Shown here one piece after another: positions 1 through 50,521 of a DNA stretch of 50,521 bases (positions within the stretch are counted from its first letter, which is position 1; each line of letters opens with the position of its first letter). A program made the position numbers and the translations under genes. This stretch comes from a virus. The notes under the pieces are model-generated. The model saw only the letters and a program-made list of their open reading frames with translations, ran no database searches and had not been told where the DNA came from. Location: the IMG/VR virus record IMGVR_UViG_3300011113_000657, positions 1-50,521 of that record, one strand, 5' to 3'.

Positions 1-434
1 AAATTTTTGATATTTTTTTAAACAGAGAAAATTATTATATATTTGATACTTTTCAATATAAAGATACGTTTAGCGATAAAGATGCTGATGAAACTTATTT
101 TTTTTACAATTTTGTATTAAAACATAGCACTTTTACATTATGTCCTAGGGGATTCTCTGTAACATCCTATAGGATTTGCGAATCGTTACAAAAAGGATCA
201 ATACCCGTATATATATCAGATGAATTTTGGCTTCCATTCGAAGATGAGATTAATTTTAATGATTATGGACTTTTAATAAAAAATCAAGATATAGATAAAC
301 TGCCAAATATTCTTGAAACTATGCATCAGTCTGAAATTGATGCAAAAAGAGAATATGGAAAAATTATATATAATGAATACTATAATTTTGAAGCTTGTAC
401 AAAAAAAATAATAGATAAAATAAATAAATTATGA
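1..434 (+). CDS. Exostosin-like (GT47-type) glycosyltransferase, 3' part only
   Basis: The gene enters from the left edge; the last 143 residues are visible in the frame starting at base 3. The run CPRGFSVTSYRICESLQKG followed by PVYISDEFWLPF matches the conserved C-terminal donor-binding block of exostosin-family transferases (usual form CPRG..tSxRlyEal..GcIPV.isd). It should transfer a sugar from a nucleotide donor to a glycan. The TGA stop overlaps the ATG of the sigma-like gene by ATGA, which implies translational coupling. The N-terminal half is missing, so donor and acceptor cannot be inferred. It belongs functionally with the many glycosyltransferases further right. Confidence 0.8.
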   Translation, partial: IFDIFLNRENYYIFDTFQYKDTFSDKDADETYFFYNFVLKHSTFTLCPRGFSVTSYRICESLQKGSIPVYISDEFWLPFEDEINFNDYGLLIKNQDIDKLPNILETMHQSEIDAKREYGKIIYNEYYNFEACTKKIIDKINKL

Positions 435-1018
435 CTATACACGATAATATATTGATAAAAAATATACAACAAAAAAATGATGAAGAGTCTTTAAAAGTCC
501 TTATCGAAAGACATTCAGGTTTATGCCATTCACTATATAAAAAATATTCTGGATCAATGATAGCTTCTGGAATTTATCTACAAGATATTATAGACCAAAA
601 AGATTATATTGTTTACAAATCTGCTATGTCTTTTGATCCTTGCAGGAATTCAAAATTTTCTACTTGGCTTTATAATCAAGTTAGATATCAATGCTTAAAC
701 TGTATGAATGAAAATTCTAAGTATCTAACTCTTGAAACCGATCAATTAAATTATCTTATAGAGAAATATAACTTGCCAGAAAAAGAATATAAAAATATTA
801 ATGATTATATATTTAATATAATTGATTCTTGCTCTGATAAAAGAATCAAAAAGATATTTGAAATGAGATATTCAAATAATTCCAATAAAAAAATGTCTTG
901 GAATAGAATAGCTAAAAAATTAAAAATAAGTACACAAAGTGCCATAAATATACATAATAAGACATTAAAATTACTAAAAAATAAAATTGAAAGCAAAAAT
1001 TGTTTTGACAAAATATAA
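431..1018 (+). CDS. Sigma-70-family-like RNA polymerase sigma factor
   Basis: This 195-residue protein has the layout of a small sigma factor. Around residues 65-97 the run DPCRNSKFSTWLYNQVRYQ resembles sigma region 2 (usual FDPxxGxKFSTYAxxxIR). The C-terminal 45 residues, with MSWNRIAKKLKISTQSAINI near 156-175, form a region-4-like helix-turn-helix. There is no region 1.1 or long non-conserved region, and the length fits phage or ECF-like factors. It starts by ATGA overlap with the preceding glycosyltransferase. A promoter for the next gene lies inside its last codons. I infer that it redirects host polymerase to phage promoters, possibly the AAGTGTAA class seen before virion genes. It could instead be an inactive relative; the family call is fairly secure, the target is not. 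Confidence 0.75.
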   Translation: MTIHDNILIKNIQQKNDEESLKVLIERHSGLCHSLYKKYSGSMIASGIYLQDIIDQKDYIVYKSAMSFDPCRNSKFSTWLYNQVRYQCLNCMNENSKYLTLETDQLNYLIEKYNLPEKEYKNINDYIFNIIDSCSDKRIKKIFEMRYSNNSNKKMSWNRIAKKLKISTQSAINIHNKTLKLLKNKIESKNCFDKI

Positions 1019-1033
1019 TAAAGAACATACAAT
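1005..1033 (+). promoter_or_regulatory. Sigma-70-like promoter, leaderless start for 1040 gene
   Basis: TTGACA (1005-1010), 17-base spacer, TACAAT (1028-1033). The first ATG, at 1034, touches the -10 box and could not be transcribed; the in-frame ATG at 1040 lies 6 bases after it and is the probable transcription and translation start. Confidence 0.75.
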
Positions 1034-1039
1034 ATGAAA

Positions 1040-1345
1040 ATGAATAATACAAATCAAAATACAAATAAAAACCAAAATGAGCTAGGTGCACTTTGGAAGA
1101 AGAAGAGTAAAACAGGAATGTCATTTCTATCTGGTTATATCAATGACCATGATGGTCAAAGAATTGATGTTGTAGTTTTCGCTAATAGCAAGAAGACAAA
1201 TGAAAAAGCTCCAGATTATAGATTATATGTATCTAAGCCTCTAGATAATCAAAATAAAGCTACAGCTTCTAAGCCAGTAGCAAAAACTGTTCCAGTTAAT
1301 AAGGTTCAACAAATAGTTAAAGAGGATGAAGATGACATCCTATGA
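1040..1345 (+). CDS. DUF736-like small protein
   Basis: This 101-residue protein contains GALWKKKSKTGMSFLSGYI, then IDVVVFANSKKTNEKAPDYR. This is the pattern of DUF736-type proteins (GAlWkk.sk.G..ylsG.i ... vfkN.kk....PDyri) found in phages and plasmids. The function of the family is not established. The N-terminus is rich in Asn and Gln, and the C-terminus ends in an acidic tail (KEDEDDIL), a feature also seen in single-stranded DNA-binding proteins. The start at 1040 is preferred over 1034 because of the promoter position. The stop overlaps the next ATG (ATGA), so it is probably translated together with the glycosyltransferase that follows. Confidence 0.65.
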   Translation: MNNTNQNTNKNQNELGALWKKKSKTGMSFLSGYINDHDGQRIDVVVFANSKKTNEKAPDYRLYVSKPLDNQNKATASKPVAKTVPVNKVQQIVKEDEDDIL

Positions 1346-2424
1346 GTTTAGCGTTTAACTTACCAATAAATTCAGTAAGTTTTGGTCAGATATCTACATT
1401 AATTCTTAGAGAATTATTTAACTCTAAGGCTAATGTAGGTATTTTACCTATTGGTAATATTGATTTTTCAACTCAAACAGATATAACTCAAGATTTTGTA
1501 AATTGGTTACAACAATCAATCAACCCAGCTCTAGAAACATATAATAGAAAAAATAAATTATTCAAGCTTTGGCATTTAAATGGTTCATTCGAAAGTTATT
1601 CTAATGAACAGATTTTACTTAGTTTTTATGAATTAGATCAACCAACTAAAGTAGAATTAAATACTGTAAAAAATAATAATAAAGTTTTATTTTCTTCTAA
1701 AGAAACGGTTGATTTATATAATCAATTTGGATGTAACAATGTAGAATATATTCCATTAGCATTCGATAAATATAATTTCAATACAATAGATAAAACATAT
1801 TTTACAGATGATAGAATAGTTTTCAATCTTGTTGGTAAACTTGAAAAAAGGAAGCATCATTTAAAGATTATACAACTTTGGGCAAATAAATTTGGTAACA
1901 ATAAAAAGTATACATTACAATGCTCTATTTTTAATCCATTTATGAAACCAGAAGATCAAGACTCTTTGATATCTCAAGCTTTAAATGGCAAAAGTTATTT
2001 TAATATTAATTTTTTACCATTCATGGCTCAGAATAAAATTTATAATGATTTTCTAAATAGTGGTAATATCGTAATAGGTATGAGCGGTGGCGAAGGTTGG
2101 GGATTACCAGAATTTCATTCTGTAGCTATGGGTAAACATTCAGTAATTATGAATGCTCATGGTTATAAATCTTGGGCAACTAAAGATAATAGTATTTTGA
2201 TTAATCCTAATTCTAAAATTGAATGTTATGATGGAATATTTTTCCATAAAGGAGCTCCTTACAATCAAGGCAATATCTATGATTTTAATGGTGACGACTT
2301 CATATCTGGTTGTGAAGAAGCGATTAAAAGGTCTGAATCTAATAAAATTAATAAAAATGGTTTAGAATTACAAAAAGTATTTTCATCAGAAAAATTATTA
2401 CAAAATGTACTTTCTCATTTATAG
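1342..2424 (+). CDS. GT-B fold glycosyltransferase (GT4-like)
   Basis: This 360-residue protein looks like a retaining GT-B glycosyltransferase. The C-terminal half starts with VFNLVGKLEKRKHH (near residues 161-175), the usual 'xxxGRlxxxKn' entry to the donor domain. It then has MSGGEGWGLPEFHSVAMGK (about 247-265), which corresponds to the E-x7-E donor-binding motif of GT4 enzymes (EGWGLPEFHSVAMG). The N-terminal acceptor domain is divergent. It is coupled by a 4-base overlap to the DUF736-like gene and followed after 3 bases by the FmdB-like gene. The sugar donor cannot be read from sequence. Confidence 0.75.
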   Translation: MSLAFNLPINSVSFGQISTLILRELFNSKANVGILPIGNIDFSTQTDITQDFVNWLQQSINPALETYNRKNKLFKLWHLNGSFESYSNEQILLSFYELDQPTKVELNTVKNNNKVLFSSKETVDLYNQFGCNNVEYIPLAFDKYNFNTIDKTYFTDDRIVFNLVGKLEKRKHHLKIIQLWANKFGNNKKYTLQCSIFNPFMKPEDQDSLISQALNGKSYFNINFLPFMAQNKIYNDFLNSGNIVIGMSGGEGWGLPEFHSVAMGKHSVIMNAHGYKSWATKDNSILINPNSKIECYDGIFFHKGAPYNQGNIYDFNGDDFISGCEEAIKRSESNKINKNGLELQKVFSSEKLLQNVLSHL

Positions 2425-2427
2425 TCT

Positions 2428-2778
2428 ATGCCTTTATATACTTATATAAATCCAAAAACAGATGAAACCATAGATATTCTTCAATCTGTGCATGATCAAC
2501 ATATTTACATAGATAAAAATGGATTAGAATGGAAAAGAGTATTTACTGTTCCTGAAGTTAATACTCAAGGAACACTTAAAGCTGACTGCTCTGCTAAAGA
2601 GTTTTCTGAATTTACTAAAAATAAAAAAGGTAATCTTGGAGATATGTTTGATCGAAGTTCTGAACTTTCAGAAAAAAGAAAAAAGATTTACGGTAAAGAT
2701 CCTGTAAAAGAAAAATATTTTAAAGATTGGTCTAAAAAACGCAAAGGTAAACTACACCCAAAAAGTCAATCAGATTAA
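2428..2778 (+). CDS. FmdB-like small protein without zinc cysteines
   Basis: The N-terminus MPLYTYINPKTDETIDILQS and the following V-D pattern resemble FmdB-family zinc-ribbon proteins (MPlYeY.C..CG..fe..qs..d.pl..CP.C). The two CxxC pairs that would hold zinc are absent; the only cysteine lies elsewhere, in KADCSAKE. The C-terminal half is basic and low in hydrophobic residues (Lys-rich from about residue 65), so nucleic-acid binding is possible but unproven. Short FmdB-like proteins occur in many tailed phages without a known role. It sits in the same run of genes as the glycosyltransferase before it. Confidence 0.5.
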   Translation: MPLYTYINPKTDETIDILQSVHDQHIYIDKNGLEWKRVFTVPEVNTQGTLKADCSAKEFSEFTKNKKGNLGDMFDRSSELSEKRKKIYGKDPVKEKYFKDWSKKRKGKLHPKSQSD

Positions 2779-2848
2779 ATTGTTTACAACTTCTAAGTTT
2801 TTTCTTTCTTATTTTATAAAATCGATGTAATATTATACTCATAGTGTT

Positions 2849-5104
2849 ATGAGTATAAAAGTAAAAAAAAGAAATGGTATAACTGAAAACTTTAATATAG
2901 AAAAAATTCACAGAGTAATAAATTGGGCAATTAAAGATTTATCTAATGTAAGTTTAACTGATGTTGAAATTAATGCAAAGATTAATATCAATGATGGCGT
3001 CACTACAAAAGAAATTCATAAACTTTTAATTGAATCTGCTGCGAATTTAATTTCTGTAGAAAAACCTAATTATCAATTTGTTGCTGGTCGTCTTTTAAAT
3101 TATCAATTAAGAAAAGATGTTTGGAAGGGAAAACATGCTCCTCGTTTATTAGAATTTATTAATCAAGGTTTAAAATATAAAATATATGATCCAATAATAT
3201 TTGAAAAATATGATGAAGATGAATTAAATAAAATGGGTGAATTTATTGATCATGAAAGAGATTATAATTTTACATATGCTGGCATCAAGCAACTTTGCGA
3301 TAAGTATCTTATTAAAGATCGTGTCACAGGTAAAATTTACGAAACTCCACAATTTGCTTATGTACTAATTGCTGCTTATGCTTTTATAAATTACCCAAAA
3401 GAAACAAGACTAAATTATATTCGTAAATTCTATGATGCTGTAAGTAAGCATAAAATAAATTTACCAACTCCTGTAATGGCTGGAGTAAGAACTCCAAGTA
3501 AAAATTATGCAAGTTGTTGTTTGATTGGAGTTGATGATTCTCGTGATAGTATTACTGCTAGTGCAACTGCAGTTAGTATGGCTACAGCTAGTAGATGTGG
3601 AATAGGTATTGATGTATCCAAAATTAGAGCTATAGGTTCTCCAATTAAAAATGGAGAAGTCGTTCATACTGGTTTAATTCCATTTCTTAAAATATATGAA
3701 AGTAGCGTAAAAGCATGGCAGCAAAATGGACTTAGAGGCGGAAGCGCAACCTGTAATATTCAATGGTGGCATTACGAAATTGAAGATATAGTAGTATTAA
3801 AAAATAATGCTGGAACAGATGATAATCGTGTTCGTAAACTTGATTATACAGTTGGAATGAGTAAACTTTTTTATGATAGAGTATTAAAAGACGAAGAAAT
3901 AACCCTATTTAATACTGCTGAAGTTCCAGAATTGTATGAAGCTTGGGGTACGAAAAACTTTGATAAAGTATACAAGGAATGTGAAAGTAAAAAGCTAAAA
4001 ATTAAAAAGAAAGTATCTGCTCGCAAATTATTCTCTTTAATAATCAAAGAAAGAGTGGAAACAGGTAGAATTTATATACTTAATGTTGATCATGCAAATG
4101 ATCATGGTGCATGGTTAGATAAAATCACGATGAGCAATTTATGTACTGAAGTAATTCATCCAACAATTCCTCTTAATGATTATCATGATAAAGATGGAGA
4201 AATTGGTATGTGTATTCTTTCGGCAGTAAATATGCTAGAAATTAAAAGCTGGCAAGATCTTGAAAAGACTTGCGATCTTATCGTAAGATTTCTTGATGAA
4301 ATCATTGAAATTCAAGATTACTTTAATGTTGCTGCTGAAAACTTTGCAAAAAAACGTCGTAGCCTTGGAATTGGTATTACAAATCTTGCAGCATATTTAG
4401 CTAAAAATGAATTGAAATATACTTCAGATAAGACTCTACCAGTATTGGATGAATGGATGGAGCATTTTCAATATTATCTTTTAAAGTCTAGTCTTGAATT
4501 AGCAAAAGAAAAAGGTAAGTGTGAAAAATTTGATAGAACAAAATATGCAAAAGGTATTTTACCAATTGATACTTATAAAGATAAAATTGATGAAATTTGT
4601 AAACGCAAATTATCTCTTGACTGGGAAAAACTAAGAAAAGATATAAAAGAATTTGGATTAAGACACTCTACATTATCATCTTGTATGCCATGTGAAAGCA
4701 GTTCTGTTATTCAATCTTCTACTAATGGAGTTGAACCTATTCGCAGTTTAATTACTTATAAAATGAGTAAAATGGGTAAACTTCCAGTATTAGTTCCAGG
4801 AATCGGTAAGTATGATGAAAACTATGAATTAGCTTATGATTTAAAGGATAATTCTGGTCTATTAAAGATTAATGCTATTATTCAAAAATATATTGATATG
4901 GCTATATCAACTAATGTATATTATAATTATTCTCATTATGAAAACAATGTTCTTCCAGATGCTAAAGTCATGAAAGAGATTATGCAAGCCTATTCTTTAG
5001 GTTTAATTAGCCTTTATTATAATAATACTGATGATGGAGATAAAGAGCAATTAATGAACCAAAAGGAAGACCGCGATTGTTCGTCTGGCGCGTGTAAACT
5101 ATAA
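2849..5104 (+). CDS. nrdA: Ribonucleoside-diphosphate reductase, class Ia alpha subunit
   Basis: This 751-residue protein reduces ribonucleotides to deoxyribonucleotides for phage DNA synthesis, with NrdB as radical donor. An ATP-cone occupies about residues 1-95. The catalytic residues are present: C223 in NYASCCLIG, N430-C432-E434 in SNLCTEVIHP, and C455 in GMCILSAVN, matching E. coli C225, N437, C439, E441 and C462. The C-terminus DCSSGACKL carries the C744/C749 shuttle pair, so it should be recharged by a thioredoxin or glutaredoxin, none of which is in this window. A TATACT box lies 9 bases before the ATG but I see no good -35 box. nrdB follows after 3 bases. The enzyme looks complete. 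Confidence 0.96.
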   Translation: MSIKVKKRNGITENFNIEKIHRVINWAIKDLSNVSLTDVEINAKININDGVTTKEIHKLLIESAANLISVEKPNYQFVAGRLLNYQLRKDVWKGKHAPRLLEFINQGLKYKIYDPIIFEKYDEDELNKMGEFIDHERDYNFTYAGIKQLCDKYLIKDRVTGKIYETPQFAYVLIAAYAFINYPKETRLNYIRKFYDAVSKHKINLPTPVMAGVRTPSKNYASCCLIGVDDSRDSITASATAVSMATASRCGIGIDVSKIRAIGSPIKNGEVVHTGLIPFLKIYESSVKAWQQNGLRGGSATCNIQWWHYEIEDIVVLKNNAGTDDNRVRKLDYTVGMSKLFYDRVLKDEEITLFNTAEVPELYEAWGTKNFDKVYKECESKKLKIKKKVSARKLFSLIIKERVETGRIYILNVDHANDHGAWLDKITMSNLCTEVIHPTIPLNDYHDKDGEIGMCILSAVNMLEIKSWQDLEKTCDLIVRFLDEIIEIQDYFNVAAENFAKKRRSLGIGITNLAAYLAKNELKYTSDKTLPVLDEWMEHFQYYLLKSSLELAKEKGKCEKFDRTKYAKGILPIDTYKDKIDEICKRKLSLDWEKLRKDIKEFGLRHSTLSSCMPCESSSVIQSSTNGVEPIRSLITYKMSKMGKLPVLVPGIGKYDENYELAYDLKDNSGLLKINAIIQKYIDMAISTNVYYNYSHYENNVLPDAKVMKEIMQAYSLGLISLYYNNTDDGDKEQLMNQKEDRDCSSGACKL

Positions 5105-5107
5105 CCC

Positions 5108-6172
5108 ATGAAAAGTGTTTTAAATTTAAAAAATATAGATCATACTAAACAACCATTATTCTTTGGAGAAGATCTTAATCTTCAAAGATATGATCGTTTT
5201 AAGTATCCTATATTTTTTGAGCTATTTAAAAAACAAGAAGAGTTTTTCTGGTGGCCTCACGAGATTGCTCTAAATAAAGATCGTAGCGATTATAAAGACC
5301 TTGCTGGCCAAGAAAGATTTGTATTTGATACTAATTTAAAATTTCAAACTCTTGGAGATAGTATGCTTTCAAGAAGTATTCATTCTCTTAAAGATTATGT
5401 TAGTAATCCAGAATTAGAAATTTGCATGAACACTTGGCAAAGATTTGAAGGTATTCACAGCTATTCTTATTCTTATTTACTCAATAATGTTCATCCAGAT
5501 GCTAGTAAATTTTTTGATAGTATCATGGAAGATAAGGAAATTGTATCTCGCGCTGAATTAATCAGAAATAATTTTGATAAAATTCTTGGTGATGATGACA
5601 AAAAAGATTTAAAACAAAAGATTTTTGATTGTATTCTTTCTGTTAATGTTATGGAAGGACTTGTATTCTATGTTAGTTTTGCTTGCTCTTTCTATTTTGG
5701 ATATCGCGGTAAGATGGAAGGTAATGCTAAGATTATTAAGTTTATTCAAAGAGATGAAGCCTTACATTTTGCAACTACTCAAAATTTAATTAAAATTCTT
5801 AAAGAAGAGGATAAAGAAGGATTTACATCAATAGTAAAAAAGAGCGAAGATAAAGTATATGCATTTTATGAGCAAGCAGCTAAAAATGAAATAGAATGGG
5901 CAGAATACTTGTTTAGTAAAGGTTCTCTACTAGGATTAAATGCTGAAGTCTTAGCTGGTTATTCTAAATGGCTTTGTGATGCTCGTTTGCGATCATTAGG
6001 ATATAAGAAAATTTTTAATCAAAAAGATAACCCAATAGGCGGATGGATGGACAGTTATCTAGATAGTAGTAAAGTACAATCTGCACCTCAAGAAGTAGAA
6101 TTGCAATCATATAAAATTGGCGCGAGAGATACTAATTTAAGTGATAAAGACCTCGAAAATATAGATTTATAA
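5108..6172 (+). CDS. nrdB: Ribonucleoside-diphosphate reductase, class Ia beta subunit
   Basis: This 354-residue ferritin-like protein makes the tyrosyl radical used by NrdA. The run RFEGIHSYSYSYLL gives iron ligands E114 and H117 and the radical-site tyrosine Y121, in the E-x2-H-x3-Y spacing of E. coli E115/H118/Y122. The second iron-ligand set is in FIQRDEALHF (E and H). The C-terminal tail normally docks onto NrdA; here it ends DLENIDL. The gene starts 3 bases after nrdA and is probably expressed with it. A GTGTAA box ends 10 bases before the ATG, but it lies in the conserved NrdA tail codons and may be chance. Confidence 0.96.
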   Translation: MKSVLNLKNIDHTKQPLFFGEDLNLQRYDRFKYPIFFELFKKQEEFFWWPHEIALNKDRSDYKDLAGQERFVFDTNLKFQTLGDSMLSRSIHSLKDYVSNPELEICMNTWQRFEGIHSYSYSYLLNNVHPDASKFFDSIMEDKEIVSRAELIRNNFDKILGDDDKKDLKQKIFDCILSVNVMEGLVFYVSFACSFYFGYRGKMEGNAKIIKFIQRDEALHFATTQNLIKILKEEDKEGFTSIVKKSEDKVYAFYEQAAKNEIEWAEYLFSKGSLLGLNAEVLAGYSKWLCDARLRSLGYKKIFNQKDNPIGGWMDSYLDSSKVQSAPQEVELQSYKIGARDTNLSDKDLENIDL

Positions 6173-6181
6173 GTAGTTACA

Positions 6182-6211
6182 TCTGTCATTTTACGTGCAA
6201 TAAAAGACAGA
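6182..6211 (+). promoter_or_regulatory. Hairpin just upstream of the endonuclease start codon
   Basis: TCTGTC (6182-6187) pairs with GACAGA (6206-6211). After a bulged A, TTTTA (6189-6193) pairs with TAAAA (6201-6205), leaving the 7-base loop CGTGCAA. The 11-bp stem ends 4 bases before the ATG at 6216. There is no following T-run, so I read it as a translation-blocking stem on nrdAB read-through mRNA, not as a terminator. Confidence 0.6.
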
Positions 6212-6215
6212 CATT

Positions 6216-7013
6216 ATGTACTATATATATGCTTATCTAGATCCAAGAAAAAAATATATTTTTCAAACAAATGAATTTATTTTTGAGGCAGAGCCTTTTT
6301 ATATTGGGAAAGGTAGTGGAAATAGAGCTTATGACCATTTACAATCAAATTTCTTTAAAAAATATAATAATCCATTTTATTCTAAAATTGCATCAATTAA
6401 AAAAGAAAAATTGCAACCAATTGTAAAAATATTAAAATATTTTGATAGTGAAAAAGAATCTTATGATAATGAAGAAAATTTAATAAAAGATATAGGTTCA
6501 AATTTTATAGATGAAATAAAAAATGGGCCACTATGCAATATTTGTTTATCAGCAAAACCACCAAATCACAAAGGAAAAACCTATAAACAAATATATGGAG
6601 AAGATAAATGGCTAAAGGAATATAATAAAAGAATAGAAAGACAGAGGGCTGTTGGTGGATATTTTAAAGGACATAAACACACTCGAAAAACTAAAAAGAT
6701 TTTATCTAAAAAAACTGCATTAAATAATAAATTAAGAGCGCTTCAAGGCGAGTATATTTCTAAGGAAGGAAGAAAAAGTATATCAGAAAAAGCTAAAAAA
6801 AGATTGAAAGAACATCCAGAGAAAATACCAAGAAAAGAATATAAAATAATTAATCCTACAGGAGAAATATTCATAATAAAAAAGAATATAAGCCTAAATG
6901 ATTTTTGTTTAAAATATAATTTATCTAAATCTGCTTTACAAAAGACTTTATATTTCGATACTCAAATAACTAGAGGACGAACTAAAGGATGGAAATTATA
7001 TCATTTGATTTAA
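6216..7013 (+). CDS. GIY-YIG homing-type endonuclease
   Basis: This 265-residue protein starts with a GIY-YIG nuclease domain: YIY at residues 3-5, FYIGKGSGNRAYDHL from residue 28 with the catalytic arginine R37, and an NEEN segment near 85 that would supply the metal-binding glutamate. A basic middle part (GGYFKGHKHTRKTKKILSKK, about 148-167) resembles the NUMOD3 DNA-binding repeat. The C-terminal 55 residues (EYKIINPTGE..., then a short helix-turn-helix) resemble NUMOD1. This is the structure of free-standing phage homing endonucleases, which nick or cut homologous DNA to spread themselves. No intron interrupts nrdB here. The gene is preceded by a hairpin that could keep its translation low. 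Confidence 0.85.
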   Translation: MYYIYAYLDPRKKYIFQTNEFIFEAEPFYIGKGSGNRAYDHLQSNFFKKYNNPFYSKIASIKKEKLQPIVKILKYFDSEKESYDNEENLIKDIGSNFIDEIKNGPLCNICLSAKPPNHKGKTYKQIYGEDKWLKEYNKRIERQRAVGGYFKGHKHTRKTKKILSKKTALNNKLRALQGEYISKEGRKSISEKAKKRLKEHPEKIPRKEYKIINPTGEIFIIKKNISLNDFCLKYNLSKSALQKTLYFDTQITRGRTKGWKLYHLI

Positions 7014-7034
7014 AGCTATAATATTTAATATTTA

Positions 7035-7042
7035 AAGTGTAA
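7035..7042 (+). promoter_or_regulatory. AAGTGTAA-class promoter
   Basis: AAGTGTAA ends 8 bases before the GTG start at 7051. No TTGACA-like -35 box is visible. It shares sequence and spacing with the boxes near 8516, 8984, 24717, 38921 and 40569. Confidence 0.6.
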
Positions 7043-7050
7043 ATATATGT

Positions 7051-7389
7051 GTGAATCTAGATATAACTACAGTATTTAATCTTGTCATAGGAGCGTTATC
7101 TTTCCTTGGTGGATGGCTTTTTACTAGAGTATTTTCTATATCTGATCGTCAAGAAAAGTTGATTAAAGATTTGAATGATAAAACCTTCAGTGATTTTATA
7201 GCCCTAAGAAAAGAAGTAGAGATTGAAAGTAGAAAACATCAACAAGAAATCGCAGATTTAGCACTAAAAGTAAGTACAACCTATGTTACTAAAGAATCAT
7301 TTGAGGCTTATTTTGATAGAATTGAAGCGAAGCTTGATCGTAATTTTGAAACTATACAACAATATTTAATGAATAAAAATAAAAATTAA
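7051..7389 (+). CDS. Small membrane-anchored coiled-coil protein
   Basis: This 112-residue protein has one hydrophobic segment at about residues 7-27 (VFNLVIGALSFLGGWLFTRV). The rest is a charged, heptad-like helical region (about 32-112). The GTG start is chosen because the nearby ATG at 7047 is in another frame and because an AAGTGTAA box lies 8 bases upstream. One N-terminal membrane segment plus a coiled coil is common among phage proteins of unknown role, and some holins and spanin-like proteins have this shape. No lysis enzyme is adjacent, so a lysis role is only a guess. Confidence 0.65.
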   Translation: MNLDITTVFNLVIGALSFLGGWLFTRVFSISDRQEKLIKDLNDKTFSDFIALRKEVEIESRKHQQEIADLALKVSTTYVTKESFEAYFDRIEAKLDRNFETIQQYLMNKNKN

Positions 7390-7403
7390 CTGTAATAGTT
7401 AAT

Positions 7404-7919
7404 GTGATTGTTTCAGAAAGAGATATTGATTTTTTTGCTAAGAAATTAGGTTTATCACCAGAAAAAACTTTTTTACTTATTCAAGATCCAGAATGTTTAC
7501 CAGAAATATTAAATAAAATTTGTGAAGATAATATAGATGGAATTGTAGATATAAGTTTTCCAGTATTTGCAGAAATAACAATAATAAAATATAGTAAAGA
7601 CTTAAAATACTCTTTTAAGGAAAAAGAATATATTTCTGAAGCAGTAGGTTTAAAATTTTATGATTTAATTGGAGAACCTATACTTAAAAAATCCATACTA
7701 GAATTTAAACACGATGAAGATACAGCGAAATCATTACTTGTATTTTTAGGATTTTTTTATAAAAATTTAAATAAACCAAGAAGAGCTTATGCTTCAGAAA
7801 ATACTTATTACAATATAGCCAAGAATGCTTTTGAAAATTCAGATAAAGAAGAAATATCTTATCATCTCAAAGACTGGATTAAAGTATTAAGAACTATACA
7901 TAATGAAGTTTGGTTCTAA
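7404..7919 (+). CDS. Hypothetical protein, 171 residues
   Basis: I do not recognise a family. The protein is soluble by composition, mostly alpha-helical, with a middle part rich in Lys and Glu and a Trp-containing C-terminus (HNEVWF). The GTG at 7404 is the plausible start; the ATG at 7402 overlaps it in a frame that stops at once. A 6-bp inverted repeat TTAACT/AGTTAA (7386-7391 and 7397-7402) sits directly before the start codon, and CTGTAA, a near match to the late-type box, lies 8 bases before it. It probably forms a short rightward unit with the membrane protein upstream. Confidence 0.6.
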   Translation: MIVSERDIDFFAKKLGLSPEKTFLLIQDPECLPEILNKICEDNIDGIVDISFPVFAEITIIKYSKDLKYSFKEKEYISEAVGLKFYDLIGEPILKKSILEFKHDEDTAKSLLVFLGFFYKNLNKPRRAYASENTYYNIAKNAFENSDKEEISYHLKDWIKVLRTIHNEVWF

Positions 7920-7920
7920 T

Positions 7921-8235
7921 ACGAAACCCTCAAATTATTTAACTTTTCTTTGATATCCAAAAGGGCTTTACCTCCAGATTCTGTATGTCTGAAGTTAAGT
8001 ATTATCAATCCAACTTTTCTTTTGACTCCAACTTTATCGTAATCTCAACGATAACGGGCCATCGCACTTACGGATCAGAGGTAGCTTCGATCACTACATT
8101 CTGCGATGCCTATAGCTACATTCCCTTCACAAGCCATATTATGTACAAACGAAGGTTTTAATAGTCGTCAGCCCTTGGGACGTTGCTATCTCAAGGATTG
8201 ATAGTTGATTATTTGACATCAACAAACTGCTCTAA
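7921..8235 (+). ncRNA. Candidate structured RNA of unknown class
   Basis: This stretch of about 315 bases has no good ORF and rises to about 40-47% GC in its 3' two thirds, well above its surroundings. It contains complementary segments that fit a folded RNA. TTATCGT/ACGATAA (8034-8040 with 8048-8054) is a perfect 7-bp hairpin. GGCCATCGCA (8057-8066) pairs with TGCGATGCC (8102-8110) with one bulge. GTAGCT (8081-8086) pairs with AGCTAC (8114-8119) to give an H-type pseudoknot. CCTTGGGA/TCTCAAGG (8173-8180 with 8189-8196) is an 8-bp hairpin with one G-U pair; alternatively AGCCCTTGG (8170-8178) pairs back to 7957-7967. GTTGAT/ATCAAC (8204-8209 with 8218-8223) closes the 3' end. It lies 308 bases before the tmRNA. 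Strand is inferred from neighbours. I see no RNase P, group I intron or tRNA signature. Confidence 0.55.
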
Positions 8236-8304
8236 TTGGAAGCTATGTTAAGTTATATACTATTATTTTTTTATTTTTTTGTCAAGTTTATTTATAATAT
8301 AGTA

Positions 8305-8514
8305 ATGGAAATAATTAAAAATAAAGCTAGATGGTCAGTTTACTCTAAAAAATGCATCAAGCATTATAATATTGATAATGATATTATTTCTGATGAACCT
8401 AATGAATATCCATGCATCGCTGTGCCTCAATTAATATCTGATGTAAATGGAGCAAGAATTAAATTCAATTTTATTTATAAAAAAGATTGTCAAAAACTAT
8501 TAAATAGTTTATAA
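8305..8514 (+). CDS. Small hypothetical protein, 69 residues
   Basis: I recognise no family. The chosen start gives a 69-residue basic protein (MEIIKNKARWSVYSKKC...). A TATAAT box (8293-8298) lies 6 bases before this ATG, the spacing used by leaderless genes elsewhere in the window, although no -35 box is evident. The frame stays open upstream to a TTG at 8236, which would add a 23-residue, almost wholly hydrophobic N-terminus. That extension is encoded by a T-rich tract and may be untranslated. Whether this is a membrane or a soluble protein therefore depends on the start. Confidence 0.45.
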   Translation: MEIIKNKARWSVYSKKCIKHYNIDNDIISDEPNEYPCIAVPQLISDVNGARIKFNFIYKKDCQKLLNSL

Positions 8515-8515
8515 T

Positions 8516-8521
8516 GTGTAA
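8516..8521 (+). promoter_or_regulatory. GTGTAA-class promoter upstream of the tmRNA
   Basis: The run AATGTGTAATTAGTATAAG contains the GTGTAA core (8516-8521) seen before virion genes. Initiation about 9-10 bases downstream would leave a leader of roughly 12-14 bases for removal from the tmRNA 5' end. TATAAG at 8527-8532 is a possible alternative -10 box. Confidence 0.45.
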
Positions 8522-8543
8522 TTAGTATAAGTTCTTTCTCATT

Positions 8544-8931
8544 GGGCCCGCACTGGTTTCGATTTTAGAGATCAGAATTAAAATGCAAGTGGAGGTTGAA
8601 TCGAGGACTCCTTAAAAAGTTTCAATTATATTAACTGCCAAAACAGCCAAATATAAAGGTCATATCTCTGCTAGAGTTTCTCTAGTTGAGGAGACCGCTT
8701 CTGTAGCTTAAGTTCTACAGCGTGACTACCTTGACACATCTATTGGATAGTTGCGTATTTAGATGTCTTTTCCTTTAAAGTTTTTTTATTCTTTATTGGT
8801 TCTGTATTCAAAATAAAATCGCTAAGTATGTTTGTTGTTTCTCTATATAAAGCTAAAAATAAAAACAACTAAACTTGTAGTATTTTAATTTAAATTTTTA
8901 AAAGACAGAGGTTCAACTCCTCTCGGGTCCA
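8544..8931 (+). ncRNA. ssrA: Transfer-messenger RNA (tmRNA)
   Basis: This is a complete one-piece tmRNA of about 388 bases, which rescues stalled ribosomes and tags the unfinished protein. GGGCCCG (8544-8550) pairs with CGGGTCC (8924-8930) and contains the G3-U70 pair that marks alanine acceptors. The T arm is AGAGG-TTCAACT-CCTCT just before it, and CTGGTTTCGAT follows the 5' stem as in known tmRNAs. Pseudoknot 1 is GGAG/CTCC (8591-8594, 8608-8611) with TTGAA/TTCAA (8596-8600, 8621-8625). The resume codon is GCC at 8637 and the tag frame runs 24 codons (begins AKTAKYKG, ends ETASVA) to TAA at 8709-8711. The stop lies in the loop of hairpin CTGTAG/CTACAG (8701-8706, 8715-8720), as in helix 5 of bacterial tmRNAs. 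CCA is not encoded, so host CCA addition is needed. Confidence 0.93.
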
Positions 8932-8983
8932 AGTAAACTAATTATATCCTAAATAAAATTAAAAATCTTAAAAAATACATTTT

Positions 8984-8991
8984 TTGTGTAA
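8984..8991 (+). promoter_or_regulatory. GTGTAA-class promoter for the 9001 gene
   Basis: The core GTGTAA (8986-8991) ends 9 bases before the ATG at 9001. The two bases before the core are TT instead of AA. No -35 box is visible at the usual distance. Confidence 0.6.
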
Positions 8992-9000
8992 TAATAATAT

Positions 9001-10371
9001 ATGGCTACAATATTTGAATATCAAACAAGCCCAAATTCTAATATATTTTATTACGCAGGGAGCCCCGCTGGGGAATGTCCAAATACTTATAGTCCTGCTA
9101 CAGTAAATTCAATATTTGAAGTAGGGAGTTGGACTCAACAAGTCAAAGTAGAATCAAAATGGTCATCAGCTCAAGGAGGCAAGATTGACTGGAGAATAAA
9201 ACTGATTGGTTCTCCGCGAGTTACTATAAATTCAGAAACAATTCCAAGTTTTAGTAGTGCATACAACAATGTAAAAGATGGATCTGCTCCAAGTATTGAC
9301 GCAAGTTTCGCAGCCTCAATCGAATCGAGCATATGTCAAATAGCAAATACTCAAAAGCAAAATATCACAAACAAATTAAAAGAATTTTTAGAAAAAGATA
9401 CTGTAGGAATAGGCATAATTAATGAATCAGTAGCAGAACAAGTTGGTAACATATTACAAATTAAAAGAACAAACACAGCTCAACCAGTATATCCTAATCC
9501 TTGGCCAACTAGCTGGACAGATCTTGGACAATTTACTGTTGGAGGAAAAATAAAAATTACACCAAATGTAACATGCAGTTCTCAAGATGATCACCCATTT
9601 AAAATAATAAAAAGTGATGGGGTTTTTAGTAATTGTCTTCCTGGGATTTCTCGAATAATATCTGATAATGTTATGATAAAGGTTACTGTAAATGGTACTC
9701 CTCCAGTTGTGCTTCATGATTATACTGATACAATAGATCTCTTTAATCAAAGATATGATAATCCATATATGGCTCAAGTTTACAATGAGCTTGTAAGAAG
9801 AGATGATACTAGAAATCAATGTTTAATGGCCCTTGGAAATCCAGAACTTTCACCAAGCGAAGTTATGAGATTACAAAAAGAGCTTTTTCAAGCAATGCAA
9901 TCAACTAGAGTGAGCGACAATAGAGGACATATTCTTTATGGTCTAAGTTCTAATGGGCCAGGTGTTGTTGGAGTTAATTTTGTGTTACCTATTGGAGATG
10001 GAGGAATACTATGGCACAAATGGAACGCTGTATTCTATTTGAATCCAAATAATTTTTTTGCAGAACTCAGTTTCTGGCAACAATATTTCGCTAGAGTAAG
10101 AGAATGGCAACAACAAGTAAGAATATTCAATCAAGCAGTGTTAAATAACAGCACTACTAATTTAGGCACAACAGGCGGCACAAATCTTCAATTGCCACCA
10201 GACAGTACGCCAGCACCCAACCCTGGATTTCCAATTCAAATTGATCTTCTACAACCTCCAGCGAATGGAGCAGGCTCAGGGAGTACAGATGGATTAGTAT
10301 TACCACAGCTTAATTTTGACGTTATAGAAATAGAAAATGATGTGATTATTTTTGATCCTCCAAAAGGATAA
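9001..10371 (+). CDS. Hypothetical protein, probable virion component
   Basis: This 456-residue protein matches no family I know. It has no signal peptide or membrane segment. The N-terminal 110 residues are Ser/Asn-rich and beta-like; a helical stretch near 105-150 is followed by more beta-like sequence with a few cysteines. Residues about 250-300 are helical and charged. The C-terminal 80 residues are Pro/Gly/Asn-rich (TPAPNPGFPIQ) and end in NFDVIEIENDVIIFDPPKG. The extended, low-charge composition and the late-type promoter suggest a structural or tail-associated role. The C-terminal motif recurs in the small ORF that follows. Confidence 0.6.
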   Translation: MATIFEYQTSPNSNIFYYAGSPAGECPNTYSPATVNSIFEVGSWTQQVKVESKWSSAQGGKIDWRIKLIGSPRVTINSETIPSFSSAYNNVKDGSAPSIDASFAASIESSICQIANTQKQNITNKLKEFLEKDTVGIGIINESVAEQVGNILQIKRTNTAQPVYPNPWPTSWTDLGQFTVGGKIKITPNVTCSSQDDHPFKIIKSDGVFSNCLPGISRIISDNVMIKVTVNGTPPVVLHDYTDTIDLFNQRYDNPYMAQVYNELVRRDDTRNQCLMALGNPELSPSEVMRLQKELFQAMQSTRVSDNRGHILYGLSSNGPGVVGVNFVLPIGDGGILWHKWNAVFYLNPNNFFAELSFWQQYFARVREWQQQVRIFNQAVLNNSTTNLGTTGGTNLQLPPDSTPAPNPGFPIQIDLLQPPANGAGSGSTDGLVLPQLNFDVIEIENDVIIFDPPKG

Positions 10372-10380
10372 TCTTTTATT

Positions 10381-10497
10381 ATGAATATTAAATGGGATTT
10401 GATACTTTTAGAAAATGATACAATTATATTCGGCCCTTTTCCAGAAAACCACGATTTCTCTCAATATAATCAAAATTACCAAAGAATAAAAAATTGA
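10381..10497 (+). CDS. 38-residue ORF related to the preceding gene's C-terminus
   Basis: This short ORF begins 9 bases after the preceding stop. Its first half reads NIKWDLILLENDTIIFGPFP. This aligns with NFDVIEIENDVIIFDPP at the end of the upstream protein (shared pattern D-[VL]-I-x-[IL]-END-x-IIF-x-P). The resemblance suggests a partial tandem duplication or a separately made peptide with the same docking motif. Its TGA stop is inside the -35 box of the next promoter. No own promoter or ribosome binding site is clear, so translation would depend on the gene before it. Confidence 0.5.
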   Translation: MNIKWDLILLENDTIIFGPFPENHDFSQYNQNYQRIKN

Positions 10498-10522
10498 TTT
10501 TATATATTAAATAATATATAAT
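10494..10522 (+). promoter_or_regulatory. Sigma-70-like promoter, leaderless TTG start
   Basis: TTGATT (10494-10499), 17-base spacer, TATAAT (10517-10522), then 6 bases to the TTG start at 10529. The -35 box contains the stop codon of the 38-residue ORF. Confidence 0.7.
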
Positions 10523-10528
10523 TTATTA

Positions 10529-11494
10529 TTGAACATCCTTTGGCCAGATATACATAAAAATCTTACTAAAAATATAGCAAAAGCATTTAATCTTTTGGGT
10601 CACACTTTAATTCTTCCTAGTTCAGATTATATACCAACAAATTTACCACCAAAACAATTTAATCAATGGGCATGGAGCACTGCATGGACACAAGAAAAGG
10701 TAGATCAAGAATTTAATACAAAAAATGTTAAAGTTTTAAACAAAGAACAAATACTAGACCTCAAACCAGAAGTTATTTTTATTCCATGTTTTGAAAGTCA
10801 ATTTGAAATTCTTAATGAAATTTGGCCTCATTTAAAAGACAAAAGTAAATTAGCTTGCTATAGCGGAAATGATTATTGGGACGGAGCTTATCCATTTTAT
10901 ATTATTAAAAATTATCTTTGCGCAGATTATACTGGATATATACTAGCAAATAAATATAAAATCAATCATCTTTATTATAAACCTTGGATAGACTACGATA
11001 GATGTACTTTTAATGGACCAACAGATGGAAATATAGTTGGAATTTATATTTCAGAATACGAAAAGAATTTTAATCAAGAATACAATATGAGTAAAGCATT
11101 ACAACAAATTACTCCATATATAGACTACCATTATCATACCAATAGCTCTCAAGAAGAACTAACAAAAACTTTAAAATCAAGTATAGCAACTCAACATATA
11201 AAACACCTTGAAGGTTATGGAATAGCTATTATAGAAAGTATGGCATGTGGTAAACCAGTATTTATGCATCGTAAAATGGCTCAAAATAAAAGCTTAATGA
11301 ATTGGAGTATTGAAAATGTAACAGCATTATTTTTTGAAAGTGAATATGAATATATTTCTAAATTAAAAGCTCTATACGAAAGCAAAGATTATAGATATTT
11401 TCTTCAAAATACAACAGCCCATGTTATTCGCCAAATTATAGATAATCAAAAAGAAACAGAAAAGCTTGGACACTTTATTAATAATCTAGTATAA
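10529..11494 (+). CDS. GT-B fold glycosyltransferase (GT4-like)
   Basis: This 321-residue protein starts MNILWPDIHKN and carries HLEGYGIAIIESMACGKPVF at about residues 225-244. This is the E-x7-E donor-binding motif of GT4 enzymes (EGYGIAIIE), followed by the usual 'aCGkPVf' turn. It should transfer an activated sugar. The TTG start is supported by the promoter 6 bases upstream and by the lack of an in-frame ATG near the N-terminus. It opens the 12-kb glycan island. A second promoter for the next gene overlaps its 3' end. Donor and acceptor are unknown. Confidence 0.75.
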   Translation: MNILWPDIHKNLTKNIAKAFNLLGHTLILPSSDYIPTNLPPKQFNQWAWSTAWTQEKVDQEFNTKNVKVLNKEQILDLKPEVIFIPCFESQFEILNEIWPHLKDKSKLACYSGNDYWDGAYPFYIIKNYLCADYTGYILANKYKINHLYYKPWIDYDRCTFNGPTDGNIVGIYISEYEKNFNQEYNMSKALQQITPYIDYHYHTNSSQEELTKTLKSSIATQHIKHLEGYGIAIIESMACGKPVFMHRKMAQNKSLMNWSIENVTALFFESEYEYISKLKALYESKDYRYFLQNTTAHVIRQIIDNQKETEKLGHFINNLV

Positions 11495-11495
11495 T
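11466..11495 (+). promoter_or_regulatory. Sigma-70-like promoter, leaderless GTG start
   Basis: TTGGAC (11466-11471), 18-base spacer, TATAAT (11490-11495), then 8 bases to the GTG start at 11504. The promoter overlaps the last codons and stop of the preceding gene. Confidence 0.7.
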
Positions 11496-11503
11496 TTCAC
11501 ATA

Positions 11504-12340
11504 GTGAAAATTTGGCTCTGTGGCATAACGCAAAATGAGAAGCGTAATATTGACGATATGACAAAAGATATATATCAATATTTTGATGGTTTAATTTTCG
11601 TAGATGGCGGCTCAACAGATGGCACATTAGAAGTATTAAATACAAGAAAAGGACAAGGAAAGATTATAAATAGAGAATGGTCAAATGACCATGATCTCCA
11701 AATGAATGGTTTTTTAAGGTCTAATATTATGCAAAATGGCGATTGGTTTGTTATAAGAGATAGTTGTGAAAGATTAAATGTAGACTGGGTTAAAAATTTA
11801 CGTAATTTTATAGAGAATTTCTTAGATAAAAATAAAGTAAATAGTTGCGTTGATAGACAAAAAGCTTTTCTTGTTAAATATTTTGATGATATGATATTTC
11901 AAGGTAGTCCACATTGGGGGTTGCAAGGCATGAGGCCAGGATATATTGATCTCTACGAGTACTATGGAAAGAATCAGCAATTATTCGCTTGGGAAGAGAG
12001 ACCATCTCAAAGAAAGCACTACATTGATAGTGACATGAAATATTATTTCACATATGGCAGATCAAACCATTGTGTTCTTCACTATTATAATAATGGAAAA
12101 ACCCCAGAAATATATCAGCAACAAGAAGGCATAAGACAAGCGTTTAGATCTTTTTGTGAAACTTTAGGAATAAAATTTAACTTAGATTCATTAAAAAATT
12201 ATTTACAAAATAATAGAATTGACGATAATATGAAATTTTTTATTAATAACGAAAGGTTGATAAGAAGATTTTATAGATTAAATATTTTGAATCACACATT
12301 AGAACAAATTGAATCTTCTGAAGAATGGAGATTAGCATGA
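11504..12340 (+). CDS. GT-A fold glycosyltransferase (GT2-like)
   Basis: This 278-residue protein has the start of a GT-A nucleotide-sugar-binding domain: WLCGITQNEKRNIDDM, then IFVDGGSTDGTLEVL near residues 31-45. DGGSTDGT is the typical GT2 motif. GDWFVIRDSCERLN (about 78-91) takes the place of the DxD-containing strand; only one acidic residue (RDSCE) is clear, so metal binding may be atypical. No membrane segment is seen. The gene has its own leaderless-type promoter and begins a run of glycan genes that overlap or nearly touch as far as 16440. Confidence 0.7.
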   Translation: MKIWLCGITQNEKRNIDDMTKDIYQYFDGLIFVDGGSTDGTLEVLNTRKGQGKIINREWSNDHDLQMNGFLRSNIMQNGDWFVIRDSCERLNVDWVKNLRNFIENFLDKNKVNSCVDRQKAFLVKYFDDMIFQGSPHWGLQGMRPGYIDLYEYYGKNQQLFAWEERPSQRKHYIDSDMKYYFTYGRSNHCVLHYYNNGKTPEIYQQQEGIRQAFRSFCETLGIKFNLDSLKNYLQNNRIDDNMKFFINNERLIRRFYRLNILNHTLEQIESSEEWRLA

Positions 12341-13236
12341 AGATAGTTGACTGTTTTATGTTTTTTAATGAAAAAGATATCGCTTACTTAAGAATAAAAG
12401 ATTTATATGATTCTGTAGATTATTTTGTAATAAACGAGTTGTCAACAACTCATAAAGGAATTCGAAGAAAAAGTATATTTTGGGAGGATAAAAGACTAAA
12501 TCAATTTAAAGATAAAATAAAATATGAATTCATAACTGTTGACAACAGATATGATTTACTATTTAATATTCATTTTAAAGATTCATCACATTTTGTAGGA
12601 AGTTGGGCAGAGCATGAACAGAGATTAAGATTAATGGATCAAATAAATAAATTAAATTTATCTGATGAAGATATTATTCTTTTTTCTGATTGCGACGAAG
12701 TGCCAAATAAAAATATCTTTAATCAGTTAAAAGATTATGAAACTGTGGCTCTTAATCAAATGTTCTTTGTTCATTATATTAATTTATATACAAATAAAAA
12801 TGTTACAGGAACGATTAGCGTAAAATATAAAAAAATAAATGAAATAAATGCTGGGACTTATAATCTTGGCTTGCAAATTTTAAGAAGATATAAAGATTAT
12901 ATTCCTAGGCTAGAGAATGGTGGATGGCATTATTCTTATATGGGTGGACCAAAAACAGTAAGCGAGAAAGTCGTGTCTATATATGAAGGAAATCCAGACT
13001 CTCCACTTAAAGATGAAGCAGAATCAGAGAAACTTATATTGGATACAATTAAAAATAATAAAAGCCCATTTTCTTCAGAGCAAATAAAAATCTTAAATTT
13101 AAAAAATAAAGAAGAAATACTTGAGTTTATTACTGCAAAAGCTGGCAATTGGATTAGAGATAAAAGCAAATGTCAAATATATCCAGATATTATAGAAAAA
13201 GAAAGGCAAAACCATAAAATACTCATATATGAATAA
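12337..13236 (+). CDS. GT17-family-like glycosyltransferase
   Basis: This 299-residue protein starts MKIVDCFMFFNEKDIAYLRI, the hallmark N-terminus of GT17 proteins (bisecting GlcNAc-transferase relatives: K.fDcf.ffNEldll.iRl.eL...Vd.fvi.Es). It then has DLYDSVDYFVINE and, near residue 110, EDIILFSDCDEVPN, a DCD metal-binding motif. It probably adds a sugar, in known relatives GlcNAc, to a glycan. I chose the ATG in the 4-base overlap with the previous stop; an ATG 12 bases earlier is also open. It overlaps the next gene by 8 bases. Confidence 0.75.
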   Translation: MKIVDCFMFFNEKDIAYLRIKDLYDSVDYFVINELSTTHKGIRRKSIFWEDKRLNQFKDKIKYEFITVDNRYDLLFNIHFKDSSHFVGSWAEHEQRLRLMDQINKLNLSDEDIILFSDCDEVPNKNIFNQLKDYETVALNQMFFVHYINLYTNKNVTGTISVKYKKINEINAGTYNLGLQILRRYKDYIPRLENGGWHYSYMGGPKTVSEKVVSIYEGNPDSPLKDEAESEKLILDTIKNNKSPFSSEQIKILNLKNKEEILEFITAKAGNWIRDKSKCQIYPDIIEKERQNHKILIYE

Positions 13237-13915
13237 TCCATTTGATTTTTTTGAAAGAATATACTGTATAAACTTACCCCATAGAGTCGATAAATGGCAA
13301 AAATGTCAAGAAGAATTTTCTAAAGTAAATATTTTAGAAAAGGTTATCAAATTTGATGGTATTCAAATTAACGGCTCATTTTATCATGTTAATGTTCGAG
13401 CCGCTGGATGTTTTTTATCTCATTTAGAAATTATAAACAAGTGCAAAGAAGATAACATTAAAAATGTTCTAATTCTAGAAGATGATATAGAGTTTCAGAA
13501 TGATCCTATCAATAACTTAAGATTATCTATTAATGATTTAAAAGATTTGGAATGGGATATCTTTTATTTAGGTATGAGTGTTACAGATGAAAAATTTAAA
13601 AATCCATTAGAAAGAATAAGCCCAAATCTTTTGAAAATAAATAGCGCATTAACAACTCATGCGATAGCATATAATAATATTGTTTATAACAAAATATTAG
13701 ATGTTGTGCCAAGGGGATTAAACTTTTTACCATGGATGCTACAAAATGAAAGTTTCGATGGATGGTTAATGAGGCATTTTTTACATAAAAACAATTGTTT
13801 TTGTACAAATGAATATTTAGGTGGTCAAAGAGATAGTTTTTCAGATATTAATTTAGGGGAAGCATCGCATGGGAAAGATATCATGAAAAATTTTTATAAA
13901 TTTAGACCACAATGA
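13229..13915 (+). CDS. GT25-family glycosyltransferase (LPS-type)
   Basis: This 228-residue protein shows the GT25 pattern of bacterial lipooligosaccharide galactosyltransferases: FERIYCINLPHRVDKWQKC at the N-terminus, then AAGCFLSHLEIINKCKEDN (about 53-71), then NVLILEDDIEFQNDP (about 76-90). The EDD motif is the likely metal site. A later D-G-W-L-M-R-H-F segment is typical of the C-terminal part. It overlaps both neighbours by a few bases, so it is translated as part of the glycan operon. Family members transfer galactose or related sugars; the actual donor is not readable. Confidence 0.8.
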   Translation: MNNPFDFFERIYCINLPHRVDKWQKCQEEFSKVNILEKVIKFDGIQINGSFYHVNVRAAGCFLSHLEIINKCKEDNIKNVLILEDDIEFQNDPINNLRLSINDLKDLEWDIFYLGMSVTDEKFKNPLERISPNLLKINSALTTHAIAYNNIVYNKILDVVPRGLNFLPWMLQNESFDGWLMRHFLHKNNCFCTNEYLGGQRDSFSDINLGEASHGKDIMKNFYKFRPQ

Positions 13916-14724
13916 TAACATTTAGAGATTTGGGTCATTGCGGAGCAATCGGTAATCAATTATTTCAATATGCCGCGCTTTATTCTGTAGGTAAAAAAAA
14001 TAACTTTCAAATAAAAATACCAGATACAAAAGATCATTTTGATAGTGGTACGGGAAGAGTTCAGCACTATTTTTTAAATTGTTTTAAAAATATATCAGCA
14101 GAAATATTAACAGATATAGATCATCAATCTATTCAATATAATACAAATTATGAAAAACCAATTTTTTATTATGAAGATCTATTTAATATAAAAGATTTTA
14201 CTAATATCAATGGATATTTTCAGTCTTATAAATATTTTAATGATATTAAATCTGATATTATCAATGAATTGACATTTAGGGATGAAGTTATAAATAATGT
14301 AAATATAAAATATAAATTTAAAATAAATGATTATTCTTCTATACATTTAAGATGTGGAGACTATTCTTATAGGCAAAATTATCATCCAATTATGGGTATA
14401 GAGTATTATGAAAAATCTTTTGATATATTAAAAGAAGAAAATTATTTAGTTTTTTCTGATACAATAGAATATGCAAAAAATCTCTTTCAAAAGTTTAAAA
14501 ATATAAATTTTACTTATATTGAAAATAATCATCCATTCGAAGACTTATATCTTATGTCAAATACAAAAAATAATATAATTGCGAACAGTACTTTTTCGTG
14601 GTGGGCAGCTTATTTGAATAAAAATAATCCTAGAATTATTGCCCCATCTAATTGGCTTGGTCCAGCTTATTACGGACAGTGGAATATCAAAGACTTGATA
14701 CCAAATGACTGGATTTTAATATGA
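13912..14724 (+). CDS. GT11-family alpha-1,2-fucosyltransferase
   Basis: This 270-residue protein is a clear GT11 enzyme. The N-terminus GAIGNQLFQYAALYS matches the conserved 'GglGNQmFqYA.a..la' motif, and IHLRCGDY at residues 144-151 is the HxRxGD GDP-fucose-binding motif. ANSTFSWWAAYLN near 223-235 and the later APSNW match the 'sNSSFSWWaAwLn...iiaP..W' motif. The family moves L-fucose from GDP-fucose to the 2-position of a galactose, making H-antigen-like ends. It overlaps the GT25 gene and the GT6 gene by 4 bases each. A GDP-mannose dehydratase for the donor path is encoded at 21706; a GDP-fucose synthase is not seen. Confidence 0.87.
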   Translation: MITFRDLGHCGAIGNQLFQYAALYSVGKKNNFQIKIPDTKDHFDSGTGRVQHYFLNCFKNISAEILTDIDHQSIQYNTNYEKPIFYYEDLFNIKDFTNINGYFQSYKYFNDIKSDIINELTFRDEVINNVNIKYKFKINDYSSIHLRCGDYSYRQNYHPIMGIEYYEKSFDILKEENYLVFSDTIEYAKNLFQKFKNINFTYIENNHPFEDLYLMSNTKNNIIANSTFSWWAAYLNKNNPRIIAPSNWLGPAYYGQWNIKDLIPNDWILI

Positions 14725-15461
14725 AAAATTTCTCGTCAGTAAAAATTTTTAGCATATCTACAAACAACTATAAATCTTTTAACTTATCTTTTATAAAATC
14801 ATTTACAGATTTTTTTCTTCCAGATCATAAGAAACAAATTTTTATTTTTACCGATGATATAAATCATGAAAGCTACAGAACTTTAACAGAAATTAAAACA
14901 TTTCAAATTAGACATGAACCCTGGCCATGGATAACATTAAAAAGATATGAGTATATAACTAATATGTTTGATTTAATAAGAGATGATGATCTATGTATAT
15001 TTGCAGATATTGATTTGGAAATAATTCAAATGATTAAAACTCTTGAAATTAATAGCTTCGCTGGAGTAATTCATCCAGGAAATCTTGTAAATCCATATAT
15101 GAACCAATTTTTAGAGCATAATAGTGATAGCTCTGCATATATAAATGAAAGCCTGATTCCAAAAAATTATAAATATATTCAAGGATGTTTATGGGGAGGA
15201 ATTGGAAAAAATTTTATTGATATGGTGCAGGTTTTAAAAGAAAATACTGAAAAAGATTTAAACAACAATATTGTTGCAAAATGGCATGATGAATCTCATT
15301 TAAATAAATTTTGTATAGAAAGGTTTAATAATTTCTCTTTCTTATCGTCATCTTATGCATATCCAGAAAATTGGAATTTACCAATAGATAAGATTATTGT
15401 GCATAAAGATAAAAATATGGAAATGTATCCAAGATTTGAGAGGCTTAATGTATCTAAATAA
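14721..15461 (+). CDS. GT6-family (histo-blood-group ABO-like) glycosyltransferase
   Basis: This 246-residue protein carries the full GT6 signature. FFLPDHKKQIFIFTD and PWPWITLKRYEYI come first, then FADIDLE with the metal-binding D96-x-D98. HPGNLVNPYMNQF and SDSSAYI follow, then YIQGCLWGG (from Y152) and WHDESHLNKF (W188-F197), where E191 matches the catalytic glutamate of human GTA/GTB (E303). GT6 enzymes add Gal or GalNAc in alpha-1,3 linkage to galactose, often fucosylated. There is no membrane anchor or stem, as in bacterial members. The positions that set A or B specificity in humans (266/268) are Q154 and C156, so the donor is open. It follows the fucosyltransferase with a 4-base overlap. 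Confidence 0.88.
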   Translation: MKNFSSVKIFSISTNNYKSFNLSFIKSFTDFFLPDHKKQIFIFTDDINHESYRTLTEIKTFQIRHEPWPWITLKRYEYITNMFDLIRDDDLCIFADIDLEIIQMIKTLEINSFAGVIHPGNLVNPYMNQFLEHNSDSSAYINESLIPKNYKYIQGCLWGGIGKNFIDMVQVLKENTEKDLNNNIVAKWHDESHLNKFCIERFNNFSFLSSSYAYPENWNLPIDKIIVHKDKNMEMYPRFERLNVSK

Positions 15462-16440
15462 ATATAATAAAATAATTATTTGGGGTTATCCGTTATATTC
15501 TCATACTCATTCTTATGTACATGAAGGATATTTTAGAGCTTTTAAACATATTGGTTTGGATACTTATTGGTTTCATGATGATGATTATCCTAAAGATTTT
15601 GATTTCTCAAATTGTCTATTTATTGGAGAGGGATTTGCAGATAGAAATATTCCATTAAATAAAACTAGTTGTTATTTTATTATGTATTGTCCATCTCCTA
15701 AAAAATATATTGAAGCGCAAGTAGGTAGATATATAGACGTAAGAATGGCAGCAAAAAATTTTAAAGACCATATTCATCAATATTCTTTAGAGGAAGAAAA
15801 TTCTATAAAAGTTGGGCATGGATGTTATTTTGAACCAGCAAAAAAATATAAAATTAAAATAATTAATAATTATCATAATTATGAAATTGATGATTTTGAT
15901 AAATATTATATTAGCTGGGCAACAAATCTATTACCAGAAGAATTTAATGAGGATTGGGTATATATTCCAAGAGAAAATAATATATATTTTTGTGGTAATA
16001 TTTCTAATGGAGGAGTATATGAAAATTATTCACAATTTCATGATTTTATAGAAGAATGCAAGATAAATAATATTAATTTTATTCATAATGATTCTTGGTC
16101 GAATCCATTAAGTAATCAAGAAATTATAAGAAAGACGCAAAATTCTTTTATGATGGTAGATATTAGAGGTCCAGAGCATCTAAAAAATGGGTTACTGACC
16201 TGCAGGATATCTAAAAATATTAGTTACGGACAACTAGGATTAACTAACTCGAAGGGTATCTATGAGAAATTAGAAGGAAATTGTTTATTAGAAGAATCTA
16301 CTAAAGATTTATTTTATAAAGGATTAGAGCAAAAACAAAACTTTGAATTAATTAAAAAACAAATGAAATATATTAGATGCAATCATACATATATAAATCG
16401 AATACAGAATATTTTAAATATTGCAAATGATAATATCTAA
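15448..16440 (+). CDS. Probable glycosyltransferase-like protein of unknown family
   Basis: This 330-residue protein begins MYLNKYNKIIIWGYPLYSHTHSYVHEGYFRAF, which looks like the N-terminal Rossmann strand of a GT-B enzyme. A later segment, NIYFCGNISNGG (about 180-190), looks like the start of a donor domain. I see no E-x7-E motif, and the family is not clear. I placed the start at the ATG overlapping the GT6 gene by 14 bases; the frame is open 51 bases further upstream but that part is shared with GT6 coding sequence. It is the last gene in the tightly overlapping run that starts at 11504. Confidence 0.55.
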   Translation: MYLNKYNKIIIWGYPLYSHTHSYVHEGYFRAFKHIGLDTYWFHDDDYPKDFDFSNCLFIGEGFADRNIPLNKTSCYFIMYCPSPKKYIEAQVGRYIDVRMAAKNFKDHIHQYSLEEENSIKVGHGCYFEPAKKYKIKIINNYHNYEIDDFDKYYISWATNLLPEEFNEDWVYIPRENNIYFCGNISNGGVYENYSQFHDFIEECKINNINFIHNDSWSNPLSNQEIIRKTQNSFMMVDIRGPEHLKNGLLTCRISKNISYGQLGLTNSKGIYEKLEGNCLLEESTKDLFYKGLEQKQNFELIKKQMKYIRCNHTYINRIQNILNIANDNI

Positions 16441-16481
16441 ATAAAATAGAATTATTTTTAACAAGTTTTATTATATTAAAT

Positions 16482-17090
16482 ATGAGTCTTTCTAATGAGA
16501 TATATAACTCCTTCTTTGAAGATAAGAAAGATGGTATAATGATAGAAGTTGGGGCTGCAGGACCAAATTATTTATCACAATCTTTATTTTTTAGAGAGAT
16601 TGGATGGAGATGCGTGCTGATTGAACCTAACCCTAGATTTGTCGAAGAACATCTTAAAAAAAATAATGAAATCTATCAATATGCCTGTTCAAATTTTGAT
16701 CAAGATGATATTGATTTTGAACTATGTCTTTTGGGGGAGGGAGAAGTAACTAATGAAAGTTTTTCTTCATTATATATTGATGAAAAGTTTGTAAAAAATT
16801 CAGGATTTTCAAGTAAAGATATTTTAAATATTCAAAAAATTAAAGTTAATGTAAGAAAACTGGATACAATTTTAAAAGAATTAGATATAAAATCTATAGA
16901 TTATATATCTATAGATGTAGAAGATCACGAAGAAAAAGTCTTAGATGGATTTTCAATTCAAGAATATAAACCAAAAATTGTTTTAATAGAAAATAATTTT
17001 AAAGATCATAGATATGATAACTATTTTCAAAAAAATGGTTATATTTTATATTCCTCAAGTGGAATTGATTATATTTATCAACTAAAATAA
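16482..17090 (+). CDS. FkbM-family methyltransferase
   Basis: This 202-residue protein has the FkbM layout. GIMIEVGAAGPNYLSQSLFF (about 19-38) is the SAM-binding motif I, and WRCVLIEPNPRFVEEHLKK (about 44-62) follows. In the middle is VNVRKLDTILKEL, then IDYISIDVEDHEEKVLDGF (about 142-160), the typical 'iD.lkiDvEG.E..vl.G' segment with H in place of G. FkbM proteins O-methylate sugars or polyketides; here a phage or host glycan is the likely substrate. A TATTAT box lies 7 bases before the ATG but without a -35 match. A second FkbM-like gene follows after one base. Confidence 0.8.
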   Translation: MSLSNEIYNSFFEDKKDGIMIEVGAAGPNYLSQSLFFREIGWRCVLIEPNPRFVEEHLKKNNEIYQYACSNFDQDDIDFELCLLGEGEVTNESFSSLYIDEKFVKNSGFSSKDILNIQKIKVNVRKLDTILKELDIKSIDYISIDVEDHEEKVLDGFSIQEYKPKIVLIENNFKDHRYDNYFQKNGYILYSSSGIDYIYQLK

Positions 17091-17091
17091 T

Positions 17092-17697
17092 ATGAGCTTT
17101 CACTCAGACGCAGGACAAGATCAGTTTGTAGCAAATATTTTTAAATTTAAAAAGAATGGATATTTTGTAGATATAGGCAGCTGTCAGGCGGTATGCGCTA
17201 ATAATACCTTCTTTTTTGAAAGTTTAAATTGGAATGGGATATGTGTTGAATATAATCCTGCACATAATGAATCATATAAATCTAGAAGTTGCCATTATAT
17301 AAATGATGATGCTCTTAAATTAAATTATTCACAAATTTTTAAAAATTTAAATTTTCCTCAATCAATAGATTATTTATCTCTAGATATAGATGAATTAAGC
17401 TTTGATCTATTGCAAAAATTACCGCATGAAAATTATAGATTTAAAGTTATTACAATTGAACATGACGCATATCATCTTGGAGATAGTTTTAGAAAAAAAC
17501 AAAGAGATTTTTTAAATTCATTAAATTACGAACTTATAATAGGAAATGTTTTTCTTCAACAAGATGGATATCCAGCAAGCTCTCCATTTGAAGATTGGTG
17601 GGTTGACCCCAAAGAATTTGATAAAGATTATATAAACAAAATAAAATCTGAAGATATATATCCTGCCCAGATAATGCTAAAATTTTCAGAATTATAA
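17092..17697 (+). CDS. FkbM-like methyltransferase, second copy
   Basis: This 201-residue protein resembles the preceding one in fold order but is divergent. The start is HSDAGQDQFVANIF, then NGYFVDIGSCQAVCANNTFF (about 22-41, motif I) and WNGICVEYNPAHNESYK. IDYLSLDIDELSFDLLQKLP (about 96-115) replaces the 'iDvEG.E' segment, with D-I-D-E, and FKVITIEHDAY follows. The Q-D-Q-F-V opening is common in FkbM proteins that act on glycans. The two neighbouring methyltransferases suggest two methylation sites or sugars. No separate promoter is apparent. Confidence 0.7.
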   Translation: MSFHSDAGQDQFVANIFKFKKNGYFVDIGSCQAVCANNTFFFESLNWNGICVEYNPAHNESYKSRSCHYINDDALKLNYSQIFKNLNFPQSIDYLSLDIDELSFDLLQKLPHENYRFKVITIEHDAYHLGDSFRKKQRDFLNSLNYELIIGNVFLQQDGYPASSPFEDWWVDPKEFDKDYINKIKSEDIYPAQIMLKFSEL

Positions 17698-17706
17698 TAA
17701 AAATAA

Positions 17707-17734
17707 TTGATTTAAAAAATTTATAGTCTATAAT
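17707..17734 (+). promoter_or_regulatory. Sigma-70-like promoter, leaderless ATG start
   Basis: TTGATT (17707-17712), 16-base spacer, TATAAT (17729-17734), then 8 bases to the ATG at 17743. Confidence 0.75.
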
Positions 17735-17742
17735 ATTTAAAC

Positions 17743-18996
17743 ATGAAAACTTCTAAATGTCGTATATCTGGAGATGAATTAATACCATTATTTAGTCTTG
17801 GAGAATTATATATATCTGATTTTGTAGATCAACAACCTAAAGATAAACAAAAATTTGAATTAAAACTAATGTTTTCTAAAAAATCTGGTCTTGTTCAACT
17901 TGAAGAAGGCGTAGATCCAAATAAGATGTATGGAAGATATTGGTATCGCTCTGGAACAAATGACACAATGAGAAAACAATTAAAAGATGTCGTGGATTCT
18001 TGCGCGTATGTAAAAAATATAAAAGACAAAGCTCTTTGGCTTGATATTGCTTGTAATGATGGTACATTATTAAGTTATGTTCCAGATAATTTTAATAAAT
18101 TAGGTATAGACCCCGTTGAAGATTCATATGTAAAAGAAAGTTCTAAATATGCAGATCAAATTATCCAAGATTTTTTTTCTTTTGAATCTTACAGTAAAAG
18201 TATATTTAAAGATCAAAAGTGCGATATAATAACTTGCATAGCAATGTTTTATGACTTAGAAAATCCGATAGCTTTCCTTAAAGATGTAGAGAAAGTGTTA
18301 AAAGATGATGGATTATTTGTTATACAAATGAGTTATACACCACTAATGGTCGAACAACTTGCTTTTGATAATATTTGTCATGAACATTTAATGTATTATA
18401 ATTTGCATTCAATTAAATATTTAGTAGAAAATAATGGATTCAAGATTGTAGATTGCGAATTAAATGACGTTAATGGTGGTTCGTTTAGAGTATATTTACA
18501 GAAAGAAAAAGCGGACAAGAATAGTTTTGCAACTGCTCCGTATAGAGATGTTGCAAAATTTAGGATAGAATCTTTATTAAAACATGAAATAGATCTTGGA
18601 GTAATGAATCCAGAATATTATCTAAATTTTTATAAAGAAATAGAAAACTTAAAAAATTTAACATTTAATTTTATAAAAAACGAAAAAGATAAGGGCAAAA
18701 GCATATGGGTATATGGAGCTTCTACAAAGGGTAATACCTTACTCCAGTATTTTGGCCTCAATAGCGATCTAATAGATGGCGCAGCAGAAAGAAGCCCTTA
18801 TAAATTTGGATTAAAAACTATAGGAACAAATATATCAATATGCTCAGAAGAAAAAATGAGAAATAAGAATCCAGATTATCTATTAATACTTCCATGGCAC
18901 TTTATAGATGAATTCAAAAGAAGAGAAAAAAAATACTTGGATAATGGCGGGAGTTTTATTGTGCCATGTCCAAAATTTGAAATTATAAGCAAATAA
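17743..18996 (+). CDS. SAM-dependent C-methyltransferase of the sugar-modifying type
   Basis: This 417-residue protein has the three-part build of NDP-hexose C-methyltransferases. The N-terminal part starts MKTSKCRISGDELIPLFSLGELYISDF; in relatives it binds zinc with four cysteines, here only C6 and no CxxC pair is seen. The central domain has ALWLDIACNDGTLLSYVP (about 97-114), a SAM motif I, then ICHEHLMYYNLHSIKYLV (about 209-226), typical of the family. The C-terminal domain has IWVYGASTKGNTLLQYFG (about 324-341). Relatives methylate a carbon of a nucleotide-linked keto-sugar, which would fit the 4-keto sugar made by the GDP-mannose dehydratase at 21706. It has its own promoter. Confidence 0.82.
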   Translation: MKTSKCRISGDELIPLFSLGELYISDFVDQQPKDKQKFELKLMFSKKSGLVQLEEGVDPNKMYGRYWYRSGTNDTMRKQLKDVVDSCAYVKNIKDKALWLDIACNDGTLLSYVPDNFNKLGIDPVEDSYVKESSKYADQIIQDFFSFESYSKSIFKDQKCDIITCIAMFYDLENPIAFLKDVEKVLKDDGLFVIQMSYTPLMVEQLAFDNICHEHLMYYNLHSIKYLVENNGFKIVDCELNDVNGGSFRVYLQKEKADKNSFATAPYRDVAKFRIESLLKHEIDLGVMNPEYYLNFYKEIENLKNLTFNFIKNEKDKGKSIWVYGASTKGNTLLQYFGLNSDLIDGAAERSPYKFGLKTIGTNISICSEEKMRNKNPDYLLILPWHFIDEFKRREKKYLDNGGSFIVPCPKFEIISK

Positions 18997-19004
18997 TAGA
19001 TAAA

Positions 19005-19961
19005 ATGAAACTAGCTTTAGTAGGGCCTGGTATAATGCCGATACCGCCAAATGGATGGGGAGCAGTGGAGATGATGATTTGGGATTATTATAATATATTA
19101 AGAAAATATGATATAGAAGTAGATATTATAAATGTTCCAGCTAAAGATGAAATAATAAATAAAGTAAATAATGGTAATTATGATATTGTTCATATTCATT
19201 ATGATGTCTTTATAGATATAATTGATCATTTAAATACAAAAGTAAAAATTTTATCTAGTCACTATCCTTTTATTAGTGATATACAGCGTCATCCAGAACA
19301 TAATTATCATACAATTTTTCCTAAAATTGTTAATAATAAGAATTTTAATATTTTTGCATCATCACAAAAAGATATTGATACATTTATTAAATTTGGGGCA
19401 ATTAAAGAAAATATTTATTTAAGTAAACTTGGGATTAAAAAAGATTCTTATGAATTTTATCCTAATGCAGAATATGATAGAACTTTATGTTTTTCTCAAA
19501 TTGTGGACAGAAAAAGACAATTTTTAATTCAAAATATAGAAGAAATTGATTTTATGGGAAGACTAGATGATGTAAGATTTAAAAACTTTACTAATTATAG
19601 AGGAGAATTTGCTAGACATTCATTAAATAAAGAAATATCAAAATATTCTAATTTTATTTTAATTAGTTCCGTAGAGAATACAACCCCTTTGGCAGTTAAA
19701 GAAGCCCTAATATGTGGTCTCGGAGTTGTTGCATCTGAACAAGTCGCCTACGAATTAGATAAAACTTTAGATTTTATAACCGTGATAGAAGAAGATCGAA
19801 TTAATGACATAAGCCATATAAAAGAATGCATAGATAAAAATAAAAATATATCTCGGGAGAAAAGACAGGAAATAAGATCTTATGGTATACGCGAATTCGA
19901 TTTAGAGTCTATATTAAGAAAAGATTATATAGAACAATTAAAGTTACTATCAAATGAATAA
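19005..19961 (+). CDS. GT4-like glycosyltransferase, copy A
   Basis: This 318-residue protein starts MKLALVGPGIMPIPPNGWGAVE, a GT4 N-terminal pattern (GGWGAVE loop that binds the donor phosphate). The C-terminal part has NTTPLAVKEALICGLGVVAS (about 227-246), in the place of the E-x7-E motif but with T at the first position and only the second glutamate (KEA) kept. A gene of the same make-up lies at 20756 with a GT-A gene between them. It starts 8 bases after the C-methyltransferase and overlaps the next gene by 8 bases. Confidence 0.75.
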   Translation: MKLALVGPGIMPIPPNGWGAVEMMIWDYYNILRKYDIEVDIINVPAKDEIINKVNNGNYDIVHIHYDVFIDIIDHLNTKVKILSSHYPFISDIQRHPEHNYHTIFPKIVNNKNFNIFASSQKDIDTFIKFGAIKENIYLSKLGIKKDSYEFYPNAEYDRTLCFSQIVDRKRQFLIQNIEEIDFMGRLDDVRFKNFTNYRGEFARHSLNKEISKYSNFILISSVENTTPLAVKEALICGLGVVASEQVAYELDKTLDFITVIEEDRINDISHIKECIDKNKNISREKRQEIRSYGIREFDLESILRKDYIEQLKLLSNE

Positions 19962-20754
19962 ATATACCTTTTTTTATGTTGTAGGTGGAACTGATATGTA
20001 TTATAATCAATTAAAAAAATCTATTAGGAGCCTAGAAAGAATTAAAAAGAATTTTAACATAAAAATTTTAGATTTTAATAAAAAGTTATCAGATGAAAAA
20101 AATATAAAAATCATTAATATAAATAAAAATATTTACGAGAAGCACATATTTTGGCAGTATAAATATTTTATAACACAACAACTAGATACAGAGTACGGCA
20201 TATATTTAGACTGCGATACAATTATATGCCATGATAGACTTGAAGAAATATTTAATAATTTAAACAATAGCTTCGGCGTAGTTCAACACTTTTATCTAGA
20301 TAACTTTCAAAAATTTTTATCAGCTTTTCCTTATCAATCTTCAAAAGATTTTATTAAGAAGAGTTCAATTAATTTAATTGACCCATTTTTTACAGGAGGA
20401 GTCTTCTTTTTTAAAAATACGAAGAATTCTTTGGATATTATAAAAAATACTTTCGATATGCATGAAGAATATTATAAAATTAATTCTAATTATATTGAAG
20501 GTTTATATGATGAAACTTTTTTATCCGCTTCATTAAAAAAATTTAATTATTCTAATTTAAATGGAGCAATGAATCATTGCAGTGCAAATCACATGCCTTT
20601 AATGTTACAGGGCGATAGGCTAATGGGCAAAAATCCATTCGATGCCCGATATGAAGATGTATTTATATTGCATGGATATTCTGAAAGACAAACTCTTGGT
20701 TTAGATTTTCAAGGAGCTTTAAGAGCAAAAATACAAGAAATGTGGGCAGTATAA
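19954..20754 (+). CDS. GT-A fold glycosyltransferase (GT8-like)
   Basis: This 266-residue protein has YTFFYVVGGTDMYYNQLKKS at the N-terminus and YGIYLDCDTIICHDRLEEIF (about 87-106), with a DCD motif that would bind the metal of a UDP-sugar. FFTGGVFFFKN (about 149-159) corresponds to the 'NsGvml.r' region of GT8-type enzymes. LYDETFLSASLKKF and the later C-terminal histidine (LHGYS) also fit. It lies between two related GT4 genes and overlaps the first by 8 bases. Donor and acceptor are unknown. Confidence 0.7.
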   Translation: MNKYTFFYVVGGTDMYYNQLKKSIRSLERIKKNFNIKILDFNKKLSDEKNIKIININKNIYEKHIFWQYKYFITQQLDTEYGIYLDCDTIICHDRLEEIFNNLNNSFGVVQHFYLDNFQKFLSAFPYQSSKDFIKKSSINLIDPFFTGGVFFFKNTKNSLDIIKNTFDMHEEYYKINSNYIEGLYDETFLSASLKKFNYSNLNGAMNHCSANHMPLMLQGDRLMGKNPFDARYEDVFILHGYSERQTLGLDFQGALRAKIQEMWAV

Positions 20755-20755
20755 A

Positions 20756-21697
20756 ATGAAAATAGTTTTAATTGGCCCAGGATGTATGGATATACCACCA
20801 AAAGGGTGGGGGGCGGTAGAATCACTTGTTTGGGACTATTATAGTGAATTAATAAAACTTAACCATGAAGTCAAAATTGTTAATACGTCAGACGCAAATA
20901 CAATAATTCAAGAAACAAATAAATTTAATCCAGATTTTGTACATATTCAATATGATGAACATGTAAAAATAGCTAATCAAATAAATTGCAAAAAAATTGC
21001 TGCAACAAACCACTATGGTTACTTGACTCAAATACAAAATCATCCAGAATATCATCACATATTAGTAAATTTTGTGAGAAATAATTTTTACATATTCTGT
21101 CTGTCAAAGGAGATTGAAGAAGTCTACATAAAACTTGGAGTCGATAAAAAAAGATTAAGAATTACGCCAAATGGAGCAAATAATAGCATCTTCAAGTATT
21201 CAAATTATCCAGAATATAATAATAAATCAATTTACTTAGCCAAAATAGACTACAGAAAAAGACAATATATCTATCAAAATATAGAATCATTATATTTCGC
21301 TGGAAATTATCATGACGAAAGATTTAATAAAAATAATAAAAATTACTTAGGTGAATGGACTAAAGATTATCTATATAATAATTTAACAGATTATTCAAAT
21401 CTCGTTTTATTAAGTGATGGTGAAGCTGATCCACTTGTGACAAAAGAAGCATTAATGGCTGGGCTAGGCTTAGTAATATCCGAATATGCTACCGCTAATC
21501 TAGATCTGTCGCTGCCATTTATAGACGTTATACCAAATGATAAATTAAACGACATTGATTTTATAGAAAAAACTATTATAAATAATAGAGAAAAATCAAA
21601 TTATTATAGACCAGAAATAAGAAAGTACGGGATAGAAAATCATTCGTGGGACATAATTGTTAAAAAATATTGCAATATCGTAGAGAATACATTATAA
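20756..21697 (+). CDS. GT4-like glycosyltransferase, copy B
   Basis: This 313-residue protein is a paralogue of the one at 19005. Both start with the pattern [KM]I/LxLVGPG-x-M-x-IPP-x-GWGAVE-x-x-x-WDYY and share later blocks (IQxHPEYxH/xHPEHNYH; Y[LF]xGE[WF]xxxxL). Here the C-terminal motif is EADPLVTKEALMAGLGLVIS, with both glutamates of E-x7-E in place, so this copy looks closer to an active retaining transferase than copy A. A promoter for the dehydratase lies in its last codons. Confidence 0.77.
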   Translation: MKIVLIGPGCMDIPPKGWGAVESLVWDYYSELIKLNHEVKIVNTSDANTIIQETNKFNPDFVHIQYDEHVKIANQINCKKIAATNHYGYLTQIQNHPEYHHILVNFVRNNFYIFCLSKEIEEVYIKLGVDKKRLRITPNGANNSIFKYSNYPEYNNKSIYLAKIDYRKRQYIYQNIESLYFAGNYHDERFNKNNKNYLGEWTKDYLYNNLTDYSNLVLLSDGEADPLVTKEALMAGLGLVISEYATANLDLSLPFIDVIPNDKLNDIDFIEKTIINNREKSNYYRPEIRKYGIENHSWDIIVKKYCNIVENTL

Positions 21698-21698
21698 T
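21670..21698 (+). promoter_or_regulatory. Sigma-70-like promoter, leaderless ATG start
   Basis: TTGCAA (21670-21675), 17-base spacer, TATAAT (21693-21698), then 7 bases to the ATG at 21706. It lies in the end of the preceding gene and decides the start of the dehydratase gene. Confidence 0.75.
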
Positions 21699-21705
21699 AG
21701 ATAAT

Positions 21706-22851
21706 ATGAATAATAATTTTAAAGAAACTTATTATGGAAAAAAGATAGACACAGCAAATATACTAAATATAGAAGATGCTAGTAAATTAATCAAAGGGAG
21801 AAAAACTGTAGTAGTAACTGGAGTAACGGGTCAAGATGGAAGTCATATGGTAGATTTTTTATTGAAAAATACTGAATATCTAATTTTTGGCGGAGTTAGA
21901 AGGTTGAGCGTATATAATCATGAAAATATCAAGCATATTAATTCTGATAGATTTTATCTTATAAATTTTGATTTAACTGATTCTCACGCAATTGCAAGGA
22001 CTGTAGAAAAAATTCAACCAGAGTACTTTATAAATTTTGCGGCACAAAGCTTTGTAGCACCAAGCTGGGACTTCGCAAAACAAACTTGGAAGACAAATTC
22101 TACAGCAGTTTTAGATATACTTGAGGCCATAAGACTTTATAAACCTTCATGTAGATTATATCAAGCTGGATCGAGTGAAGAATTTGGAAATGTTCAATAT
22201 TCTCCACAGGACGAAAATCATCCGTTAAGACCAAGAAGCCCATATGGAGCGAGCAAAGCTGCTTCGAGACAACTGGTTAAGGTCTATAGAGAATCATATA
22301 ATATATATGCAATACAAGGATGGCTATTCAATCATGAAGGCACAAGAAGAGGAGAAGAGTTTGTTACAAGAAAAATTACCAAAAATGTAGCTAGAATTTA
22401 TCATGCTATAAAAAATAATGAAAATTTTAAACCACTAGAGCTTGGTAATATTGAAGCGAAAAGAGATTGGAGTGACGCAGAAGATTTTGTTGAAGGCGTA
22501 TGGATGATGTTAAATCAAGAAAAATATAATCTAAATTATGACGGCATGCCAAAAGAATACATATTTTCATCTAATGAAACTCATACCATAAAAGAATTTG
22601 CTGAAAAAGCTTTTAGGTTCGCTGGAATAGATGGCGAATGGATTGGAGAGGGAGAACATACAATTTTTATTGATAATAATAAAAAAACTCTTATACAAAT
22701 TAACCCTTCATTTTATAGGCCAGCAGAAGTAGAATTACTGCTTGGAAATTCTAATAAAGCTAGAGAAGAATTAAACTGGAAACCAAAAATTTCATTTGAC
22801 AATCTTATTAAAAAGATGGTAATATGGGATATTGAAAAATATAAATCATAA
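21706..22851 (+). CDS. gmd: GDP-mannose 4,6-dehydratase
   Basis: This 381-residue short-chain dehydrogenase/reductase converts GDP-mannose to GDP-4-keto-6-deoxymannose, the precursor of GDP-fucose, GDP-rhamnose and perosamine. The NADP-binding motif TGVTGQDGS starts at residue 38. The catalytic set fits S156, E158 (in SSEEFGNV), Y180 and K184 (in SPYGASKAA), with the same spacing as E. coli Gmd. GWLFNHEGTRRGEEFVTRKI is the family-specific substrate segment. About 30 residues precede the usual N-terminus. The promoter 7 bases upstream supports this start over an in-frame ATG at 21670 inside the previous gene. No partner reductase or epimerase gene is in the window. Confidence 0.92.
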   Translation: MNNNFKETYYGKKIDTANILNIEDASKLIKGRKTVVVTGVTGQDGSHMVDFLLKNTEYLIFGGVRRLSVYNHENIKHINSDRFYLINFDLTDSHAIARTVEKIQPEYFINFAAQSFVAPSWDFAKQTWKTNSTAVLDILEAIRLYKPSCRLYQAGSSEEFGNVQYSPQDENHPLRPRSPYGASKAASRQLVKVYRESYNIYAIQGWLFNHEGTRRGEEFVTRKITKNVARIYHAIKNNENFKPLELGNIEAKRDWSDAEDFVEGVWMMLNQEKYNLNYDGMPKEYIFSSNETHTIKEFAEKAFRFAGIDGEWIGEGEHTIFIDNNKKTLIQINPSFYRPAEVELLLGNSNKAREELNWKPKISFDNLIKKMVIWDIEKYKS

Positions 22852-23176
22852 ACTTTGTCAATTTATTGTTAAGAAATTTATTATAAGTAATATTAATTGG
22901 CCCAGAGAAATTAAAATCGCTCAAAAACTAGTAAAAAGATTTAATTCTTTTGAATTTTGGGACAATCTAAAACAATTAGCTAGTCCACCTCCATCATTAG
23001 CTTGGTTTCTTAAACCAGAAGGAAAGGCGTTTATTTTAAAAGAATACGAAGCATTCAAATTAAATTTAAATAAACAACTAATAATATTAAAAGAAAATAA
23101 AATAGGAGGAGATAAAAAAGTTTGCCAAAAGCCTAAAACTTTGCTACAATTTATAAGATATGGGAAGAAAACCTAA
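22832..23176 (+). CDS. Hypothetical protein, 114 residues
   Basis: I recognise no family. It is a small basic protein with the pattern INWPREIKIAQKLVKRF, then FWDNLKQLASPPPSLAWFL, ending in a Lys-rich tail. Its TTG start overlaps the end of the dehydratase gene by 20 bases and its stop overlaps the start of the recA-like gene by 17. A promoter for that gene lies inside its 3' end. The position directly before a recombinase and the basic composition would suit a DNA-associated accessory protein, but that is only context. Confidence 0.55.
   Translation: MKNINHKLCQFIVKKFIISNINWPREIKIAQKLVKRFNSFEFWDNLKQLASPPPSLAWFLKPEGKAFILKEYEAFKLNLNKQLIILKENKIGGDKKVCQKPKTLLQFIRYGKKT
23122..23150 (+). promoter_or_regulatory. 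Sigma-70-like promoter, leaderless ATG start
   Basis: TTGCCA (23122-23127), 17-base spacer, TACAAT (23145-23150), then 9 bases to the ATG at 23160. Confidence 0.7.
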
Positions 23177-24302
23177 AGAAGAAACGATTGAATCGTCTGG
23201 TCCAAGCGCATCAGATAGATTATTATCATTTTTAAAAGATAATAAAGAAGATCATTATAACTTCGAAGATGAAGTTTACTATAAAGTATCTACTGGTAGT
23301 TTAAACCTAGATATCGCCACAAGTGGTGGTTTATGTCCAGGCTTACATAGATTTATCGGTATGAATGAAGGCGGTAAAACTTCAGAAGCATTAGAAGTAA
23401 CAAAGAACTTTCTCAAAACTGTAGATAATTCTAGAGCTTTGCTATTTAAAGCAGAAGGAAGACTTAGTAAAGAGATCAAAGAACGATCTGGAATTAAGTT
23501 TGTTACTGACCCTAAAGAGTGGGTAGATGGAACATGCTTCATATTTGAATGTAATATTTTTGAAACTGTATCAGAATTAATGAAAGACTTAATTCAGTCC
23601 AATGATGAAAACAAGAGATACATATTTATTCTTGATTCAGTTGATGGATTAATGACTAAAGGTGATGCTCAAAAAAGTATGACAGAGGCAACAAAAGTTG
23701 CTGGTGGAGCAGTTATTTCTTCGATGTTAATGAAGAAAATCTCTCTTGCACTTTCTAAACGTGGTCATATGGCTATTTTTATTAGTCAAGTACGATCTGA
23801 TATTAAATTAGATCCTTACGCCGCTAATAAGGATATTCGTCAAACTACCGCTACTGGAGGAAATGCATTATTGCATTTTGCTAATTGGATTCTTGAGTTT
23901 GAACCAAAATTTAATAAAGACCTTATCCTAGAAAAACCAAACGATAAATATGATCCAATTAAAAATAAAATTATTGGACATAATGTTAAGATTGTTATTA
24001 AAAAATCTACAAATGAATCTACAAATTCTAAGATTCAATATCCAATCAAATATGGTCGTAAAGACGGATCTTCAGTTTGGAGAGAATATGAAGTTATTGA
24101 TCAAATCTTAGCTTGGGAATTCGCAACAGCTAAAGGAGCATGGGTTACTTTTTCCGATGAGATTATTGATGAACTTAAAAAGTCAAACCTAGAGCTTAAG
24201 AAGCAGCACCAAGGAATAGACAATCTAAGATCTTATCTTGAAGAAAATAAACCTATAGTAGATTATTTTTATACTAAATTTATTAATACGCTTGCGTCAT
24301 GA
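23160..24302 (+). CDS. RecA-like recombinase
   Basis: This 380-residue protein has a RecA-type ATPase core. YKVSTGSLNLDIATSGGLCPGL leads into the Walker A loop GMNEGGKTS (67-75), which differs from the usual GPESSGKTT at several positions but keeps GKT-S. RYIFILDSVDGLMTK is Walker B. AIFISQVRSDI and RQTTATGGNALLHFANWILE correspond to the motif ending in glutamine and to DNA-binding loop 2. It should coat single-stranded DNA and drive strand exchange in phage recombination and repair. It heads a group with a nuclease gene whose start overlaps its stop by 4 bases. I leave the symbol blank because recA and uvsX relatives cannot be told apart here. Confidence 0.9.
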   Translation: MGRKPKEETIESSGPSASDRLLSFLKDNKEDHYNFEDEVYYKVSTGSLNLDIATSGGLCPGLHRFIGMNEGGKTSEALEVTKNFLKTVDNSRALLFKAEGRLSKEIKERSGIKFVTDPKEWVDGTCFIFECNIFETVSELMKDLIQSNDENKRYIFILDSVDGLMTKGDAQKSMTEATKVAGGAVISSMLMKKISLALSKRGHMAIFISQVRSDIKLDPYAANKDIRQTTATGGNALLHFANWILEFEPKFNKDLILEKPNDKYDPIKNKIIGHNVKIVIKKSTNESTNSKIQYPIKYGRKDGSSVWREYEVIDQILAWEFATAKGAWVTFSDEIIDELKKSNLELKKQHQGIDNLRSYLEENKPIVDYFYTKFINTLAS

Positions 24303-24718
24303 GATTACTAAATATTAACGGCAAGCTCGTTAATAAAAATGTAAGAAATTATCTTGTAGATTGGGAGGGTAAAAGCCGCAGTAAACTTCAATTTAAATTC
24401 AAGCAATTTTTCTATCCTTATTGGAAAAATCATATTGTTTATGAGGAATTTCCAGTATATGGAAGTATGCTTAAAGTAGACATATTAAATGCAACAAAAA
24501 GGATAGCGGTTGAAATACAAGGCAATCAACACGAATCCTTTAATGAATTTTTTCATGATCATTCAAGATTAAAATATTTGCAAAGCATCAAAAGAGATGT
24601 AAAAAAAGAGAAATGGTTAGAAATGAATAATTTTAAATTTTTAGAATTGTATGAAAATGATCTAAAGACCTTATCGCCACAATATATAGAAGAAAAATGC
24701 GGAATTCTAATCATTTAA
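24299..24718 (+). CDS. PD-(D/E)XK-type nuclease, small
   Basis: This 139-residue protein has a compact PD-(D/E)XK-like core: an N-terminal E/K helix (SKLQFKFKQFFYPYW), then D61 in KVDILN and E72-x-Q74 in IAVEIQGNQH, with H78 and Lys/Arg after it. The D-x10-E-x-Q arrangement resembles very-short-patch-repair and DUF559-type enzymes. It should cleave DNA; its overlap with the recombinase stop suggests a role in recombination or repair. A perfect 8-bp inverted repeat, TATTAACG/CGTTAATA (24313-24320 and 24328-24335), lies 14 bases inside the gene and could damp translation. Confidence 0.7.
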   Translation: MRLLNINGKLVNKNVRNYLVDWEGKSRSKLQFKFKQFFYPYWKNHIVYEEFPVYGSMLKVDILNATKRIAVEIQGNQHESFNEFFHDHSRLKYLQSIKRDVKKEKWLEMNNFKFLELYENDLKTLSPQYIEEKCGILII

Positions 24719-24724
24719 GTGTAA
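24717..24724 (+). promoter_or_regulatory. AAGTGTAA-class promoter
   Basis: AAGTGTAA ends 9 bases before a GTG at 24734, overlapping the stop of the nuclease gene. The spacing equals that of the boxes at 8984, 38921 and 40569. Confidence 0.5.
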
Positions 24725-24733
24725 AAAGAATTG

Positions 24734-25006
24734 GTGACTAATAAAAAGACTTTTAAAATTCCAGATTCTCTTTTGAAGCAAATTGATGAGTGCAGTTTTG
24801 GCGGATATATAATGTTTAATTTTTCAAGCAAAGGCGAACCTCAAGTTTTTACAAAATTTGATAATCAAATAAATGCTATGGCCCTTTTATATTATGTAAA
24901 TACTTGGAGTCAAAGCGTAGATCAATTAAATCTAGAAGCAACAACAGATCAAATAGCAAGAACAAACCAAGAAGACGATTTCGATAATCCAGAAGATAAA
25001 GATTAA
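24734..25006 (+). CDS. Small hypothetical protein, 90 residues
   Basis: I recognise no family. It contains KIPDSLLKQIDECSFGGYIMF followed by a beta-like stretch and an acidic C-terminus (QEDDFDNPEDKD). I place the start at GTG 24734 from the late-type box 9 bases upstream; TTG at 24731 is the alternative and adds one residue. An acidic tail on a small protein between recombination and replication genes could mean binding to a basic partner or mimicry of DNA, but nothing here proves it. The promoter of the helicase gene starts just after its stop. Confidence 0.55.
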   Translation: MTNKKTFKIPDSLLKQIDECSFGGYIMFNFSSKGEPQVFTKFDNQINAMALLYYVNTWSQSVDQLNLEATTDQIARTNQEDDFDNPEDKD

Positions 25007-25009
25007 AAC

Positions 25010-25038
25010 TTGACTTTTAATTTTTGTTTTGGTATCAT
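25010..25038 (+). promoter_or_regulatory. Sigma-70-like promoter, leaderless ATG start
   Basis: TTGACT (25010-25015), 17-base spacer, TATCAT (25033-25038), then 9 bases to the ATG at 25048. It probably drives dnaB, thyX, primase and the Cas4/RecB-like nuclease. Confidence 0.8.
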
Positions 25039-25047
25039 ATATATTGA

Positions 25048-26532
25048 ATGATTTACTCTTTACAAGTAGAAAGACACGTATTAAGCGGGTTACTTAAACA
25101 TCAAGATCTATTTGCAGATATTGATGTATTTTTAACCGAAAATGATTTTTATAATGATGTTCATTCATCAATATATACTGTATTTAAAAATATAAAACAT
25201 AAGGGTGAAAATGTAGACAAAGTATTATTAGCAGAAAAGATTAAGAATCTAGGTATCTCATTCAAAGATGAAATTAATATTTTTGATTATATTGATAATT
25301 TAAGTTTTTCGCAAATTACTGAAGAAGCAACCTTAAATGCCTGTAAGGAATTAATTAAATTAAGAATCCGTAGAGAAATATCTCAAACCGCTGATAAACT
25401 AAAAGAATATGTCAACAAAAATTCAGAAGATTCTGTTGATCAAATTATCGGCAAGATAGATCAAATGTATAATAAAAAGATTTCAGCATATTCAGAAAAT
25501 GATATGCCAATCAATATATTTGCCGAGGTAGAAGATCTTGTAGAAGAAATTGGAAATGCGCCAAAAGATGACACCGGATTAATAACTCCTTATTCTGAAT
25601 TTAATAGAATGTATGGTGGTTTAAAGAATGGCAATATTTACGCTATTGCAAGTAGGCCAGGTCAAGGAAAATCAACTTGGTTAAATGATATTTGCTTTAA
25701 AACTTCTATTAATCCCAAGAATAAAACCAAAACTCTTATTCTTGATACCGAAATGCAAACAGTAGACATTCAATTAAGAATGGTCGCATCACTAACTGAT
25801 GTACCAGTTTGGTATCTTGAGACTGGTAACTGGCGTAAAAATGAAGAAATGACAAAAAAGGTTAGAGCAGCTTGGGCAAAAGTAAAAACATATGAATATT
25901 TTCATTATCACGTAGGCAATAAAAACATTGATCAAGTATGTTCTATTATTCGTAGATGGTATCTTTCTAAAGTTGGTCGCGGCAATCAAGCGATGATTGC
26001 ATATGATTACATTAAATTAACAGGAGAGAAAGTAAGTCAAAATTGGGCGGAGCATCAAGCTATTGGTGAAAAGATTGATAAACTCAAAAGAATTTCCGAA
26101 GAAATTCATTGTCCAATTATAACCGCGATGCAGTTGAATAGAACAGGAGAAAATTTTAATCGTAATTCAAATAATGTAGTTGATGATAGTTCAGTTATTT
26201 CACTTTCAGATAGACTACAGTGGTTTGCTTCGTTTGTAGCTATTTTTCGAAGGAAGACTCTGGATGAAGTAACTCTTGATGGTCAAGCATTTGGTACTCA
26301 TAAGTTGATTCCAACTAAAACTAGATTTCAAGGTAAAGATGCTGCTGGTCATCAAGATTTAGTAAGAAGACTAGATTCTGCCGGCAAAGAGATTTGGGCA
26401 CAAAATTATCTTAATTATCAAGTAACAAATTTTAATATTGAAGAAAGAGGTTCTTTAAGAGATGTTGCTGAAAGGCAAAGAGAGCAATACGAACTCACAG
26501 ATCAAAATGCAAATGATGGAGAATTATTATGA
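25048..26532 (+). CDS. dnaB: Replicative DNA helicase, DnaB type
   Basis: This 494-residue protein matches DnaB in length and order. The N-terminal domain starts with ERHVLSGLLKHQDLFADI, and the RecA-like motor domain has Walker A ASRPGQGKSTW (K208 in GKST). TLILDTEMQ (motif H1a) follows, then MIAYDYIKL (Walker B), ITAMQLNR (motif H3 with Gln) and SLSDRLQWFASFVAIFRR. It unwinds DNA at the phage fork and should work with the primase and polymerase encoded to its right. Its stop overlaps the thyX start by 4 bases. Confidence 0.94.
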   Translation: MIYSLQVERHVLSGLLKHQDLFADIDVFLTENDFYNDVHSSIYTVFKNIKHKGENVDKVLLAEKIKNLGISFKDEINIFDYIDNLSFSQITEEATLNACKELIKLRIRREISQTADKLKEYVNKNSEDSVDQIIGKIDQMYNKKISAYSENDMPINIFAEVEDLVEEIGNAPKDDTGLITPYSEFNRMYGGLKNGNIYAIASRPGQGKSTWLNDICFKTSINPKNKTKTLILDTEMQTVDIQLRMVASLTDVPVWYLETGNWRKNEEMTKKVRAAWAKVKTYEYFHYHVGNKNIDQVCSIIRRWYLSKVGRGNQAMIAYDYIKLTGEKVSQNWAEHQAIGEKIDKLKRISEEIHCPIITAMQLNRTGENFNRNSNNVVDDSSVISLSDRLQWFASFVAIFRRKTLDEVTLDGQAFGTHKLIPTKTRFQGKDAAGHQDLVRRLDSAGKEIWAQNYLNYQVTNFNIEERGSLRDVAERQREQYELTDQNANDGELL

Positions 26533-27185
26533 ACGTAGAACTAATATCAATTACAAAACCAGAAATTAAAGGAATTAAAAACGCAGAAGATTTGGTGGCT
26601 TATTGCGCCAGAGTAAGTAATCCATCTAATCAAATGAATGTAGAAACTGCACCAAAATTATTGAAATTTTTAATTAAACATAAACATTGGAGTCCATTTG
26701 AATTAGTAGATATGTGTCTAGAGATAAAGACAAGTAGAGCTATTGCAGCTCAAATTTTACGTCATAGATCTTTTTCATTTCAAGAATTCAGCCAAAGGTA
26801 TAGTCTTGCTAATGAATACGAAGATATTGAATTAAGATTACAAGGAGATAAAAATAGACAAGTTGGAGAAAAGCTACTACCAACAGGTACAGATGCTTAT
26901 GATAAAATTAATGAACTTTTGATAGAATCTTTATCATTATCACAACACTGTTACGAAACAATGATAGAAAATGGAGTAGCAAAAGAGGTCGCCAGAATGA
27001 TTTTACCTCTAACAACTCAAACGACTATGTATATGAAGGGATCATTGAGAAGTTGGATTCATTATATTGAATTGAGAACTGAACAGAATACCCAAAAAGA
27101 ACATAGAGAAATTGCTGATAGATGTAAGAAAATATTTATTAAAGAATTTCCTACTATAAGTGAGGCTTTAGAATGGAACAAATAA
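26529..27185 (+). CDS. thyX: Flavin-dependent thymidylate synthase
   Basis: This 218-residue protein makes dTMP from dUMP using FAD and methylene-tetrahydrofolate. The signature RHR-x7-S is present as RHRSFSFQEFSQRY (residues 78-91). The C-terminal part holds LPLTTQTTMYMKGSLRSWIHY, the substrate-binding R-x-W block, and LRTEQNTQKEHREIA. It lies in the replication operon next to helicase and primase and complements the ribonucleotide reductase at 2849-6172. The ATG overlaps the dnaB stop, and its 3' end overlaps the primase gene by 13 bases. Confidence 0.95.
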   Translation: MNVELISITKPEIKGIKNAEDLVAYCARVSNPSNQMNVETAPKLLKFLIKHKHWSPFELVDMCLEIKTSRAIAAQILRHRSFSFQEFSQRYSLANEYEDIELRLQGDKNRQVGEKLLPTGTDAYDKINELLIESLSLSQHCYETMIENGVAKEVARMILPLTTQTTMYMKGSLRSWIHYIELRTEQNTQKEHREIADRCKKIFIKEFPTISEALEWNK

Positions 27186-28078
27186 GCGTATATGAAATCC
27201 TAACGGAATTAGGGTATCAGTTAAAAGATTATGGCAAAGAATTTAGGGCTAAGCCTCTATATAGAGATAGTGATAATGATACTGTTTTAAGAATTTATAA
27301 AGATACAGGCAAATGGTTTGACTTTAAACAAAATATTAGCGGCGATATAAATTCCCTTGTTAGACTTACGTTAAAGATTGATGATCCAGATAAAGCGCAA
27401 GAATGGTTAAAAAATAAAAATTTTCATATTAACTATAGCATAGAATATATAAAACCTATTTTAAAATCAACAAAAAAATTCGATCTAAATCTTTTAGATA
27501 ATCTTGAAAACAACAATTCTTATTGGAATAAAAGAGGTATTACTGACATTACATTAAACCCATTTAAAGGTGGAGTTGGTAAAGCTGGTAAAATGAAGAA
27601 TAGATATGTTTTCCCAATATTTGATATTAAAAATGATATCATAGGTTTTTCTGGTAGAGATATAACGAATCTTTCTAAAATTAAATGGAAACATCTTGGT
27701 GAAAAAAATGACTTTCTTTATCCTTTATTTTTAAACTCTCAGATTATAGAAAATCAAAAAGAAATAATCTTGGTTGAAAGTATAGGCGATATGCTTAGCT
27801 TATGGCAGGCAGATATTAAAAATGTTTTAGTAACATTTGGCACAAATCTTAGTCTTGGTATTTTAAATTATTGTTTGAAAATTGATGTAAAGAAAATTTA
27901 TATTAGTTTAAATAATGATTCTAATAAAAATAACGCTGGTAATATTGGAGCCGAAAAAGCTCAAGCAAGACTTAAAAGGTATTTTGATGATAAACAACTT
28001 AAAATTACACTACCAATAAAAAAAGATTTTGGCGAGATGAATAAAGAAGAAATTTTACAATGGAAAGCAAATCTTTAA
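27173..28078 (+). CDS. DNA primase, DnaG-like with Toprim domain
   Basis: This 301-residue protein resembles short phage primases. The N-terminal part (FRAKPLYRDSDNDTVLRIYK, then WFDFKQNISGDINSLVRL) has the shape of the CHC2 zinc-binding domain, but without its cysteines. A catalytic core follows (YWNKRGITDITLNPF, RYVFPIFDIKNDIIGFSGRD), then a Toprim domain with ILVESIGDMLSL (catalytic Glu) and IYISLNNDSNKNNAGNIGAE. In the last segment the usual DxD reads N-N-D. It should lay RNA primers for the phage fork. It overlaps both thyX and the next nuclease gene by a few codons. Confidence 0.8.
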   Translation: MEQISVYEILTELGYQLKDYGKEFRAKPLYRDSDNDTVLRIYKDTGKWFDFKQNISGDINSLVRLTLKIDDPDKAQEWLKNKNFHINYSIEYIKPILKSTKKFDLNLLDNLENNNSYWNKRGITDITLNPFKGGVGKAGKMKNRYVFPIFDIKNDIIGFSGRDITNLSKIKWKHLGEKNDFLYPLFLNSQIIENQKEIILVESIGDMLSLWQADIKNVLVTFGTNLSLGILNYCLKIDVKKIYISLNNDSNKNNAGNIGAEKAQARLKRYFDDKQLKITLPIKKDFGEMNKEEILQWKANL

Positions 28079-29004
28079 AAATTTTATCTGCATCTAGAAT
28101 TAAAACTCTTGAAACTTGTTCTTGGGTTTATTGGAACAATTATCATGCTAAAGTTCCTCAAACTCAAAATGATGGAAGTCTTAGAGGTACAATTTGTCAT
28201 ACAGTTTTTGAACTTCTATTAAATCCAAAACATAAACATCATTATAATAAAATTATAAAAAAGAATTCTATTAAAGGCAGCAAAGCTATTACCCGATTAG
28301 TAAAAAAATTAAAAGTTAAAGTCGGACTAGATGAATCAAATTTTGAAATTTTAGATCAAATGATTATGGTTGGACTAAAACATGATTTTTTTGGTGAAAA
28401 AGATGGTGAAATTGTATCTCCAGAATATGCATTTGAAATTAAAAATGATAACCCTAAATATCATATTAAGGGCTTTATTGATAAGCCTATTAAATCAAAA
28501 AATAAAATGGTTATAATTGACTATAAAAGCTCTAAAGCTAAATTTAGGGGAGATGACCTCGAAGCTAATATTCAAGCTATGATGTATAGTTTAGCTAGTA
28601 AAAAACTTTGGCCTAAACTTAAACCTATAGTTCGATTTTTATTTCTTAGATTTCCTAAACAACCAATACAAGAACTTGAGTTCACGGAAGATCAAATAAA
28701 AGGATTTGAACATTATCTTGAGCATATTAATAATTATATTAATAATTTTGATGAAAACTCTGCTAAAGCTAATTTTGCACTAGATAATGATAAAAGTAAA
28801 TGGATGTGTGGAATAGGTAATTGGAGATGTCCCTATAGGGATGCTTATGAATATTATGTAAAATTAAATGAAAAGGGAGAGGTCGTTGAATCTAGTTTAA
28901 CTGAAGATTTTAAAGATATTAAAGGATATACAATAGAAAAAAGAAAATATCAAGGATGTCCTAAGTTTAATACTCAAAAAACAAAAGATGACTTTTTAGA
29001 TTGA
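28060..29004 (+). CDS. Cas4/RecB-like PD-(D/E)XK nuclease with probable Fe-S cluster
   Basis: This 314-residue protein matches the PDDEXK_1 group. It has SASRIKTLETCSWVYW at the N-terminus, H47 in GTICHTVFE, D141 in KGFIDKP, the core D154-Y-K156 in VIIDYKSSKA, and Q172-x3-Y176. Four cysteines, C20, C250, C257 and C300, have the one-plus-three arrangement of the iron-sulphur cluster in Cas4 and AddB nucleases. It is probably a single-stranded DNA exonuclease in replication or recombination. There is no CRISPR array nearby, so an adaptation role is unlikely. Its stop codon is part of the next promoter's -35 box. Confidence 0.82.
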   Translation: MESKSLKILSASRIKTLETCSWVYWNNYHAKVPQTQNDGSLRGTICHTVFELLLNPKHKHHYNKIIKKNSIKGSKAITRLVKKLKVKVGLDESNFEILDQMIMVGLKHDFFGEKDGEIVSPEYAFEIKNDNPKYHIKGFIDKPIKSKNKMVIIDYKSSKAKFRGDDLEANIQAMMYSLASKKLWPKLKPIVRFLFLRFPKQPIQELEFTEDQIKGFEHYLEHINNYINNFDENSAKANFALDNDKSKWMCGIGNWRCPYRDAYEYYVKLNEKGEVVESSLTEDFKDIKGYTIEKRKYQGCPKFNTQKTKDDFLD

Positions 29005-29029
29005 TTATTATACATAACTATGTTATAGT
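29001..29029 (+). promoter_or_regulatory. Sigma-70-like promoter, leaderless ATG start
   Basis: TTGATT (29001-29006), 17-base spacer, TATAGT (29024-29029), then 7 bases to the ATG at 29037. The TGA stop of the preceding nuclease gene is inside the -35 box. Confidence 0.75.
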
Positions 29030-29036
29030 TAGCAAA

Positions 29037-29783
29037 ATGATACCACTATTTAAATCACATTATTCTTTGGGTAGATCAATTCTTACCCTTGAAGATAAGA
29101 ATGATGCGGATGATTATCCAGAATCTATAATTCAAATAGCCAAAGAGAATAAATTAAAAGAAATATATTTGGTTGAAGATAATATGTCCTCTTTCTTAGA
29201 GGCATATACTAATACAATAAATAATAATATTAAATTAAATTATGGTCTAAGGGTATCAGTTACAGAATCTATAAATGATAAAACAGAAGAATCTAGACAG
29301 AAAACATCTAAAATTATTATTTTCTTTAGAAATAAAAAGGGTCACGAATCTTTAACTAAATTGTTTAGTATCGCTGCAAAGACAGGTTTCTATTATGAAC
29401 CAAGACTAGATTATGAAATTCTTGAAAATAACTGGTCAGAAGATCTAATCTTATCTATCCCCTTTTATGACTCTTTTATATTTAATAATACTTTGAGAAA
29501 TTCTATATGTATTCCTCAGTTTAATTTTACCAAACCAATAGCCTTTGTTGAAGACAATGATTTACCATTTGACTTGATTGTTAGCAGTAAGATCCAAAAT
29601 TACGCTCAAGAAAATTGTCTAGAACTTTATAAGACAAAAAGTATTTATTATAAAAAAAGAAAAGACTTTAAAACATATTTAACATTCCGCTGCATTAACA
29701 ATAGAAGTATACTCAATAAGCCAGAGCTTGAACATATGTCAAGTAATGAATTTTGTTTCGAAAGCTATTCGGAGACAAAATAA
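29037..29783 (+). CDS. PHP-domain-like N-terminal part of a split DnaE polymerase
   Basis: This 248-residue protein begins MIPLFKSHYSLGRSILTLED, resembling the 'F.hLH.HS.YSLldg' start of the PHP domain of bacterial DNA polymerase III alpha. Next comes a helical stretch, IQIAKENKLKEIYLVEDNMS, in the place of 'lv..A...g...laiTDh..m', and LNYGLRVSV in place of 'pI.G.E'. KIIIFFRNKKGHESLTKLFS matches 'l.llakn..Gy.nL..l.s'. Most metal ligands are lost (HxH reads FKS, TDH reads VED), so phosphatase or proofreading activity is unlikely. The remaining alpha subunit is encoded separately at 30619. The promoter fixes the ATG at 29037. It overlaps the exonuclease gene by one base. Confidence 0.7.
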   Translation: MIPLFKSHYSLGRSILTLEDKNDADDYPESIIQIAKENKLKEIYLVEDNMSSFLEAYTNTINNNIKLNYGLRVSVTESINDKTEESRQKTSKIIIFFRNKKGHESLTKLFSIAAKTGFYYEPRLDYEILENNWSEDLILSIPFYDSFIFNNTLRNSICIPQFNFTKPIAFVEDNDLPFDLIVSSKIQNYAQENCLELYKTKSIYYKKRKDFKTYLTFRCINNRSILNKPELEHMSSNEFCFESYSETK

Positions 29784-30421
29784 TGGACGAGCATTTATTA
29801 AGATACGATAAGAAAAAGACTCTCGTTTTTATTGACTGCGAGACATTTAATCTTTGTTTAAATTTTTGTCATAATTTACCTTGGCAAATTGCCATGATAA
29901 AAGCAAAGGGAGATCAAAAGATTGACGAAAAGAATTTTTACCTTAAATGGCAAACTGATTTAAAGATTAGCCAGGACGCAGCAAGAATCACAAGATATGA
30001 TCATAAAAAAGTTCAAAAAGAAGGCCATGATCCAAAAGAGATATTTCCAACAATTAAAGATTGGCTAGACCACGCAGATTATATTATTGGTCATAATACT
30101 ATTGGATTTGATATTTATTTAATAAAAGAGTATTATAAATCTATGGGATGTAATTGGCATCATTTAGTTAACAAATTTATTGATACAAATGCAATTGCTA
30201 GAGGCATAAAATATGGAATTCTATATAGTCCAAAAGAAAGTTTAATTGAATATCAATATAAAATATATCACACAAGAAAGAAAAATGTTAAAAGTTCCTT
30301 GACTGCTTTAGGTAAAGAAAATGGAATTGAACATGATTACGATAGACTTCACGATGCAATAAACGATCTTGACTTAAATATAAAAGTATGGAATAAATTG
30401 AAATGGCAAATAGAGGTATAA
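29783..30421 (+). CDS. DEDDh 3'-5' exonuclease (DnaQ-like proofreading subunit)
   Basis: This 212-residue protein has all DEDDh residues: D18 and E20 in FIDCETF (Exo I), D110 in IGHNTIGFDIYLI (Exo II), and H190 with D195 in HDAINDLD (Exo III). The fold and motif spacing match the epsilon subunit of DNA polymerase III. It lies between the PHP-like and polymerase parts of the split DnaE, so a proofreading role with that polymerase is the natural reading. The ATG in TAATG with the previous stop is preferred over an in-frame TTG 30 bases earlier. The next gene starts 1 base after the stop. Confidence 0.87.
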   Translation: MDEHLLRYDKKKTLVFIDCETFNLCLNFCHNLPWQIAMIKAKGDQKIDEKNFYLKWQTDLKISQDAARITRYDHKKVQKEGHDPKEIFPTIKDWLDHADYIIGHNTIGFDIYLIKEYYKSMGCNWHHLVNKFIDTNAIARGIKYGILYSPKESLIEYQYKIYHTRKKNVKSSLTALGKENGIEHDYDRLHDAINDLDLNIKVWNKLKWQIEV

Positions 30422-30422
30422 T

Positions 30423-30638
30423 ATGGCTTCACTAGATGATATTTATGATATGATTCAAAAATTAGATGATGCAAATATTGAGTATCTTTTAATCACCATA
30501 CAAAAAGGTAAAAAGATAGGTAAAGCGGATGTCTTTTATTCTTTAAAAGATAAAAATTCAATGAAAGTCCTAACAGAGGGATTAAATAAATTTACAAAGG
30601 AAGTTGATAGACTAGACGATGAAGGCAAATTTGAATAA
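30423..30638 (+). CDS. Small acidic protein within the polymerase operon
   Basis: This 71-residue protein (MASLDDIYDMIQKLDDANIE...) is charged and mostly helical, with no family I recognise. It begins directly after the exonuclease and overlaps the polymerase gene by 20 bases. In other phages and bacteria small helical subunits link the exonuclease to the polymerase (as theta does in E. coli), so a stabilising subunit is conceivable, but the sequence alone gives no proof. Confidence 0.6.
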   Translation: MASLDDIYDMIQKLDDANIEYLLITIQKGKKIGKADVFYSLKDKNSMKVLTEGLNKFTKEVDRLDDEGKFE

Positions 30639-33213
30639 TTTTTTACAAGATAAAAACTTTTCTTCTAAATTTGAGGATGTAGATTTAGGTCTACATGGAG
30701 TTAGACTTCCAGAGTTTGGTATTGAATCTTCTTCTAAAAGACATCTTAACCTTAGCGAAGATGTAACAAATTATGATTTTCTTAGAGCTTTGTCTTTAAA
30801 TGGATTTAAAGAACTAAAAATAGACAAGACTTTACCAGAATATAAAAAATATGTAGATCGTGCAAAATATGAACTAGAAACTTTGAAAGAATTAGGCTTT
30901 ATTGATTATATTCTTCTAGTTTGGGACGTAATTAATTTTTGTAAAACTAATAATATTCCAGTTGGATTAGGTAGAGGTTCAGCAGCTGGATCTTTGATTC
31001 TTTATCTTATTGGCGTAACAAGAATTGATCCAGTTAAATATAACCTTTATTTTGAAAGATTTATATCTAAGATTCGTGCTAAAAAGCAGGTTGTTGATGG
31101 AATAACGTATTTAGATGGCAGTTTAATGTGTGACGTTGATTTGGATATTTGTTATTATAATCGGCATAGAGTGTTAGAATACTTGGAAACGAAATTTAAA
31201 GGTAAAACAAGTAAAATTTTAACTCTTAATACTCTTAGCGGTAAACTACTAATTAAAGAATGTGGTAAGATTGTAGGAGAAAAGACCGAAGAAGAAATGA
31301 CTATGATTTCCTCTTTAATTCCAAAAATATTTGGTCAAGTTAAGGACATTACCACCGCTTATCAAGAAGTTGAAAAATTTAAAGAATGGTGTGATGAAAA
31401 TAAAGAAGTATATGAAATTGCTTTAAAATTAAGAGATTTAATCAAAAACAAAGGCGTTCATCCATCTGGCGTTTTGCTTTCTTATAATGATTTGGAAAGA
31501 GTTTGTCCAACTGAATTTTCGTCAGATAAAGAACCTGTTTCTAGTTTTGATATGAATTGGGTAAGTCTTTTTAATATTAAACTTGATATTTTAGGCTTAA
31601 GAAGCGTATCAGTAGTCCATGATGTATGTAAAAATATTGGAATAAAAATTGAAGATATTGATTTGAATCATGAATCAATTTATAGAAATCTTCAAGATTT
31701 AAAATCTCCGCATGGACTTTTCCAAATTGAAGCAGATACGAATTTTAAAGTTTGCCAAAAAGTAAAACCAAAAAATTTAGAAGAACTGAGCGGTGTACTT
31801 GCTCTTGCAAGACCCGGAGCATTACAATTTGTAGATAAATATGCAAAATATACAAATACTGGAGATTACGAGGGAATTCATCCATTCTTTGATGATATTC
31901 TAAAACAAACTGGTGGAGTTGCACTTTATCAAGAACAGCTTATGCAAATGGCTCATAAGATAGGATTTACTCTTGACGAAGCAGAAATTTTAAGAAGAAT
32001 CGTAGGTAAGAAAAAGATTGATGAGATTAAAGCTTGGCAAAAGAAGATTGAGTCTAAGATTAAACAAAGTAAATTACCAAAGGAAGTTGGAGAAATTCTA
32101 TGGAAAATTATGGAAGATTCAGCTAATTATTCATTTAATAAATCTCACTCTCTTGCTTATGCAGCTTTAGCTGCAGTTACAATTTATCTTAAATTTAATT
32201 ATCCTCAACAATTTTTCTTATCATTACTAAAAATGAGTAGAAATGAACCTGACCCAATCGGTGAAATTTCTAAAATTCAAAAAGAAATGCATGAATTTGG
32301 CACAGAGTTATTGCCTCCTCATATTATTAAATCTGATATGGATTTCTCTATCGAAGATAAAAATATAAGATTTGGATTATTATCAATTAAAGGTATTTCA
32401 GATAAATCAATTGAAAAACTAAATAGTTTTCGTAATAAATATTCAAATAAGTTTGAAATCTTTCAAGCGGCAGAAGAAGCTGATCTTAATATCGGGGTAT
32501 TATCAGCATTAATTCAAGCTGGGGCTTTGAGTGGATTTAATCAATCTAGAAGTAAAATAGTTTTAGAAGCTCAATTATGGAATGTATTGACCTCGAAAGA
32601 AAAGAAGTATGTAATTTCTTTTGCAGAAAAGTTTGATTATGATTTAATTAAGATAATCAAGCATTTAAATAAATTTACTGATGAAAAGAACCACATAGTT
32701 ATTAAACATACTAGATTAAATACAATTAAAAATAAGTATGACCCATACCTTAAAATTTACAATCAAAACAGTAAAAGCGAAAGCTTTGCTAATTGGTATT
32801 ACGAAAAGAAATTACTAGGTTATACTTATAATAAAAACTTAAAAGAAATATTCTCTGAAAAAAGAGAAAATCTAAAATATATCTATGACTTAACGGAAGA
32901 ACCTATAAACTCTAAAATCGCTTTTGTTGGCCAAATAGACGAGGTTTATTCTGGGGTTTCTAAAAATGAAAAGAAAACTAGATATGTTAGATTAAAAATC
33001 TCTGATGAGACTTCTTCAATAAGTGCCCTTATATTTAACGATAATATTGAAAATAATAAATTATTAAATAATAAAGCATTTGAAGAAGGTAATATTGTAA
33101 TAGTTAAGGGATTAAAGAAAAATGATTGTATATTTGCAGATCTAGTAGCTATTCAAGATCATGAAATATACATGAAACTAAATGATTTAAAGAAAATAGA
33201 TAAAAATAATTGA
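30619..33213 (+). CDS. DNA polymerase III alpha-like subunit lacking the PHP domain
   Basis: This 864-residue protein is a C-family DNA polymerase that starts after the PHP domain. GLGRGSAAGSLILYLIGVTRIDPV (near 116-139) opens the palm, and SLMCDVDLDICYYNRHRVLEYL gives catalytic D174 and D176. GVHPSGVLLSY and LFNIKLDILGLRSV supply the HAGG-like motif and the third aspartate. LPREVG-like helix motifs and SFNKSHSLAYAALA follow in the fingers region. A C-terminal OB fold (KIAFVGQIDEVYSG ... ADLVAIQD) is present. It is the replicative polymerase of the phage and needs the separate PHP-like and exonuclease proteins for the missing N-terminal part and proofreading. Confidence 0.9.
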   Translation: MKANLNNFLQDKNFSSKFEDVDLGLHGVRLPEFGIESSSKRHLNLSEDVTNYDFLRALSLNGFKELKIDKTLPEYKKYVDRAKYELETLKELGFIDYILLVWDVINFCKTNNIPVGLGRGSAAGSLILYLIGVTRIDPVKYNLYFERFISKIRAKKQVVDGITYLDGSLMCDVDLDICYYNRHRVLEYLETKFKGKTSKILTLNTLSGKLLIKECGKIVGEKTEEEMTMISSLIPKIFGQVKDITTAYQEVEKFKEWCDENKEVYEIALKLRDLIKNKGVHPSGVLLSYNDLERVCPTEFSSDKEPVSSFDMNWVSLFNIKLDILGLRSVSVVHDVCKNIGIKIEDIDLNHESIYRNLQDLKSPHGLFQIEADTNFKVCQKVKPKNLEELSGVLALARPGALQFVDKYAKYTNTGDYEGIHPFFDDILKQTGGVALYQEQLMQMAHKIGFTLDEAEILRRIVGKKKIDEIKAWQKKIESKIKQSKLPKEVGEILWKIMEDSANYSFNKSHSLAYAALAAVTIYLKFNYPQQFFLSLLKMSRNEPDPIGEISKIQKEMHEFGTELLPPHIIKSDMDFSIEDKNIRFGLLSIKGISDKSIEKLNSFRNKYSNKFEIFQAAEEADLNIGVLSALIQAGALSGFNQSRSKIVLEAQLWNVLTSKEKKYVISFAEKFDYDLIKIIKHLNKFTDEKNHIVIKHTRLNTIKNKYDPYLKIYNQNSKSESFANWYYEKKLLGYTYNKNLKEIFSEKRENLKYIYDLTEEPINSKIAFVGQIDEVYSGVSKNEKKTRYVRLKISDETSSISALIFNDNIENNKLLNNKAFEEGNIVIVKGLKKNDCIFADLVAIQDHEIYMKLNDLKKIDKNN

Positions 33214-33238
33214 CTTTTCTAAAAGTATCTGATAACAT
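33210..33238 (+). promoter_or_regulatory. Sigma-70-like promoter, leaderless ATG start
   Basis: TTGACT (33210-33215), 17-base spacer, TAACAT (33233-33238), then 8 bases to the ATG at 33247. The polymerase TGA stop (33211-33213) is inside the -35 box. Confidence 0.8.
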
Positions 33239-33246
33239 TAGATAAT

Positions 33247-33789
33247 ATGATATCATTTTATAAACCAAATAGTAAAAATACAGGTACAGCTTGTAGCTTT
33301 AGCGTAAATTCAAAAGACGGCTCAGTTTGGAGTTCTTTAATCAAACAAAGTTCTTGGAATGAAACCACGAAAACTGGCTCATTTTTAGACAATAAAGATA
33401 ACCCTCAAAAGAGCGCAAGAGTTAAATTTTCTTTAACAGAAGCCGCTGGCTTGCTAGAAGCGCTAGATAAGAATGTTGAATTCTCTGCTTATCATTCTTC
33501 TGATAAACAAGTAACAAAAATTAAATTTTCTCCTTATCTTAAAGATGATAAACAAGTTGGATTTTCTTATAGCGTAAATAAAGAAAGTAAAGACAATATA
33601 GAAAATAAACAATCATTTCTACTTGGATTTTACTTTAATGAAGCTAGATTGATAAGAGAATTTCTTATTCATGCGTTAAATTCTGTGTTCAAAGCGCAAG
33701 AAATTGAAACAATTAAGAAAATCAAAAATTCAAAATCAAATCAAAATTCAGAGAGAGCAGACTCACAGGAAGATAGTGAACTTTGGTAA
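33247..33789 (+). CDS. Possible single-stranded DNA-binding protein
   Basis: This 180-residue protein is not an OB-fold SSB that I can identify. It has a beta-rich first part (ISFYKPNSKNTGTACSFSVN, then WSSLIKQSSWNETTKTGSFL) and a central LTEAAGLLEALDKN helix. A helical segment LLGFYFNEARLIREFLIHAL follows, then a Lys/Asn/Ser-rich linker and the acidic, aromatic C-terminus DSQEDSELW. The linker plus acidic tip ending in an aromatic residue is how SSB proteins recruit partners. Its strong own promoter directly after the polymerase supports a highly expressed replication protein. Other DNA-binding roles are possible. Confidence 0.45.
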   Translation: MISFYKPNSKNTGTACSFSVNSKDGSVWSSLIKQSSWNETTKTGSFLDNKDNPQKSARVKFSLTEAAGLLEALDKNVEFSAYHSSDKQVTKIKFSPYLKDDKQVGFSYSVNKESKDNIENKQSFLLGFYFNEARLIREFLIHALNSVFKAQEIETIKKIKNSKSNQNSERADSQEDSELW

Positions 33790-33791
33790 TC

Positions 33792-35705
33792 GTGAGAAAA
33801 AAGAAGATATTATTTCAAAGTGATTTTTGTTTAGCCAAAACAGGTTTTGGCAGAAACGCCAGAGCCTTATTAAAATATTTATATTCTACTAATAAATATG
33901 AAATAGTTCAATATTGCTGTGGGATGACTCATGATCATCCAGACTTTAGGAAAACGCCTTGGAAATCTTTAGGATCTTTGCCAAATACCCAACAAGAGTT
34001 AGAACAAATTAATAGAGATCCAAATCTAGCTAGAATGGCGAGCTATGGCGCACATCTTATAGATAAAGTAATTAATGAAGAAAAACCAGACGTTTACTTT
34101 GGTGTACAGGATATATGGGGTGTAGATTTTGCAATTGAAAAAAGCTGGTTTAATAAAATAACATCGGTTATCTGGACAACTTTAGATTCTTTACCAATTT
34201 TAGATTCAGCTATAAAAAATGCATCGAAAATAAAAAATTATTGGATCTGGAGTAATTTTGCAACAAAAGCGCTTCATAAACTTGGTTATAGTCATGTTAA
34301 GACCTTACATGGAGTTTTAGAAGATAAAGATTTTTATAGATTATCAGATTTTGAAAGAAATCAACTTAGAAAAAAACATAATATACCTCAAGATGCATTT
34401 ATAATAGGTTTTGTATTTAGAAATCAATTAAGAAAAAGCGTTCCAAATCTTTTGCAAGGCTACGCTCTATGGAAAAAACAGAATCCAGAAATTAAAAATA
34501 CATATCTTCTATTTCATACACATTGGGGAGAAGGCTGGAATATACATAAACTCGCAGTAGAAATAGGAGTTAATCCACAAGAAATATTAACAACTTATAT
34601 ATGTAAAAATTGTGGTGAATATGAAATTAAACAATTTACTGGTCAGGATCTAAATTGTAAATTCTGTGGAGCAGAAAAAACTCAAACTACAACTAATGTT
34701 GGGTTAGGTGTTACAGAAAATCAATTAAATGAAGTATATAATTTTATGGATGTTTATTGTCATCCATTTACTAGCGGTGGTCAAGAAATACCAATCCAAG
34801 AGGCAAAATTAACAGAACTTATTACATTAGTTACAAATTATAGTTGTGGTGAGGAAATGTGTGAGCCAGAAGCAAATTCACTTGCATTAGAATGGAATGA
34901 ATACAGAGAGCATGGTACAGAATTTATTAAAGCTTCAACATATCCAGAATCAATAGCTAAACAATTAAATATTGTATATAAAATGCCACAACATAAAAGA
35001 CTTGAAATGGGTAAAAAAGCCAGAGAATGGACAATTAAAAATTTTGGAGTAAAAAATGTAGGTAAAGTCATAGAAGATTTCATAGACGTCCAACCTTTTG
35101 CCGATTGGGGTAAAATAAAAGAAAATCCAGAAGATAAAAAAGACCCTTATTTTCAAATACCAAATATCTTAGATGATTCAGAATGGTTAATTTACATGTA
35201 TCACAACATTTTAAAAATGAAAAATATTGATGCAAATGATTCTGGTCATAAATATTGGATGTCAGAATTATCTAAAGGTATGAAAAGACAAGATATAGAA
35301 AATTATTTTAGAAATGTAGCTTTACAAGAAAATAATAAATCTAAAGAAGTAAAATTCGAAGATCTTCTTGATCCAAAAGATAAAGGTCGAGTCATATATA
35401 TTATGCCAGAGAGTGCGGGAGATATATTTCTAAGTACAGCTTTATTTAAATCTATAAAAAATAGATATCCAGAGTATAGTTTATATGTTGCTACAAAACC
35501 TCAGTATAAAGATATTTTAGATGGAAATCCATATGTTCATAAATGGCTAGAGTATAACCCAATAATGGATAATCTTATTTGGCTAGAAGGAAATAATCAG
35601 CACGATGGCTATTTCGATATAGCTTATCTTCCATATACATGCACTCAAAGAAATTTAAATTATTTACATAATGGTATAGATAAGTTAGACTTTGTCTTAA
35701 ATTAA
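33792..35705 (+). CDS. GT4 - zinc ribbon - DUF4214 - GT9(N) fusion glycosyltransferase
   Basis: This 637-residue protein is built from several domains. Residues 1-430 are a GT-B enzyme: KILFQSDFCLAKTGFGRNAR at the N-terminus, FIIGFVFRNQLRKS opening the donor domain, and HPFTSGGQEIPIQEAKLTELI as the E-x7-E-like region. Inside the donor domain a four-cysteine zinc ribbon is inserted (CKNCGEY ... NCKFCGAEK, about 271-292). Residues about 455-520 (WLIYMYHNILKMKNIDANDS) match DUF4214. From about 530, GRVIYIMPESAGDIFLSTALF is the N-terminal half of a GT9 heptosyltransferase; its C-terminal half is encoded by the next gene. I chose GTG 33792; TTG 33783 is an alternative. Confidence 0.75.
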   Translation: MRKKKILFQSDFCLAKTGFGRNARALLKYLYSTNKYEIVQYCCGMTHDHPDFRKTPWKSLGSLPNTQQELEQINRDPNLARMASYGAHLIDKVINEEKPDVYFGVQDIWGVDFAIEKSWFNKITSVIWTTLDSLPILDSAIKNASKIKNYWIWSNFATKALHKLGYSHVKTLHGVLEDKDFYRLSDFERNQLRKKHNIPQDAFIIGFVFRNQLRKSVPNLLQGYALWKKQNPEIKNTYLLFHTHWGEGWNIHKLAVEIGVNPQEILTTYICKNCGEYEIKQFTGQDLNCKFCGAEKTQTTTNVGLGVTENQLNEVYNFMDVYCHPFTSGGQEIPIQEAKLTELITLVTNYSCGEEMCEPEANSLALEWNEYREHGTEFIKASTYPESIAKQLNIVYKMPQHKRLEMGKKAREWTIKNFGVKNVGKVIEDFIDVQPFADWGKIKENPEDKKDPYFQIPNILDDSEWLIYMYHNILKMKNIDANDSGHKYWMSELSKGMKRQDIENYFRNVALQENNKSKEVKFEDLLDPKDKGRVIYIMPESAGDIFLSTALFKSIKNRYPEYSLYVATKPQYKDILDGNPYVHKWLEYNPIMDNLIWLEGNNQHDGYFDIAYLPYTCTQRNLNYLHNGIDKLDFVLN

Positions 35706-35720
35706 TCTATTATTTTCTAG

Positions 35721-36875
35721 ATGAGACTTCTTGATACATACGCTACAAATACAGGATCAAAAATCTGTAAACCATTTATATATACAAAATTTTTTCCACT
35801 ACCATTTAAGAAATTTATAACATTTCAAGCTCAAACTCCATATGATTCTAGAAATTATTCATATTGGCAAGAAGTAATTAATATTATACATCCGTATTTA
35901 AATAAAAATAATATTAGTATTATACAAGTAGGAGTAAAAGATGAAAAAACATTTAATGGGGTGATAAATATATTAGGTCAAACAAATATAAATCAACTAG
36001 CATATGTTATAGAAAATAGTCTACTTCATTTTGGCGCAGATAGCCTTTCTGTACATTTAGCGTCCTCTTACGATAAGCCAATTGTAGCATTATACAGTAT
36101 TAGCAATCCAAATGTAGCTGGGCCTCATTTTGGCGAAAAAAATAAACATATTCTTTTAAAAGGTTACGAAAGAGTTGGCAATAAAAAGCCTTCATATTCT
36201 CAAGTAGAGTATCCTAAATCTATTGACACAATTAAACCAGAAGAAATAGCAAAAAGTATTTTAAACTTATTAAATATTAAATATGAAAAAATAATAAAAA
36301 CACTTTTTATTGGGAAAGATTTTAATGTAAAGAGTTATGAAATTATACCAGATGGAGAAATAGATATAAGTTTAATGCCAATAGAAAATCCTATAATTCG
36401 TATGGATTATTTTTTTAATGAAAGTGTTCTAGAAAAGATTCTTATGCATAAAAAAGCTATAATATTTACAGATAAACCAATAAAAAATGATATTATTAAA
36501 AGATTTAAAAAGAATATTTTACAAATTATATACGTGATAGATGAAAAGAATGATTTTAATTTTGTCAAAAATCTAAAATTAAATTCAATTAATTATACAC
36601 TTTTTTCATTTTTATCAAATGAAGAATTGAATAAATATAAATTAAACTATATGGATTATAATTTAATAGCCAACAGAGATCATACTACTAAAGAATATAC
36701 AAAAATAACAGATACAAAAAATTTAAAATACTATTCTTCTAGGCTTTTATATTCCTCAACTGGTAATTATATCTCTAAATATGATTGGATGAATAAAACT
36801 AAAGATTTGGTAATAGATGATCCAGAATTTTGGAAAGAAGTTGATAATTTTTATATTTATTCTATTGACGAATAA
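35721..36875 (+). CDS. GT9-like glycosyltransferase, C-terminal half plus extra domain
   Basis: This 384-residue protein starts 15 bases after the fusion gene. Residues 1-190 look like the donor domain of ADP-heptose:LPS heptosyltransferases: FITFQAQTPYDSRNYSYWQEVI, IIQVGVKDEKTFNG, LAYVIENSLLHFGADSLSVHLA, and ASSYDKPIVALYSISNPNVAGP. The usual 'GgD...s.laH.A.alg.P.v.LfG.t.p...gP' motif is in the same order. The acceptor half is at the end of the preceding protein, so both may be needed for one active enzyme. The C-terminal 190 residues show no family I know. Heptose transfer is one option, but GT9 donors vary. Confidence 0.7.
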   Translation: MRLLDTYATNTGSKICKPFIYTKFFPLPFKKFITFQAQTPYDSRNYSYWQEVINIIHPYLNKNNISIIQVGVKDEKTFNGVINILGQTNINQLAYVIENSLLHFGADSLSVHLASSYDKPIVALYSISNPNVAGPHFGEKNKHILLKGYERVGNKKPSYSQVEYPKSIDTIKPEEIAKSILNLLNIKYEKIIKTLFIGKDFNVKSYEIIPDGEIDISLMPIENPIIRMDYFFNESVLEKILMHKKAIIFTDKPIKNDIIKRFKKNILQIIYVIDEKNDFNFVKNLKLNSINYTLFSFLSNEELNKYKLNYMDYNLIANRDHTTKEYTKITDTKNLKYYSSRLLYSSTGNYISKYDWMNKTKDLVIDDPEFWKEVDNFYIYSIDE

Positions 36876-36893
36876 AATAGATTATGATAATAT
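36865..36893 (+). promoter_or_regulatory. Sigma-70-like promoter, leaderless ATG start
   Basis: TTGACG (36865-36870), 17-base spacer, TAATAT (36888-36893), then 6 bases to the ATG at 36900. It starts within the last codons of the preceding gene. Confidence 0.75.
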
Positions 36894-36899
36894 CTTATT

Positions 36900-37700
36900 A
36901 TGATAGAATTAGAAAGAAATGATAATACAGCATCACTAGGAAGTTCAGAACTATATAATATGACTAATGAATCTAAAACCACAAATATTCAATCATTAGT
37001 TAATGTGCCCCCAAATATTATAACAAGAAACCAATATGGTCTGTTAGAAAGTAGTAATATTAACTATATATATAATGAAGATGGTTCAATAAATTGGAGG
37101 AAGATGATTAAAATTGAGCATCTTGTACCTAATAGACAAAAGACTCAAGAAACAGACGTTTATAAACTTCAAGATAAAGACCTACTTATTCTTTTGGGTG
37201 GAATTAAAGAATTAGCACAAATTAGAGGTTATACTAGCGTTGAGTATAAAGTAGTTGCAGCTTCTGAAACTTATTTTGCCACAAGCTGTAAAATTACCTG
37301 GTTACCAAATTATGAAACTGGCGGAAGAGAAGTCGCGTTTGAATCTCTCGCCGATGCAACCTCTAATAATACTAAATCTTTTGCTAGATTCTTTTTAGCT
37401 GCAATCGCAGAAAATAGAGCATTTGTTAGATGTGTTCGTAATTTTCTTAAGATTAATATTGTTTCACAAGAAGAACTTGGAGACGCAAAACTTTTAGATG
37501 ATTCAAATTTTATTCAAGAAAACCCAACTTCTCCTCAATCATTACTTGAAAAAGTAATGAAAGATAAAAATATAAATTTTGAGCAATTAAAGAAAAAATT
37601 AATTAAAGAAAAATTTGAAGGCGCAGAAGATTTAAATAGTATATCAGAGATACCAAAAGTAAAAATATTTGAACTAATAGATAGAATTAAAAAAATCTAA
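36900..37700 (+). CDS. Hypothetical protein, possible recombination or annealing factor
   Basis: This 265-residue protein has the pattern SINWRKMIKIEHLVPN, then LQDKDLLILLGGIKELAQIR and YTSVEYKVVAASETYFATSCKI, then FARFFLAAIAENRAFVRCVR followed by NFLKIN. The last segment resembles the 'A.TrA..RaiR..l.i' helix of Rad52/Sak-type annealing proteins, and the layout of helix, beta hairpin and helix would suit that fold. The C-terminal 60 residues form a separate helical part. It has its own early-type promoter and ends 2 bases from the convergent cysteine-rich gene. I treat the annealing role as a weak inference. Confidence 0.4.
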   Translation: MIELERNDNTASLGSSELYNMTNESKTTNIQSLVNVPPNIITRNQYGLLESSNINYIYNEDGSINWRKMIKIEHLVPNRQKTQETDVYKLQDKDLLILLGGIKELAQIRGYTSVEYKVVAASETYFATSCKITWLPNYETGGREVAFESLADATSNNTKSFARFFLAAIAENRAFVRCVRNFLKINIVSQEELGDAKLLDDSNFIQENPTSPQSLLEKVMKDKNINFEQLKKKLIKEKFEGAEDLNSISEIPKVKIFELIDRIKKI

Positions 37701-37702
37701 GA

Positions 37703-38911
37703 CTAACGAATATTGACGCTTGTTACTTTTGCACACCCAACGATTGTTGAACCAACGTAAGCTTGCATAGAATCGTTTTCAAAACTGTAAACATCTTGTG
37801 CAACCATTGTTCCATTTTTGAAATTTGCTGATGAGCCTAAAGAAAAGTTTGATGTGAATATAGGATTTCCTTCGCCACAACATCCTGGAGTTGAATTTTC
37901 GTAAAAATAAACTGTTCCTCCAACGCTTGAATAAGGTTTCATGGCTTCTTTGCTAGCTGCGACTTTTACTTTTGCACGAGAGTAGTAAGAATTGTTCGTA
38001 TTATCAACTGGCACAAATGAGAATCCAGCACCCCAACAAGCATCTCTACCAGATCCACAATTAGTTCCACAAGGGTCTTGGTTGCTATTATTTTGTAAAA
38101 TGCTCATCCGTGTATTAACAGATGATCTAGAGTATCCTTTAGCTGTAGATATAGTCACATGCGAACTTATTTCTATAGCACCATCAGCACTAACCATACT
38201 CGCTCCACAAGGGGGATTTCCATCGTAGTAGGGAGGACAATATAAATCTTCAATAGTTGAACTGGAACAAGTTGTCCTCGTACAACTTCCTTCGCTTGGA
38301 TTACACGATGGAAAACCTCCACAACTATTACCTTGTATACTTTCACTACGAGGAGAAGGAAAGTCATTACTTCCTGGTGTAAAATTTGAACTCATGCTGA
38401 AAGAATTTGAGCAATTTTCTTCACAAACAAAGTAATTACAAGGAGCTACCTCGCACGAACTAAAATCACACTCCACTAGTTTGCAGTTGATATTTGTTTT
38501 TATATTAGAGCTGTCACTATAAGTGGCAAGACCTGGAAAATACAAATAACTGTTATTAGTACTACCAGCAGCATTAAACGTAGACATTGCGCTAGCTGTT
38601 TCTATATATCTACCATATCCATCCACAGAACCTCTTATAGTATAAGTATAATTACTGTTTCCATTTTCATTAGCTCGCTCATTTAACGATGAGCGATACT
38701 CTAATACTGGGGCATAGTTATCTCTTGCCCTTGAAAAAGTGTAACTACCAGCCATCCTAGAATTATAATTTCTATAACCAAGAGTACCTTCTGGTAAAGA
38801 GTCTCCGTTTAAACATCCAAAACCACCAGGAACAACATTAGCTGATGTACTAATACTAAAAAGTGATACTCCTGGAGCACAATTTTCACAATTTTGATTA
38901 CATGATCCCAT
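37703..38911 (-). CDS. Cysteine-rich protein, 22 Cys, possible virion surface protein
   Basis: This 402-residue protein starts MGSCNQNCENCAPG and has 22 cysteines, most in a central stretch (about 145-235) with clusters such as CKLVECDFSSCEVAPC and CTRTTC, plus a CC pair near residue 345. The rest is rich in Ser, Asn, Gly and Tyr, and looks beta-rich. There is no signal peptide or membrane segment, and no zinc-finger spacing I recognise. The late-type box 9 bases before its ATG and the nearby tail genes point to a structural or adhesin-like role. Disulphides formed after lysis or metal binding are both possible. Confidence 0.6.
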   Translation of the reverse strand: MGSCNQNCENCAPGVSLFSISTSANVVPGGFGCLNGDSLPEGTLGYRNYNSRMAGSYTFSRARDNYAPVLEYRSSLNERANENGNSNYTYTIRGSVDGYGRYIETASAMSTFNAAGSTNNSYLYFPGLATYSDSSNIKTNINCKLVECDFSSCEVAPCNYFVCEENCSNSFSMSSNFTPGSNDFPSPRSESIQGNSCGGFPSCNPSEGSCTRTTCSSSTIEDLYCPPYYDGNPPCGASMVSADGAIEISSHVTISTAKGYSRSSVNTRMSILQNNSNQDPCGTNCGSGRDACWGAGFSFVPVDNTNNSYYSRAKVKVAASKEAMKPYSSVGGTVYFYENSTPGCCGEGNPIFTSNFSLGSSANFKNGTMVAQDVYSFENDSMQAYVGSTIVGCAKVTSVNIR

Positions 38912-38920
38912 ATAATCTTA

Positions 38921-38928
38921 TTACACTT
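38921..38928 (-). promoter_or_regulatory. AAGTGTAA-class promoter, leaderless start
   Basis: On the minus strand AAGTGTAA ends 9 bases before the ATG at 38911. No -35 box is visible. Confidence 0.65.
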
Positions 38929-38947
38929 AAGAATTATATAAAATTAT

Positions 38948-39241
38948 TTAATTTCTGTATCGTATTAAACTATTTCTTACAAAATACAAATTAATAAAAA
39001 ATCCACAAAAAGCACTTAAAATATTACTAAGAATAGGATATGTCAATCCAAAAAATGGATTAATAAAAAAACTAACACCTAAAGATATCCAAAAACTAGA
39101 GCATTCATGACATAATAAAGGTTTATGTATATAAGGTATTTTTGCAACAAAATTTCTAAATGGTCTTGCTACTTCTGTATCACTCCAAGCATAAGAGACG
39201 CCCAAACAAACAAAAAGATAGATTAAAAATTGATAAAACAT
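38948..39241 (-). CDS. Small DUF1360-like membrane protein
   Basis: This 97-residue protein has two hydrophobic segments (about 3-20 and 48-88, the second long enough for two passes). Between them is LLCHECSSFWISLGVSF. The C-x2-C-x2-F-W pattern at the start of a membrane helix is typical of DUF1360 proteins found in phages and spore formers; function is unknown. It starts directly after the stop of the gene upstream on the same strand, with no spacer, so the two are probably translated together. A membrane role in release or superinfection exclusion is possible but not shown. Confidence 0.6.
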   Translation of the reverse strand: MFYQFLIYLFVCLGVSYAWSDTEVARPFRNFVAKIPYIHKPLLCHECSSFWISLGVSFFINPFFGLTYPILSNILSAFCGFFINLYFVRNSLIRYRN

Positions 39242-39712
39242 TTAAACAAAATAAATTAATAAATGATCTTCTTTTTCTAAGATTGAAAAAGATCTAAATA
39301 AAAGTTTATCATTTTGAATTTTTTTACAAAGATTCTTCCAATCCTCTTCATCTTTGCCAATTTTGAATACTCTGCCGCCAGTAGTTAAGAACATATTTTG
39401 TTGATTAACAATAGGCATCATTGGATAATGGATTTGAGATTGACTTTGTTCAATATCTTTTTTATTTTCTTCTATTAGTTTTTTAATTTCTTGATTATTT
39501 AAAAGATCTTCAAAATATACAACTTCAGTTACAGTTTTTGGACTTAAATATGACCTAACTCTGTTTCTACAAGAGCAATTTGGATTATCTCTAGAACTTA
39601 CAAGATCTGCTAAAATATCTGGAAATTTTTCTTTTAAAGAATTAAAAAAAACATCATTTTTCATGAAAATTGTGAAAAAAGCTTGAGAATTTAGTATTTT
39701 ATCTATTGTCAT
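39242..39712 (-). CDS. Hypothetical protein, 156 residues
   Basis: I recognise no family. The first half is helical (ILNSQAFFTIFMKNDVFFNS) with a short cysteine motif CSCRNRVRSYLSPKTVTEVV; the second half has charged helices and ends in a beta-like DHLLIYFV. A TATAAT box on the minus strand lies 7 bases before the ATG, without a clear -35 box. It is followed directly by the small membrane protein. Lying between the tail-type gene at 39732 and the cysteine-rich gene, it may serve in tail assembly, but there is no direct evidence. Confidence 0.6.
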   Translation of the reverse strand: MTIDKILNSQAFFTIFMKNDVFFNSLKEKFPDILADLVSSRDNPNCSCRNRVRSYLSPKTVTEVVYFEDLLNNQEIKKLIEENKKDIEQSQSQIHYPMMPIVNQQNMFLTTGGRVFKIGKDEEDWKNLCKKIQNDKLLFRSFSILEKEDHLLIYFV

Positions 39713-39731
39713 ATAAACTATTATATTGCAA

Positions 39732-40559
39732 TTATGTTAAAAAATCTAAATTTATATTGTTATTTAATATTTGAGTTTTTAGATTTAAATTTAATTTTGC
39801 GTCATTATTTAAAGTATAGTTTATAGAACTTTGATCATTAACAAGCCCAGACAAGTTTAATACCAAAAGATTTGAATTAGAATTATATTCTTTAATTTTT
39901 ATATTAGCTGGATATGATTTGATTCCAGTAAATATATTTGAGACCTTCTCTTGATTATATTCACTCATAGAAAAATTAAGATCCATATTAATATATATTG
40001 GATATTTGATAATTACATTATCAGGTAAATAATTTCCTATTGTGTAAACTGGTTCACGGGGTACTTCAATTTCTATAGAAAAAGACTCTAATCGATTAGA
40101 ATTTACTTCATTTAAACTTATTTCTGCATAACAACTATCACCCAAAGTAAAATTATTTAATCTGTTTGGTATATATGAAAAAACTCCAGAAGTATTGCCT
40201 AATTCTCCAAATATTATATTTTTTGTATTTACTATAGGATATTCACCAAGTCTATAATTTAATGAATAATTTGTCAGATAACCACTAGAAAAAGTTAAAA
40301 ATTTATTCCCATATTCTACCTTACCTTCAAAAAGATCTCCAGTTATAAAATTTATAAATCTATCTTTTTGGCTTAATAAGTAATCTATGTCTAGATTTGC
40401 AACTATTGGGTTAGAAACAAAATAATTAGAATTAGAATCATTTACTGCTAAGGACGAATCAACATTATTATTATAAGATATATTTACCCCTTGCACTCCA
40501 GAAATAATAGAATTATTTAGATAAAAATTTTGATTTTCTATAGAATATACGTTAAACAT
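39732..40559 (-). CDS. Hypothetical protein, possible tail protein
   Basis: This 275-residue protein is beta-rich and Asn/Ser-rich. The middle part reads FINFITGDLFEGKVEYGNKF, then LTFSSGYLTNYSLNY, recalling the strand pattern of tail tube and minor tail proteins. The C-terminal half is an alternation of short hydrophobic strands with polar turns. No cysteine motif or membrane segment is evident apart from a single Cys. It is transcribed away from the tail-tip operon from a shared divergent promoter region, which places it with the virion genes. Its exact role is not clear. Confidence 0.5.
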   Translation of the reverse strand: MFNVYSIENQNFYLNNSIISGVQGVNISYNNNVDSSLAVNDSNSNYFVSNPIVANLDIDYLLSQKDRFINFITGDLFEGKVEYGNKFLTFSSGYLTNYSLNYRLGEYPIVNTKNIIFGELGNTSGVFSYIPNRLNNFTLGDSCYAEISLNEVNSNRLESFSIEIEVPREPVYTIGNYLPDNVIIKYPIYINMDLNFSMSEYNQEKVSNIFTGIKSYPANIKIKEYNSNSNLLVLNLSGLVNDQSSINYTLNNDAKLNLNLKTQILNNNINLDFLT

Positions 40560-40568
40560 TAAATATAA

Positions 40569-40576
40569 TTACACTT
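40569..40576 (-). promoter_or_regulatory. AAGTGTAA-class promoter, left half of a divergent pair
   Basis: On the minus strand AAGTGTAA ends 9 bases before the ATG at 40559. Together with 40582-40589 it makes a perfect 8-bp inverted repeat with a 5-base spacer (CTTTT). Confidence 0.7.
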
Positions 40577-40581
40577 CTTTT

Positions 40582-40589
40582 AAGTGTAA
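40582..40589 (+). promoter_or_regulatory. AAGTGTAA-class promoter, right half of a divergent pair
   Basis: AAGTGTAA lies 21 bases before the ATG at 40611. In between is AGGAGGTAAAAGG (40595-40607), the strongest ribosome-binding sequence in the window. Initiation at the usual distance would leave a leader of about 12 bases, so this operon may not be strictly leaderless. Confidence 0.65.
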
Positions 40590-40610
40590 AATATAGGAGG
40601 TAAAAGGTAT

Positions 40611-41159
40611 ATGGCTAGTATTTATGATACAGTTCCTAACTGGAGCGCGGCAACTACATACAATAAGTTCAATATTGTAATAGGTAGCGATGGAAGGTAC
40701 TATTACTCTGTAATTAATAGCAACCAAAATAAAAACCCAACAAGTACTAGTCCTTCATATTTAGGTTCAACTTGGGATGGATACATTTCTTTAAATAATG
40801 TTTTATACCCAAATTTTTGGTGGAAACCATCTTATAATGGATCAATTCAACATAAACCAAAATTAAAAATAAATCAATTTGGTAATGGATATCAACAAAG
40901 GTTAAATGATGGCATAAATAATGATCTAATTGAATTAAATTTAAGTTTTCAAAACCGAAGCGAATTAGAAACAGTGTCTATACTTCATTTCTTAAAAGAG
41001 AGAAATGGGCAACAAAGTTTTGTTTATAACATACCTACGATATACTCTAAATCTTCTAATGATTTAACTACAAAATTTACTTCGTTTAGCTGGAACGCAA
41101 GCTATGTTTCTTATAATAATTACAATATAGAAGTTGATCTTACAGAAACACCTGTTTAA
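40611..41159 (+). CDS. Minor tail protein, lambda gpM-like
   Basis: The C-terminal 110 residues of this 182-residue protein (KPKLKINQFGNGYQQRLNDG, then a run ending in SILHFLKERNGQQSFVYNIP) match the Phage_min_tail family, lambda gpM, which acts at the tail tip next to the tape measure. The first 60 residues (WSAATTYNKFNIVIGSDGRYYYS) form a separate small module resembling the aromatic repeat of carbohydrate-binding or tail-fibre modules (W-x-x-x-x-x-Y-x-x-x-x-x-V). It is the first gene of the tail-tip operon. Confidence 0.82.
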   Translation: MASIYDTVPNWSAATTYNKFNIVIGSDGRYYYSVINSNQNKNPTSTSPSYLGSTWDGYISLNNVLYPNFWWKPSYNGSIQHKPKLKINQFGNGYQQRLNDGINNDLIELNLSFQNRSELETVSILHFLKERNGQQSFVYNIPTIYSKSSNDLTTKFTSFSWNASYVSYNNYNIEVDLTETPV

Positions 41160-41164
41160 TAATT

Positions 41165-42547
41165 ATGCCAATTGTACCACAATCTCAAGTTTATAATTAT
41201 TTAATTAGTGGCGCTAGATCCATAAATACAGAAATCTCTTCTTTATCTCCATCAGCACAAATTTTTCTTTATGAATTAGATATATCAGAAGTTGCACCAA
41301 CAACAGTAAATTATCCAGTGGAAAATCAACCAATTAATAATGGTGTTTTTAGAGTATATAATGATTATAATTTATTTAAAATTTCAACAAATAGTGATCC
41401 ACAAAAATATGGTGCAATTAAATGGCAAAATAACTTTTATTATCCCTTTCCAATAGCCGCAGAAGGATTTGAATACACTTCCGCTGGAACTTTACCTACT
41501 CCAAGAATATCAATATCTAATTTATCTCCAGATTACTCAGCTAATTCTTTCTATAGATATTTACGAATGCAAATTCAATCTTTAGGAGATATAGTTGGGG
41601 CAAAATTTACAAGAATAAAAACATTCTTAAAATACTTAGATGGATCAAATTTTTCTGGCAATATAAACATATTTAATCCTCAAACTGGATTATATGAAAT
41701 GGAATTACCAAAAGATATATATTATATAGATAGAAAATCTTTAGAAACAAAAGATATTATTCAATACGATTTAGCTTCAATATTAGATATAGAAAACTTA
41801 ACATTACCAGGAAGAACACTTTTATCTACAAGATGTCCATTTCAATATCGAGGAGAAGGATGTTTATATGAATATAATAATAGATTAACATATCTTCATA
41901 GTGGCGTTTATGCGAATATTGCAAATCCTCCATATCAAATAAGAGGACTGCAAACCGCACCGCCAGTTGCAACAGAAAATGATCAGCTTTTTATAGGTCA
42001 AGGAGGAGTATTTGATAGTGGAGTGCATATAAATGCAAATAACGCAATATTAAGAATAACTGGCGGAGCTGGAAATCTTGGTCCATGGCAAAATAATTAT
42101 AGTTACATTTCTGGAGACTTTGTATTTTTATCTACAAAAGGCATTAAATTTTATTATGTTTGCACCAATAATCATCTATCCGATTTTTTTAATGCTCCAC
42201 CAAATAAAAATTACTGGACATCAGATAGTTGCTCAAAAAGTATATCAGCTTGCAGATTAAGATGGTTGAAAAATCCTGCTTTTAGACCTATAATATGGCC
42301 AACAGATAGAAACGGAGAAACATATATACAAACAAGAAATAGAATGACTTGGTTATATTCTAGCGGAGAGAGAGATCTATTCGTTACTGGGAGTAATGGC
42401 AACTTAATTAATTTCCCAAGAAGACCTGGAGCAGAAAACCCTTCTTCAGCAAGTTCACATGGAATACCTAAAGATGCAAATGGAAATTATCTAAATGGAT
42501 TTTTGCCATTTGGCGGCTTTCCAGGAACAAATCAACCACAAATGTAA
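41165..42547 (+). CDS. Minor tail protein, lambda gpL-like, probable Fe-S protein
   Basis: This 460-residue protein carries four spaced cysteines: C224 and C233 in TRCPFQYRGEGCLYEYN, and C356 and C363 in SDSCSKSISACRLRW. This is the pattern of lambda gpL, whose C-terminal domain binds a 4Fe-4S cluster. A long insert separates the two pairs (AYANIANPPYQIRG to the tryptophan-containing YYVCTNNHLSDFFNAPPNKN), with a further small module like the one in the gpM-like protein. The N-terminal 200 residues are beta-rich (baseplate-hub type). It follows gpM and precedes the gpK-like gene, the order seen in lambda. Confidence 0.85.
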   Translation: MPIVPQSQVYNYLISGARSINTEISSLSPSAQIFLYELDISEVAPTTVNYPVENQPINNGVFRVYNDYNLFKISTNSDPQKYGAIKWQNNFYYPFPIAAEGFEYTSAGTLPTPRISISNLSPDYSANSFYRYLRMQIQSLGDIVGAKFTRIKTFLKYLDGSNFSGNINIFNPQTGLYEMELPKDIYYIDRKSLETKDIIQYDLASILDIENLTLPGRTLLSTRCPFQYRGEGCLYEYNNRLTYLHSGVYANIANPPYQIRGLQTAPPVATENDQLFIGQGGVFDSGVHINANNAILRITGGAGNLGPWQNNYSYISGDFVFLSTKGIKFYYVCTNNHLSDFFNAPPNKNYWTSDSCSKSISACRLRWLKNPAFRPIIWPTDRNGETYIQTRNRMTWLYSSGERDLFVTGSNGNLINFPRRPGAENPSSASSHGIPKDANGNYLNGFLPFGGFPGTNQPQM

Positions 42548-42548
42548 T

Positions 42549-43268
42549 ATGATAGATAAAAAAATAAAAAATTTCATAAAAAAAGAAGCTTTATTAAATA
42601 ATCCGAATGAATGCTGTGGTTTTATTATTCAAGAAGATGAAAAGTTTAGATGTATTCCTATTAAGAATATATCACAAAATCCAAAAGAAAATTTTGAGAT
42701 ATCAAGTTTAGATTTTTTAAAAGTAAAACAAAAATATAAAAAAATATATTATATATATCATAGCCATACAAATGACAATCAAGAAATAACCGAAAAAGAC
42801 AAAACCTGTTCAGAAAATTTACTAATACCTATTATTATGTATAATATAAATTATGATTTAATTAAAATTTATAAACCAATAAATATTCAAAATGAATACA
42901 TCGGGAGATATTACGAACACGGCAAATATGACTGCTTTAAACTTATTGAAGATTATTATAGAAATGAATTAAATATTAATTTTAATTATGATCGTAATTT
43001 TTACCGTAAATCCCTTATAGAAATGGATATAAAAAGTGAAATATTTAAATATTTTGAACAGAATAATTTTGAATTAATAAAAGATAATTCATATCATATG
43101 CATGATATACTTTTTATGGATTTCTTTTTAGATAAAAATCCCAAACATTTTGCTTTATATTTAGGTAATGATACAATTTTACATCAGCCTATGAACGGAT
43201 TTTCTAAAATAGAAAATTATTCAGACTTTTATAAAAAAAAATTATATGCACTTTTTAGGAGAAAATAA
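42549..43268 (+). CDS. Tail assembly protein, lambda gpK-like (JAB/MPN + NlpC/P60)
   Basis: This 239-residue protein has two enzyme domains. The first is a JAMM metalloprotease: NECCGF with the acidic residue, and YHSHTNDNQEITEKD giving H71, H73 and D84, with T81 in place of the usual Ser. The second is NlpC/P60-like: C129 in KYDCFKLIEDYY and H200 in PKHFALYLG. The combination is that of lambda gpK, needed at the tail tip and probably acting on peptidoglycan at DNA entry. I chose the ATG at 42549, 1 base after the preceding stop; the frame is open further upstream only inside the gpL-like gene. Confidence 0.88.
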   Translation: MIDKKIKNFIKKEALLNNPNECCGFIIQEDEKFRCIPIKNISQNPKENFEISSLDFLKVKQKYKKIYYIYHSHTNDNQEITEKDKTCSENLLIPIIMYNINYDLIKIYKPINIQNEYIGRYYEHGKYDCFKLIEDYYRNELNINFNYDRNFYRKSLIEMDIKSEIFKYFEQNNFELIKDNSYHMHDILFMDFFLDKNPKHFALYLGNDTILHQPMNGFSKIENYSDFYKKKLYALFRRK

Positions 43269-44038
43269 TGATTAAAGTAAATTTACATGGAAAATTGGGT
43301 GGAGATCTTGGTCAAGAATGGGATCTTGACGTAAAAAGTGTAGCTGAAGCTTTTAGGGCAATTGAAGCTAATACAAAAAAATTAAGAAAATGGTTAGTAA
43401 CATATTTAAATGAATATGAATATGAAATATTTGTAAATAGCTACAGCTTAATAACAGAAAGCAAAAAATTTGACTCGCTCGAAGATATTAGAAATTCAGA
43501 ACTATTCTGCGAACTAGACAATAAAATACACACAATTGATATTATTCCTAAAATTATTGGTTCAGGCGCATGGGGAAAAGTCATAGCTGGAACTGCAGGA
43601 TTAGCAGGAGCGGTTTTATTAGGTGTATTTGTTCCACCAGCTATACCTTTTTCTATTGCTTTAGGTGTGGCTAGCGTTGGTTTAATTGCTGCTGGCACAA
43701 GTGAATTATTGTCTAAACCACCTCCATCTGTGCCATTTACTGCTCAACAAGTAAATCCAATACAAGGAGAAGGTGGTGTTGCTGGTGGACCAACCTCATA
43801 TTTGTTTAATGGTCCAGTTAATACAATGGGAGAAGGAGGTCCCGTGCCAATAGGATATGGACAATTAACTATAGGCGGAAATAATGTTTTTAGCAGTTAT
43901 AATATTCTTTATAGAACATTTTTATCAAGTTATAGTGATGCAACATTACAACTAGATTATCAAGGACTCGAACAATATTTATTTAATTCAAAAGGCTATT
44001 TGATAACTCAGACTCCGTTACAAAGTAGTCCATTCTAA
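43268..44038 (+). CDS. Tail assembly protein, lambda gpI-like
   Basis: This 256-residue protein begins with a ubiquitin-like fold (IKVNLHGKLGGDLGQEWDLD, then VAEAFRAIEAN) as in lambda gpI. A Gly/Ala-rich hydrophobic hairpin follows (GKVIAGTAGLAGAVLLGVFV and PFSIALGVASVGLIAAGT, about 105-147). The C-terminal part has GPVNTMGEGGPVPIGYGQLT, the conserved 'n..a.G.pvPi.YG...vGs' motif. It overlaps the preceding stop by 1 base and lies before the tip protein. The hydrophobic hairpin may let it enter membranes during DNA injection. Confidence 0.85.
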   Translation: MIKVNLHGKLGGDLGQEWDLDVKSVAEAFRAIEANTKKLRKWLVTYLNEYEYEIFVNSYSLITESKKFDSLEDIRNSELFCELDNKIHTIDIIPKIIGSGAWGKVIAGTAGLAGAVLLGVFVPPAIPFSIALGVASVGLIAAGTSELLSKPPPSVPFTAQQVNPIQGEGGVAGGPTSYLFNGPVNTMGEGGPVPIGYGQLTIGGNNVFSSYNILYRTFLSSYSDATLQLDYQGLEQYLFNSKGYLITQTPLQSSPF

Positions 44039-44042
44039 TTTT

Positions 44043-47000
44043 ATGGGTAATTCTAATAAATACGCAGATGGTTTACAATACTTACTTTTTCCAGGTAATA
44101 TTGGATTTGGCGCATGCGGTTATAATTTTCCAGAAAGTACCGCTCAAGATCTTGATGGCGGAGCAGTTTCTTTATCTTTTAGCGGAAGCGTAATTCCATT
44201 TGCTGGTCCTACAAGCTCTGCTTTTAGCTATAGATATGGTCCAAGTGGATTTGCTACAAGATTTACCCCATTAGCAGTATTAACAGGTTGCAGTTTATTT
44301 CCTAGTGCTCCCGCAAATCTTAAAGGATTTGTTATAGATTTTACGCCCGCCGGAATTCGAGCATTAAATAAATTCAATGCACCAGATTTAAGAACCATAT
44401 ATAAAGTTAGTGAAATTGCAGCTGTAGAAGCTGGGGCCGCAAGAAACGATGACGGTTCAATAACAACAGAAAGATTTAAAAATTCTAGAGCATTTAATAC
44501 AATTGCAGAAGTTCAAATACTTGATTTAATATCAGAAGGACCAATCGAAGGTTTTGTTAGTGGAATATATTTATATAATTTAAGCGGTAAAACAACCGGA
44601 GACATTGGATATACAAACGTTACTTTTCAACCATATACACAGAGCAATCCAGAAACGAGATCTATAATTTGGAATGACACACCATTAACGGATCAAGCAG
44701 GATTTTTTAATTTTCAGTATGCAGATTATAAATTTACTTATGGAGAAAAAAGTAACGACCATACTATTTATAATCCTTATATAAATTTATATGAAGACAG
44801 ATATAACTATTTTGGTCAACAAGTAGATATAAATAAAATACCATTAGAAACTTCTGTTACAAAATCTATTGGCGATCAACTTTATGGATTTTATACACTA
44901 AGCGGATTAACTCAAATTTTATCTCCAAAAACATATTATATTTATAATACAGACGTTTCTGCAATTAAAGTCAATATAAAACTTGGCTCTCTTTATGAGA
45001 ATATATTAACTGGATTAAATGCTGGAGATGTAGAAAGACAATTGGCTACATTTAGATTTTTAGTGAGTAGAGTTTTAAAAAATGGAGAAAAAGTAGTTTT
45101 AGATACTTCTAAGTATTTTCCATATATTAGAAATTATTATTCTTATGATGAAATAGCTGCATACGGAAAAATTGCTCAATCTCCATGTATTATAACTTAT
45201 GAAATTACGCTAAGGCCCTACGCAGAAAACTCTCCTTCTTTTGGACTTCTAGCAAATCAAATTGGATGGGCAATAGATATAGTTAAAAGTACTAGAGAAT
45301 CTATAAATGCAGGCATCGGTAATGCTTCATATGTAGATAGTATTACTGAAGTTTATTCAGATAGATTTGTTTATCCAGATACAGCTTTGGTATTTTCTAA
45401 ATTTGATGCTAGGTATTTTAATGAGATTCCATCTAGATCTTATAATGTAAGACTATTAAAAGTCAAGGTTCCTATTAATTATGATCCAATTACAAAAAAA
45501 TATATTGGCCCTTGGAATGGTCAATTTAAAGTAGCATGGACAGATAATCCAGCATGGTGTTTTTATGATTTAATTACAAACAATCGATATGGTTTAGGAA
45601 AATATATCGATTCAACTCTAACTGATAAATGGACTTTATATGAAATTGGTCAATATTGTGATCAATTTGTCCCAGATGGCGTGGGAGGACTAGAGCCAAG
45701 ATTTAGATGTAATTTGTATATTAACACAAAAGAAGAAGCTTATAAAGTTCTGAATGATATGGCGAGTATATTTAGAGCAATCGTTTATTATTCAGCAGGG
45801 CAAATTACAGTATCTCAAGACTCATTAAAAGAACCAATATATATTTTTAATAATAGTAATGTAATAAATGGAGATTTTAACTATTCAGATTCATCAAAGA
45901 AATCAAGAAAAACTGTAGCTTTTGTGAGATATAATGATGAAAATGATAATTATAAGCCAGCGATTGAATATGTAGAAAATAAAGAAGCTATTTTAAAATA
46001 TGGCATTAGAGAAACTCAGATATCTGCATTTGGTTGCACAAGTAAAAATCAAGCAAAGAGAATGGGAAAATGGGTTCTTGCTACAGATAACTCTGAAACA
46101 GAAATTGTAGATTTTCAAGCAGGACTAGAAGGTATATTTTTAAAGCCTGGAGATATTATTTCTATTTATGATCAAAATAGAAAAAATCAAGTATATGGAG
46201 GACGCACGCTTGAACTTACAAACTCATATGGAATTCTTGATATTAAAGCGAATGCATCCAATTTGAACTTTTTAACTGGGGTTTTAAATGATTTTAAGAT
46301 TAATATTCTTACGCCAACTTACAACTTAAACCCAGGAACACAAATAGGGGATATGTATATTACAGGAACGAATGTAACCTCTTCGGGGACAACAGGTATT
46401 AATGATTCTTTCTTAAGAAGAAGTCAAGTACAATCTATACAAATAAATAATCCATCTACAGCTATAGCAAGTGGTAATGGAATATATTCAACAAATGTTA
46501 AAGTGACATTTCCAACTCTATTAGATAATATAAATTACAATCTACCACAAAATACAACATGGACTATAGATCTAAATGAATATAGCTATAACTTTAATAA
46601 AAGTCCTACTATTAGATCACCTATAAATAATCCCGGAAATACTTTATATCCAGGATATTATTTGGAACCATACATGAATAAACCAAAAAAATATAGAATT
46701 TTAAATATTTCCGAAAAAGAAGATTCTATATTCTCAATAAATGCTTTAGAGTATAATGATAAAAAATACGAGGATATAGACGATATAGGAGAGTTAGTAA
46801 ATGTTCCAATTAAGGTTGCTTCGCCTGTGGAGCCTACATTATTTCTAAGTGGTATATTTCGTAGCCCAACCACAAATTCATATTGCACTACGAGCCCATG
46901 CAATGGGACACATTATACAACAAATCAAGGAGGAATAAATAGTATAATGTATAATATAAGGCCTCCATCAAATAGTCAAAGTAATAGTTTGTATTATGTT

Positions 47001-47285
47001 TACGCGAAACCATATATCGATTATATTAATTCGACTGAAACACCAGAACAATATCTTGTTAGCGTTCTATCTCCACAGAATTTAAGAACTGGTTTAACTC
47101 CGATGGATTGGAGCGCCGGAACTATACCTCCATTTTTAACACCCACTGGTGCAGGAATATACTATTTTAGAGTTTTTTCAGAAAATAGTATTGGTGAAAG
47201 AAGTTTTCCAATTAATAGTTCTTACAATTTAACCGCTCAGGCTTCTGTATTTACAGTACAAGCTTCAGGATTTAATATCTATTAA
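44043..47285 (+). CDS. Tail tip attachment protein, lambda gpJ-like
   Basis: This 1080-residue protein is the largest in the window and follows gpI as in lambda. It contains AEVQILDLISEGPIEGFVSG (about 156-175), the classical gpJ motif, then a hub region with NPAWCFYDLITNNRYGLGKY (about 503-522). ATDNSETEIVDFQAGLEGIFLKPGDIISIYDQN follows near 680-715 in shorter conserved blocks. The C-terminal 170 residues (VEPTLFLSGIFRSP ... YYFRVFSENSIGERS) resemble a fibronectin type III domain. It should form the tail tip and touch the host receptor. It has no separate fibre gene to its right in this window apart from the unknown gene that follows. Confidence 0.88.
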   Translation: MGNSNKYADGLQYLLFPGNIGFGACGYNFPESTAQDLDGGAVSLSFSGSVIPFAGPTSSAFSYRYGPSGFATRFTPLAVLTGCSLFPSAPANLKGFVIDFTPAGIRALNKFNAPDLRTIYKVSEIAAVEAGAARNDDGSITTERFKNSRAFNTIAEVQILDLISEGPIEGFVSGIYLYNLSGKTTGDIGYTNVTFQPYTQSNPETRSIIWNDTPLTDQAGFFNFQYADYKFTYGEKSNDHTIYNPYINLYEDRYNYFGQQVDINKIPLETSVTKSIGDQLYGFYTLSGLTQILSPKTYYIYNTDVSAIKVNIKLGSLYENILTGLNAGDVERQLATFRFLVSRVLKNGEKVVLDTSKYFPYIRNYYSYDEIAAYGKIAQSPCIITYEITLRPYAENSPSFGLLANQIGWAIDIVKSTRESINAGIGNASYVDSITEVYSDRFVYPDTALVFSKFDARYFNEIPSRSYNVRLLKVKVPINYDPITKKYIGPWNGQFKVAWTDNPAWCFYDLITNNRYGLGKYIDSTLTDKWTLYEIGQYCDQFVPDGVGGLEPRFRCNLYINTKEEAYKVLNDMASIFRAIVYYSAGQITVSQDSLKEPIYIFNNSNVINGDFNYSDSSKKSRKTVAFVRYNDENDNYKPAIEYVENKEAILKYGIRETQISAFGCTSKNQAKRMGKWVLATDNSETEIVDFQAGLEGIFLKPGDIISIYDQNRKNQVYGGRTLELTNSYGILDIKANASNLNFLTGVLNDFKINILTPTYNLNPGTQIGDMYITGTNVTSSGTTGINDSFLRRSQVQSIQINNPSTAIASGNGIYSTNVKVTFPTLLDNINYNLPQNTTWTIDLNEYSYNFNKSPTIRSPINNPGNTLYPGYYLEPYMNKPKKYRILNISEKEDSIFSINALEYNDKKYEDIDDIGELVNVPIKVASPVEPTLFLSGIFRSPTTNSYCTTSPCNGTHYTTNQGGINSIMYNIRPPSNSQSNSLYYVYAKPYIDYINSTETPEQYLVSVLSPQNLRTGLTPMDWSAGTIPPFLTPTGAGIYYFRVFSENSIGERSFPINSSYNLTAQASVFTVQASGFNIY

Positions 47286-47286
47286 A

Positions 47287-48711
47287 ATGAAAATAAACAA
47301 TTTAAATCTAACTTTAGAATGGGAAACTATTAGAAATATTCCGGAATTGGAAAATTTTAATGTAAACGTAGATTTTCCTTCTTATAATATAAATGTAAAA
47401 AATAAAAATAATACTATTATAAAAAACTATATTGGATTAAAAGAATACGAGCCTATTACAGAATATAGAATTGAAAATTTAGAATTTGCGAAAAAAACAA
47501 AATTTTTCTCTAATATATCTACAAGTCGAGCAAAAAATATATTTAAATATAATTTTTATGATAATTATTCTCATTATAAAAAAATTAATAATAAAATAGG
47601 ATTCTATAAAGAAATAATATTTGACGTAGATTATGATAATGATGGAAAAGGCGATTTTGAATTAAATGCGGAATATGCCGAGCTAGATAATCTAAATAAA
47701 AATTCACTATTTAAAAAAATTTATAGAAGTAATGATTATATAAATATTAAAATTTTAACAAATAAGAAATATTTTGAGGAAAAACAAATTTTTTCATTCT
47801 TAATATTAAGCGATATTTCCAATAGATTCATAAAAGAAAAAAAATTATCAAATTTATTTATAGAAAATGTTAAAGAGAAAGCTTTAGATATTAATGGAGA
47901 TGATATATTATTAACTATTCCATTTAAAGAAATTGACTTGGTAGAAATATCTGAAAATTTAAATATAAGAATTATACCATTAAATTATTTTCAATCTGAA
48001 CTTTATAAATTCCTTTTAGAACAAAATGAAAAAGAAGACGACATTAATAATTTTTATAAAGAATTTTTTAGTAATCAATATTTCGACATTGGTAAAATAT
48101 ACAAACAAGTCTCTAACAATGAGACATTAATATATTATCAAAATTATATATATTTATTTAATAAAGATAGTTTAAATACAAACTGTTTAAATACCGATCT
48201 AAATATAAATAGTATAACATTTAATAAATATTTCCCATTATTAAATAAAAATCAAGACAATAAAACTATTTGCTTATCTGATGATCTAAATACCGATACA
48301 ATACAAGATAACTCTTACAATCTTAATAGTGATTATCTTGGATATTATGCCAAGAATATGACGGATTATGAAGATATTATTATGGATATTGATTATCTTC
48401 AAAATCAAGGGGTTAAAGACGTTAAGATAATAGATATCGAAGAAATAGACGATATATGCAATATTTATATTGAATTTATAACATTATATTATAATAATGA
48501 AAAGTTCTATATAGATGCAAGTTCAAACCTTAAATTTCAAGAAAAATATAAAACTTTAATAGATAACAAAGAATATATAACATTTTTATTCAAATATTCT
48601 TATAATCTAAATTCTTTGAACGAATATCTTTCTGAAAATTTAAATATAAATAAAAATCAAATTATTTCTGAAAAAGATTTAATTAATTTCTCCGCAAAAT
48701 TAATATTGTAA
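47287..48711 (+). CDS. Hypothetical protein, 474 residues, tail-operon end
   Basis: I recognise no family. The protein is very rich in Asn, Lys, Ile and Glu. The segment FDVDYDNDGKGDFELNAEY (about 117-135) has the D-x-D-x-D-G-x-G-D-F shape of a calcium-binding loop. The remainder alternates charged helices with short beta segments. It begins 1 base after the gpJ-like stop, so it is the last gene of the tail operon. It may be a tip accessory or receptor-binding protein. It ends 1 base from the convergent tape-measure gene. Confidence 0.55.
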   Translation: MKINNLNLTLEWETIRNIPELENFNVNVDFPSYNINVKNKNNTIIKNYIGLKEYEPITEYRIENLEFAKKTKFFSNISTSRAKNIFKYNFYDNYSHYKKINNKIGFYKEIIFDVDYDNDGKGDFELNAEYAELDNLNKNSLFKKIYRSNDYINIKILTNKKYFEEKQIFSFLILSDISNRFIKEKKLSNLFIENVKEKALDINGDDILLTIPFKEIDLVEISENLNIRIIPLNYFQSELYKFLLEQNEKEDDINNFYKEFFSNQYFDIGKIYKQVSNNETLIYYQNYIYLFNKDSLNTNCLNTDLNINSITFNKYFPLLNKNQDNKTICLSDDLNTDTIQDNSYNLNSDYLGYYAKNMTDYEDIIMDIDYLQNQGVKDVKIIDIEEIDDICNIYIEFITLYYNNEKFYIDASSNLKFQEKYKTLIDNKEYITFLFKYSYNLNSLNEYLSENLNINKNQIISEKDLINFSAKLIL

Positions 48712-48712
48712 A

Positions 48713-50521
48713 TTAACGCTTGCTATAATAAGTGCTACTTAAAATACCGCCAGGCCTTTGTTCTGCTACAAGAGTTCTGATGACCTGGTCTTTGATTTGT
48801 GAACTTAATAACTTTAATTTCTGATCTTGTTCTTCATTACTAGTACGACCTGTTTCAGAAGTAGATGTATTTTGATTATTTGACATATTGACTGTAATAT
48901 TTACATTATTTACAGAATTGTAATTACTGTCCGATATAATCCCCTCAGCTCCTGCATTTGAGGTAGATCCACCATTCGCAAACCTCTTGACTCTCCCAGT
49001 ATTTAAATCATCAAAGAATTTTTTGCCATATAAATTTACAGCTTCTCTGCGCATAACAAACTCTCCATCCATTAAGAGCGCTGGAATATTATCTTGATTT
49101 GATCCTCCTTTTGCAAATTTCTTAACTTGTCCACCAGAAGCAAGAAATGTTGATCCTGCAGCTCCAGCCCCCAAAAGGAAAGATAACCAAGCTCCTTTAG
49201 AAGCTGAGCTTTTTTGTTTATTATATTGATCCCTAATTTCTTGATTTAATCTTAGATTCTCTTTATATGCTTCTTCATTTGATTTACGTACATCATCTAC
49301 ATATTGAAGATATTTATCAATTTCATCAATTCTACTATTATAAAAATCTTCAGCTCTTCTTCTGGCTTCATTTTGAGGATTAGAAGAATCTAATATAGCT
49401 CTTAAATTTAAATTTGGTGCAATAGTCTTACCATCTTTTGGTCTATATAAAGTTTGACCAGTTTCTGGTACGGTAATTCCTTCAAAATCAGATGTAAAAT
49501 AATTATCATTAATAAAAGAAGCTTCTCCACCTCTAGCAAATTTTTGAACCCCTCCACCATATTTAAAATATTTAGAATCTCTCTCTCTATTATTAAGAGC
49601 TATGCCTGAAAAAGTATTAACACTTGAGGCACTATTAGACGAAGACTTTTGGGAAGCAATATGTCCTACAATACTTGTCATAATTGCTTGGACGCCAGCA
49701 TTAAATATAGCTTGTCGCGCTTCTCCACCAAGAAACTTTTTGGAAACTTTGCCTTCGTTTAACATTTGTAAATATTCTGGACCATATTTCTTAACAGCAT
49801 TTTTTCGTATAACATATTCTCCAGCACTTAGCATAGCAGGAACATCATCTTTTGTTCCAGATCCGCCAGTTACATTTCCACCAGAAGAATAGCCTTTTAT
49901 TAGTCCACCTTTTTTAAATCCAAATAAATTTCCAAAACCTCCACCGCCACCACCGCCCCCACCGCCCCCACCAAGTCCGAATATATTACTTGTGCTTCCA
50001 AAAAGTTTACCAAATAAAAGATTTGAACTAAACTCTAATGCAAGCTGTTGTATTTTATTAGATATATTAAGAGCAAACTTTTCAAATGCTTGGCCAGCAG
50101 TTACTGAACCCTGAGCAAATTCAAAGAAAGCATTATTAAATTCGCTCTTAATTGTTCTTGCTGTTTCTTTGGCTCCTAATTGTGCCTCACGAAATGAGTC
50201 TTCTGTTCTATAATCAAATTCATCAAAAAATGCTGCGCCAAAATCTTTTAATTGAGTTTCTTGACCAAGAATTCTGGCCTCTCTTGTTTCTTGTCTTCCT
50301 CCTCTAAAGTCTTCAGCAAATATACCTCCCACTTTTCTTTGATCTAATAATATTTTTTCGCGAAGAGCTTGTAGTCTTTTCCTATATTGATCTTCGGTAA
50401 TAATTGTTTTTTCTATATCTTTCTGATATTGCTCTTCTGTTATTTCTTTATTTGCAAGCTGGGCGTCTAATCTTTCTCTTCGGATTATTTCATCATTTAA
50501 TTGAGATCTAAGTTTTTCTGT
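48713..50521 (-). CDS. Tail tape-measure protein, C-terminal part
   Basis: The gene continues past the right edge; 602 C-terminal residues are visible on the minus strand, and the GTG at 50330-50332 is an internal valine. The N-terminal visible part is a charged helical coil (TEKLRSQLNDEIIRRERLD). FAQGSVTAGQAFEKFALNIS then leads to a segment like lambda gpH, followed by a long glycine run (GGGGGGGGGGF). Two copies of a tape-measure C-terminal module follow: DDVPAMLSAGEYVIRKNAVKK and DNIPALLMDGEFVMRREAVN, each preceded by a K-G-G-type turn. It sets tail length and helps in DNA entry. It is encoded opposite to the tail-tip operon. Confidence 0.85.
   Translation of the reverse strand, partial: TEKLRSQLNDEIIRRERLDAQLANKEITEEQYQKDIEKTIITEDQYRKRLQALREKILLDQRKVGGIFAEDFRGGRQETREARILGQETQLKDFGAAFFDEFDYRTEDSFREAQLGAKETARTIKSEFNNAFFEFAQGSVTAGQAFEKFALNISNKIQQLALEFSSNLLFGKLFGSTSNIFGLGGGGGGGGGGGGFGNLFGFKKGGLIKGYSSGGNVTGGSGTKDDVPAMLSAGEYVIRKNAVKKYGPEYLQMLNEGKVSKKFLGGEARQAIFNAGVQAIMTSIVGHIASQKSSSNSASSVNTFSGIALNNRERDSKYFKYGGGVQKFARGGEASFINDNYFTSDFEGITVPETGQTLYRPKDGKTIAPNLNLRAILDSSNPQNEARRRAEDFYNSRIDEIDKYLQYVDDVRKSNEEAYKENLRLNQEIRDQYNKQKSSASKGAWLSFLLGAGAAGSTFLASGGQVKKFAKGGSNQDNIPALLMDGEFVMRREAVNLYGKKFFDDLNTGRVKRFANGGSTSNAGAEGIISDSNYNSVNNVNITVNMSNNQNTSTSETGRTSNEEQDQKLKLLSSQIKDQVIRTLVAEQRPGGILSSTYYSKR

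Follow-up and report, generated by a model that had tools for sequence, protein, structure and literature searches.

GOLLD, which is over 800 nt long and combines a conserved 3′ domain with a variable 5′ domain, and ROOL, of about 600–660 nt, are large structured RNAs of phages. Both lie near tRNA genes, with lengths given as ~660 to over 800 nt, and both assemble into RNA-only cages whose function is unknown (PMC12286853). Here we describe a smaller RNA from an uncultured phage. The window, by which we mean the whole stretch of DNA analysed (50,521 nt), is a linear 50.5-kb IMG/VR virus sequence of 28% GC, and its genes, which include a lambda-J-like tail, a class I ribonucleotide reductase (RNR) and a DnaE-like polymerase, are those of an uncultured tailed phage. 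A first-pass annotation, made from the letters alone, had placed an unassigned structured RNA at 7921–8235, beside the tmRNA gene, and left open whether it was a relative of GOLLD and ROOL or a new class. The unassigned, structured and pseudoknotted RNA held up in our analysis; the kinship did not, since no model matched and both size and architecture differ.

Like GOLLD and ROOL, the RNA is phage-encoded, trans-acting by position and pseudoknotted, and it occurs in phages rich in translation RNAs. Unlike them (~660 to over 800 nt; PMC12286853), it has ~310 nt (284–327 nt for the conserved unit in all homologues, outside their lengths) and shows no sequence or covariance-model similarity to either. 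A search of 4227 Rfam families, including GOLLD, ROOL and HEARO, gave no match at E ≤ 5 in window positions 7850–8543 and none at E ≤ 10 in a clade D locus (L206), while another locus (L007) yielded a single chance snoRNA match (E = 4.6). No covariance model of RNase P RNA, group I introns or tRNA matched, in agreement with the earlier judgement by eye. HEARO/OMEGA guide RNAs gave no Rfam match and no IscB or TnpB gene adjoins the RNA, and the only tmRNA reported by ARAGORN and Rfam was the gene at 8544–8932. To our knowledge, concerted paired boxes such as those described below have not been reported for GOLLD or ROOL.

Other described RNAs offer partial parallels. With identical single-stranded, purine-rich motifs (here GGA-N4-AAAGAAAAGU) recurring on a structured body, the RNA would recall CsrB, CsrC and RsmZ; in CsrB, however, the motifs sit in many hairpin loops, whereas the two boxes of the present RNA occupy linkers within its pseudoknotted core, and no Rfam match was obtained. 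The resemblance to protein-titrating RNAs may thus be taken as an analogy, not as membership. The tmRNA is a pseudoknotted RNA of the same phages and a neighbour in clades A and B, but the RNA is a separate gene on the opposite strand, without a tRNA-like end or tag frame. The pRNA of phi29 is likewise a phage-encoded structured RNA with intermolecular potential, but the present RNA has no Rfam match, and pRNA is, as far as we know, confined to phi29-like phages and shorter. Very likely the RNA belongs to an undescribed class, with the reservation that the literature and its supplements were not exhaustively covered. Under a broad definition of the kind, as ornate phage RNAs without a known function, it forms a new class inside that kind.

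Homologues and coding potential

Homologues were gathered through loci encoding relatives of the neighbouring proteins, in which the stretch was present at 94% to 68% identity, and then by scanning IMG/VR with conserved motifs. This gave 66 distinct full-length homologues, all in uncultured IMG/VR phages. In a tree built without the boxes they form four clades: A with 36 sequences, among them that of the window, B with 9, a paraphyletic C with 5 and D with 16. A covariance model detected the RNA in 20 of 32 phage records, always as a single copy, with E values from 1e-25 to 1e-42, many of these matches being members of the model's training set. The RNA was kept in every long record examined from this phage lineage. 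The two records without it whose gene content was compared, of 112 and 162 kb, belong to distant phages and share little beyond RNR with the RNA-bearing ones, so this comparison singles out no partner. Among isolates, blastn of ~50,700 GenBank phage records returned only chance matches of 27–41 nt, and a covariance-model search of 398 Pseudomonadota genomes, run without a positive control, found no relative. Two motif matches in a genome collection, obtained with a pattern of wrong loop spacing, resembled unrelated DNA without a partner strand and were discarded. From the kind of record, and without data on sample origin, we infer that the phages carrying the RNA are a freshwater lineage.

The GC content of 7921–8235 is 38% against 28% for the whole window, as the first-pass annotation had observed, and 2.3% of the record's 315-nt segments are equally rich. 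Folding energies of the single sequence were ordinary (z = −1.5 on the plus and −0.8 on the minus strand). Thermodynamics alone therefore cannot decide the matter, and the comparison of homologues does. The absence of a good ORF, also claimed earlier, was confirmed: among homologues, the longest stop-free stretch measures between 26 and 73 codons on the RNA strand and between 24 and 98 on the other, with no constant frame. A protein-coding pattern of substitutions, which would have refuted an RNA, was not seen in the homologues. We also considered a gene or pseudogene, including one with TGA read as Trp on the minus strand, and rejected it because the frame is lost among homologues.

Strand, promoter and secondary structure

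The RNA gene spans about 7920–8249 on the minus strand, to which all coordinates of the RNA below refer. Upstream of it lie a −35 element TTGACA (8280–8285) and a −10 element TAGTAT (8257–8262). In 67 of 67 copies with a 5′ flank, TTGACA is exact, the spacer is exactly 17 nt and the −10 hexamer has the form TANNAT, that is, it starts with TA and finishes with AT. The conserved 5′ end of the RNA, ACAUA (8244–8248; identified in the 58-sequence alignment), begins a few bases downstream, and promoter spacing sets the 5′ end near 8249. An A-C opposition on one strand corresponds to a G-U pair on the opposite strand. The ratio of G-U pairs to A-C oppositions was 85:13 in clade A, 15:4 in clade B and 14:3 in clade C; in clade D it was 20:24, with 18 of the 24 A-C oppositions coming from two helices misregistered by gaps. 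The invariant promoter and the G-U excess indicate that the minus strand encodes the RNA, which runs downwards from about 8249, and the excess further implies selection at the RNA level. A plus-strand RNA is ruled out by the same promoter location and counts. The first-pass coordinates were thus sound, and it is the strand that has to be corrected to minus.

The 3′ end remains unplaced, since no terminator was predicted on either strand of 7700–8560. It falls, with some uncertainty, between the end of box 1 (7942) and about 7920, the convergent gene ending at 7919. In clades C and D (L135, L134, L123, L206, L058 and L007), a motif (G/A)TACACTT is conserved ~20–35 nt past box 1, followed further on by CTGTAA(C/A), before nrdA; these motifs are possibly the 3′ part of the RNA or a phage promoter.

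The architecture comprises ten nested helices and two pseudoknots, in the 5′ to 3′ order ACAUA, P1, P2, P3, P4/P4b (whose loop is a strand of PK1), P5, P6/P6a/PK2, P7, box 2, the P3 return, P8, AGG(U/G)AAAG, the PK1 return and box 1. Hairpin P1 (8229–8243) pairs 8242–8243 with 8229–8230 in the window and is longer in other clades, where its strands read GCCU/AGGC, GCUU/AAGC or UCGC/GCGA. Hairpin P2 (8204–8223; 8218–8223 with 8204–8209) covaries within and between clades. The central domain is closed by P3 (8195–8202 with 8004–8011), which reaches 14 bp in clade B and shows double changes. In the P4/P4b hairpin (8161–8189), 8186–8189 pair with 8161–8164 and 8179–8182 with 8166–8169; 100% and 92.7% of alignment cells are paired, with double changes, and the internal loop CAA × A is invariant. 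The loop strand of PK1 (8170–8176) pairs with 7961–7967, just ahead of which stands the invariant AGG(U/G)AAAG. Pairing in PK1 holds in 98.5% of cells with double changes in five of seven pairs, and its forms are AAGGGCU/AGCCCUU, GAAGACU/AGUCUUC, GAAGGCU/AGCCUUC, UAGGCU/AGCCUA, CAGGCU/AGCCUG, GGAGCU/AGCUCC, CAAAGCU/AGCUUUG, CAGAGCU/AGCUCUG and CGAAGCU/AGCUUCG. Hairpin P5 (8124–8155; 8151–8155 with 8124–8128) occurs as CCUUC/GAAGG, UUCCC/GGGAA, AUUGC/GCAAU and CCAGAA/UUCUGG. PK2 joins 8115–8119 to 8081–8085 in the P6a loop (GUAGC/GCUAC, GUGGC/GCCAC, GUAGG/CCUAC). P6 and the inner P6a (8060–8108) pair 8103–8108 with 8060–8065 and 8089–8092 with 8073–8076, each with double changes in three pairs. 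Hairpin P7 (8034–8054; 8048–8054 with 8034–8040) shows many stem types within clade A alone, and P8 (7972–7994; 7988–7994 with 7972–7978) was derived from the comparison of clades.

The main covariation test covered 31 pairs (P4, P4b, PK1, PK2, P6 and P6a) in 58 aligned sequences, with 500 shuffled alignments and slid pairings as controls. Standard pairs filled 94.3% of cells, compared with 79.8% in shuffled and 26–56% in slid controls. Double-change cells numbered 250 against 65 in shuffles, with no shuffle as high, and the covariation score was 0.416 against 0.167; none of the 500 shuffles reached this score or the 94.3% pairing. Two further measures were not separated from the shuffles: the number of pairs with a double change (36/500) and further pair types (500/500). 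In clade D alone, 96.8% of cells were paired over 59 pairs in 11 helices, and 16 pairs had double changes compared with 6.8 in shuffles (0/500). Relatedness among the sequences is left uncorrected by the shuffles; the slid controls account for it, and the changes fall in separate clades. The first-pass annotation had proposed a search for covarying pairs in homologues, and the 66 collected here covary beyond both kinds of control. It had drawn an H-type pseudoknot (8057–8066 with 8102–8110; 8081–8086 with 8114–8119) and a long-range pairing (7957–7967 with 8170–8178). The former is P6 with PK2 and the latter PK1, and compensatory changes across four clades support both. Taking the structured RNA, its strand, its promoter and the two pseudoknots together, we regard it as practically certain that they are real.

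Paired boxes and genomic neighbours

Outside the helices, the longest unpaired conserved stretches are two purine-rich boxes of 17 nt, ~70 nt apart: box 2 at 8013–8029 (GGAGUCAAAAGAAAAGU) and box 1 at 7942–7958 (GGAUAUCAAAGAAAAGU). Both have the form GGA-N4-AAAGAAAAGU, with AUUGGGAAGU instead in clade D. Apart from one extra A in box 2, which was set aside in the count, the two boxes share one and the same 11-nt core in every one of the 66 sequences. Six core states exist, (C/U)AAAGAAAAGU and CAUUGGGAA(GU/AU/GA/UU). On the tree built without the boxes at least seven core changes are required, each made by both boxes. Such joint change of two short sites is most simply explained by one external partner that reads both. 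A pairing of the clade D box with the P1 loop proposed by RNAalifold (CCCAAU × AUUGGG) is broken in L058 and L034 and does not track the box changes, and was rejected. No third box copy occupies a constant site in the phage genomes. In the window, a second exact copy of TCAAAGAAAAGT lies outside the RNA at 50331–50342 (minus strand), where a gene starts; chance alone should give each record one or two matches with at most one mismatch.

The tmRNA gene (8544–8932, plus strand; ARAGORN and Rfam RF00023) is complete, divergent from the RNA and separate from it. In clades A and B the RNA is its direct neighbour and is convergent to F4, a small gene that ends the RNR operon. The RNA of clades C and D is found upstream of nrdA, co-directional with it and 12–28 kb from the tmRNA, and that of some clade A records is far from RNR. 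The adjacency to tmRNA noted in the first pass therefore applies to clades A and B and cannot serve as a defining feature. The tree suggests that the position upstream of nrdA is the older state and the tmRNA-side position derived. No gene was a constant neighbour across all four clades, and a Pfam search of the proteins adjoining the RNA found no family, except for GIY-YIG and RNR genes further out. Only the RNA and its promoter are constant, in single copy and among differing neighbours. From this we conclude that the RNA acts in trans, with the tmRNA merely a neighbour; a promoter of its own and the absence of a fixed gene downstream are what is asked of trans-acting sRNAs. This conclusion rests on position and promoter, without transcript data.

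Several observations concern other genes of these phages. The tmRNA, also present in 19 of 20 RNA-bearing records searched, has an unusually long tag of 24 residues in the window (AKTAKYKGHISARVSLVEETASVA), which varies in relatives (e.g. AKPAKLKGSFSLRVSHKKEALIAA). A GIY-YIG (LEM-3-like) endonuclease gene (window 6216–7013), between nrdB and a gene for 112 aa, is missing in most relatives and found in one clade B record (L125), and is therefore probably a mobile insertion. A 40-bp stretch, TTTTCTTTGACTTAAATTAAATTTAAATTATATTTGA, precedes a gene with a borderline match to 8-oxoguanine glycosylase in five phages (L243–L248, G003:14415−; G034, G002, G001, G033); it is near-identical despite differing upstream sequence in several of them, which points to a strongly conserved promoter. 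Seven of these records keep an adenylosuccinate synthetase (PurA-like, Pfam 1.8e-80; L244, G003:36171−) with the motif GDEGKGK, PurA and PurZ-like forms not being distinguished. Between 10529 and 22851 of the window, ~13 genes resemble, by eye only, glycosyltransferases, methyltransferases and a GDP-mannose dehydratase.

Proposed function and rival explanations

The RNA is probably a working device produced early in infection, for which there are no transcript data and no known ligand. We infer that the phage would transcribe it from the host-type, sigma70-like promoter soon after entry. The pseudoknotted body may then form a rigid scaffold on which both boxes are offered to a single partner. 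The likeliest candidate is an RNA-binding protein, either from the host or a phage protein that co-evolves with the RNA, docking twice or as a dimer. The RNA would titrate or recruit this protein, much as CsrB-type decoys or ribonucleoprotein scaffolds do. We favour such a two-site decoy or scaffold only tentatively and short of even confidence; it is inferred, without an identified partner or binding data. The lack of an identified partner protein counts against it, and the co-change of the boxes would also fit pairing to a host RNA, the host being unknown.

In that case the boxes would be duplicate seeds of a base-pairing regulatory RNA that block or expose a host or phage RNA, with the body as a stabilising scaffold. 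The boxes are single-stranded, short and purine-rich and change in concert, as seeds for one target would, but a complement is wanting, and we consider this explanation unlikely without setting it aside. No segment of the RNA, the boxes themselves included, is consistently complementary to the boxes. No exact 11-nt complement recurs in the phage genomes: in the clade C records of 121 kb and 93 kb only the box itself occurs, and the same holds for clade D. When translation starts of 68 orthologous families were scanned, one match went beyond 20 permutations; it falls in a conserved upstream stretch resembling a promoter −35 region, probably untranscribed, and was rejected as an antisense target. 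The want of a consistent complement in the RNA and in the phage genomes speaks for the decoy or scaffold, leaving a partner other than the nucleic acids that were scanned. A compact fold with two pseudoknots is typical for ribozymes and guide RNAs, and a catalytic or processing RNA (ribozyme, RNase P-like or nuclease guide) might be considered. It finds hardly any support here, as ribozyme, RNase P, group I/II and HEARO models gave no match and no gene for TnpB, IscB, Cas or RT adjoins the RNA constantly.

Contacts through the boxes could also build homo-oligomers or cages. This RNA too is phage-encoded and pseudoknotted and occurs in phages with tRNAs and tmRNA, and GOLLD and ROOL, phage RNAs near tRNA genes, do form RNA-only cages (PMC12286853). 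However, it is half their size or less and without sequence or covariance-model similarity to them, its boxes are complementary neither to themselves nor to other segments, and it lacks a large 5′ linker region, so that an ornate RNA-only assembly is improbable. A role in cis, as leader of the RNR operon or as a DNA element whose boxes resemble an origin or iterons and which folds as RNA as well, appears very improbable. The RNA of clades C and D does immediately precede nrdA, with the same orientation, and the two boxes are direct repeats, but clades A and B have the RNA in convergent orientation to the operon and other records have it unlinked; it possesses a promoter of its own, and the G-U excess speaks for selection on the RNA.

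On the boldest reading that remains tenable, the new RNA class would be a single-copy core gene of these phages that acts as a two-site device against a host factor. The phages would retune its recognition sequence (from AAAGAAAAGU to AUUGGGAAGU or to variants), each time in the two sites simultaneously, as might happen in an arms race or when hosts are switched; we offer this as a possibility that is still open to considerable doubt. We know of few phage RNAs of such complexity. The RNA is compact, its structure is determined by covariation, and it is small enough to be synthesised, probed and solved. The partner can be approached directly through the way in which the boxes change jointly, and swapping boxes between clades is a ready-made experiment on specificity.

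Follow-up and report, generated by a model that had tools for sequence, protein, structure and literature searches.

We identified a genuine one-piece tmRNA in a genome fragment of an uncultured phage; its anatomy is ordinary, and its tag peptide is unusual and conserved. The stretch of DNA that was analysed ("the window"), a linear virus record from IMG/VR, is 50,521 bases long, has 24-32% G+C in 2-kb steps and is a fragment from an uncultured phage clade that has no close INPHARED relative. We consider it likely that this is a working phage-encoded tmRNA that rescues ribosomes in infected cells and adds alanine plus a phage-specified tag of 24 residues.

The tmRNA gene and its genomic setting

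The window encodes ribonucleotide reductase, RecA-like, DnaB and ThyX proteins, a PD-(D/E)XK nuclease, DNA polymerase III alpha, a GIY-YIG protein and lambda-like tail proteins; a sigma70 region 2 match falls below the curated cut-off. No megablast match to bases 1-20000 was detected in 50,697 phage records. Among the matches listed, NrdA is at most 53% identical to that of cultured phages (the nearest relatives, at 53%, are from Mosig and HTVC008M) and the polymerase about 26-32%. A LEM-3-like GIY-YIG protein (6216-7013) lies between the ribonucleotide reductase genes and the tmRNA. The protein at 9001-10371, downstream of the tmRNA, has no confirmed relative in viral contigs, and by eye the long ORF block at 10529-22851 reads like glycosyltransferases and methyltransferases.

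The only gene called by ARAGORN in the window is a standard one-piece tmRNA of 388 nt at 8544-8931 on the plus strand, exactly the span in which the original prediction had placed a complete phage tmRNA. A covariance-model search agrees: Rfam RF00023 matches 8544-8932 over the full model (1-374) with 103.3 bits (E 2e-39; gathering score 47 bits), and this is the sole gathering-level Rfam match of the window. ARAGORN calls the standard gene and not the permuted two-piece form. The G3-U70 pair, pseudoknot 1, GCC resume codon and stop codon in a hairpin loop that had been described beforehand were all found in the sequence. The acceptor stem is GGGCCCG/CGGGTCC, the resume codon occupies 8637-8639 and the UAA stop 8709-8711. 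The 3' end reads GGTCCA-AGT, thus CCA is not encoded. The features of the locus are:

8487..8515, plus strand: predicted sigma70-type promoter of the tmRNA, TTGTCA (8487-8492), 17 nt, TATAAT (8510-8515); 11/12 consensus matches
8530..8543, plus strand: conserved 5' leader AGTTCTTTCTCATT, immediately preceding the mature 5' end; similar AGTTC.TT...ATT before related tmRNAs, including the 33-residue type
8544..8931, plus strand: tmRNA (ssrA) gene, one-piece, CCA not encoded (ARAGORN; Rfam RF00023)
8544..8550, plus strand: 5' strand of the acceptor stem with G3-U70, pairs with 8924-8930; four stem variants among relatives
8563..8590, plus strand: 5' strand of long helix P2, pairs within 8873-8903; the 26 pairs of helices 2 and 3 form in 96-100% of cells, and 8 of them show change on both sides
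8591..8625, plus strand: pseudoknot 1; stems GGAG/CTCC and TTGAA/TTCAA covary (helices 4 and 5)
8637..8711, plus strand: tag reading frame AKTAKYKGHISARVSLVEETASVA, GCC resume codon to UAA (ARAGORN; sequence; frame-specific purifying selection)
8701..8720, plus strand: helix 5, a hairpin with the tag stop codon in its loop; 100% of cells paired, 3/6 pairs changed on both sides (helix 6)
8736..8766, plus strand: pseudoknot 2 region, stem ACATCTA/TAGATGT; 100% of cells paired (helix 7)
8776..8818, plus strand: pseudoknot 3, stems 8776-8780/8791-8795 and 8784-8790/8812-8818; 81-87% paired (helices 8 and 9)
8834..8869, plus strand: pseudoknot 4 region, outer stem GTTGTTT/AAACAAC; 5/7 pairs changed on both sides (helix 10)
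8907..8923, plus strand: T arm; all 5 pairs changed on both sides (helix 11)

Relatives, tag types and allele exchange

IMG/VR holds many relatives of the window. On NrdB loci (L002-L080), ARAGORN found 13 one-piece tmRNAs whose tags are of the window's kind, plus one permuted tmRNA in L075; none was called on the polymerase loci (L081-L160), whose flanking sequence may stop short of the gene. With a pattern for the tag start, 73 stretches were recovered from IMG/VR. In total, L001-L232 yielded 82 ARAGORN tmRNA calls, which comprise 63 distinct tmRNAs of the window's kind once the permuted one is dropped; about 60 further distinct sequences carry 24-residue tags, with ends -SVA or -IAA. Of the 72 new pattern loci, five had no ARAGORN call, though two of these lie on contigs whose Rfam score exceeds the cut-off. 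Among 18 large related contigs, 15 carry an Rfam tmRNA match above cut-off and three carry none; in eight NrdB relatives that had no ARAGORN match, Rfam detected no tmRNA. The tmRNA is therefore not universal among the relatives, all of which are fragments. One of these, G001 (171,916 bases), encodes a PurZ-like 2-aminoadenylosuccinate synthetase and a dehydrogenase-family protein (L244:2314-3306 and L244:525-1625), hinting that its DNA may contain modified purines.

The tags fall into three types. Type A, to which the window belongs, follows AKTAKYKGH.S.R..L.E...SVA (19 peptides, 24 residues), and type B is roughly AK.AKLKGSFSLRVSH....LIAA (6 peptides, 24 residues). Type C was found in G002 and G008, whose tmRNAs encode an acidic tag of 33 residues, AEDNFDMAMSLEEADAILAAAGFVDTEATLELV or a close variant of it, in both cases behind a GTTCTTT-like leader. 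Type C tags end -LELV. A type C pattern search returned 22 stretches (L253-L274), with a frame of 33 residues in 21 and of 34 in one. RF00023 matches all 12 of the type C tmRNAs tested, at 85-107 bits. ARAGORN calls three of the 22 and misses 19, so counts of phage tmRNAs that are based on ARAGORN may be too low. A tRNA gene precedes the type C tmRNA of L253, L266 and L267 at a distance of no more than about 15 nt.

We aligned 47 of the 63 distinct tmRNAs of types A and B. Over the 79 assigned base pairs, 93.7% of cells are paired, compared with 34.8-53.0% when the structure is slid, a comparison that favours the true register since the window sequence itself supplied the pairs. Changes on both sides of a pair occur in 272 cells, against a shuffled mean of 78.4 (0/500 shuffles as high), and the covariation score is 0.249 versus 0.125 in shuffles. 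The count of further pair types is unremarkable (79 versus 74.6; 33/500 shuffles reach 79). In eight alignment rows the acceptor is out of register by one base, and the figures for helix 1 are lower as a result; the acceptor was therefore also counted without the alignment: G3-U70 occurs in 47/47 tmRNAs and the stem is fully paired in 46/47, with one mismatch in L186. Both stems of pseudoknots 1 and 3 have support (81-99% paired), and pseudoknots 2 and 4 have one assigned stem each; the pseudoknot 2 stem shows little covariation because it is almost invariant. The tmRNA fold is not a chance product.

The 24-codon frame that had been read from the window is correct and is the one under purifying selection: the type A value of pN/pS is 0.20 for this frame versus 1.81 and 0.78 for the other two. 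For the tmRNAs gathered by tag-start patterns (one for types A and B, one for C), the search itself partly selected for conserved first 8-9 codons; the 13 one-piece tmRNAs on NrdB loci were found without a tag pattern. Restricted to codons beyond the search pattern, pN/pS is 0.30 for type A and 0.27 for type C, in each case with 0/200 column shuffles as low, and 0.42 for type B, which has few sequences and is not significant (24/200 shuffles as low). Thus the peptide, and not the RNA alone, is conserved in types A and C. Across the 19 type A peptides the terminal SVA, R13, L16 and E18 are invariant. The window tag is basic in its first half, as predicted (net charge +3; +2 overall), and ends Ser-Val-Ala, lacking the C-terminal Ala-Ala of the E. 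coli-type ssrA degron. Fragments of the tag were not found elsewhere in the collected loci, except for one chance-like frame match in L032.

An NrdB tree was built from 42 of the 79 loci plus the window. Type C falls outside a supported clade (100/94) that holds types A and B. The sister of the window is L002 (99%), whose contig has a type A tag. Type B occurs at two places inside type A, at close range, and well-supported branches force two changes. Tag alleles have thus been swapped between close relatives. The tmRNAs of L055, L198 and L204, all in the alignment, join a type A tag to a longer 3' half resembling that of type B and read as if recombined inside the tmRNA gene; that of L206 is of similar length.

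Proposed function and alternative explanations

Transcription would start from the tmRNA's own predicted promoter, which is the best site in 8200-9100, where 6 sites were found versus 5.3 in shuffles (no excess). Related tmRNAs have TATAAT/TGTAATAT-like boxes upstream at a similar distance. The predicted promoter is of a sigma70-like and not of a specifically late type. AGTTCTTT occurs 4 times in the window, counted over both strands, and is no general promoter motif there. The leader at 8530-8543 is probably the start of the pre-tmRNA. Host RNase P would remove it to form the 5' end, and host enzymes would also add CCA. The original prediction had also remarked on leaderless mRNAs, and the window lends this support: a TATAAT-like hexamer begins 9-18 nt upstream of 17 of 24 hand-picked starts versus 22% of random ATGs, and an SD-like motif precedes only 7 of 40 hand-picked starts (11% of random 20-mers). 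ORF starts such as 9001, 11504 and 39712 (minus strand) appear to have leaderless-type promoters.

With its G3-U70 identity pair, the RNA should be charged with alanine. A search that recovers SmpB from 10 of 14 control genomes detected none in 19 phage records, the window included; delivery to the ribosome would therefore probably rely on host SmpB. Although the contigs searched are fragments, the tmRNA most probably acts together with SmpB and proteases of the host. Ribosomes stuck on broken or nonstop mRNAs would then be released during infection, with addition of alanine and the 24-residue tag. In tmRNA biology an uncoded alanine from the charged tmRNA precedes the encoded tag, and the added peptide would hence be one residue longer than 24.

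Because selection maintains the tag peptide down to its final three residues, ribosome release is not all that counts; the tagged product matters too. Most likely, and in our view somewhat more probably than all else taken together, tagged products are still sent to a protease or adaptor of the host, in a manner that fits that host. It is possible, at a lower level of confidence, that it spares or retargets tagged products, and we think it unlikely that it is fixed for translation or RNA reasons. Tentatively, the clade may be a widespread one that uses its tmRNA as an exchangeable tag-writing cassette, in which long conserved tags (24 residues with -SVA, 24 with -IAA, 33 and acidic with -LELV) serve a function other than that of an Ala-Ala degron, for example by retargeting to another protease or adaptor, or by sparing or marking proteins during infection.

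How far the tag departs from a degron bears on these readings. In E. coli, the terminal Ala-Ala is reported as the key element for ClpXP, and replacing either Ala raises KM (PMC7652416). Type A (-SVA) and type C (-LELV) lack it and do not fit, whereas type B (-IAA) has it. A tag that is no degron at all, and that shields rescued proteins, moves them elsewhere or diverts the tagging and degradation pathway of the host, would account for these endings, for the unusual length and charge and for the conserved peptide. We nevertheless regard this as doubtful: the type B end is degron-like, the tag of phage G ends -QVA, and ClpP was found in none of the 16 phage records searched, which are fragments (a weak AAA_2 match, below cut-off, occurs in seven of them, and one of these, in G001, overlaps a clamp-loader-like ORF).

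The tag might instead copy the long tag of an unsequenced host, in which case the phage would only top up host tmRNA and nothing about it would be phage-specific. We searched 84,980 bacterial and archaeal species genomes for the exact 24-residue pattern and found it in no tmRNA; its four genome matches (three Prevotella, one Clostridia MAG) have no ARAGORN tmRNA. In answer to the earlier question of whether the tag matches that of a host, no tmRNA in these genomes shares the exact pattern. Capture of a host ssrA unchanged likewise finds no counterpart among the tmRNAs of these genomes, with the proviso that the host may be unsequenced. A close full-length counterpart to the tRNA-Ser of a relative was found neither in 296 genomes of the phylum of the Prevotella match (31 with a match) nor in 199 of that of the Clostridia match (24 with a match). 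The best tRNA-Ser match is 77% among longer alignments, with short pieces of 21-39 nt at 82-100%. The host clade was therefore not found among these genomes, which leaves room for an unsequenced host, and three tag types could mirror three hosts. For the terminase and a neighbouring protein of the 171,916-base relative, cultured matches are distant or none. Overall we think a host copy improbable, as the two close-range occurrences of type B inside type A would need repeated host jumps.

That the gene is a captured passenger or an inhibitory decoy, given that tmRNA genes are common integration sites and that the truncated, tag-less DS6A form inhibits tmRNA action (PMC4131195, PMC11915505), is very improbable and we reject both readings because fold and peptide are under selection, the gene being full length with covarying structure, an intact frame and peptide-level selection over dozens of contigs, and its leader and upstream boxes being conserved.

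Comparison with known tmRNAs

Most tmRNA tags are short peptides with a terminal protease signal. Long tags that are selected and swapped among close relatives thus provide a natural test of what a tag does beyond ribosome release, and the same clade a natural test of how phages reprogram host protein quality control. Bacterial tags of more than 20 residues exist (Chlamydia, Mycoplasma), differing in sequence and setting. Among 22 bacterial tmRNA loci used as a yardstick, 21 tags have 9-10 residues and one frame has 14; the commonest length is given as 10 residues (PMC11915505).

Phage tmRNAs are themselves well documented. One survey counts them in 402 of 18,146 phage genomes (given as 2.3%) and describes two-piece forms from aquatic phages; the roles it proposes are maintaining the host machinery or tagging host proteins (PMC9004378). 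Phages with ssrA, mycobacteriophages among them, are listed in PMC4131195, and tmRNA and SmpB are reported from huge phages (PMC7162821). A search of titles and abstract beginnings, with preprints and most subscription papers outside its scope, returned no description of long phage tmRNA tags. Among 50,697 phage records the window tmRNA gave partial matches in 12 records, none convincing (at most 15% of the query, E >= 0.1), and its tag gave no match.

Compared with the bacterial one-piece tmRNA (RF00023), that of the window is alike in its tRNA-like domain with G3-U70, its pseudoknot architecture as far as stems were assigned, its resume codon and its helix 5 stop loop, and differs in being a phage gene with a 24-residue tag, an -SVA end and no encoded CCA. 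The pelagiphage and methylophage tmRNAs (Melnitz, Mosig) are from aquatic phages, as that of the window, possibly a freshwater virus, may be; they are permuted two-piece forms (tag GEDNFALAA in Mosig), whereas the window tmRNA is one-piece. Streptomyces phage Jay2Jay and Bacillus phage G likewise encode a one-piece tmRNA with its own tag, and these tags are shorter (ANSNVAFALAA in Jay2Jay; AKLNITNNELQVA in phage G). The SVA ending stressed in the original prediction is present and is less special than was implied, given the -QVA of phage G and the -IAA or -LELV of the window's kin. As a -VA end has this precedent, tag length is the clearer difference. What is new relative to the phage tmRNAs already known is that the tags are long, conserved and exchangeable, and mostly lack the usual Ala-Ala end.
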